In this document: positions 1 through 34,065 of the stretch, one piece after another | Numbering within the stretch: position 1 is the first letter of the stretch | Layout: the number at the start of each line of letters is the position of its first letter | Assembly (NCBI GenBank): GCA_017302295.1 | Contig: JAFLDS010000031.1 | Coordinates: forward strand, 1-34,065 | DNA length: 34,065 nucleotides | Direction of reading: 5' to 3' | Source: Thauera sp. | Lineage (GTDB): Bacteria > Pseudomonadota > Gammaproteobacteria > Burkholderiales > Rhodocyclaceae | Notes under the pieces: model-generated | Seen by the model: only the letters and a program-made list of their open reading frames with translations | The model's database searches: none | What the model was told of the DNA's origin: nothing | Made by a program: the position numbers and the translations under genes

Positions 1-85
1 GCTGCTCACGCCCGAGCGCGCAGCTTCCCCGCGTAATTGCTGATCAAATGCCATCCCGCCGGCTGCGACTAAACATAGTTGAGAG

Positions 86-466
86 CTATGCATAGGGGTC
101 GCTATGTAAACCTTTACATAGCGACCCAAACCGGACTATCGTTGTCCTGATAATCAAATGGCAGGTTTCCGAGCACAGCAGTCGTTCAGATGGCGGTTTG
201 CGGAAATCATCGAACGGCGGCAAGTAGCCGGTAGCTGATGGACGTGAAACAAACAATCTCAACGAGCGGGTAAACATCGAGGGTGTGAAAATGCGGGTTA
301 GCCACCTTGGTCTGGGAGGGTACAGTTCAGGCCCGAAAACTCCACCCCGACTGTTTTCTGACCGATGACCGAGCTCACGTCCCTTCGCCAGCGCTTTCTG
401 GCCGGCCCTCTGACGCTGCGTAACGAACGTCGGGATTTTCCTGAATGACACCGTGGGCGTCGGCAT
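86..466 (-). CDS. doubtful hypothetical ORF, 126 aa
   Basis: An open frame of 126 codons with no domain I recognise, no visible signal peptide or membrane segment, and a composition rich in Arg, Ser and Pro. Its 3' end runs through the 15-bp inverted repeat at 96-127, so part of the protein would be encoded by a palindrome. The surrounding DNA is decayed (a broken GntR gene follows at once). It may be a chance frame or debris of a mobile element. I list it only because nothing else occupies this stretch. Confidence 0.2.
   Translation of the reverse strand: MPTPTVSFRKIPTFVTQRQRAGQKALAKGRELGHRSENSRGGVFGPELYPPRPRWLTRIFTPSMFTRSLRLFVSRPSATGYLPPFDDFRKPPSERLLCSETCHLIIRTTIVRFGSLCKGLHSDPYA
96..127. 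repeat. perfect 15-bp inverted repeat, 2-bp spacer
   Basis: GGGTCGCTATGTAAA is followed by CC and then by its exact reverse complement. The centre is AT-rich compared with the flanks. Two perfect 15-bp half-sites around a very short spacer are more like a recombinase, transposon-end or repressor site than a terminator, because there is no loop and no T-tract. No intact recombinase gene is nearby. Function unknown. Confidence 0.7.
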
Positions 467-499
467 TACGTGTTGTGGGCGCTCGACGTGGATACGCCT

Positions 500-1073
500 A
501 CGGTGCGCGCGCGCATGGTCGCAGCACAGCGGGCGCTGAACGGACTACTGCTCGACGGGTATCGGCGTCAGCCGCACGCCGGTACGCGAAGCCTTGAAGG
601 TGCTGGCGCGCGAAGGGCTGCTGGTGATGGAACCGCGCCGCGGCTGCTGCGTCGCGGCGATCGGCGTCGAGGGTGTTGCACGGCTGTTCGATGTACTCGA
701 GCTTCTCGAGATCCAACTGGTGCGTGAAGCCGCGCGGCACGAGATCGTCGCCCACAGCGCCCCACTGGACCTTCGTCTACTGCTTGAAATGGGCGGGAAC
801 CGTCATGCCGGTGAAGCCATCGGTCGTCTGCGCGAGAAGCTGCTGCTCGCGCTGGGTCCCTCTTACGGACAAGCAGAGAACACATTGTTCGAGCGCATCA
901 CCCCCGCTCTGGCGGCGGCCTTTGTCCGGCAGGACCAAGACGAGGCCGAGCGAGTGTGGCGGGACTACGCAATCGCGCGCCGGCGTCTCGCGGGTTGTAG
1001 GACTCAGCGGCATGCCGCTGGTCAGCCAAGCCCGACAGACAGACGCCTGATCGATTCGGGGCCGATGTGCTGA
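500..1073 (+). pseudogene. broken GntR/FCD-family transcriptional regulator
   Basis: From about 561 the plus strand reads IGVSRTPVREALKVLAREGLL, the recognition-helix region of a GntR-family winged helix. A weakly FCD-like stretch (LFDVLELLEIQLVREAA...) then runs to the stop near 1073. In this frame there is a stop at 537-539. A possible N-terminal piece (ALNGLLLDG, up to about 558) lies in another frame, so helices 1-2 of the DNA-binding domain appear to be lost by an internal deletion with frameshift. The C-terminal part also departs from the family. I read it as a non-functional remnant; the identity of the tail is inference. Confidence 0.55.
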
Positions 1074-1084
1074 CCACGAGTTGT

Positions 1085-1651
1085 TCAGCGGGTACCCGCT
1101 GCGTTCGTCCTCAGCAGCTTGCGCGCGCTCTCAAGACTGGACGCGGTCTGCTCATGAAGTGCGTCCGTTAGCGGTTGCTGCATTGAGGTGACGAGCAGCG
1201 ACTCCGCAGACCTCAGGAGTTTAAGATGCTTCGTCCACGCTCCGTCACGCCCGCGGGGAAGCCGCAGCCGCACGGCCAGAGTGATTGCTTCCTGGGCAAG
1301 CGCCAGGCATTCGCATGGCTCCGGAACGGCTTGTCCCGACAATCGGTCGAAAAGGCGTAGCGCCACATCTGCGTGGCCGCCACGGATCGCAACCGAAATC
1401 GCCCGCGCAATGCCATCCGGATTGACGTCGCGCGCGAGTTGTTCGAGCCAATGGCGAGCCTGTTTCGTTCGTCCCAGTGCCAGGCAGGTCTCGGCGATGA
1501 TCAAACCCAGGTGGGGAACATTGGTCGTCGGGTGAGCGACGAGCGTTTGACGCAGCAGCCGGTCGAGCCTGGAGGTGACGCCGGAGATCAGCTCGGCCTT
1601 GACTGACCGGGCGAACGCATCCGGATCGAACGGTCGCAGCTCCTCAGCCAT
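1085..1651 (-). CDS. helical-repeat protein of unknown function, end of the B12 operon
   Basis: A protein of 188 aa if it starts at the ATG at 1651, whose first 8 bases overlap the end of the upstream gene (ATGGCTGA). An in-frame ATG at 1684 would make it 199 aa with a 41-nt overlap. The sequence is almost entirely alpha-helical with Leu/Ala-rich repeats (LGLIIAETCLALGRTKQARHWLEQ, ALRLFDRL) that resemble degenerate TPR units. There is no signal peptide, membrane segment or catalytic motif. It is the last gene of the minus-strand btuB-F-C-D unit and probably co-translated with the PduO-like gene before it. This suggests a B12-related role, but no function can be assigned. Confidence 0.65.
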   Translation of the reverse strand: MAEELRPFDPDAFARSVKAELISGVTSRLDRLLRQTLVAHPTTNVPHLGLIIAETCLALGRTKQARHWLEQLARDVNPDGIARAISVAIRGGHADVALRLFDRLSGQAVPEPCECLALAQEAITLAVRLRLPRGRDGAWTKHLKLLRSAESLLVTSMQQPLTDALHEQTASSLESARKLLRTNAAGTR

Positions 1652-2168
1652 AGCTCTTGCTGATGAACGGGGTTTCATCGGCACCTCGCCGCTGGTTGAT
1701 GACCAGGGTCAGGACAAAGAAGAAATTGCACATCATGTTGCACAGCCGCGGCAGGACCATAGGGACCTCACGCCCTTCCTGCTCGATGCGCACCATCAGG
1801 CGCACAGCCTTCTTGGCCGCCGATCGCGCCAGGTGCAGATGCGGCACCGGCTGCTGCCCGCGCGGCAGCACGAAGCCGTCGATGCGATCGCGCACTTCCT
1901 CTCGGTAGTGGTTAAGCCGCGTCTGCAGCCAGGCGATGTCGGCTTCCTCGACGGCGAGCCGCCCCCGCAGCGAACCGTTGACGTGAAAGGCCAGCGGCTG
2001 CAAGCGGTCGAGGTCGGCAGCGATGTCCGCCATGTCCGTCGACAGCAGCGACAGCACCGCGCCGATGTGGCCGCACAACTCATCGGTGGCCACTTCGAAA
2101 TCGCACAGGTACGACGTCTCGTAGATGAACGGATAGCAGAGTTCGTCGCGATTGCGTCCGGGTTTCAT
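1644..2168 (-). CDS. divergent PduO-type cob(I)alamin adenosyltransferase-like protein
   Basis: A protein of 174 aa. The C-terminal half matches by eye the PduO-type ATP:cob(I)alamin adenosyltransferase family: FVLPRG at residues 99-104, LHLARSAAKKAVR at 111-123 (family pattern LHxARTxxRRAER) and RLCNMMCNFFFVL at 141-153 (family YLNRLSDLLFVL). The usual N-terminal ATP loop (TRTGDxGxT) is absent, and the RRAER arginines are partly replaced by lysine. It may therefore not be an ordinary adenosyltransferase; cobalamin binding or handling is possible. It starts 13 nt after btuD, with GAGGA upstream of the ATG, so it is part of the B12 uptake operon. The fold call is by motif; the activity is open. 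Confidence 0.6.
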   Translation of the reverse strand: MKPGRNRDELCYPFIYETSYLCDFEVATDELCGHIGAVLSLLSTDMADIAADLDRLQPLAFHVNGSLRGRLAVEEADIAWLQTRLNHYREEVRDRIDGFVLPRGQQPVPHLHLARSAAKKAVRLMVRIEQEGREVPMVLPRLCNMMCNFFFVLTLVINQRRGADETPFISKSYG

Positions 2169-2181
2169 GTGCGTGGGATCC

Positions 2182-2910
2182 TCATCGGGTGGTGATCACG
2201 GGCGGGTCGGCGGCCAGGTCGACATGGACCGGCACGCGGAAGACCCGCGACAAACGCGCTTCAGTCAGCACTTCGGCCGGCGTGCCAAAGGCGTCTACAC
2301 GGCCGTCGTGCATCAGGCAAAGCCGGTCGCAGTAGCGCGCCGCAAGGCTGAAATCGTGGATGGCCAGGACTACGCCATTGCCGTCGTTGGCATACCGTCG
2401 CAAGGTCTCCATGACGCTGCGCTGGTAGTAGAGATCGAGGCTGGCGATAGGTTCGTCGGCGAGCAACAGCCGAGGCTGGCCGGCAAGCACGCGGGCCAGC
2501 CACACCCGCGCCTGCTCGCCGCCGGACAGGTGGTCGACCTTCCGCTGGCGGAGCGCCTCGACGCCGCTCTGCTGCATGGCCAACCGAATCGCCCCGTCGT
2601 CGCGGTCGCCCCATGGCAGCCGGCCCAGCGCAACGACATCATCGACGCTCAGCGACCACGCGCTTTCGCACGTCTGCGGCAACAGACCGATGTTGCGCGC
2701 GCGCTGGCGGGGCCGCAGCGACTCGATCGGCTGGTCGTCGAAAGCAATCTCTCCCCGGCCGGGCAACAGCCCCGCCACGCACTGCAGCAAGCTCGACTTA
2801 CCCGAGCCGTTCGGCCCGATGACGCCGAGCACCTCGCCTGCATCGAGCGTGAAGGAAACCCCATCAAGACGCGGCGGCAGCGCCAAATGGCGGACTTGGA
2901 TCAGAGCCAT
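2182..2910 (-). CDS. btuD: vitamin B12 ABC transporter ATP-binding protein BtuD
   Basis: A 242-aa cytoplasmic ATPase that drives cobalamin import through BtuC. Visible motifs are Walker A GPNGSGKSS (residues 32-40), signature LSGGEQ (128-133), Walker B LLLADEP with catalytic Glu153, and the switch His in VVLAIHDFSLA. The chosen ATG at 2910 begins MALIQVRHLAL and overlaps the btuC stop by 10 nt, which is normal for translational coupling; a frame extension to 3030 lies inside btuC and is not used. FecE-type siderophore ATPases look alike. The assignment to B12 rests on the riboswitch and on btuB/btuF in the same operon. Confidence 0.9.
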   Translation of the reverse strand: MALIQVRHLALPPRLDGVSFTLDAGEVLGVIGPNGSGKSSLLQCVAGLLPGRGEIAFDDQPIESLRPRQRARNIGLLPQTCESAWSLSVDDVVALGRLPWGDRDDGAIRLAMQQSGVEALRQRKVDHLSGGEQARVWLARVLAGQPRLLLADEPIASLDLYYQRSVMETLRRYANDGNGVVLAIHDFSLAARYCDRLCLMHDGRVDAFGTPAEVLTEARLSRVFRVPVHVDLAADPPVITTR

Positions 2911-3887
2911 CTCTGACGGTCCTTCCAGATGAGCCAGATAAACAGCGGCGCCCCTAGCAGTGAGGTCAGCACGCCGAGCTTGATTTCCCGCCCAGGCGGC
3001 AGCAGGCGCACGCAGATGTCGGCTAGGCACACCAGCGCCGCCCCGGCCGCGGCCGACGGCAGCAGCAGGCGGTCCGGACGGTGATTCACCAGAGGACGGA
3101 CGAGATGGGGGACCAACAGGCCGACGAAACCGATGCTGCCCGCAATCGCCACCGAGGCGCCGACCAGCAGCGCGGTACCGAGCACGATCAGGCGGCTGCC
3201 ACGGCTGAGCGCGAGCCCCATGCTCTGCGCAACCGCTTCGCCCAGACTGAGCGCGGCAAGCAGATGGCGCTGACGCCAGACCAGCAGGCCACCAATCACC
3301 AGAGCCGGCAACAGGACGATCAGGTGGTTCAGTCCCCGCTCGGACACCGAACCCAGCAACCAGAAAACCAACTCCTGCATGGCGAAGGGGTTGGGGGCGA
3401 AGTTCAGCACCGTGGCCAGTGCCGCGCCAGCCAGCGTCGAGATCGCCAGCCCGGCCATGATCACCAGCGACGATCGGGCCGAGCCGGCCAGCGCGAGCAT
3501 CAGCAGCAGCGCGGCGCCCGCACCGAGCAGGCCGGCGAGCGCCGGCGCCGCCTCCCCGGCCGCGGGGAACAGGCCGAAATAGAACACCGCAGCCGCGCCA
3601 AGGGCGGCCCCCTGGCTGGCACCCGTCAGGCTGGGGTCAGCCAGCGGGTTGCGTAGCAGGCCCTGCAGCGCCGCGCCGGCCAGGCCGAGCGCCGCCCCCA
3701 CCGCCAGCGACAGTAGTGTGCGCGGCAGGCGGATTTCGCCGATCACCATCGCCGCCGGGGATGTGACGCCGAGCAGCCAGTCGGACAGGCCGGCGAGGAC
3801 GGGCACCGCAGTCGGTCCGGTGGCCAGCGACAGGCCCGCCACACCAACGAGGATCGCGACACCCAGCGGAAGAATCAGTCGCGCCAT
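2901..3887 (-). CDS. btuC: vitamin B12 ABC transporter permease BtuC
   Basis: A 328-aa FecCD-family inner-membrane permease with about ten hydrophobic helices. The family stretch GEIRLPRTLLSLAVGAALGLAGAALQG and the cytoplasmic loop SIGFVGLLVPHLVRPLV are visible. It moves cobalamin delivered by BtuF into the cytoplasm, powered by BtuD. I chose the ATG at 3887 (MARLILPLG, straight into the first helix). This overlaps the end of btuF by 13 nt; the longer open frame to 4124 is only btuF in another register. The length fits the family. Confidence 0.9.
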   Translation of the reverse strand: MARLILPLGVAILVGVAGLSLATGPTAVPVLAGLSDWLLGVTSPAAMVIGEIRLPRTLLSLAVGAALGLAGAALQGLLRNPLADPSLTGASQGAALGAAAVFYFGLFPAAGEAAPALAGLLGAGAALLLMLALAGSARSSLVIMAGLAISTLAGAALATVLNFAPNPFAMQELVFWLLGSVSERGLNHLIVLLPALVIGGLLVWRQRHLLAALSLGEAVAQSMGLALSRGSRLIVLGTALLVGASVAIAGSIGFVGLLVPHLVRPLVNHRPDRLLLPSAAAGAALVCLADICVRLLPPGREIKLGVLTSLLGAPLFIWLIWKDRQRWL

Positions 3888-4651
3888 TGCTGCAATTGGC
3901 CGACGAGCTCCCAGGTCCACGGACCGGGACACTGCCAGCGCCAGTAGTCTGTGCTCAGCCAGCGCTCGCGGGGCACTGCGCGGCGCAGCACCGGATGCTC
4001 GGCAAAGCGGTTGGCCAGCGCCCTGCTCGCCGGCGCTGCCCACAGGATCGCATCGGGCGGATCGGTTGCAATCTGCTCCAGGTCGAGCCGCAGATAGCCG
4101 TCCTCGCGCAGGTAATTGGACCACCCGGCGCGTTGCAGAATGCCGTCCTCGAAGGTGCCGCGGCCCGTGCCGATGCCGTTGGCACCGAGGAGTAACAGGC
4201 GCTTGGGTGGGTTATCCGCCGGGATCGGCTTAGGCGGCGAACTCGCAAGCGTGGCCGGCTTGCCGAGCAAGGACAGGAAATGCCGTTCGTATTCGCCGAC
4301 GGCCTGCAGACTGGTCGGCAACGCCAGGATTTCCACCCGGAATCCAAGCGTCTTCAGTCGGCTGCGCAGCAGCGGCGCGTTGTATTGCCCGGTGATCACC
4401 AAGTCTGGCTTCAGTGCGACGATGCGCTCCAGGGTTCCATCGTGAGTCGGCCAGTTAGTTTCCAGCCACGCGACCGGGAACTGGCGGTGCATCGGGGAGA
4501 GCGCAGCAACCTCGCCAGGGTCCGCGTAGCGGGCCAGCATCCAGTCGGTGCAGAGGTCGAGAGAAATGATGCGCTGCACCCCTGAGGCCTCAGCTGGCAG
4601 GAAGTGCAGCGCTGCGACAACCAGCACGCTGGTGACTTTTGGGAGCCTCAT
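3875..4651 (-). CDS. btuF: periplasmic cobalamin-binding protein BtuF
   Basis: A 258-aa class III (helical-backbone) substrate-binding protein. An N-terminal signal segment (about residues 1-22, ending ...FLPAEA) is followed by QRIISLDLCTDWMLARYAD and LERIVALKPDLVITGQYN, which are typical of the BtuF/FepB fold. It should capture cobalamin in the periplasm and hand it to BtuCD. It starts 46 nt after btuB and overlaps btuC. A siderophore-binding role is possible by fold alone, but the riboswitch-led operon supports B12. Confidence 0.85.
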   Translation of the reverse strand: MRLPKVTSVLVVAALHFLPAEASGVQRIISLDLCTDWMLARYADPGEVAALSPMHRQFPVAWLETNWPTHDGTLERIVALKPDLVITGQYNAPLLRSRLKTLGFRVEILALPTSLQAVGEYERHFLSLLGKPATLASSPPKPIPADNPPKRLLLLGANGIGTGRGTFEDGILQRAGWSNYLREDGYLRLDLEQIATDPPDAILWAAPASRALANRFAEHPVLRRAVPRERWLSTDYWRWQCPGPWTWELVGQLQQWRD

Positions 4652-4697
4652 GCCTTGTTCGCTGCCGCCCTCGGTGTGGTGGCGGCAGCGCTATCCG

Positions 4698-6557
4698 TCA
4701 AGGCGTGTAGCGGATGCCAACGAAGGCGTTGAGGCCCGGCGTGTCATACGCGACATAGGCCGGACCGCTCCACCCGTAAGCTCTGGCAAGCTCGTACTCG
4801 CGATCGAACAGGTTATCGACACGCGCCTCGAGCGCGAGATTGCGGTTGATCGCGTAGCGGCCGGTGAGATTGACCAGGCCATAACCGCCAAGCTTGTTGG
4901 TTTCGTTGTTGTCGTTGTAACGGCTACCGACAGCAATGAGTTCCATACCGGCCTGGAATGCCCCCCACGTTTTCATGAGGTCGAGCTGGGCCTTGTGCTC
5001 TGCTCGGCGACCGAGACGCTTGTCGGTCGTTTCGTTGGTCGCGTCCAGCCAATCGTAGGTGGCACGCACATCGACCCCACCCAGATTGCCCGCGTAGGCC
5101 AGCGTCAAGCCCTCCAGCCTGGCTTCCTGAACGTTCTCGTTCCGACCCCAGACGGGCGGCGGAAGCGATACATAGGTAATCAGGTCTTCAACGTCGTTGC
5201 GGTAATAGGTCGCGCTGACGGAGTGGACGCCGTTATCCCAGATCAGGGCCAGTTCGCGGTTCTCGCCCTTCTCGGGCTTCAGGTCGGGGTTTCCGCCCCA
5301 GGTCGGATGAAAGAGTTCATCGAGACGCGGCGCCTTGAACGAGGTTCCGTAACTCGCCTGGGCACGCAGCATGGACGTCAGCTGATAGCCGTAGGCGAGT
5401 CCATAGGTATTCTCACTGCCAAATTCCGAATGATCGTCATGTCGCCCGCTGAGCTGCCAGCGATGCGGCCCCATATCGGCATTCCAGCCGATATAGACGG
5501 AGTTGTTGCTGATTTCCGTGGCGTCGAACCCGTCCTGGACGCGGGCCTCCTGTTCCAGTCGCTCAAGGCCGGCGACGAGCGTTCCGAGTGCCAGACTGAC
5601 GTCGTTCTGCCAGCTCAGCAGCCTGCTCTCCGTTTCGAAGTCACTCCCGCTCGGGCTCCAGGTGCTGACGTTCTTTTGCCAGTCGGTGGTCTGGCCGTAT
5701 TGAAGCTGGCTGTTCCAGTTGGCACTCAGCCGGTTCCTGGCAAAGACTTGCCACTGCTTGGTACGAAAATCCTGATACGCATCGAACAGGCTGGCGGCGG
5801 GCACGTCGCCGCTGTCGTAGTGTGCACGGCCTTCATTCTGGCGGAAACTCAGGCCGATCTCGTGGCCCTCTGCGGGGAGGAAGGAGGTGGAGATTGCGCC
5901 CCCCGTGTTGCGGTAGCCATCCTTGTCGCCGTCCTTGTTGGTCGCGTCGCGCATGGCGGAGATACCGCGGAAATCGTCGTGGCTACCCTCCACGCGGAAG
6001 CGCCACCGCTCATTGCCCGCAGAAACGCCGGCGCTCGTCTTGAAGGTGTCGTCGCTGCCGTAACCCACGAAGCCATCTGCCTTCAGACCCGGTGTGCCCT
6101 TGCGGGTGAAGATCTGGATCACGCCGCCGACAGCATCCGCCCCATAGAGCATGGAACCCGGGCCACGGAGAATCTCGATACGCTCGACATTGGCCAGCGG
6201 AATGAAGCGCAACGGCGAACCGCTTGCATCGATCGAGTTGATCGGCAGACCGTCGATGAGCACCTTGGTCTGGTCCGGCTTGGCGCCTCGCAGATACAAA
6301 CTCGCTGAGGTGCCTGGACCGCCGCTGGTCGCCACCTGGACGCCGGGCTGCCGGCTCAGCAGATCGATCACCGTACCGCCGGCACTGCGCTCGATTTCGG
6401 CACGGTCAATTACGGTGATGTCGGACAGGACTTCTGAGACCCGCGTCTCGACGCGTGTCGCAGTAACAACAACCGGTTCGAGCGACTGCTGCGCGTGCAG
6501 CTGGCTGACGAACAACAGCGGCAGCAAGGCCGCCACGGGCTTGAGGCGTAATTGCAT
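4698..6557 (-). CDS. btuB: TonB-dependent vitamin B12 outer-membrane receptor BtuB
   Basis: A 619-aa outer-membrane beta-barrel. A signal peptide (MQLRLKPVAALLPLLFVSQLHA) is followed by a TonB box-like LEPVVVTATR. A plug domain follows (IDLLSRQPGVQ, LYLRGAKPDQTKVLIDGLPIN, RIEILRGPGSMLYGADAVGGVIQI) and then a 22-strand-type barrel ending VGIRYTP. It takes up cobalamin using TonB energy. The ATG at 6557 is preceded by GGGGGG at a good distance; an open extension to 6596 has no such site. Expression should fall when B12 binds the riboswitch upstream. The terminal residue is Pro rather than the common Phe. Confidence 0.9.
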   Translation of the reverse strand: MQLRLKPVAALLPLLFVSQLHAQQSLEPVVVTATRVETRVSEVLSDITVIDRAEIERSAGGTVIDLLSRQPGVQVATSGGPGTSASLYLRGAKPDQTKVLIDGLPINSIDASGSPLRFIPLANVERIEILRGPGSMLYGADAVGGVIQIFTRKGTPGLKADGFVGYGSDDTFKTSAGVSAGNERWRFRVEGSHDDFRGISAMRDATNKDGDKDGYRNTGGAISTSFLPAEGHEIGLSFRQNEGRAHYDSGDVPAASLFDAYQDFRTKQWQVFARNRLSANWNSQLQYGQTTDWQKNVSTWSPSGSDFETESRLLSWQNDVSLALGTLVAGLERLEQEARVQDGFDATEISNNSVYIGWNADMGPHRWQLSGRHDDHSEFGSENTYGLAYGYQLTSMLRAQASYGTSFKAPRLDELFHPTWGGNPDLKPEKGENRELALIWDNGVHSVSATYYRNDVEDLITYVSLPPPVWGRNENVQEARLEGLTLAYAGNLGGVDVRATYDWLDATNETTDKRLGRRAEHKAQLDLMKTWGAFQAGMELIAVGSRYNDNNETNKLGGYGLVNLTGRYAINRNLALEARVDNLFDREYELARAYGWSGPAYVAYDTPGLNAFVGIRYTP

Positions 6558-6675
6558 GATTTCCCCCCGCCGACAGGCGTCCCCGCATATCGGCATGCAT
6601 GAAGAAGCAGTGCAAAGGGAAATGACGGGCTACGACAGCCGGTGCCACCTCCCCGTAGCACTTTCGCGTGTTGTC

Positions 6676-6858
6676 GCAGGCCGGTCTCCGGGCTTGCAAG
6701 TCTTGACGCGCCGCCTTCCCAGGTTCAACCCAGTGGCATTTTGGCGCGCCCGCACTCGCTTACCGTTGCGGGGGCAGCAGCGGAATTGTCTCGTTGGTGA
6801 GACTCACCGCTTTCCCGTTTAACTGCCAGGGGAGGTTCCCCTGGCAGCACCTGAGAGC
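6676..6858 (-). promoter_or_regulatory. cobalamin riboswitch controlling btuBFCD
   Basis: On the minus strand the leader contains the conserved core GCTGCCCCCGCAACGGTAAG (6759-6778), the GGGAAAGCGGTGA segment, CACTGGG...GGGAAGGC, and the B12 box AAGCCCGGAGACCGGCC (up to 6676). Together they form a class I cobalamin aptamer. The 118-nt stretch to the btuB ATG includes AUUUCCC (6617-6623), which can pair with GGGAAAU of the ribosome-binding region (6559-6565). Translational control is therefore plausible. Confidence 0.93.
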
Positions 6859-6864
6859 GGGCGG

Positions 6865-6893
6865 ATCATACATGGCCATACGCAGCGAGTCGA
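6865..6893 (-). promoter_or_regulatory. predicted btuB promoter
   Basis: Minus strand: -10 TATGAT (6865-6870) with a 17-bp spacer to a -35-like TCGACT (6888-6893). The predicted start near 6858 coincides with the 5' end of the riboswitch. The match is by eye. Confidence 0.5.
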
Positions 6894-6908
6894 TTGCGTA
6901 TGGCCATG
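6871..6908. repeat. 14-bp inverted repeat over the btuB promoter
   Basis: CATGGCCATACGCA, a 10-bp spacer, then the exact reverse complement. One arm fills the -35/-10 spacer of the predicted btuB promoter and the -35 sits in the loop, so a protein bound here would block transcription. I do not recognise the motif; it does not match the NrdR or Fur consensus. Confidence 0.65.
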
Positions 6909-7017
6909 AAGTAAGGCCGGGACATGACCGCGCTGCCGCTCTCGCCATGGCGGAGTGTGGTTAGCGGGCGGACATACCCCCTTGGGCACGGGCTGTGGGG
7001 CTTAGCCTGATCGGAAC

Positions 7018-7064
7018 ACACAACCTATAGACTCAGCGGATACTCAATACACTATCTGTAGTTT
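7018..7064 (+). promoter_or_regulatory. pair of candidate NrdR boxes
   Basis: The second box, ACACTATCTGTAGTTT (7049-7064), matches the NrdR consensus ACACWATATATWGTGT at 13 of 16 positions. The first, ACACAACCTATAGACT (7018-7033), matches at 11 of 16. They are 31 bp apart, the spacing known for paired NrdR boxes, and stand directly upstream of the promoter for the nrdAB transcript. NrdR is the ATP/dATP-sensing repressor of ribonucleotide reductase genes. Counts were made by hand. Confidence 0.65.
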
Positions 7065-7070
7065 GATAAA

Positions 7071-7100
7071 TTGACACCCATCGCCCGGTCCAGTTAGAGT
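7071..7100 (+). promoter_or_regulatory. predicted sigma70 promoter of the GNAT-nrdAB transcript
   Basis: A perfect -35 TTGACA (7071-7076) stands 17-18 bp before a -10-like TTAGAG/TAGAGT (7094-7100). The transcript would start near 7107, where the riboswitch begins. The second NrdR box ends 6 bp before the -35. Confidence 0.6.
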
Positions 7101-7107
7101 TCAGTCC

Positions 7108-7279
7108 GTCTATGGTTCCCCCTCGCGGGGGATTAAAAGGGAATTCGGTGCCGCGCCCAGCGCGAATCCCGGAGCTGCCCCCGCAACTGTAATCGGCGAG
7201 TCCTGCGCCCTCTCTGCCACTGGAAATCTTCCGGGAAGGCTGGCGCAAGGCGACGACCCGTGAGCCAGGAGACCTGCCA
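7108..7279 (+). promoter_or_regulatory. cobalamin riboswitch upstream of GNAT-nrdAB
   Basis: The plus strand carries the core GAGCTGCCCCCGCAACTGTAA (around 7173-7192), an upstream GGGAATTCGGTG, CACTGGAA...GGGAAGGC, and the B12 box GTGAGCCAGGAGACCTGCC (7260-7278). This is a complete class I cobalamin aptamer, separate from the one for btuB and on the opposite strand. It places a B12-independent ribonucleotide reductase under B12 repression. Confidence 0.92.
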
Positions 7280-7418
7280 TGTACATCACCTTCAACAGTT
7301 TGGGGCGGGGTGTCCCTGACAAGAGGCATGGCTCACACCATTTCACTTGCTCGTTTTCCTGATGGCACGGCAGCACCGCATGGCATTTCCATGCGCGTGA
7401 CGCATCACGCCCGTGCGT

Positions 7419-7450
7419 CGGAGATCCGCCCTGCCCGCACCGGATCTCCG
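7419..7450 (+). promoter_or_regulatory. 10-bp hairpin abutting the GNAT start codon
   Basis: CGGAGATCCG (7419-7428), a 12-nt loop, and its exact reverse complement (7441-7450), ending 2 nt before the ATG at 7453. No T-tract follows. The position suggests a stem that hides the ribosome-binding region, that is, the expression platform of the riboswitch. This is inference. Confidence 0.5.
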
Positions 7451-7452
7451 CC

Positions 7453-8025
7453 ATGCCCACCGCCGACCGCCCCGTTGCAACGCTGACACCGCCGACCGAT
7501 TCCACGGGCGTCGCTCTGGGACCGATGTGCCGCTTCGGCCCCGCTGACGCTCCCCGCATCTTCGAACACCTTCTTGCGCTGGATGCCGATGACCGCCTGC
7601 TGCGCTTCAGCCACGGCATCCGCAACGAAGGCATCGCCGCCTACGTCGCCACCCTCGATTTCACACGAGACCACGTGCATGGGCTGTGCACCGCGCAGGG
7701 CGACATCGTCGCCCTCGCCCATGTCGGGGTGCGCGATGGCGAGGTCGACTTCGGCCTCAGCGTCACCTCTACCTACCGTCAGCGCGGACTGGGACGAGCA
7801 CTTTTCAGCCACGTCATCGCGCTGGCTCGCCTGCACGACGCGGTCCGGGTCGTCTGCCACAGCGTCAGCCCCGCGGTGCTGCACATGGCTGCCGCCAGCG
7901 GCTTCCGTCGGCCTGGCGGCAGCCACACCGCCCCCCTGACGCTGGATCTGCGGGCCGAGTCCCACGCCGGCGACGACGCCCAGCCTTGCCCGGCCCCCAG
8001 CGCAGTCAGCCTGGCGGCCGCCTGA
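7453..8025 (+). CDS. GNAT-family N-acetyltransferase
   Basis: A 190-aa cytoplasmic protein with a GNAT fold. The acetyl-CoA pyrophosphate loop is visible as YRQRGLGRALFSHVI (motif A), preceded by the beta-strand VDFGLSV and followed by ...VCHSVSPAVLHMAAASGFR. The substrate cannot be told. It is the first gene behind the B12 riboswitch, with 57 nt to nrdA. The ATG at 7453 is the first possible start in frame and lacks a good Shine-Dalgarno sequence; it sits right after the 7419-7450 hairpin. The Ala/Pro-rich C-terminal tail of about 25 residues lies outside the fold. The link to nucleotide reduction is only by position. Confidence 0.8.
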   Translation: MPTADRPVATLTPPTDSTGVALGPMCRFGPADAPRIFEHLLALDADDRLLRFSHGIRNEGIAAYVATLDFTRDHVHGLCTAQGDIVALAHVGVRDGEVDFGLSVTSTYRQRGLGRALFSHVIALARLHDAVRVVCHSVSPAVLHMAAASGFRRPGGSHTAPLTLDLRAESHAGDDAQPCPAPSAVSLAAA

Positions 8026-8082
8026 AGCTCGCCTTCCCTCAGCAACCCGTTTCATCCGCACTCACCCAGACGAGGACCACCC

Positions 8083-10908
8083 GTGGACCGACTTCCCGCC
8101 GAAGCACTTGATAGCGCCATGCAACTCGCCGCTTTCCAGATCATCCGCCGCAATGGCGCCGTCGTTGCCTTCGATCCGAACAAGATCGCCGTCGCCATGA
8201 CCAAGGCCTTTCTCGCCGTCGAGGGCCGCCAGGGCGCGGCGTCCTCACGCGTACGCGACATCGTGGCCCGACTCACCGATACCGTGGTCGGCGCCCTCAC
8301 CCGTCGCCTGCCCGACGGGGGCATGCTGCACATCGAGGACATCCAGGACCACGTCGAGCTGGCGCTGATGCGCTCGGGCGAGCACGACGTCGCGCGCGCC
8401 TACGTGCTCTACCGCGAACGCCGCGCTGCCGAACGCGCGGCGAAGAAGGACGCGGAAGCGCAAGCGGGCGGCGCCGGCCCCGTGCTGCACGTCGTCGATG
8501 GCGAAGCGCGCCGCCCGCTCGACCGCGCCGCCCTGCTCGCCGTGTGCCGCGAGGCCTGCGAAGGGCTGGACGGCGTGTCCGCCGACACCGTGCTCGAACA
8601 CGCCCTCCACAACCTCTACGACGGCGTGCCGATTGCCGCCGTGCGCCAGGCATTGGTGCTGGCCGCCCGCACGCTGATCGAGCGCGAGCCAGACTACGGC
8701 CACGTCGCCGCGCGCCTGCTGCTGTCGGCCATCCGCGTCGAGGTGATCGGGCACGAGACCTCGCTGGCCGACATGGCCGACCCCGATCGAGGCTATGCCG
8801 CCTGCCTGCCCGCCTTCATCCGCGCGGGCATCGCAGCCGAGCTGCTCGATCCCCGGCTGGCCGACTTCGACCTCGCCCGCCTGGCAGCGGCGATCCGGCC
8901 CGAGCGCGACCTGCAGTTCGACTACCTCGGCCTGCAGACCCTGTACGACCGCTACTTCCTGCATATCGACGGCCGCCGCATCGAGCTGCCGCAGACCTTC
9001 TTCATGCGCGTGGCGATGGGCCTCGCGATCAACGAGATCGACCGCGAGGCACAGGCCATCGCGTTCTATGAACTGCTGTCGAGCTTCGACTTCATGAGCA
9101 GCACGCCGACGCTGTTCAACAGCGGCACCCGGCATGCGCAGCTGTCGTCCTGCTACCTGACGACGGTGGCCGACAGCCTCGAGGACATCTACCAGTCGAT
9201 CAAGGAGAACGCCCTGCTGCAGAAGTTCGCCGGCGGCCTCGGCAACGACTGGACGCCGGTGCGTGCGCTCGGCAGCCGCATCAAGGGCACCAACGGCCAG
9301 AGCCAGGGCGTGATCCCCTTCCTCAAGGTGGTCAACGACACCGCGGTGGCGGTGAACCAGGGCGGCAAGCGCAAGGGCGCGGTGTGCGCCTATCTCGAGA
9401 CCTGGCACCTCGACATCGAGGAGTTCCTCGAACTGCGCAAGAACACCGGTGACGAGCGCCGCCGAACGCACGACATGAACACCGCGAACTGGATTCCCGA
9501 CCTGTTCATGAAGCGCGTGCTGGAGAACGCCGAATGGACGCTGTTCTCGCCGGCCGACGTGCCCGACCTGCACGAGCGCTGCGGCCAGGACTTCGAGGCG
9601 GCCTACCGCGCCTATGAGGAGAAGGCCGAGCGCGGCGAGATCCGCCTCTTCAAGCGCCTGCCCGCCATCCAGCTGTGGCGCAAGATGCTGACCATGCTGT
9701 TCGAGACCGGGCATCCGTGGATCACCTTCAAGGACGCCTGCAACCTGCGCTCGCCGCAGCAGCATGTGGGCGTGGTGCATGGCTCCAACCTGTGCACCGA
9801 GATCACGCTCAACACCTCGGCCGACGAGACTGCGGTGTGCAACCTCGGCTCGGTGAACCTGCCCGCCCATCTGGTGCGCGACGGCGAAGGGCGCTGGGCG
9901 CTCGACCCCGACAAGCTGCAGCGCACCGTGCGCATCGCGATGCGCCTGCTCGACAACGTCATCGACCTCAACTACTACGCCACGCCCAAGGCGCGCGCCG
10001 CCAACCTGCGTCACCGCCCGGTGGGCCTGGGCATCATGGGCTTTGCCGACGCCTTGCATTTGATGGGCCTGGCCTACGCATCGGACGCCGCGATCGAGTT
10101 CGCCGACCGTTCGATGGAGGCCGTGTGCCATGCCGCCTACTGGGCCTCGACCGAGCTGGCCGAGGTACGCGGGCCGTATTCCAGTTTCCGCGGCAGCCTG
10201 TGGGACCGGGGCATCCTGCCGCAGGACAGCCTCGCGCTGCTGGCCGAGGGCCGCGGGCGCAGCAGCGCGGGCGGCGGCGCCCTGCTCGAAGTAGACCGCT
10301 CTTCCTCGCTCGACTGGGGCCCGCTGCGCGAACGCATCGCCCGCCATGGCATGCGCAACTCGAACTGCGTCGCCATCGCGCCGACCGCAACCATCTCCAA
10401 CATCGTCGGCGTGTCCGCCTCGATCGAGCCGGACTACCAGAACCTGTACGTCAAATCCAACCTGTCGGGCGAGTTCACCGTGGTTAACGCGCATCTCGTG
10501 CGCGAGCTGAAGGCACTCGGCCTGTGGGACGAAGTGATGGTGGCCGACCTCAAGTACTTCGACGGCTCGCTCGCCCCGATCGAGCGCATTCCCGCCGAAC
10601 TCAAGGCGCGTTACGCGACCGCCTTCGAGATCGAGCCGCACTGGCTGGTGGAAGCCGCCTCGCGCCGGCAGAAGTGGATCGACCAGGCGCAGTCGCTGAA
10701 TCTCTACATCGCCGCCGCGTCGGGCCGCAAGCTCGACGAACTCTATCGCCTGGCCTGGCTGCGTGGGCTCAAGACCACCTACTACCTGCGTACGCTGGGC
10801 GCCACCGCCATGGAGAAGACCGGCACCACCACGCCGGCCACCGCCAGCGCCGACCCGGCGCCCAAGGCTTGCTCCATTCTCGACCCCGACTGCGAGGCCT
10901 GCCAATGA
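8083..10908 (+). CDS. nrdA: class Ia ribonucleoside-diphosphate reductase, alpha subunit
   Basis: A 941-aa large subunit that reduces NDPs to dNDPs aerobically with NrdB, without B12. Two ATP-cone regions stand at the N-terminus (about residues 17-112 and 135-215), as in Pseudomonas aeruginosa NrdA, rather than the single cone of E. coli. Active-site features are SSCYL (first redox Cys), SNLCTEITLNTS (radical Cys, Asn, Glu), AVCNLGSVNL (second redox Cys), the Tyr pair in TTYYLRTLGATAMEKTG, and a C-terminal CEAC relay. The start is GTG at 8083, preceded by GAGGA with a 6-nt gap; an ATG at 8119 is the alternative. It overlaps nrdB by 4 nt. Confidence 0.95.
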   Translation: MDRLPAEALDSAMQLAAFQIIRRNGAVVAFDPNKIAVAMTKAFLAVEGRQGAASSRVRDIVARLTDTVVGALTRRLPDGGMLHIEDIQDHVELALMRSGEHDVARAYVLYRERRAAERAAKKDAEAQAGGAGPVLHVVDGEARRPLDRAALLAVCREACEGLDGVSADTVLEHALHNLYDGVPIAAVRQALVLAARTLIEREPDYGHVAARLLLSAIRVEVIGHETSLADMADPDRGYAACLPAFIRAGIAAELLDPRLADFDLARLAAAIRPERDLQFDYLGLQTLYDRYFLHIDGRRIELPQTFFMRVAMGLAINEIDREAQAIAFYELLSSFDFMSSTPTLFNSGTRHAQLSSCYLTTVADSLEDIYQSIKENALLQKFAGGLGNDWTPVRALGSRIKGTNGQSQGVIPFLKVVNDTAVAVNQGGKRKGAVCAYLETWHLDIEEFLELRKNTGDERRRTHDMNTANWIPDLFMKRVLENAEWTLFSPADVPDLHERCGQDFEAAYRAYEEKAERGEIRLFKRLPAIQLWRKMLTMLFETGHPWITFKDACNLRSPQQHVGVVHGSNLCTEITLNTSADETAVCNLGSVNLPAHLVRDGEGRWALDPDKLQRTVRIAMRLLDNVIDLNYYATPKARAANLRHRPVGLGIMGFADALHLMGLAYASDAAIEFADRSMEAVCHAAYWASTELAEVRGPYSSFRGSLWDRGILPQDSLALLAEGRGRSSAGGGALLEVDRSSSLDWGPLRERIARHGMRNSNCVAIAPTATISNIVGVSASIEPDYQNLYVKSNLSGEFTVVNAHLVRELKALGLWDEVMVADLKYFDGSLAPIERIPAELKARYATAFEIEPHWLVEAASRRQKWIDQAQSLNLYIAAASGRKLDELYRLAWLRGLKTTYYLRTLGATAMEKTGTTTPATASADPAPKACSILDPDCEACQ

Positions 10909-12083
10909 CCGCCTTCTTCGACGACTGGGACACGCCGGTTCGCCCTCGGGCAGCCACTGCTCCAGCCACTACGCCAGCCTCCCGCCAGGCAGACTCCCCG
11001 GCGTCCACGGTGACGCCCACGGCACCGGCATTCCGCCCCGACGCGGCCCTGTCCGCCACCGATGCCCGGCCGGGCGCGCTGGCGCCGGTGCGTGCTGCCG
11101 ACAAGCGCATCGTCAACGGCCAGGGTGACATCAACCAGCTCGCGCCCTTCAAGTACCCCTGGGCGTGGGAGTTCTTCCTCAACGCCAACAAGAACCACTG
11201 GACGCCGCTGGAAATCTCCATGGCGCAGGACGTTCACGACTACCACCACCGCCTGACACCGGCCGAGCGCCATGTGTTCGAGAACGTGCTGTCCTATCTG
11301 ACCACCTCGGACATCCTCGCCATGCGCAACATCGGCCTGGCGGTGATGGAGAAGATGACCGCGCCCGAACTGCAGATCTACCAGGCCCGCCAGGTGTATG
11401 AGGAAGCCCTGCACACCTGGACCTACCAGCACTGCATCGAAAGCCTGGGTCTGGACCAACAGGAGATCTACAACCGCTACCGCGTCGTGCCCGAGATCCA
11501 CGGCAAGATCGCGCTCGCCAACCGCCGGCTCGAGCGCGTGATGCGGGCCGACTTCGACCTCACCGACCGCGACAACCTGCACGAATTCGCACTCTCCTAC
11601 CTCTTCTTCGCGGCCATCTTCGAGGGCTGCTGGTTCTACAACGGCTTCACCCCCATCTTCGCGCTGCAGCGGCGCGGGCTGATGAAGGGCACGGCCGAGC
11701 AGTTGCAGTACATCATGCGCGACGAGGTGCTGCACTGCGCCTTCGGCATCCGCACCGTGCGCACGCTCATCGCCGAGGAAAACCTGCAGCTCGATCCCGC
11801 GACGCTCGCCCGCCTGTGGGAGGAAGCCGAGGCCGCCGAAACCGCCTACGCCGGCTACCTGCTGCGCGAGCCCATCCTTGGCTACTCGGCCGCGCAGCAC
11901 ATGGGCCAGTTCCGCTACATCGCCAACCGCCGCGCCCGCCAGCTCGGGTTGGCCGAGCCCTACCCCGGCGCGGAAAACGTGCTGCCTTGGCTGGACGAGC
12001 AGGCCAACCTGCGCAAGGAGAAGAACTTCTTCGAGACGCGGGTCACAGAGTATCAGACCGGCGGCGCACTGACCTGGGAGTGA
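10905..12083 (+). CDS. nrdB: class Ia ribonucleoside-diphosphate reductase, beta subunit
   Basis: A 392-aa radical-generating subunit. Dimetal-site segments are visible: VFENVLSYLTTSD, EEALHTWTYQHCIE (metal-ligand Glu and His; Tyr nearby), SYLFFAAIFEGCWFYNGF and MRDEVLHCAFGIRT. The C-terminal tail ETRVTEYQTGGALTWE resembles the peptide that docks into NrdA. The first 65 residues are a Pro/Ala-rich, probably disordered extension. The start is the ATG overlapping the nrdA stop (ATGA), so the two are translationally coupled. No clear terminator follows. Confidence 0.95.
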   Translation: MTAFFDDWDTPVRPRAATAPATTPASRQADSPASTVTPTAPAFRPDAALSATDARPGALAPVRAADKRIVNGQGDINQLAPFKYPWAWEFFLNANKNHWTPLEISMAQDVHDYHHRLTPAERHVFENVLSYLTTSDILAMRNIGLAVMEKMTAPELQIYQARQVYEEALHTWTYQHCIESLGLDQQEIYNRYRVVPEIHGKIALANRRLERVMRADFDLTDRDNLHEFALSYLFFAAIFEGCWFYNGFTPIFALQRRGLMKGTAEQLQYIMRDEVLHCAFGIRTVRTLIAEENLQLDPATLARLWEEAEAAETAYAGYLLREPILGYSAAQHMGQFRYIANRRARQLGLAEPYPGAENVLPWLDEQANLRKEKNFFETRVTEYQTGGALTWE

Positions 12084-12708
12084 GTCGGGCGGCCTGTTGT
12101 TTCTCACAGGCAGGCGAGGTTTGCATCTGAGGCCCAACGTATGAGGTAAGGGGCTGCCGGTCCGGTCGGCCGAGAGGTTCGGCTTCATGATGGCAACACC
12201 GTCTTGTAGTTATCACACCTACGCTACGCGCCTTGGAGAGGGCTCTGTCCTAGTTCTTTTGTCGGTCAGTCAAAGGCCCATGCTGGCCGCCGCCAAGGCC
12301 AATAACTTAAGCACCCGCCAGCACCGTGGAGTGGTAAAACCCATGTAGCACATAGGCAGAGAGCATGCCGCCTTGCCCGGATGGCTGCTATCCGGAGCGG
12401 GAGGCGACTGGCGGCTCGTTGAGGGGCATGGAGAAGCGCGGATAGACGAAATGAACCATTTCGTCCAATGTCTGGACATCACCCCCCGCAATGGCGCGGC
12501 TTCGAGCCCGTCCTTCCGGACGTACTTTGGACAAAACGGACAGGGTGCTGAACGAATGGCAGCAGCCCAACTGGAGCGGCCGTTCAAGCGGCAACTCTAC
12601 CTGCAGGCCGAACGGCGGGTCGTGGCCGATACGACCCTTCCAGCATCCCGCCGGAAAGCAGCCGCCCGTCGCGTCGAAGGCTTTCTTCGGGCAGCCGCCG
12701 GGACACGA
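12084..12708. other. intergenic stretch without a supported gene
   Basis: Downstream of nrdB I see no gene I can support. The longest frames have unconvincing composition and no motif. There is a small dyad GACGAAATG-AAC-CATTTCGTC at 12445-12465. The stretch adjoins a recombinase remnant and is probably decayed mobile-element flank. Confidence 0.5.
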
Positions 12709-12834
12709 TCAGATTTCGATCTGCTCAGAGATCTCCAAGGCATCGTCGACCTCGATACCGAGGTACCGGACTGTCGATTCCAGCCTATGCCCGAGAAGAG
12801 TTCCCACGATTCCCCGGAGCAGTCGCCGAGCAAG
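12709..12834 (-). pseudogene. C-terminal fragment of a tyrosine recombinase/integrase
   Basis: The minus strand reads LLRGIVGTLLGHRLES and TVRYLGIEVDDALEISEQ, then a stop at 12709. LLGH...LESTVRYLG is the catalytic His/nucleophilic Tyr region at the end of phage-type integrases. Only 41 codons remain: a stop at 12835-12837 and then a palindrome cut the frame, and no Arg or core catalytic region is found upstream. It marks a past integration or deletion between nrdB and the TRAP operon. Confidence 0.75.
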
Positions 12835-12848
12835 TCACATCAAGGGGG

Positions 12849-12905
12849 GTGCGATGTGGTAACGCTGCTTCGGGCTACGCCCTTCGCAGCGTTACCACAT
12901 CGCAC
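12849..12905. repeat. perfect palindrome with 20-bp arms beside the integrase remnant
   Basis: The left arm 12849-12868 (GTGCGATGTGGTAACGCTGC) and right arm 12886-12905 are exact reverse complements around a 17-nt loop. There is no T-tract. It lies 12 bp before the truncated integrase frame. It could be a recombination or transfer site, or a strong hairpin left by the element. Confidence 0.75.
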
Positions 12906-13014
12906 ATCAGGGATCAGACTATTTTGCCAAGAACTCAGCGAACCCAAGCGCACCCCTCAAAGCCGCTGATCATGACCATCAATCAGCGAGATCATGTCGT
13001 TGGACTGCTTGATC

Positions 13015-13173
13015 ATGAAGAATGGAATCTGCATCAGCGTCATGCCGCCGGCCGACATCGCCAGGATGAAGGAAAAAACCAAGCCGCTGATCGACAAGTA
13101 CTCGAAGGAGTACGGTGAAGAGACGGCCAAGGAAATGCTGGCCGAGATCGCCAAGGCCAGCGCAACCAAGTAA
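13015..13173 (+). pseudogene. C-terminal remnant of a TRAP binding protein (dctP)
   Basis: The plus strand reads MKNGICISVMPPADIARMKE...KPLIDKYSKEYGEE, ending ...AKASATK and a stop. This is the characteristic last helix region of DctP-family periplasmic binding proteins. Upstream, the frame runs only to a stop at 12973 without family resemblance, so about 280 codons, the signal peptide and the original promoter are gone. It lies 106 nt before dctQ, where a dctP gene would normally stand. It differs from the tail of the intact DctP at 17000-18001, so it is not a recent copy of it. Confidence 0.8.
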
Positions 13174-13279
13174 AGCCGCGTTGGCCGCGCACCCCGGCTG
13201 GACGATACCCCGCAGCATCGTCCCCGTTCGGCCGGGTCCGCGCGACCGCCGCAGCCTCCTCACCCCGGGAGCAGACATC

Positions 13280-13855
13280 ATGCCTAACAGCAACCAGACC
13301 GGAATGACCCACACCGTGGTCGACGGCTACTTCAAGTTCCTCAAATTCCTGATCGCTTTCTGTCTTCTGGCGATGGTGATCCTCGTGTTCGGCAACGTGT
13401 TCCTGCGCTACGCCTTCAATACCGGCATCACGGTTTCCGAAGAGCTCTCGCGCTGGTTTTTCGTCTGGATGACCTTCATCGGCGCCCTCATCGGCCTGCG
13501 CGAGCACTCCCACCTCGGCGTCGACTCCTTCGTCAATCGCCTGACACCGCGCGGCCGCCGCACCTGCCTGGTGCTGGCGCAGAGCCTGATGATCTATTGC
13601 TCCTGGCTGCTGCTGCGCGGCAGCTGGGACCAGACGCTCATCAACATCGAAGTCGAGGCGCCGTCTTCGGGAATGTCCGTCGCCTACGTCTATGGAATTG
13701 GCGTCTTCTTCGCCGCCAACGCCATCCTCATCCTGGTTTTCGATCTGTACCGGGCCGTCTCCGGCAAGCTGTCGGACGCGGAACTGGTGATGGTCAAGGA
13801 ATCCGAAGAAAACGTGCACGGTGACCCGCAAGACACCGCAGCCGCCAAGCACTGA
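13280..13855 (+). CDS. dctQ: TRAP transporter small permease DctQ
   Basis: A 191-aa inner-membrane protein with four hydrophobic helices (about residues 17-40, 55-75, 93-112, 134-156) and the family segment VFLRYAFNTGITVSEELSRWFFVWMTFIGA. With DctM it forms the membrane part of a sodium-driven importer fed by a DctP protein. The ATG at 13280 is preceded by GGGAG; an open extension to 13115 overlaps the dctP remnant and is not used. The gap to dctM is 14 nt. Confidence 0.92.
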   Translation: MPNSNQTGMTHTVVDGYFKFLKFLIAFCLLAMVILVFGNVFLRYAFNTGITVSEELSRWFFVWMTFIGALIGLREHSHLGVDSFVNRLTPRGRRTCLVLAQSLMIYCSWLLLRGSWDQTLINIEVEAPSSGMSVAYVYGIGVFFAANAILILVFDLYRAVSGKLSDAELVMVKESEENVHGDPQDTAAAKH

Positions 13856-13869
13856 GCAAGGAGACAAAA

Positions 13870-15147
13870 ATGACCGTAGCCGTCTTTCTCGGATCGCTGC
13901 TCGGCGCCATGGCGCTGGGCATGCCGATTGCCTTCGCGCTGCTGGTCTGCGGCATCGCACTGATGGTCCACCTGGACCTTTTCGATGCCCAGATACTGGC
14001 GCAGAACCTCATCAACGGCGCCGACAGCTTCCCGCTGATGGCTGTTCCCTTCTTCATGCTGGCCGGCGAGATCATGAACGCCGGCGGCCTGTCCAAGCGC
14101 ATCGTCAATATCGCCATGGCGATGGTCGGCCATGTGCGCGGCGGCCTCGGCTACGTTGCCATCCTGGCGTCCTGCATCCTGGCCTCGCTGTCGGGCTCTG
14201 CAGTGGCCGACGCGGCCGCGCTCGCCGCGCTGCTGGTGCCGATGATGGTGCGCGCCGGCCACAACCGCGAACGTTCGGCCGGCCTGATTGCCGCGGGCGG
14301 CATCATCGCGCCGATCATCCCGCCCAGCATCGGTTTCATCATCTTCGGCGTCGCCAGCGGCGTGTCGATCTCCAAGCTGTTCATGGCCGGCATCTTCCCG
14401 GGCGTCATGATGGGTCTGTCGCTGGTCGTGGCCTGGTGGTGGTTGGTGCGCAACGAAGACGTCGAGCCGCCGCCGCGCAAGTCGATGAAGGAGGTTCTCG
14501 CTGCCATCGCCGACGGCCTCTGGGCGCTGTTCCTGCCGGTGATCATCATCGTCGGCCTCAAGCTGGGCGTGTTCACGCCGACCGAGGCCGCCGTGGTCGC
14601 CGCGGTGTACTCGCTGTTCGTGGCGGTGTTCGTGTATCGCGAACTGAAGCCGAAGATGCTCTATCAGGTCTTCGTTTCTGCCGCCACGACAACCGCCACC
14701 GTCATGTTCCTGGTCGCCGCGGCGATGGTTTCGGCCTGGCTGATCACCGTGGCCGACCTTCCCAGCCAGGTGATCTCGCTGCTCGAGCCCTTCCTCGAGA
14801 GCCCGCGCATGCTGATGCTGATGATGATGATCCTGGTCGTGATCGTCGGCACCGCGATGGACATGACGCCGACCATCCTGATCCTGACCCCGGTGCTCAT
14901 GCCGCTGGTCAAGCAGGCCGGCATCGACCCGGTGTATTTCGGCGTGCTGTTCATCATCAACAACGCGATCGGCCTCATCACCCCACCGGTGGGCACGGTT
15001 CTGAACGTCGTCGCCGGGGTCAGCAAGGTCAGCATGAACGACGTGATGCGGGGCGTGTCGCCCTTCTTGTGGGCGCAGTTGCTGCTGCTCGGCCTGATGA
15101 TCGCCTTCCCCGCCCTGGTCACCGTGCCGGCCAGCTGGTTCTACTGA
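13870..15147 (+). CDS. dctM: TRAP transporter large permease DctM
   Basis: A 425-aa, very hydrophobic 12-helix permease. Family signatures are FFMLAGEIMNAGGLSKRI, LSGSAVADAAALAALLVPMM, GIIAPIIPPSIGFIIFG and GLITPPVGTVLNVVAGVS. It is the transport channel of the TRAP system for small carboxylates. AAGGAG precedes the ATG. The substrate is not readable from the permease; context suggests an aromatic or alicyclic acid such as quinate, shikimate or dehydroshikimate, which is inference. Confidence 0.94.
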   Translation: MTVAVFLGSLLGAMALGMPIAFALLVCGIALMVHLDLFDAQILAQNLINGADSFPLMAVPFFMLAGEIMNAGGLSKRIVNIAMAMVGHVRGGLGYVAILASCILASLSGSAVADAAALAALLVPMMVRAGHNRERSAGLIAAGGIIAPIIPPSIGFIIFGVASGVSISKLFMAGIFPGVMMGLSLVVAWWWLVRNEDVEPPPRKSMKEVLAAIADGLWALFLPVIIIVGLKLGVFTPTEAAVVAAVYSLFVAVFVYRELKPKMLYQVFVSAATTTATVMFLVAAAMVSAWLITVADLPSQVISLLEPFLESPRMLMLMMMILVVIVGTAMDMTPTILILTPVLMPLVKQAGIDPVYFGVLFIINNAIGLITPPVGTVLNVVAGVSKVSMNDVMRGVSPFLWAQLLLLGLMIAFPALVTVPASWFY

Positions 15148-15164
15148 GCACCTCGCCAGGCCGA

Positions 15165-15186
15165 TCCCCGCTCGAGAGGGCGGGGA
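15165..15186 (+). promoter_or_regulatory. hairpin between dctM and the TerC-family gene
   Basis: TCCCCGC, an 8-nt loop, then GCGGGGA, in the 91-nt gap after dctM and without a T-tract. It may set mRNA ends or stability within the operon. The stem resembles that of the terminator after dctP. Confidence 0.35.
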
Positions 15187-15238
15187 CACTGCCGCGCTTC
15201 ACCAACGCATTCAACCGATACTTCAAGGAAGCTCAAAC

Positions 15239-15985
15239 ATGGAAATGTGGGGACTGGACTCCGCCTTTCTGCTTGCCGTCGCCCAGATCATCATGATCGA
15301 CATCCTGCTTGGCGGCGACAACGCAGTGGTCATTGCGCTGGCCTGCCGGCGCCTGCCGCCCGCACAACGTCGCCAGGGCATCTTCTGGGGCGTGGCCGGC
15401 GCGATCGGCATCCGCGTCGTGCTGATCTTCTTCGCCCTGCAGTTGCTGGCCCTGCCGTTCCTCAAGCTGGTGGGTGCCGCGCTGCTGCTGTGGATCGGCA
15501 TCAAGCTGTTGCTGCCCGAGGACGACGGCGGCCACGAGGGCGTGGCGGCGAGCGACAGCCTGTTCGGTGCTGTCAGGACGGTGATCATCGCCGACGTCGT
15601 CATGAGCCTGGACAACGTCATTGCCGTGGCGGGCGCAGCCAAGGGCGACATGGGGCTGGTGGTGTTCGGCATCCTGATCAGCATCCCGATCATCGTCTGG
15701 GGCAGCCGCTTCGTCCTCAAGCTGATGGACCGTTTCCCCGTCGTGATCACCCTGGGCGGCGCCTTGCTCGGCTGGATCGCCGGCGAGATGGCGGTGTCCG
15801 ACGTCATCGTCACCGGCCATTTCGGCGATGCGCTGCCGACCTGGTCCAAGTATGCGTCCGCCGCAACGGGAGCCCTCATGGTGGTGGTGGTAGGAAAGTG
15901 GCTGGCGTCGCGCCACGCACGCAAGGCCGAGATCGTCGAGATCGCGCTCGACGCCACGCCGGCGGCGGCGGCTCGGGACAAGTAA
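15239..15985 (+). CDS. TerC-family integral membrane protein
   Basis: A 248-aa protein with about seven membrane helices. The two TerC/YjbE acidic membrane motifs are visible as IDILLGGDNAVVIALA near the N-terminus and IADVVMSLDNVIAVAGAA near the middle. The family is linked to tellurite resistance and, more recently, to metal (for example manganese) export. Its place between dctM and two universal stress genes is unusual. It starts at the ATG at 15239, after AAGGAAG. The link to transport of the TRAP substrate is not established. Confidence 0.88.
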   Translation: MEMWGLDSAFLLAVAQIIMIDILLGGDNAVVIALACRRLPPAQRRQGIFWGVAGAIGIRVVLIFFALQLLALPFLKLVGAALLLWIGIKLLLPEDDGGHEGVAASDSLFGAVRTVIIADVVMSLDNVIAVAGAAKGDMGLVVFGILISIPIIVWGSRFVLKLMDRFPVVITLGGALLGWIAGEMAVSDVIVTGHFGDALPTWSKYASAATGALMVVVVGKWLASRHARKAEIVEIALDATPAAAARDK

Positions 15986-15997
15986 GGAGAGACCAGC

Positions 15998-16423
15998 ATG
16001 ATCACTACCCTGATTGCCGTCGATGGTTCCGCGCACAGCCTGCGGGCTGTCCAGTCAGTGTGCAAGCTGGCTGCCGCCGGACTGGCGATGGACATCCACG
16101 TGCTGAATGTGCAGATCCCGGTCGAATCCGGCCACGTCCGCATGTTCGTAGCGGCCGAACTCATCGAGGACTACTACCGCGAAGAAGGGCTGCAGGCCAT
16201 GCAGGCCGCGTGCGGCGCCCTCGATGCGGCCGGCCTGCGATACACGCGCCACATCGCGGTCGGGCACGTCGCCGAGACCATCGCCCATTACGCCGACAAG
16301 CTCCATGTGGACCAGTTGTTCATGGGGACGCATGGGCGCGGCGCCCTCACCCACATCCTGCTGGGCTCGGTGGCCAGCGACGTGATCGCGCGTGTCGCGA
16401 CCGTCGTGTCGCTGGTCCGGTAG
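15998..16423 (+). CDS. universal stress protein UspA family (first copy)
   Basis: A 141-aa cytoplasmic protein with a Rossmann-like USP fold: N-terminal LIAVDGSAHSLRAVQSV, a mid strand HIAVGHVAETIAHYA, and the C-terminal ATP-binding pattern GTHGRGALTHILLGSVASDVI. It follows terC by 12 nt, with AAGGAG before the ATG. USP genes inside TRAP operons are known; TeaD of the Halomonas ectoine transporter binds ATP and modulates uptake. A regulatory role on this transporter is therefore plausible. Confidence 0.9.
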   Translation: MITTLIAVDGSAHSLRAVQSVCKLAAAGLAMDIHVLNVQIPVESGHVRMFVAAELIEDYYREEGLQAMQAACGALDAAGLRYTRHIAVGHVAETIAHYADKLHVDQLFMGTHGRGALTHILLGSVASDVIARVATVVSLVR

Positions 16424-16454
16424 TCCGGAAAGCTTTGCAATTCCCTGAGAGGTC

Positions 16455-16883
16455 ATGACCATGTTCAAGAACATCCTGGTACTTACCGACGGTTCCGAAG
16501 TCTCCAAGATGGCGATCGAAAAAGCGGTGCTGCTGGCCAAGTCAGTCGGCGCGAAGATCACCGGCCTGACTGTCGTCCAGCCGTCCCTCGAACCCCACGG
16601 CACCGGCACCCTCATGCTGGGCGGCCATGTGGCCGAAGACGCAGCCCACGAATTCCTCAAAGACATCGTCCATGCAGCCGCCGACGCCGGCGTCGCTGCA
16701 GAGTGCTTCACGGTGGCGTCCGAATCGGTACACAGCGCAGCCGTCGCCGCGGCGGAAGAACGCGGTTGCGACCTGATCTGCATGGCAACCCACGGCCGCT
16801 CGCAGCTCGGCAAGCTCTTCTTCGGCAGCGACCTCACCGGGATCCTGCACGAATGCAGGATCCCGGTTCTGGTCTATCGCTGA
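16455..16883 (+). CDS. universal stress protein UspA family (second copy)
   Basis: A 142-aa USP-fold protein: ILVLTDGSEVSKMAIEKAV at the start, and ATHGRSQLGKLFFGSDLTGIL as the nucleotide-binding loop. It is clearly diverged from the copy 31 nt upstream (different central region, GTGTLMLGGHVAEDAA). GAGAGG precedes the ATG at 16455; a second ATG lies two codons in. The pair may form a heterodimer. Confidence 0.9.
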   Translation: MTMFKNILVLTDGSEVSKMAIEKAVLLAKSVGAKITGLTVVQPSLEPHGTGTLMLGGHVAEDAAHEFLKDIVHAAADAGVAAECFTVASESVHSAAVAAAEERGCDLICMATHGRSQLGKLFFGSDLTGILHECRIPVLVYR

Positions 16884-16898
16884 ACCACCCGGCCTTCC

Positions 16899-16915
16899 GC
16901 CCCCGTCCCGGGGGC
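16899..16915 (+). promoter_or_regulatory. GC hairpin before dctP
   Basis: GCCCCC-GTCCC-GGGGGC in the 116-nt gap between the second usp gene and dctP, with no T-tract. It could protect the highly expressed dctP message or attenuate read-through. Confidence 0.3.
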
Positions 16916-16999
16916 ACGATTACCGGAGGCGGTCCGTACGCACCGCCCTCGAACAAACGAATTGCGTACAACACAGAACCACACAGAGGAGATGGAAAC

Positions 17000-18001
17000 A
17001 TGAGACGTCTTGTCCTGAAATCGGTCGTTGCAGCCCTGACGATTTTCGCCGTGGGCGCCGCCAGCGCCCAGGTTAACGAACGCACCCTGAAGCTGGGCAT
17101 CCAGAACCCGAAGGGCCACCCCGCCGAACTCGGCGCGCAGAAGCTGGCCGAGGTCGTCGCCGCGAAGTCCGGCGGCAAGATGAAGGTGAAGGTCTTCTCC
17201 GGCGGCCAACTCGGCGGCGACGCGCAGACGGTGTCGGCGCTACAGGGCGGCACGGTCGAGATGACGATCCTGAACTCGGGCATCCTCGGCGCCCAGGTCA
17301 AGGACTTCGAAGTCTTCGACTTCCCCTTCATGTTCGCCAACTCCGCCGAGGCCGATGCGGTGCTCGATGGCGCCTTCGGCAAGAACCTGCATCAGAAGCT
17401 GGAAGCCAAGGGCATCGTCGGCCTGGGCTACTGGGAGCTGGGTTTCCGCAACCTCACCAACGGTCGCCGTTCGATCCAGAAGGTGGAGGACATTGCCGGC
17501 CTCAAGCTGCGCGTGATCCCGAACCCGATCAACCTCGACTGGGTGAAGGCGCTGGGCGCCAACCCGGTGCCGCTGGCCTTCCCTGAGGTCTACACGGCGC
17601 TCGAGACGAAAGCGATCGACGGCCAGGAGAACCCGGTCACCGTGATCCACGCCAACAAGTTCAACGAAGTGCAGAAGTACCTGACGCTGACCCGTCACCA
17701 GTACAACCCGCAGTCGATCATCGTCAGCAAGAAGGTGTGGGACAAGCTCAGTGCCGACGAGAAGAAGATCCTCGCCGATGCCGCCGCAGAGGCGATCCAG
17801 TACGAACGCAAGATCACCCGCGAGCAGGAAGCGCAGGCGCTTGACGCCTTGAAGAAGGCCGGCATGGAAGTGACCGAACTGCCCGCTGCCGAGGTGACCA
17901 AGCTGCGCGAGAAAATGGGCCCGGTCATCGACAAGTACGCCACCGCGACGCCGGAGACGCTTGCCGCGCTGAAGGCCGAGCTCGCCAAGCAGCGCAAGTA
18001 A
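17000..18001 (+). CDS. dctP: TRAP transporter periplasmic binding protein DctP
   Basis: A 333-aa protein. A signal peptide (about 1-23, MRRLVLKSVVAALTIFAVGAASA) is followed by a DctP fold: VFSGGQLGGDAQTVSALQGGTVEM, FEVFDFPFMFAN, and GLKLRVIPNPINLDWVKALGANPVPLAFPEVYTALE. Arg171 in LRVIPNP is the conserved residue that grips the substrate carboxylate in this family. It should replace the lost dctP in front of dctQ. AGAGGAG precedes the ATG; the longer open frame to 16703 overlaps the usp gene. The gene order, with the binding protein last, is unusual. Confidence 0.93.
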   Translation: MRRLVLKSVVAALTIFAVGAASAQVNERTLKLGIQNPKGHPAELGAQKLAEVVAAKSGGKMKVKVFSGGQLGGDAQTVSALQGGTVEMTILNSGILGAQVKDFEVFDFPFMFANSAEADAVLDGAFGKNLHQKLEAKGIVGLGYWELGFRNLTNGRRSIQKVEDIAGLKLRVIPNPINLDWVKALGANPVPLAFPEVYTALETKAIDGQENPVTVIHANKFNEVQKYLTLTRHQYNPQSIIVSKKVWDKLSADEKKILADAAAEAIQYERKITREQEAQALDALKKAGMEVTELPAAEVTKLREKMGPVIDKYATATPETLAALKAELAKQRK

Positions 18002-18074
18002 GCCGCCGCACCTGAACCGCCGAGCGCATCCGCGTCCCGCCCAGTCGGCGGGCGCGGCGCAACGCCCGGCCCCG

Positions 18075-18112
18075 ATCCCCGCCCAGCAAATCTGCAAAGC
18101 GGGGATTTTTTT
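18075..18112 (+). terminator. rho-independent terminator after dctP
   Basis: ATCCCCGC (18075-18082), a 16-nt loop, GCGGGGAT (18099-18106), then a run of seven T. It ends the TRAP operon and separates it from the AEC carrier gene. Confidence 0.9.
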
Positions 18113-18161
18113 GGCCGCGACGGCGCGGGCACGCGCCCCCTCGCCGACAGCGCACAGACCC

Positions 18162-19121
18162 ATGCTCGATATCCTCGCCATCACCACGCCGATCTACGTA
18201 CTCATCCTGCTCGGCTACACGCTGACCCGCCTTGGACTCTTCGCCAGGGCGGACATGCGCGTCCTCGGCAAGTTCGTCATCAACCTCGCCCTGCCGGCCC
18301 TGCTGTTCCGGGCGCTGGCGCAGCGCCAGCTTGGCGAGATCCTGAACCTCACCTACCTGCTCGGCTATCTGCTCGGCTCGCTGGCCATGATCGGCCTGGG
18401 CTACGCCTGGTTCCGCCGCGTGGCGGGCCAGTCTGCGACGGCGAGTGCGGTGGGCGCCATGGGCGTGTCGTGCTCGAACAGCGGCTATGTCGGCTATCCG
18501 ATCCTGCTCCTCACCCTCGCGCCGGTCGCCGGCGTGTCGCTCGCCCTGAACATGGTGGTCGAGAACCTCTTCGTCATCCCCTTCCTGCTGTTCCTCGCCG
18601 ACTGCACCCGCGGCGGTCCGGACCGGTGGCGCTCGCTGACGCGGTCCCTTGCGCGACTGGCGCGCAATCCGCTGATCCTGGGCATGATCGCCGGCCTGTC
18701 GATTCCGCTGCTGGGACTCAGCCTCCCCGCTCCCGCGGTTCGCACGGTCGACATGCTGGCCGCCGCCTGCAGCGGTCTCGCCCTCTTCGTCGTCGGCGGC
18801 ACGCTGGTCGGCGTCTCCCACGAAGGGCTTGGGCTGAGGCTCGTGCCCCTCGTCGTCGGCAAGCTGATCCTGCATCCGCTGCTCGTCTTTCTCGCGCTCA
18901 GCGCCTTGCCGTTGCTCGGCCTCAGCGCGATCGACCCCTCGCTGATGATGGCCGCGGTGCTGCTGGCGGCGATGCCGATGATGGGCATCTACCCGACGCT
19001 GGCGCAGGCCTATGGGCAGGAGGACTTCAGCGCCGTGGCCCTGCTGGTGACGACCTTCGCCTCGTTCTTCAGCCTGAGCGGCGTGCTGTGGTTGCTGCAG
19101 CGCTCGCAAGCGCTGGTGTGA
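18162..19121 (+). CDS. AEC-family (auxin efflux carrier) permease, first copy
   Basis: A 319-aa membrane protein with about ten helices. AEC features are the N-terminal MLDILAITTPIYVLILLGY, ALPALLFRALAQRQL, SCSNSGYVGYPILLLTLAP (the first-half crossover region) and MAAVLLAAMPMMGIYPTLAQAYG. Family members move organic acids such as malate, malonate and auxin. The ATG at 18162 is the start; an open extension to 18111 runs into the terminator T-run. It is paralogous to the carrier at 27260-28228 on the other side of the catabolic genes. Confidence 0.85.
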   Translation: MLDILAITTPIYVLILLGYTLTRLGLFARADMRVLGKFVINLALPALLFRALAQRQLGEILNLTYLLGYLLGSLAMIGLGYAWFRRVAGQSATASAVGAMGVSCSNSGYVGYPILLLTLAPVAGVSLALNMVVENLFVIPFLLFLADCTRGGPDRWRSLTRSLARLARNPLILGMIAGLSIPLLGLSLPAPAVRTVDMLAAACSGLALFVVGGTLVGVSHEGLGLRLVPLVVGKLILHPLLVFLALSALPLLGLSAIDPSLMMAAVLLAAMPMMGIYPTLAQAYGQEDFSAVALLVTTFASFFSLSGVLWLLQRSQALV

Positions 19122-19189
19122 CGATGATGGCCCGCCGCCATCGCGGCCCTCTCCGGCCCCGAAAGGCATTCCCGAACCGCATGCGTTCT

Positions 19190-19204
19190 GTGCGCAGTGC
19201 GCAC
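19190..19204 (+). promoter_or_regulatory. palindromic operator candidate, box A (aroE-quiC)
   Basis: GTGCGCAGTGCGCAC, matching the shared pattern GTGCGCNNNGCGNAC. Its centre (19197) is 49 bp before a -10-like TACAGT (19246-19251), the same distance as at the porin and aroQ. No good -35 is visible, which suits an activator-dependent promoter. The flank TTCTGTGCGCA is identical to that of box B. Confidence 0.6.
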
Positions 19205-19311
19205 GTTAGCGGCTCGGGCACCTTCTTCGGCGACGGGGCAGCGACTACAGTCTGGAATACATGCTGCGCAACAGCACATCCGCTTGATCCGCTTTCCAAG
19301 GAACCCCGAAC

Positions 19312-20184
19312 ATGAGCAAATCCCGACATCCCTCCATCATCTGCGGCCTGATCGGCTCCGGCATCCAGGCCTCGCTGACCCCGGCGATGCACGAGCAGGA
19401 GGGCGAAGCACAGGGCTTTCGCTACGTTTACAAGAAGATCGACCTCGACCCGCTGGGCCTCGGCGTCGCCGACCTCCCTGAACTTCTGACGGCAGCCAGA
19501 CGCATGGGATTTGCGGGTCTGAACATCACCTACCCTTGCAAGCAGGCGATCATTCCGCTGCTGGACGAGCTCTCCGACGAGGCGAAGGCGCTCAATGCCG
19601 TCAATACCGTGGTCATCAAGGACGGGCGCTTGATCGGCCACAACACCGACTGCTCCGGCTTCGCCGAAGGTTTCCGCCGCGGCCTGCCGGGCGCGAAGAT
19701 GGACAAGGTCGTGCAGCTGGGCGCGGGCGGCGCCGGTGCCGCGGTGGCGCACGCCGCCTTCAAGCTGGGCACGACACAGCTCACCGTGTTCGACATCGAC
19801 CCGGCGCGCGCCGCCGAGCTCGCCACCAGCCTGAATGCGCAGTTCGGCGAAGGCCGCTGCGTGGCCGGCACCGACCTCGCCCAGGCGATGGCCGAGACCG
19901 ACGGCCTGATCCACTGCACGCCCACCGGCATGGCCAAGCTGCCCGGGCTACCGCTGCCGGCCGAGCTGATCGACGGCCGCATCTGGGTCGCGGAGATCGT
20001 CTATTTCCCGCTCGAGACCGAGTTGCTGCGCGTTGCCCGCGCCAAGGGTTGCGCCACGCTGGACGGCGGCGGCATGGCGGTATTCCAGGCGGTCGGCGCC
20101 TTCCGTCACTTCACCGGCCTCGAACCGGATGCCGAGCGGATGCGCGCGCACTTCCTGTCGATGGTCAACACCCCGAACACCTGA
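19312..20184 (+). CDS. aroE: shikimate/quinate dehydrogenase, NAD-type (AroE family)
   Basis: A 290-aa cytoplasmic enzyme. Substrate-site motifs are SLTPAMHE, NITYPCKQ (catalytic Lys) and GHNTDCSGF. The dinucleotide site is GAGGAGAAVAHAAFKLG, followed by VFDIDPARA. The acidic residue after the second strand points to NAD rather than NADP, as in the quinate/shikimate dehydrogenase QsuD of Corynebacterium, which it resembles strongly from memory. It should oxidise shikimate to 3-dehydroshikimate and perhaps quinate to 3-dehydroquinate, that is, a catabolic enzyme rather than the biosynthetic AroE. AAGGAA precedes the ATG; quiC follows after 42 nt. Confidence 0.9.
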   Translation: MSKSRHPSIICGLIGSGIQASLTPAMHEQEGEAQGFRYVYKKIDLDPLGLGVADLPELLTAARRMGFAGLNITYPCKQAIIPLLDELSDEAKALNAVNTVVIKDGRLIGHNTDCSGFAEGFRRGLPGAKMDKVVQLGAGGAGAAVAHAAFKLGTTQLTVFDIDPARAAELATSLNAQFGEGRCVAGTDLAQAMAETDGLIHCTPTGMAKLPGLPLPAELIDGRIWVAEIVYFPLETELLRVARAKGCATLDGGGMAVFQAVGAFRHFTGLEPDAERMRAHFLSMVNTPNT

Positions 20185-20226
20185 CTCCCACCACGCCGTA
20201 CCAAGCCCCGACCCAAGGAAGCCTCG

Positions 20227-22146
20227 ATGCGTCGATCCATCGCCACCGTCTGCCTGAGCGGCACCCTCGAAGAAAAGCTGGAAGCCATCGCCTCGGCCCG
20301 TTTCGACGCCGTCGAGATCTTCGAGAACGACTTCATCAACTACCACGGTTCGGCGGCCGATGTGCGCCGCATGTGCCATGACCTCGGGCTGGGTATCGAT
20401 CTCTACCAGCCGTTCCGCGACTTCGAGGGCGTCGGTGACGAGCAGTTCCGGCGCAATCTCGATCGCGCCGAGCGCAAGTTCGACATCATGGAGGAGCTCG
20501 GCGCGCCGCTGCTGCTGGTGTGCTCGAACGTGTCGCCGCTCGCCATCGCCGACGACGCCCGCTCCGCCGCCCAGCTCCACGAACTGGCCGAGCGCGCCGC
20601 GCGTCGCAACCTCTCCATCGGCTTCGAGGCGCTCGCCTGGGGCCGCCACGTGCGCCACTACGAACAGGCGTGGAAGATCGTCAGGACAGCCGACCACCCG
20701 CACCTGGGCATCGTGCTCGACAGCTTCCACATGCTGTCGCTCGGCGACAGCCCCGACGGCATCGCCGACATCCCGGGGGAGCGCATCGCCTTCGTGCAGC
20801 TGGCCGACGCACCGGTCAAGGAAATGGATGTGCTGCAGTGGAGCCGCCATTACCGCTGCTTCCCCGGCCAAGGCAACTTCGACCTGACCACCTTCATGGA
20901 GAAGCTGCTGCTGGCCGGCTACACCGGGCCACTGTCGCTGGAGGTGTTCAACGACCATTTCCGCGCCGCCCCCACCCGCCCGACTGCGATCGACGCCTAC
21001 CGTTCGCTGCTCTATCTCGAGGAGGCGGCGAAGAACCGGCTTGCGACCGTCGCTGCCGACGCGACGTTGACGACCGCGCGCAAGGCAGCGGCGGAGCGGC
21101 TCGAGCTCTTCAACCCGCCGCAACTGCCGGCGCTCGAGGGGCTGGCCTTCATCGAGTTCGCGGTCGACACCGAGGCCGAGCGCGCGCTCGCGCAGGTGCT
21201 GGCCACCCTCGGTTTCCGCCGTGCCGGCAAGCACCGGTCGAAGGCGGTGACGCTCTACCGCCAGGGCGACATCGACATCATTCTGAACGCGGAGCCGGGC
21301 TCCTTCGCGCGCAACCACTTCCTGCAGCACGGGCCGTCGATCTGTGCGCTCGGCATCGCCACCGAGGACAGCGTGCGCGCGCTGAACCGCGCGACGGCCT
21401 ATGGTTGCCCGCGCTTCGAGGGGCGCATCGGCCCCAATGAGTTGAAGATTCCGGCGGTGCGGGCCCCCGACGGCAGCCTGATCTATTTCGTGCCCGCGAG
21501 CCAGGGCTCGAAGCGCCTGTTCGAGATCGACTTCCTGCTCGAGGACGAGACCGCGGTCGCCCCCGGCGATGCCGACCTGCGCGCGGTGGACCATATCGCC
21601 CAGGGGCTGCCGCAGCTGCGCCAGGACGCCTGGGTGCTGTTCTATCGCGCCATCCTGGGGGCGGAGCCCGGCGAGAGTGTCGACCTGGTCGACCCCTACG
21701 GCCTGATCAGCACGCGCGGGGTCGCCACGTCCGATCGCAAGCTGCGCTTCGTGCTGAACGTCTCGGAAAGCGACACTACGCACACCGCCCGCACCATGTC
21801 GCAGCTGGCCGGCGCGAGCGTGCATCACATTTCCTTCACCTGCACCGACATCTTCGCGACCGTGCGCAGGATGCGCAGCCAGGGCGTGAAGTTCATTCCG
21901 ATCTCACCCAACTACTACCTCGACCTGCCGACGCGCTTCCCGCTCGAGGACGACTTCGTCGCGCGGCTGCAGGAACTCGGCATCCTCTACGACCGCAGCG
22001 ACGACGGCGAGTACTTCCATGTATTCACCAACGTGTTCGCCGAACGCTTCTTCTTCGAGATCGTGCAGCGGGCGGAGGGCTACGACGGCTACGGTACGCC
22101 CAATGCGCCGGCGCGCATGGTGTCGCACATGCGCTTCAAGGGCTGA
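20227..22146 (+). CDS. quiC: 3-dehydroshikimate dehydratase QuiC (TIM barrel fused to VOC/HPPD-like domain)
   Basis: A 639-aa enzyme converting 3-dehydroshikimate to protocatechuate. The N-terminal AP-endonuclease-2-type TIM barrel (about 1-275) carries metal ligands Glu134 (GFEALAWG), Asp165 with His168 (LDSFH), Gln191 (VQLAD) and Glu239 (LEVFND), the same positions as in Pseudomonas QuiC1. The C-terminal domain (about 300-639) is 4-hydroxyphenylpyruvate-dioxygenase-like, with a possible metal triad His456 (DHIAQG), His534 (HHISF) and Glu611 (FEIVQR); its role in this family is not settled. AAGGAAG precedes the ATG. It is in one operon with aroE. Confidence 0.95.
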   Translation: MRRSIATVCLSGTLEEKLEAIASARFDAVEIFENDFINYHGSAADVRRMCHDLGLGIDLYQPFRDFEGVGDEQFRRNLDRAERKFDIMEELGAPLLLVCSNVSPLAIADDARSAAQLHELAERAARRNLSIGFEALAWGRHVRHYEQAWKIVRTADHPHLGIVLDSFHMLSLGDSPDGIADIPGERIAFVQLADAPVKEMDVLQWSRHYRCFPGQGNFDLTTFMEKLLLAGYTGPLSLEVFNDHFRAAPTRPTAIDAYRSLLYLEEAAKNRLATVAADATLTTARKAAAERLELFNPPQLPALEGLAFIEFAVDTEAERALAQVLATLGFRRAGKHRSKAVTLYRQGDIDIILNAEPGSFARNHFLQHGPSICALGIATEDSVRALNRATAYGCPRFEGRIGPNELKIPAVRAPDGSLIYFVPASQGSKRLFEIDFLLEDETAVAPGDADLRAVDHIAQGLPQLRQDAWVLFYRAILGAEPGESVDLVDPYGLISTRGVATSDRKLRFVLNVSESDTTHTARTMSQLAGASVHHISFTCTDIFATVRRMRSQGVKFIPISPNYYLDLPTRFPLEDDFVARLQELGILYDRSDDGEYFHVFTNVFAERFFFEIVQRAEGYDGYGTPNAPARMVSHMRFKG

Positions 22147-22154
22147 AGGCGGCA

Positions 22155-22173
22155 GGCGAGCGCAAAGCTCGCC
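22155..22173. terminator. hairpin between convergent genes
   Basis: GGCGAGC-GCAAA-GCTCGCC in the 45-nt gap between the quiC stop and the end of the convergent TIM-barrel gene. There is no T-tract; it may serve as a weak two-way terminator or mRNA end. Confidence 0.4.
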
Positions 22174-22191
22174 GGACCCAATGGCGCCGCG

Positions 22192-23061
22192 CTAGACATG
22201 CGCGGCGCGGACGACCGTGCCCCGCCGACGTGGCAGATCGACATGGCGCAGCAGCGCAAGCAGCCAGCGCAGTGATTCCATCGCACGCTCGGCGACGAAA
22301 TCGGCGGGCAGCTGCGCATAGTCGTCATTGCTTGCGCTCAGGCAGAAGGCGCCGTGAAAGCCGACCACGCGCAGGCGGCGGATCAGCTCGACGATCTCGT
22401 CACCGCACGCGCCATCACCGGGCAGCACGCGCAGGTGGCGCTCCTCCGCCGCGTGCTCGAGGCGGATCAGGTCGCACAACTCGACGAGGAACAACTGGTC
22501 GAGGTAGCAGCGATCGAGCGCATTGAGCCCGCCATCGCTGGTGAACAGGTGCCCAGTGTCCAACGCAAGGCCGAAATTGGCCCGTTCCACCGCATTCACG
22601 ACCTCTTCCGCGCCGAAAAGATCTGCCGCCACGGTGGAGCCGGGCGTCGCCTGGTAAGTCACCCGGATACCCTTGGGCACGGCGAGCGTCGATAGCTTCG
22701 CGAGGTCGCGCGCGACCCGTCCGGGTTCCAGACCTGCATCCGGCGCAGCGCTCGCCTTCACCAGCAGCATTTGCGCACCGACCCGATGGCAGAGCGTCAG
22801 CAAGCCCTGGGCGACGTGGACCTTGTACTCGTGCAGCGGTCCGGCATGGCCCTCGAAGTCCTCGAGCTGCTTCAGCGCCAGCACCTTGATGCCGGACTCC
22901 CGCACCATGCGCACCGCCATCTCGACACCCTGCGGATGGCTGGCCAGGTCCGCCGCAGACAGCACCACCTGGCGAAAGCCGCGGCTGCCGGCCGCCTTCA
23001 GCCGCACCTCGAGCGGGCCGGCCATGCTGCAGACATCGAGCGCAACGGAATCGAAATCCAC
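22192..23061 (-). CDS. TIM-barrel protein resembling QuiC N-domain with altered active site
   Basis: A 289-aa sugar-phosphate isomerase/epimerase-like barrel. Aligned by eye with the QuiC barrel, it keeps Asp168 and His171 (LDTGH) but has Gln137 (VTYQATPG) for QuiC Glu134, Glu194 (VELCD) for Gln191, and Ser242 (CLSASND) for Glu239. Three of the four metal ligands are changed, so dehydroshikimate dehydratase activity is doubtful. The start is GTG at 23061 with AGGAG upstream. It follows the VOC gene by 57 nt in the same direction, so the two probably form an operon. Another isomerase or lyase chemistry, or a non-catalytic role, remains open. Confidence 0.8.
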   Translation of the reverse strand: MDFDSVALDVCSMAGPLEVRLKAAGSRGFRQVVLSAADLASHPQGVEMAVRMVRESGIKVLALKQLEDFEGHAGPLHEYKVHVAQGLLTLCHRVGAQMLLVKASAAPDAGLEPGRVARDLAKLSTLAVPKGIRVTYQATPGSTVAADLFGAEEVVNAVERANFGLALDTGHLFTSDGGLNALDRCYLDQLFLVELCDLIRLEHAAEERHLRVLPGDGACGDEIVELIRRLRVVGFHGAFCLSASNDDYAQLPADFVAERAMESLRWLLALLRHVDLPRRRGTVVRAAHV

Positions 23062-23118
23062 GACGGTCTACTCCTGTGACGTGCTGGGGAAAGGGGTGCG
23101 GCGCGCAGCAGCCCGCGC

Positions 23119-23985
23119 TCAGGGCGCTGCGGACTCCGGCGCTCGGTTGGCCACGAGCTCGAAGGTCACGCTGCCGAGATAGACCTGGGTGAGCGCGCCC
23201 TTCTCGCCCGGATGCAGACTTCCCTCGTCGATGAACACCACCCCGCGCCGGCGCAGCTCTCGCGTCGCCGCAGGCACGTCCGCTGCGCCAAAGCCGATGC
23301 GCACCAGACCCTCCTCCCAATGCACCTCCTCGGCGCCGTCGGGCGGCTCGATGAGTTGCAGATAGAAACGGCCACAGGGGCTCTCGAGCAGCGTTCCCTT
23401 GGGCAGGATGCCGAAGAAGTGCCCTTCGGGCAGTGCGCGGAAGCCCAGGATCTGCGAATAGAAATCCACCCATTCGGCGGTCCGGAACGCGCCCACCGCC
23501 TGCACGACGCCGAAGTAGTGCAGGCCGCCGATGCCAGCCGGATGAGGATTCATGCCCGGCAAGGGCACGAAGTCCACGTCGTAGATCGAGAAATCGCGGA
23601 AACGGTCGACGAAGTAGATCGAGCTGTCGCCGCTGCCGAGAATGCCGGGGATGTTCAGCTCCATCGCCGCTGCACGGCGCGGAACTTCCCAGGCGCCGGC
23701 ATCGAGCGCATGGCGCATCGCGAAGGCGGCGTCGCGAACACGGAACGCGATCGCCGACAGAAAGGTGGCGGCTGGCGCGGAGCCGCTCGGCTCCGCATTC
23801 ACGATCAGGTTCATCGGTCCCTGCCGGTACAGCACGACCTCGCGCGAACGGTGACGCGCGACCGGAGCAAAGCCGAGCAGCTGCAACACCCCGCCGAGCG
23901 CCTGGGGCTGTGGCGTGACGAATTCGATGAACTCGACGCCATCGATGCCCAGAACGTTCCGCGGTTCGGGAATGAGTTCGTTCAT
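23119..23985 (-). CDS. VOC/HPPD-like protein resembling QuiC C-domain
   Basis: A 288-aa two-module VOC (glyoxalase/dioxygenase fold) protein. GVEFIEFVTPQ, GFAPVARHRS and REVVLYRQGPMNLIVNAEP closely parallel the start of the QuiC C-domain. In the second module His156 (GLHYFGVVQ) and Glu276 (TFELVANR) occupy metal-ligand positions, but the middle His is replaced by Arg229 (LVRIGFG). The ATG at 23985 (MNELIPEP) is chosen over the open extension to 24081. It is divergent from the LysR gene and precedes the TIM-barrel gene; together they look like a split QuiC. Confidence 0.82.
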   Translation of the reverse strand: MNELIPEPRNVLGIDGVEFIEFVTPQPQALGGVLQLLGFAPVARHRSREVVLYRQGPMNLIVNAEPSGSAPAATFLSAIAFRVRDAAFAMRHALDAGAWEVPRRAAAMELNIPGILGSGDSSIYFVDRFRDFSIYDVDFVPLPGMNPHPAGIGGLHYFGVVQAVGAFRTAEWVDFYSQILGFRALPEGHFFGILPKGTLLESPCGRFYLQLIEPPDGAEEVHWEEGLVRIGFGAADVPAATRELRRRGVVFIDEGSLHPGEKGALTQVYLGSVTFELVANRAPESAAP

Positions 23986-24123
23986 GTTTGGAGAACCTTG
24001 AGACCAGCTGGCCGATTGGGTATGAAAGCGTACCGCGATGCAAGGCGTCGAGCGACTGCGCGGGCGGGGCAAGAATAGCACCGGCGCACGAAAAAACGCA
24101 GTCTCCCGGACTCACCCGCAGCC

Positions 24124-24139
24124 CCCGCATGCGTGCGGG
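24124..24139. promoter_or_regulatory. small dyad in the LysR divergent promoter region
   Basis: CCCGCA-TGCG-TGCGGG within the 236-bp gap between the VOC and LysR genes. LysR regulators usually bind such dyads between divergent genes, but this one is GC-rich and does not show a clear T-N11-A. Weak candidate. Confidence 0.3.
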
Positions 24140-24221
24140 CGCAGCACCGGCCGTCCGACCTTCAAAGGCTTATCATCGCGGTGTCGTTCAATTCGAGAGC
24201 GCGGGCAAATTCCGTCCACCC

Positions 24222-25154
24222 ATGAGTTCTGTCGATCATTCGCACCTGGACGGCAAATTGCTGCAACTGCTCGTTGCCGTCGTCGAGGAGGGCTCGATCA
24301 CGCGCGCGGCACACCGCCTGGGCGTCACTCAATCGGCGGTGTCGCATCTGCTCGGGAAACTGCGCGCGATCGTCGGCGACCCGCTCGTGGTCAAGTCGGG
24401 GCGCGGCATCGTGCCCACCGTGCGGGCAGAGGCGCTGGCGGTGCAGGCGCGCACGCTGCTCGAGGAAATGCGCCGCTTCGCCGTCTCGGCGGATTTCGAT
24501 CCAGCGCACTTGCGCACGACCTTCACGATTGCCGCCAACGACTTCCAGCGCGACCTGCTGCTGCCGCCGCTGCTGCTGCGCCTGCGCGAACGCGCGCCCG
24601 GGGTGAGCCTGCGCGTGATTCCCTCCGCCGTACCGACCGCCGAGATGCTGCGTGACGGGCATTGCGACCTGATCGTTTCGCCGCGCCCTCCCGACGCCAG
24701 CGACGTGCTGCAGAAGCGACTGTTCGGCGACGACTACCGCGTGTTCTTCGATCCGTCCCGTCGCGCGCCACCGCTGACACTGGACGAATACGTCGCGGCC
24801 GAACACGTCACCGTCGTCTATGAGCCTCGTCGCGCGCTCGACATCGACCAGACGTTCGCTGCGCACGGCATCGTCCGTCGTTTCGTGGCGATGGTGCCGA
24901 GCTTCAGCGGCATCCCCGCCTTCCTGCGCGGCACGACCCGGCTCGCCACGGTACCCGGCCTGCTGCGCCGGACAGCCATGTCCGGCCTGTCCGACTGTCC
25001 GCTGCCCGTCGCCTCGCCGATCCTGCCCATGTACATGATCTGGCACCTGCGCTATCGCCACGACCCGGTGCATTGCTGGCTGCGCGCGGAACTCGAGGCC
25101 GTCGTCACGCCGGCGCTGACCGAAGCCGCCGACGCAGCCCGGACGGAGGGCTGA
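24222..25154 (+). CDS. LysR-family transcriptional regulator
   Basis: A 310-aa protein. The N-terminal winged helix-turn-helix LLQLLVAVVEEGSITRAAHRLGVTQSAVSHLLGKLR (about 10-45) is followed by a PBP2-type effector domain (FTIAANDFQRDLLLPPLLLRLRERAPGVSLRV, PTAEMLRDGHCDLIVSP). The ATG at 24222 (MSSVDHSHL) fits the family length; an open extension to 23988 would add 78 unlikely residues. Divergent placement makes the VOC/TIM pair its likely target. It may also control aroE-quiC or the porin. Effector unknown; an intermediate such as dehydroshikimate or protocatechuate is only a guess. Confidence 0.92.
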   Translation: MSSVDHSHLDGKLLQLLVAVVEEGSITRAAHRLGVTQSAVSHLLGKLRAIVGDPLVVKSGRGIVPTVRAEALAVQARTLLEEMRRFAVSADFDPAHLRTTFTIAANDFQRDLLLPPLLLRLRERAPGVSLRVIPSAVPTAEMLRDGHCDLIVSPRPPDASDVLQKRLFGDDYRVFFDPSRRAPPLTLDEYVAAEHVTVVYEPRRALDIDQTFAAHGIVRRFVAMVPSFSGIPAFLRGTTRLATVPGLLRRTAMSGLSDCPLPVASPILPMYMIWHLRYRHDPVHCWLRAELEAVVTPALTEAADAARTEG

Positions 25155-25163
25155 AAGGCGATT

Positions 25164-25179
25164 GTTGCAGCGCTGCAAC
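25164..25179. repeat. 16-bp perfect palindrome after lysR
   Basis: GTTGCAGCGCTGCAAC lies 9 bp past the LysR stop codon. Without a loop it is more like a protein-binding site than a terminator. Function unknown. Confidence 0.45.
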
Positions 25180-25203
25180 GTCGCTCATTCAGCGGTCATG
25201 AGC

Positions 25204-25240
25204 GGGGCTGTTCTGTGCGCATAGCGAACAGAACAGCCCC
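25204..25240 (+). promoter_or_regulatory. operator dyad with box B upstream of the porin
   Basis: GGGGCTGTTCTGT, an 11-bp centre, then its exact reverse complement. Nested in it is box B, GTGCGCATAGCGAAC (25215-25229), a member of GTGCGCNNNGCGNAC. It is also close to the IclR-type PcaR site GTTCGATAATCGCAC read on the other strand. The centre 25222 is 49 bp before a -10-like TATCAT (25271-25276). It could also act as a terminator for lysR, although only four T follow after several bases. Confidence 0.6.
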
Positions 25241-25404
25241 CTTGTGCCGTTTTCCCGATCCGTAGCTCCCTATCATCCACTCGCCGAATCAAGTACCCCG
25301 CTCATCGCAGACCGGCGGACTGCCACCGAGGCAGCGCCGTGCAGGACCGCGAAGGGGGAGGCCCGCCTGACGACGGCCTGATATCAATGTGAGGAGATGT
25401 GAAC

Positions 25405-26535
25405 ATGCAGAAAAGATTTATCGCCCTGGCAATCGCCGGCCTGATTTCCGGCCCGGCCCTCGCCCAGTCGAACGTGACCGTGTACGGCCTGGTGGACATG
25501 GGATACGCCTACCGCGGCGACAATATCGTCGATGGAGTAAAGAATCGCAGCGGCATCGATTCCGGCCAGGCCGCAGGCAGCCGCCTCGGCTTCCGCGGCG
25601 TAGAGGATCTGGGCAACGGCCTGAAGGCGGGCTTCCTGCTCGAGCAGGGCCTGTTCGCCGACACCGGCGCGGGTCGCGCCGACGGCAATTTCTCGCGCCA
25701 GTCCTACCTCTACCTGGCGCACGATGCCGCCGGCACGGTGCAGCTCGGCCGTGTCTATGCACCCCAGGACAGCTTCATCAGCGGCTTCGATCCCTTCGCC
25801 GGCGGTACCGTCGCCCAGGTCGGCAACATCTGGAGCCTGCGCGAAATCCGCTACAACAACACGATCAAGTACATCTCGCCGAGCTTCTCGGGCTTCAACG
25901 TCACCGCTGCCTATTCGATGAGCATCGGCACCAACCAGTCGGGCGCGAGCGCACCGGCAACCGATCAGGTCAATGAACGGCTGGGCAACGAGAACGACAT
26001 CCGTGGCTGGGCCATCAGCCCGATGTACCAGAACGGCCCGCTGAAGGTCGGCGCCAGCTTCCAGCAGCGCAAGACGCACGACCCGCTGGCCGCCAATACC
26101 GACCGCAACAAGCGGACGACCTGGGACCTGGGCGCATCGTACGACTTCGGTGTCGCGAAGCTGTCCGCGATGTATGGCCAGGGCCGCGACAAGGATGCCG
26201 ACGCGATCGCCGGTGCCGAAGCCAAGATCCGCCAGTACTTCATCGGCGCCACCGTGCCGGTATTCACCAACGGCGCCATCCTGGCCTCCTATGGCCACTC
26301 GAAGAACACTGCGGATGGTGCCAACGACGCCACGGCCACGCAGTGGGCGGTGGGCTACAACCATGCGCTGTCCAAGCGCACCGGCCTCTACGCCGCGTAC
26401 TCCGACATCTCCAACAAGGACGGCCTGACCGTCGCGGGCGTCGACCAGGGCCTCAAGGCCGCTGTCGGTGATGCCTCCTACTCGGGCACTGGCTATCAGC
26501 GCGGCTTCCAGGTGGGCATCAAGCACGCGTTCTGA
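25405..26535 (+). CDS. betaproteobacterial general porin (OmpC-like, trimeric type)
   Basis: A 376-aa outer-membrane beta-barrel. A signal peptide ending ...GPALAQ is followed by SNVTVYGLVDMGYAY and GSRLGFRGVEDLGNGLKAGFLLEQG, hallmarks of Burkholderia/Bordetella-type porins, and the protein ends QVGIKHAF with the terminal Phe needed for BAM assembly. GAGGAG stands 8 nt before the ATG at 25405; a GTG at 25399 is too close. It is likely a substrate-entry porin for the catabolic genes, as it has the same upstream box. A strong terminator follows. Confidence 0.93.
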   Translation: MQKRFIALAIAGLISGPALAQSNVTVYGLVDMGYAYRGDNIVDGVKNRSGIDSGQAAGSRLGFRGVEDLGNGLKAGFLLEQGLFADTGAGRADGNFSRQSYLYLAHDAAGTVQLGRVYAPQDSFISGFDPFAGGTVAQVGNIWSLREIRYNNTIKYISPSFSGFNVTAAYSMSIGTNQSGASAPATDQVNERLGNENDIRGWAISPMYQNGPLKVGASFQQRKTHDPLAANTDRNKRTTWDLGASYDFGVAKLSAMYGQGRDKDADAIAGAEAKIRQYFIGATVPVFTNGAILASYGHSKNTADGANDATATQWAVGYNHALSKRTGLYAAYSDISNKDGLTVAGVDQGLKAAVGDASYSGTGYQRGFQVGIKHAF

Positions 26536-26576
26536 TCCGGGTCGAAGACTCTTACTCTCTGGCGTTTCTCCTTTTC

Positions 26577-26603
26577 GAGCGGCCTGCGGGTCGCTCTTTT
26601 TTT
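26577..26603 (+). terminator. rho-independent terminator after the porin
   Basis: GAGCGGCC-TGCG-GGTCGCTC (8-bp stem with one G-U pair) followed by seven T. Confidence 0.9.
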
Positions 26604-26625
26604 GCCCGACGCCACCGCGTGACCC

Positions 26626-26654
26626 AAAAAAATCGGCCGCACTCCGGCGGCCGA
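26626..26654 (-). terminator. rho-independent terminator after aroQ
   Basis: On the minus strand TCGGCCGC-CGGAGT-GCGGCCGA forms a perfect 8-bp stem followed by seven T. It faces the porin terminator, isolating the two convergent genes. Confidence 0.9.
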
Positions 26655-26689
26655 ACATCTTGCCCGAGCCGGCTTGCGCCGGCCGTGCC

Positions 26690-27127
26690 TCAGCGCAGCT
26701 TCGCGGCGATGAACTGCAGCGCGAGGTTGTAGCCCTGCGTGCCGAAGCCGGCCATCACCGCCTCGGCGACGTCGGACAGGTAGGAGTGATGGCGGAAGGC
26801 TTCGCGCTTGTGCACATTGGAGATGTGCACTTCCACGAACGGGATCGCCACGCCGCCGAAGGCGTCGCGGATCGCCACGCTGGTGTGCGTATAGGCGCCC
26901 GGGTTGATCAGCACGAACGTCACGCCCTCGAGCCGCGCCTGATGGATGCGATCGACGATCGCTCCTTCATGGTTGCTCTGGAAACAGTCCAGTTCCAGGC
27001 CGAGCTCCTTCGCCTGCGCGCGCAAGCCGGCCTCCACGTCGGCCAGCGTGGTCGAGCCGTAGATGTGCGGCTCGCGCGTGCCGAGCAGATTGAGATTGGG
27101 ACCGTTGATGACGAGGACTTTGCTCAT
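26690..27127 (-). CDS. aroQ: type II 3-dehydroquinate dehydratase
   Basis: A 145-aa dodecameric-type enzyme interconverting 3-dehydroquinate and 3-dehydroshikimate. Family motifs are all present: [21 protein letters not shown] (Arg and catalytic Tyr), [33 protein letters not shown] and [21 protein letters not shown] (Glu, His, Arg). The ATG at 27127 is the usual start; an open extension to 27256 would run over box C. The enzyme can serve biosynthesis, but its place and box suggest the catabolic direction from quinate. Confidence 0.95.
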
Positions 27128-27230
27128 GCGATGTGTGCTCCTGTGTGGATTGCGGGCCACGCATCGCGCGACCCGATGCCGACACTTTAATTCAGCGCAG
27201 GGACGAGACCACGTGCGTGCGCGCATGCGT

Positions 27231-27245
27231 GTGCGCCATGCGCAC
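27231..27245 (-). promoter_or_regulatory. palindromic operator candidate, box C (aroQ)
   Basis: GTGCGCCATGCGCAC, matching GTGCGCNNNGCGNAC on either strand. Its centre (27238) is exactly 49 bp before a minus-strand -10-like TAAAGT (27184-27189) that would serve aroQ. Confidence 0.6.
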
Positions 27246-27259
27246 CGCTCGCACAAGCA

Positions 27260-28228
27260 CTACGCAGCCGCGCCGATGAGGCCGTTCGCCTTCATCAACC
27301 ACACCACCGCGCTGATCGTCACGAAGGACAACACCGTGGTCGCCACCAGTGCCGCGGCGGCAATGCCCTGCTCGCCGTATTTCTGCGCCACGATCGGGTA
27401 GATGCTCGTCATCGGCATGCAGGCGTTGAGGATCAGGGCAGCCCTGATCGCCGGATCGACACCCGGCAGCACCAGCAGCAGCGCGGCGACGGCAAGCGCG
27501 TGCAGGCCCAGCTTGCCCGCCATGATGAGCCCGATGTTCGCCCCCATGCCGCGCATGCTCAACCCGGCCAGCGTGCCGCCAATGTAGAACAGCGCCACCG
27601 GCGCCGAGGCCGTCGCCAGCATATCCACCGCACGTGCGAGGGGAAGCGGAATGTTCACCCCGAGCAGCGAGCAGGCCACGCCGGCGACGATGCCCAGAAT
27701 CATCGGGTTACGCACCAGGCTGCCAACCACATTGCGCAGCACCTGACCCACGCGCCCATGGCCGCTGCTGCCGATCTCGGCGATCGTCATCAGCAGCGGC
27801 AGCATGATCATGCTCTCCACCACTAGGTAGATGGCCAGGTTGGTGTTGGCTGCAGCGCCGAACAGCGGCTGGGCGATCGGCAGACCGACGAATGCGCTGT
27901 TCGACACCGCCATGCCCATCGCCGTCATCGCCCCCGCCTGCAGCTTGCGACGCTGAACGAGGACGGTGAAGGCGATGCCAAGCCCGGCCACGGCGAAGGA
28001 CGCGAGCACATAGACCAGCAGCGCATGGACGTCGATCAGCTCGCCCAGCGCGCGCTGCGACAAGGCCTTGAACAGCAGCGCCGGCAGCGCGAAGCTGATG
28101 ACGAACACCCCCAGCGCGCGAAGCTCCGGTGCGGCCAGCATGCGCAGCCGCACCGCGCCGAAACCGATGGCGATGAGGACGTAGATCGGCCCGGTGATGG
28201 CCAGAATGTCGAACAGACTCGCGAGCAC
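27260..28228 (-). CDS. AEC-family (auxin efflux carrier) permease, second copy
   Basis: A 322-aa membrane protein with about ten helices. It is closely similar to the copy at 18162-19121 in FDILAITGPIYVLIAIGF, FALPALLFKALSQRALGELID and VSNSAFVGLPIAQPLFG. The start is GTG at 28228 with AGGAGG five bases upstream. The next gene in this direction, aroQ, starts 132 nt after its stop, with box C in between, so aroQ has its own promoter. Substrate unknown; a dicarboxylate or ring acid is possible. Confidence 0.85.
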   Translation of the reverse strand: MLASLFDILAITGPIYVLIAIGFGAVRLRMLAAPELRALGVFVISFALPALLFKALSQRALGELIDVHALLVYVLASFAVAGLGIAFTVLVQRRKLQAGAMTAMGMAVSNSAFVGLPIAQPLFGAAANTNLAIYLVVESMIMLPLLMTIAEIGSSGHGRVGQVLRNVVGSLVRNPMILGIVAGVACSLLGVNIPLPLARAVDMLATASAPVALFYIGGTLAGLSMRGMGANIGLIMAGKLGLHALAVAALLLVLPGVDPAIRAALILNACMPMTSIYPIVAQKYGEQGIAAAALVATTVLSFVTISAVVWLMKANGLIGAAA

Positions 28229-28313
28229 GCCTGCCTCCTGGGTGAAGCCGGCACGTCGTCTCGCGACGCGTCGGGGGTGGGGACGCCGCGACGCCCGCGC
28301 CGCGAAATTCGGA

Positions 28314-29642
28314 TCAGTGCAGCTTCACGTGCGGCTCGGTGCGGCGCGTGATCATGCGCGCCAGCGTGTCGAGGGCGACCTTCACCCAGCCATGCAGCGC
28401 GAGCTCGTGCATCTTGTACAGCGAGGTGTACATCAGCTTGGCGAAACGACCCTCGATGAACAGGTCGCCCTTGGCGAGCCCGCCCATCATGTTGCCGACG
28501 GTGCTGAACTCGCCCAGCGACACCAGCGAACCGAAGTCCTTGTACTGGTAGTCCTGCAGCGGCTTGGATGCAAGCCGGCGGCGGATCTGCTTCAACAGGT
28601 GCGAGGCCTGCTGGTGCGCGGCCTGCGCGCGCGGCGGCACGAAGGCGTTCTTCTCCGGCCAGGGGCAGGCGGCACAGTCGCCCAGGGCGAAGATGTTGTC
28701 GTCCAGCGTGGTCTGCAGGGTCTGGCGCACCACGAGCTGGTTGATGCGGTTGGTTTCGAGTCCGTCGAGGCGGCTGAGGAACTCGGGCGCCTTGACGCCC
28801 GCGGCCCACACCACCAGTTCGGCCGGCAGCACGCGGCCATCGGCCAGGCGCACGCCGTTGGGCAGCACCTCGGCCACCTTGGCATTGGTGTGCACATCGA
28901 CGCCGAGCCCGCGCAGCAGGGCCTCGGTGGAATTCGACAGGCGCTCGGGCAGGGCCGGCAGCACGCGTGGCGCGGCCTCGATGACGGAGAGCTGGATGTC
29001 CTTGTCGGCGTCTACCCGGTCGAGGCCGTAGGCGACCACCTCGCGCGTGGTGTGGTGCAGCTCGGCGGCCAGCTCCACGCCGGTCGCGCCGGCGCCGATG
29101 ATCGCAACGTGCAGCTGTTCGGGGCGCAGCGGCGTGCGCTGGGCGTGCGCGCGCACGCAGGCATTGACCATGCGCACATGGAAGCGGCGCGCATCGGCCG
29201 GCGTCTCCAGCTTCAGCGCATGCTCGCGTACGCCCGGCGTGCCGAAGTCGTTGCTCTGGCTACCGACGGAAATGATCAGCGTGTCGTAGGGGAAGGAGCG
29301 CGCCGGCGTCACCTCGTTGCCTTCGTCATCGACGAAGGGGGCGACGTGGACCAGGCGCTGCGCGCGGTCGAGCCCGGTCATCTCGCCGATGCGGAAATGG
29401 AAATGGTGCCAGTGCGCCTGCGCCAGATAACCGACTTCGTGGTCACCGATGTCCATGCTGCCGGCGGCGATCTCGTGCAGCTTGGGTTTCCAGATATGGG
29501 TGCGTGTGCGGTCGATCAGCGTGACGTCGGCCTTGCCGCGGCGGCCCAGCGTGTCACCGAGACGGGTGGCCAGCTCGAGACCGCCCGCACCGCCGCCGAC
29601 GATCACGATGCGATGCATAGCGTTGTTCGCGCTTGTATTCAT
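28314..29642 (-). CDS. type II NADH:quinone dehydrogenase-like FAD flavoprotein
   Basis: A 442-aa pyridine nucleotide-disulphide oxidoreductase-fold protein. The FAD site is RIVIVGGGAGGLELATRLGD; the NAD site is VAIIGAGATGVELAAEL. The second FAD segment is FALGDCAACP, followed by VPPRAQAAHQQASHLLKQIRRRL as in Ndh. The C-terminal region is likely a membrane-surface anchor. It would pass electrons from NADH to quinone without pumping protons. AAAGG stands 7 nt before the ATG at 29642; an internal ATG at codon 9 is possible. Box D lies about 107 bp upstream. Confidence 0.88.
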   Translation of the reverse strand: MNTSANNAMHRIVIVGGGAGGLELATRLGDTLGRRGKADVTLIDRTRTHIWKPKLHEIAAGSMDIGDHEVGYLAQAHWHHFHFRIGEMTGLDRAQRLVHVAPFVDDEGNEVTPARSFPYDTLIISVGSQSNDFGTPGVREHALKLETPADARRFHVRMVNACVRAHAQRTPLRPEQLHVAIIGAGATGVELAAELHHTTREVVAYGLDRVDADKDIQLSVIEAAPRVLPALPERLSNSTEALLRGLGVDVHTNAKVAEVLPNGVRLADGRVLPAELVVWAAGVKAPEFLSRLDGLETNRINQLVVRQTLQTTLDDNIFALGDCAACPWPEKNAFVPPRAQAAHQQASHLLKQIRRRLASKPLQDYQYKDFGSLVSLGEFSTVGNMMGGLAKGDLFIEGRFAKLMYTSLYKMHELALHGWVKVALDTLARMITRRTEPHVKLH

Positions 29643-29748
29643 TGGAAACCTTTCGAAAGGGGGAGCGCCACCGGGGCGCGAATCTCGAGAATTCTAACAG
29701 CGCAATGCGCCATCGACGTGCGAAAGTGGCGGTGGCACAACAGCTTAC

Positions 29749-29763
29749 GTGCGCACAGCGGAC
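29749..29763 (-). promoter_or_regulatory. operator candidate, box D (NDH-2 gene)
   Basis: GTGCGCACAGCGGAC matches GTGCGCNNNGCGNAC. The minus-strand -10-like TAGAAT (29691-29696) is 60 bp from the centre, about one helical turn further than the 49 bp seen at boxes A-C. Weaker member of the set. Confidence 0.4.
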
Positions 29764-29819
29764 GCCACCATACGCAATTTAACGCCAAAAGCGCGCGGAC
29801 AGGCCGCGACCCTCACCCT

Positions 29820-30593
29820 TCAGTCGCCGCGCAGGCGGCAAACGAAGGCGCTGACCGCCTCGATGACCGCCCGTTCCTGATCCTTGTGCGGAGAATGACG
29901 GCAGTCGGCCAGCTTCACAAGATCGACGTCGCCACACTGCGCCGCAATGCGATCGAGCTGATCCATGGTGCCGTACTCGTCGTCCTCGCCCTGGATGGCG
30001 AGGACCGGACAGGCGATGCGCGGCAGGTATGCCTCGATGTTCCAGGAGCGGAACGCCGGACTGAGCCAGATGTCGTTCCATGCCCAGAACACGGAATCGA
30101 CGTCGCTGTGATACTTGCCCAGGCGCGCGGAGAGGTCCGTGCTGCGGTATGCATCGCGGGCGGCCTCGATGCCGCGGATGGTGATGTCCTCGACGATCAC
30201 GTGCGGCGCCGCCACGATGATGCCGGCGAGTTCGGCGTCGGTGCCACCCGCACAGATCAGCGCAATCGAACCGCCATCGGAATGGCCGAACAGCACCGGG
30301 CGCTCGATGCTCAGCCTGCGCAACAACTCGGGCAATACTTCCAGGCCCTGCTCATGCATGTATCGCACGTCGCGCGGCTGCGATTCGGCACCGGAGCGGC
30401 CGTAGCCGGCACGCGAATACACCACCGCCTCGCAGCCGGTCGCATCGGAGACCTTCTGCGGAAAGTCGCGCCACATCGCGATCGAGCCCAACCCTTCGTG
30501 CAGGAACACGATCACCGGCGCGTCGTCGCGCGCATGGGACGAGCGCAGGCGGACATACTCGAGCTCGACACCCTTGATGCAGACAGTCTTCAT
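29820..30593 (-). CDS. alpha/beta hydrolase
   Basis: A 257-aa cytoplasmic hydrolase fold. Oxyanion region FLHEGLGSIAMWRDFP, nucleophile elbow GHSDGG (Ser), acid GEDDEYG and His in ADCRHSPHKD. The substrate cannot be read; ester, lactone or thioester cleavage are all possible. The ATG at 30593 opens with MKTVCIKGVELEYV. It has 77 nt to the acyl-CoA dehydrogenase upstream in the same direction, so it may be co-transcribed with the beta-oxidation-like genes. Confidence 0.8.
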   Translation of the reverse strand: MKTVCIKGVELEYVRLRSSHARDDAPVIVFLHEGLGSIAMWRDFPQKVSDATGCEAVVYSRAGYGRSGAESQPRDVRYMHEQGLEVLPELLRRLSIERPVLFGHSDGGSIALICAGGTDAELAGIIVAAPHVIVEDITIRGIEAARDAYRSTDLSARLGKYHSDVDSVFWAWNDIWLSPAFRSWNIEAYLPRIACPVLAIQGEDDEYGTMDQLDRIAAQCGDVDLVKLADCRHSPHKDQERAVIEAVSAFVCRLRGD

Positions 30594-30671
30594 TCGATCT
30601 CCGCGAGGCAGAAAGGACGGCGGACGCGATTATCACCCGCATCGCGCCGCCCCGCTGCGTTCCGCGGACGC

Positions 30672-32462
30672 TCAGAGTTGAGAGAGATCGAAGCGCGTCA
30701 ACGCGCCCCCGGCCTCGCGCACCGTCTCGGCATGGGCCAACGCCTGCGGCCCGATCGTCGCCATGTAGAAGCGCGCGAGCTCAACCAGGCTGCCGAGATA
30801 GGCCTCATCGCCCTCCCCTGCGGCAAGCCTGCTCCGCGCCGCCAGCGCCATGCGCGCGAGCTGCCATCCGCCGCACACGGTGCCGAGCAGATAAAGGAAG
30901 GGCACGGCGCCCGCCAGCACGTCGGCCAGTTGCTCCTTGCCATTGGCGAGCATCCAGTCCGCGGCGGACTCGAGGGCGTCGATCGCATCGGCCAGGCCGT
31001 CGCCGACATCGCCGAGTTCGCCGTCCTGCTTCAGCGTGGCGACCACTGCGCGCAGGTCTACGATCAGCTCGCGCAGCGTCTCGCCGTTTTCGCGCAGGAT
31101 CTTGCGTCCGATGAGGTCGTTCGCCTGGATCCCGGTGGTGCCCTCGTAGATGGTGATGATGCGGGCGTCGCGAAAGTACTGGGCGATCCCGGTCTCCTCG
31201 ACGAAGCCCATGCCGCCGAAGATCTGCAGCGCGTCGTCGCAGACGTCGTTGCCGACTTCGGTGCACCAGCCCTTGGCCACCGGCATCAGCAGATCGACGT
31301 AGCGGCGGTACTTGCCCGCGACCTCGGCGTCCGGATGCCTGTGCGCAAGATCGAACCAGCCCGCGGCGGTGTACAGCAGCGCACGCATCGCCATGACGCG
31401 CGCGCGCATCGACAGCACCATGCGCTTGACATCGGGGTGATGGATGATCGGCTTGCCGGATTCGCCGCTCACCACGTCGCGGCCCTGCACGCGGTCGCGC
31501 GCATAGGCGAGCGCGAACTGGTAGGCGCGGTCGGCCAGGCCAAGCCCCTGCACACCGACGCCGAAGCGCGCCTCGTTCATCATCACGAACATGGTCTCGA
31601 GGCCGCGATTGGGCTGGCCCACCAGATGACCGATGGCGCCGCCGGCATCGCCGAAACTCAGCGTGCAGGTAGGGCTGCCGTGGATGCCCATCTTGTGCTC
31701 GATGGAGATGCAGCGCACGTCGTTCTTTGAGCCCAGGCTGCCGTCGGCATCGACCAGATACTTCGGCACGATGAACAGCGACAGCCCCTTCACCCCGGCC
31801 GGCGCGTCGGGCAGACGCGCAAGCACCAGATGCACGATGTTGGGCGTCAGCTCATGTTCGCCGTACGAGATGAAGATCTTCTGCCCGAACAGCCTGTAGC
31901 TGCCGTCGGCCTGCGGCTCGGCACGCGTGCGCGTGGCCGCGAGGTCGGAGCCGGCCTGCGGCTCGGTGAGGTTCATCGTCGCGCCCCACTCGCCGCTCAC
32001 CACCTTGGGCAGATACAGCGCCTTCTGCTCATCGCTGGCAGCGATCAGCAGCGCCTCGGCCTGGCCCTGGTTGAGGATGGGCAGCATGTTGAACGCCATG
32101 TTGGTGGCGCACCACATCTCCGACACCGGCGTCGCCACCAGCTTGGGCATGCCCTGCCCGCCGAATTCCGCCGGCAGCGCCAGACCGAGCCAGCCCGACT
32201 CGCGGAACTGGTCGTAGGCCTGCTGCCAGCCATCGGGGGTGGTCACCCGGCCGTCCTCCTCCAGACGGCAACCCTGTTCGTCGCCCTGGCGGTTGATCGG
32301 CGCGAGCACGCCCGCGGCAAATTTGCCGGCTTCTTCCAGGATGGCCGCGACCAGGTCGGGCGTGGCGTCCTCGCAGCCGGGCAGCGCGGCGATCTCGTCG
32401 ATTCCGGCCAGTTCGGACAGGATGAATTGCATGTCCCTGAGCGGGGCTACGTAGTCGATCAT
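30672..32462 (-). CDS. acyl-CoA dehydrogenase (long, DmdC/FadE5-like form)
   Basis: A 596-aa FAD enzyme, longer than the common 380-aa type because of N- and C-terminal extensions, as in 3-methylmercaptopropionyl-CoA dehydrogenase (DmdC) and similar proteins. Visible are WGATMNLTEPQAGSDLAATRT (flavin/substrate region), KMGIHGSPTCTLSFGDAGG, LQIFGGMGFVEETGIAQYFRDARI and ITIYEGTTGIQANDL, where the Glu is the likely catalytic base. It introduces a 2,3 double bond in an acyl-CoA; chain or ring specificity is unknown. It follows the thioesterase by 84 nt. Confidence 0.92.
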   Translation of the reverse strand: MIDYVAPLRDMQFILSELAGIDEIAALPGCEDATPDLVAAILEEAGKFAAGVLAPINRQGDEQGCRLEEDGRVTTPDGWQQAYDQFRESGWLGLALPAEFGGQGMPKLVATPVSEMWCATNMAFNMLPILNQGQAEALLIAASDEQKALYLPKVVSGEWGATMNLTEPQAGSDLAATRTRAEPQADGSYRLFGQKIFISYGEHELTPNIVHLVLARLPDAPAGVKGLSLFIVPKYLVDADGSLGSKNDVRCISIEHKMGIHGSPTCTLSFGDAGGAIGHLVGQPNRGLETMFVMMNEARFGVGVQGLGLADRAYQFALAYARDRVQGRDVVSGESGKPIIHHPDVKRMVLSMRARVMAMRALLYTAAGWFDLAHRHPDAEVAGKYRRYVDLLMPVAKGWCTEVGNDVCDDALQIFGGMGFVEETGIAQYFRDARIITIYEGTTGIQANDLIGRKILRENGETLRELIVDLRAVVATLKQDGELGDVGDGLADAIDALESAADWMLANGKEQLADVLAGAVPFLYLLGTVCGGWQLARMALAARSRLAAGEGDEAYLGSLVELARFYMATIGPQALAHAETVREAGGALTRFDLSQL

Positions 32463-32546
32463 CGGCGGTCTCCCGTTTGTTCTCTTCGTTGTGCCGGCCC
32501 AGCGTCGTGCCGGCGCTTGCTTGTAGCGGCCCCAGCCTGTGCCGAT

Positions 32547-32966
32547 CTATTGGCAGGCGGCGCGGATGTCCTCCGGAACGCCCACCGCCTTGATGCGCAG
32601 CGGGTTGCCCGGATCCTGAGTGGCGAACACGCGCACCTCGCGTCCCTCGCACAGCACCGTGTCGCCGCGCCGCGCGACGTGGCGCATGACGAAGCTCTTG
32701 CCGCCCCACTTCTCGATCCACGACTCGATCTCGATGTCCTCGCCGTAGGTCGCCGAGTTGCGGAACGTCGCCTGCGCATCGACCAGCGGGGTGCCGATGA
32801 TGCCGCGCTCGGCGGTGGTCTCGCGCCAGCTCGGCACCCCGCAGGCGGTGAAGAACTCGCGGCTGGAGGTGTCGAACCACTTGAAGTAGTTGGCGAAGAA
32901 CACGATCTGCGCCGGGTCGCAATCGCTGAACGCGATGCGCATGCGATACACGTTACTGCGCGGCAT
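32547..32966 (-). CDS. 4-hydroxybenzoyl-CoA thioesterase-type hotdog enzyme
   Basis: A 139-aa hotdog-fold thioesterase. The start RIAFSDCDPAQIVFFANYFKWFD contains the catalytic-Asp motif of the Pseudomonas 4-hydroxybenzoyl-CoA thioesterase, and the agreement continues through CGVPSWRETTAERGIIGTPLV and WGGKSFVMRHVARR. It would release an aromatic or similar acid from CoA, cytoplasmic. It lies 12 nt from the SDR gene. In this operon it may relieve CoA trapping rather than act in dehalogenation. Confidence 0.88.
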   Translation of the reverse strand: MPRSNVYRMRIAFSDCDPAQIVFFANYFKWFDTSSREFFTACGVPSWRETTAERGIIGTPLVDAQATFRNSATYGEDIEIESWIEKWGGKSFVMRHVARRGDTVLCEGREVRVFATQDPGNPLRIKAVGVPEDIRAACQ

Positions 32967-32978
32967 GGCCGGACCGCC

Positions 32979-33746
32979 TCAGCGCGGCGCCAGGCGCACC
33001 GCGCCGTCGAGGCGGATGGTCTCGCCGTTGAGCATGACGTTGTCGATGATGCTCAGCGCCAGCTTGGCGAATTCCTCCGGCTCGCCCAGGCGCTGCGGGA
33101 AAGGCGTGTTCTCGCCCAGCGACTTCTGCACCTCGGCCGGCAGGCCGCGCATCATCGGGGTGATGAACAGGCCCGGCGCGATCGTCATCACACGGATGCC
33201 GAAACGCGCCAGCTCGCGCGCGATCGGCAGCGTCATCGACACGATGCCGCCCTTCGACGCCGCATACGCCGCCTGGCCGATCTGGCCTTCGTAGGCCGCC
33301 ACCGATGCGGTGTTGATGATCACGCCGCGCTCGCCGTCAGCCTGCGCCCCGCCCTTGCTGATCGCATCGGCGGCGACGCGGATCATGTTGAAGGTGCCGA
33401 TCAGGTTGATCTCGATCGAGCGCGCGAAATCGGCCAGCGGCAGCGGCCCTTCCTTGCCCAGCACCTTGCCGGCGTTGCCGATGCCGGCGCAATTCACCAG
33501 CCCCTGCAGGCCGCCGAAGCGGCCGACCGCCAGTTCGACCGCGGCCCTGGCGTCGGCTTCGGCGGAGACGTTGGTGCGGTTGAAGGCCGCGCGTGCGCCC
33601 AGTTCGGCGGCGAGCTTCTCGCCCTGCTCCACGTTGAGGTCCGCGATCACCACGTTGGCGCCGGCGCCGTGCAGTGCGCGCACGGTCGCCTCGCCGAGGC
33701 CCGATGCGCCGCCGGTGACGATGAAGGTATTGCCCTGGAATTTCAT
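32979..33746 (-). CDS. short-chain dehydrogenase, 3-hydroxyacyl-CoA dehydrogenase type II-like
   Basis: A 255-aa NAD-dependent SDR. The nucleotide site is [15 protein letters not shown], with Asp in VVIADLN. Then come NCAGIG, catalytic Ser in [17 protein letters not shown] (Tyr/Lys) and [13 protein letters not shown]-like segment [15 protein letters not shown]. It resembles the HSD17B10-type 3-hydroxyacyl-CoA dehydrogenases. GAGGGG precedes the ATG at 33746; an extension to 33776 would overlap the thiolase end. It likely oxidises the beta-hydroxyl before the thiolase step. Confidence 0.9.
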
Positions 33747-33772
33747 TGAAGTCCCCTCGTTATCCTGTTCGT

Positions 33773-34065
33773 TCAAGCCACGTTTTCGACGATCACCGCC
33801 ACGCCCTGGCCGCCGCCGGCGCAGGCCGAGGACACGCCGTACTGCAGGCCGGCCGCGCGCGCCGCGCGGGCCACCGTGTGCGTCAGGCGCACACCCGAGG
33901 CGCCCAGCGGGTGGCCGAGGGCGATGGCGCCGCCGTTCACATTCACCTTGTCGCGATCCAGCCCCAGCTCGCGCTCACAGGCGAGATACTGGGCGCCGAA
34001 GGCTTCGTTGATCTCGATCCGGCCGATGTCGCCGACGGTGAGGCCGGCGAGCCTGGCCGCGGCGA
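33773..34065 (-). CDS. acetyl-CoA acetyltransferase/thiolase, C-terminal part (cut by window end)
   Basis: The last 96 codons are visible. Motifs are [35 protein letters not shown] (catalytic His) and [16 protein letters not shown] (second active-site Cys), as in all thiolases. The N-terminal half lies beyond base 34065. It is first in the visible minus-strand unit thiolase-SDR-thioesterase-acyl-CoA dehydrogenase, with a 26-nt gap to the SDR. It would cleave a 3-ketoacyl-CoA. Confidence 0.93.

Follow-up and report, generated by a model that had tools for sequence, protein, structure and literature searches.

Genes and boxes of the window

Thauera is a genus known for the degradation of aromatics. 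In the window, i.e., the whole stretch of 34,065 nucleotides of Thauera sp. DNA that was analysed (genome G000), four exact matches to the pattern GTGCGCNNNGCGNAC are present where a sequence-only reading had placed them, and no other exact match was found in these 34 kb. All four are intergenic; the coding or intergenic status of this and every other site was assigned with a simple gene caller of our own. The features on which our analysis rests are as follows:

13280..15147, plus strand: dctQ-dctM of a TRAP transporter, the dctP 5' part of which is on contig C12
19190..19204, plus strand: Box A, perfect palindrome GTGCGCAGTGCGCAC, exact match; proposed IclR operator for aroE-quiC
19246..19251, plus strand: predicted -10 hexamer TACAGT (aroE), 49 bp from the Box A centre
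19312..20184, plus strand: aroE-like quinate/shikimate dehydrogenase (Pfam PF08501)
20227..22146, plus strand: quiC-like 3-dehydroshikimate dehydratase fused to an HPPD-like domain (NF042435, PDB 5hmq)
24222..25154, plus strand: lysR (PF00126/PF03466), a competing candidate regulator, not considered to bind the box
25215..25229, plus strand: Box B, GTGCGCATAGCGAAC, one half-site variant, exact match; proposed operator of the porin gene
25271..25276, plus strand: predicted -10 hexamer TATCAT (porin), 49 bp from the Box B centre
25405..26535, plus strand: porin gene (Porin_4)
26690..27127, minus strand: aroQ, type II 3-dehydroquinate dehydratase (TIGR01088, 204 bits, over the cut-off)
27184..27189, minus strand: predicted -10 hexamer TAAAGT (aroQ), 49 bp from the Box C centre
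27231..27245, minus strand: Box C, perfect palindrome GTGCGCATGGCGCAC, exact match; proposed operator of aroQ
29749..29763, minus strand: Box D before NDH-2, GTGCGCACAGCGGAC, exact match; judged not to be a regulon member
C12, L020:13271-14089, minus strand, outside the window in the same assembly: iclR, probable PcaR/PcaU/PobR type

The aroE-like protein scores 274.3 bits with the quinate/shikimate dehydrogenase of PDB entry 3jyo, its best match being the shikimate dehydrogenase 2nlo (274.4 bits), while the quiC-like protein reaches 802 bits with NF042435, under the curated cut-off of 1200, and 703 bits with PDB 5hmq. A breakpoint at about position 13032 parts dctQ-dctM of the window from the dctP 5' part on C12, at which two further boxes are located.

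Three of the four boxes are conserved

In two further genomes of Thauera (G016 and G021), aroE-quiC, porin and aroQ are likewise preceded by these boxes, and the real shared regulon that the earlier reading had proposed is supported. Box A recurs at L061:9607 in G016 and L063:9312 in G021, Box B as perfect palindromes at L061:17023 and L063:3207, and Box C at L061:19055 in G016 and, one base off the strict palindrome, at L063:1176 in G021. In an ungapped comparison of these promoters across the three genomes, 73-87% of the box columns are identical versus 8-36% of the columns upstream and 13-26% of those in the spacer. Conservation at porin (53%) and aroQ (47%) is likewise fairly high past the -10, and the aroE -10 columns hold no identical position in this ungapped comparison, one genome being shifted by 1 bp. 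The boxes, their conservation, linkage and spacing can be read directly from the DNA. Box B of G000 folds strongly (z -6.5), but its two orthologues do so only weakly (z -2.2 and -1.1), and a terminator hairpin alone was rejected as an explanation of the box.

Box D behaves differently. It is absent from the NDH-2 promoters of G016 and G021 (proteins 92% identical), in which the downstream stretch ATTCTCGAGATT is kept. Its motif score is 14.0 versus 17.9-23.9 for the 18 sites from which the motif was built (it here scores its own source sites), and falls below that of a match inside a coding region at 33878 (15.7). No NDH-2 orthologue was found at E<=1e-60 in G002, G017 and G024, and a 54% homologue in G023 is without a box. 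Lack of conservation together with the low score led us to remove NDH-2 from the regulon to which it had been assigned; Box D probably arose by coincidence. The remaining three boxes are real and conserved. Through them, a single regulator of a known family most likely turns on, at a constant distance from each promoter, genes for the uptake and breakdown of plant-derived quinate and shikimate.

An IclR-type regulator gene is linked to the boxes

The assembly contains four strict palindromes of the type GTGCGCNNNGCGCAC, two of which are in the window. The other two flank one iclR gene on C12, so that no strict palindrome of the assembly is left over. Its product belongs to the IclR family (PF01614, IclR_C, 142.4 bits, cut-off 24; PF09339, HTH_IclR, 57.1 bits, cut-off 22). 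With TIGR02431, the model of the PcaR/PcaU/PobR subfamily (cut-off 284.75), the G000 protein stays 2.85 bits under the cut-off at 281.9, while its orthologues score 285.3-301.1, so that all seven that were scanned pass. The earlier guess of a PcaU-like IclR protein as regulator is upheld, its gene being elsewhere in the same genome and, in five relatives, on one contig with aroE-quiC.

A box is located upstream of iclR in each of the six Thauera genomes found to carry the gene and on the MAG contigs L142 and L143. Among 28 same-genus relatives, five possess iclR at >=72% identity, and exactly the same five possess aroE at >=86%; in all five, iclR and aroE-quiC are on one contig, and the promoter of iclR has a box. 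In G024, which has aroE at 74% and is without iclR, no box was found in the 16 kb read. All 18 aligned sites fit GTGCG-N5-CGMAC, in agreement with the IclR group 1 operator consensus; they had been chosen for a similar pattern and include neither sites of G017 nor the variant box GTTCGCCTGGCGCAC of dctP-aroQ. Motif and co-linkage of iclR with aroE-quiC both accord with the suggested IclR-type site and its tie to quinate and protocatechuate.

The iclR promoter is arranged as TTGnnn, 17-18 bp, TAnnGT and then the box, which abuts the predicted -10; autorepression is therefore predicted.

Outside this set, G039, a genome from another bacterial family, encodes an IclR homologue (41% identical) that also has a palindrome GTTCGTATAGCGAAC about 50 bp upstream (L067), where no TAnnnT was found at 49 or 50 bp. 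It is the sole exception among the distant homologues (30-41% identity), for which the other five of the six stretches read (L067-L070, L072, L073) yielded no intergenic palindrome of the pattern used. In GR16-43 (58% identity) the interval that separates iclR from an aroE-like gene holds only a two-mismatch box, which is no more than suggestive.

The boxes lie at a fixed distance from the predicted promoters

Taken from the centre of each box to where a TAnnnT hexamer begins, the distances of 49, 49, 49 and 60 bp (the last to TAGAAT at NDH-2) given previously were reproduced. At aroE the relatives have TACAGT at 50 bp (G016) and TAGAGT at 49 bp (G021), and at aroQ an identical TAAAGT at 49 bp is found in both; the porin orthologues carry CATCAT at the same offset, which fails the strict TAnnnT rule. 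The first three coincidences had been selected by the reader, but the same spacing is repeated at promoters outside the window. It is 49 bp at the dctQM-aroE-quiC operon in each of G002, G017 and G023 (G002 and G017 being very close genomes), 50 bp in all three cases at the second dctP box, 49 bp at ligA2, a LigB-type dioxygenase gene, 49 bp (G023) and 50 bp (G017) at the TctC operon, and 49 bp in G002 and G017 at the dctP-aroQ operon with its variant box, a TRAP operon arrangement of T. propionica. No hexamer at 49 or 50 bp was found in the C23O direction or from the iclR-proximal box toward dctP. For comparison, TAnnnT occurs at +49 or +50 from intergenic centres at a null rate of 0.0074 (762/102,370); a binomial on 4 of 8 sites, picked once the sites had been seen, carries no weight in our reading.

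Judged from the predicted -10, the site is located about 61 bp before the expected transcription start at the aroE, aroQ, dctQ, second dctP, ligA2, TctC and dctP-aroQ promoters, and the activator-like position near -61 ascribed to the boxes is upheld. So is the lack of a good -35: at 15-19 bp spacing, all 17 target promoters examined match TTGACA at 2-4 of 6 positions at best (mean 3.1; random places 2.6). A trace persists as a T at the start of the would-be hexamer, at 16 bp spacing, in 13 of the 17.

Collectively, these observations make it very probable that the autoregulated IclR protein of C12 acts from near -61 to drive the uptake of quinate and shikimate and their conversion to protocatechuate. 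The box would be the operator of this PcaR/PcaU/PobR-type regulator; at the target promoters, the box near -61, the TA-rich -10 and the weak -35 correspond to an activator position of class I type, and IclR would recruit RNA polymerase from there. The TRAP genes dctP and dctQM and the porin gene may serve the import of quinate and shikimate, the products of aroE, aroQ and quiC would yield protocatechuate, and the LigB-type dioxygenase gene is a further candidate target in this genome. Protocatechuate, or else an intermediate on the way from quinate, is the probable inducer. We infer binding of the protein to DNA, activation, autorepression, transported substrate and inducer from the arrangement of sites and genes.

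Alternative explanations

Many IclR proteins repress, and the overlap of the box with the iclR promoter would also suit a protein that acts mainly as a repressor and is relieved by quinate metabolites. At the targets, however, the boxes are upstream of the core promoter with their centres 49-50 bp before the -10, this distance is kept across largely diverged spacers, and the -35 matches are weak, all of which makes predominant repression unlikely.

LysR activators often bind near -60, a habit that suits the position of the box, and the box formally contains T-N11-A. The LysR protein encoded at 24222, named earlier as a candidate, might on these grounds activate aroE-quiC, porin and aroQ. Its orthologues (71-79%) are present in all five relatives with iclR, and none was found in G024 at E<=1e-60. 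Because co-occurrence did not separate LysR from IclR, the lysR promoter was searched for boxes. The search was negative in six genomes: the promoters of G000, G016 and G021 are without a box (best 3-4 mismatches of 12), and none is beside lysR in G002, G017 and G023. The G002 gene faces ligA over 87 bp without a box, as does that of G023, where the gap is short since the gene call starts ligA early; T. propionica and G023 both show the divergent lysR-ligAB arrangement, with no box between. From the iclR-dctQ box to lysR the distance is 12-13 kb in G002 and G017, the two being on separate contigs in G023, and the dctP-aroQ box of G002 and G017 is 1.7 kb beyond lysR, past aroQ and dctP. LysR is thus a poor candidate, and its binding to the box very unlikely.

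Six IclR_C genes are present in the genome, and a second IclR gene (25% identical) adjoins a box of the same type at the TctC operon in G017 and G023, so that a paralogue might bind the boxes. This is highly improbable: the C12 gene is the only one of the six that lies between exact boxes in G000 and is tied to aroE-quiC in the relatives, where the C12 gene alone was looked at.

Finally, the boxes might be palindromes that arise by chance in GC-rich DNA, and no enrichment of the pattern as such was found. With two mismatches allowed, 53 matches were found in the window versus 58.6 expected; genome-wide, the exact pattern has 17 strand matches, as does the reversed control; and the counts of the palindrome per genome with iclR (2-10) overlap those of same-genus genomes without it (0-6), the reversed control being similar. 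However, four of the 13 genomic places fall inside the 34-kb window, which is 0.8% of the assembly. Strict palindromes are intergenic in 20 of 34 cases in six genomes with iclR versus 1 of 17 in nine Thauera genomes without it (Fisher 2.5e-4), a control beyond which there are 14 further same-genus genomes lacking iclR; left out of these counts were 1 of 35 palindromes in the former (a G021 place) and 12 of 29 in the latter (no locus given). The 49/50-bp spacing is found at 10 of the 20 intergenic palindromes of iclR-carrying genomes versus 1 of 30 coding sites (Fisher 1.5e-4); for some of the other ten, the part of the contig that was read holds no regulon gene. Both Fisher values are optimistic, as orthologous sites cannot count as independent. 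Chance probably accounts for the NDH-2 box and the coding matches, but as a general explanation it is scarcely credible, being contradicted by the conservation at aroE, porin and aroQ and by conserved position plus 49/50 spacing at the aroE, aroQ, dctQ, dctP, ligA2, TctC and dctP-aroQ promoters.

Relation to known regulators

P. putida PcaR binds an operator that overlaps the core promoter, a difference from the Thauera box at -61, and LigR-type LysR regulators control ligAB. The window LysR resembles the latter in that its orthologue is divergent from ligAB in T. propionica; LigR-type proteins are of a family other than IclR, and the ligAB promoter is without a box. The IclR group operator consensus GTNCG-N5-6-CGNAC has been published, and quinate/shikimate genes are already among the IclR regulogs (PMC8222616). 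The regulon is therefore not undescribed as to motif class or the association of IclR regulogs with quinate and shikimate; Thauera, however, is not mentioned in the main text of that paper (IclR regulog set (iii)), and full-text literature on Thauera and quinate held nothing on this regulon, as judged by titles and the opening lines of abstracts.

In Acinetobacter baylyi ADP1, PcaU regulates its own promoter as well as that of a divergent catabolic operon, qui genes included (PMC4213383). It shares the IclR family and the motif core GTTCG..CGMAC with the Thauera system, but acts on the pca genes of ortho cleavage and requires a third half-site that is external (PMC8222616), whereas the Thauera targets comprise genes for TRAP/porin uptake along with aroE, aroQ and quiC at scattered places. 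An exact third half-site does not recur: GTNCG or CGNAC was found at any one offset within 45 bp in <=2 of 17 promoters. The motif of Corynebacterium glutamicum PcaR, GTTCGC-N3-GCGAAC, is nearly the same palindrome (PMC8222616), with half-sites GTTCGC versus GTGCGC in the Thauera boxes. That of Pseudomonas putida PcaR, WWWRKTCGATWATCGSAYRRW, shares the TCG...CG core (PMC8222616); by eye, the opposite strand of Box B fits the form GTTCGATAATCGCAC given by the sequence-only reading at 12 of 15 positions. P. putida PcaR controls pca genes, unlike the Thauera target set.

The motif fits the published consensus, and the promoter geometry is unusually rigid. A likely regulator, its operator and a target list can now be named for quinate/shikimate use in Thauera. 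The case also illustrates how a palindrome noticed by visual inspection of a single contig can point to a regulator gene located on a different one. With its constant spacing, "IclR-type activator" becomes a claim on RNA polymerase contact that is precise and can be tested, and a strong rule is at hand for finding more targets. More tentatively, the protein may be an activator dedicated to quinate/shikimate that is no orthologue of PcaU or PcaR and acts only from a rigid class I position. Box, spacing and TAnnnT might then move as one module, a view that we hold with the same reserve and only jointly with that of a dedicated activator: with operons reshuffled among Thauera species, each new operon head, such as that of aroQ behind the TRAP dctP in T. 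propionica, would bring along its box and spacing.

The palindromic box and its conservation

The window corresponds to contig C25 in an assembly of 4.11 Mb, and exact matches to GTGCGCNNNGCGNAC occur in it at only four places, preceding aroE-quiC (box A), the porin gene (box B), aroQ (box C) and the NDH-2 gene (box D). According to our own gene calls all four are intergenic, and their centers lie 49, 49, 49, and 60 bp, respectively, from the first base of a TAnnnT hexamer, the predicted −10 element; both the sites and the distances proposed in the sequence-only reading were thus recovered by measurement. When two mismatches were allowed, 53 matches were found in the window versus 58.6 expected; this lack of an excess confines the signal to the exact boxes.

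The regulon proposed from these sites is real for three of the four boxes. In the same-genus relatives G016 and G021, boxes are kept before the orthologous aroE, porin and aroQ genes in the layout of the window. An ungapped comparison of these loci in our assembly (G000), G016 and G021 revealed 73–87% identical columns in the box, 8–36% upstream of it, and 13–26% in the spacer. Identical −10 columns amounted to none at aroE (where one of the genomes has a 1-bp shift), 50% at porin and 100% at aroQ, and beyond the −10 element to 5, 53, and 47%, respectively. The NDH-2 box did not stand: it is absent from the NDH-2 promoters of both G016 and G021, where the retained stretch reads TTAAAATTCTCGAGATT and TATTCTCGAGATT, respectively, and it reached a motif score of 14.0 versus 17.9–23.9 for the 18 motif-building sites. 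We therefore left NDH-2 out of the regulon; less probably, its box is a site peculiar to this species, placed one helical turn farther away.

Box B is centered in an inverted repeat of 37 bp (window 25204–25240), almost perfect, that lies directly 3′ of lysR. The fold of this repeat (z = −6.5; weaker in the orthologues) may double as the lysR terminator. An orthologue of this LysR is encoded divergently from the canonical ligAB genes in Thauera propionica (G002; L169:1624–3816) and G023 (L170), which suggests that this protein regulates protocatechuate 4,5-cleavage.

An IclR-type protein as the probable regulator

The assembly contains six IclR genes and four strict palindromes (a stricter version of the box); two of the latter lie in the window, and two flank one IclR gene (iclR) on contig C12. 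We identify the product of this gene as the regulator with high probability, in keeping with the protein family preferred in the sequence-only reading. It scored 281.9 bits with the PcaR/PcaU/PobR model (cut-off 284.75), and all seven orthologues scanned exceeded the cut-off. Its top PDB match by sequence, 8eju, is labeled a Pca-regulon regulator, and close matches are present in Thauera, e.g., in T. propionica KNDSS-Mac4. Neighboring genes encode a 4-hydroxybenzoate 3-monooxygenase, a relative of 3-hydroxybenzoate hydroxylase (2dkh, 741 bits), TRAP transporter components, LigB-domain dioxygenases (one of which is dissimilar to T. propionica's canonical LigB) and a catechol-2,3-dioxygenase-like protein.

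A LigB-domain gene and a small CMD-domain gene occur there in two near-identical copies (L020:5851–7203 and 10513–11865; 279/284 and 155/157 identical residues). Between the two copies lie a LysR gene and a gene for a 3-hydroxybenzoate-hydroxylase-like protein, and just one of the copies carries a box. The dctP gene beside iclR is broken: the 5′ portion lies on C12 (break at L020:15339) and the 3′ portion in the window (break around 13032), which in this assembly parts dctQM from the promoter with the box. Both breakpoints share a 9-bp stretch, and IS21-type IstB and transposase-domain genes follow the break on C12.

Among 28 same-genus genomes, iclR (at least 72% identity) was found in G002, G016, G017, G021, and G023, and aroE (at least 86%) in the same five; in each of them both genes reside on one contig, with a box 5′ of iclR. 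G002 and G017 are very close (IclR residues the same by position at 278/283). In G002, G017, and G023, aroE and quiC follow dctQM after a small gene (a Usp gene in G002), and the box between iclR and dctQ heads this run. No box was present in the 16 kb read from G024 (aroE at 74%, no iclR).

Promoter spacing and control genomes

The spacing recurred at aroE (49/50/49), aroQ and dctQ (both 49/49/49), a second dctP box (50/50/50) and ligA2 (49); the null rate of TAnnnT at 49 or 50 bp is 0.0074. At porin it is 49 in G000, and the two orthologues have CATCAT at that offset. Two MAG contigs (L142, L143) carry TAAAAT at 50 bp before dctP. In T. propionica and G017, aroQ sits behind a TRAP dctP gene, and the variant box GTTCGCCTGGCGCAC (opposite strand GTGCGCCAGGCGAAC) lies 49 bp before TAGATT. 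A same-type box before a tripartite tricarboxylate (TctC) operon precedes TAGAGT by 49 bp in G023 (L153:2981) and TAGATT by 50 bp in G017 (L062:15871); it directly follows a second IclR gene, 25% identical to the first, and two IclR proteins possibly share one operator code here. No hexamer at 49/50 bp was found in the C23O direction, at the first dctP box, or at iclR itself. The weak −35 region noted earlier was borne out in 17 promoters (best match 2–4/6), though 13 of them have T at the expected first position.

Among 34 of the 35 strict palindromes in the six iclR-positive genomes, 20 are intergenic, 10 of these with the 49/50 spacing, versus none of the 14 coding sites. In nine of the 23 same-genus genomes lacking iclR (17 of 29 palindromes examined), a single palindrome is intergenic, without the spacing, which occurred at one coding site. 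Fisher values of 2.5e-4 (intergenic share, iclR-positive vs. iclR-negative) and 1.5e-4 (spacing, intergenic iclR-positive vs. coding) overstate independence because orthologues were counted separately.

Proposed mechanism and relation to known systems

A box center near −61 combined with a weak −35 region fits class I activation of the target genes by IclR. At iclR, the box starts at the predicted −10, with TTG 17–18 bp upstream (by eye, in five genomes and one MAG contig), a position that suggests repression by IclR of its own promoter. The TRAP transporter and porin would take up quinate or shikimate, AroE and AroQ would convert them to dehydroquinate or dehydroshikimate, and the QuiC step would yield protocatechuate, a candidate inducer by analogy with PcaU (excerpt of PMC4213383).

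Our literature searches found no paper on this Thauera regulon. Excerpts of PMC8222616 give an IclR group consensus of GTNCG-N5-6-CGNAC and a recurrent regulog set combining quinate/shikimate with 4-hydroxyphenylpyruvate genes; the portion seen of PMC6449761 concerns other aromatic regulators of Betaproteobacteria, and nothing on IclR operator position was found in excerpts of PMC3572157 and PMC12455638. The kind of system is already known; what is new here is the rigid spacing.

In genome G039, two GTTCG-type palindromes, one exact and the other imperfect, lie about 19 bp apart by eye (L067:8454–8487) directly upstream of the gene for a distant IclR homologue (41%), resembling the tandem IclR sites reported in PMC8222616. 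G052, from another family of the same order, holds 23 strict GTGCGCNNNGCGCAC palindromes versus four in the control, including two pairs exactly 61 bp apart; these perhaps represent another regulon or a repeat family.
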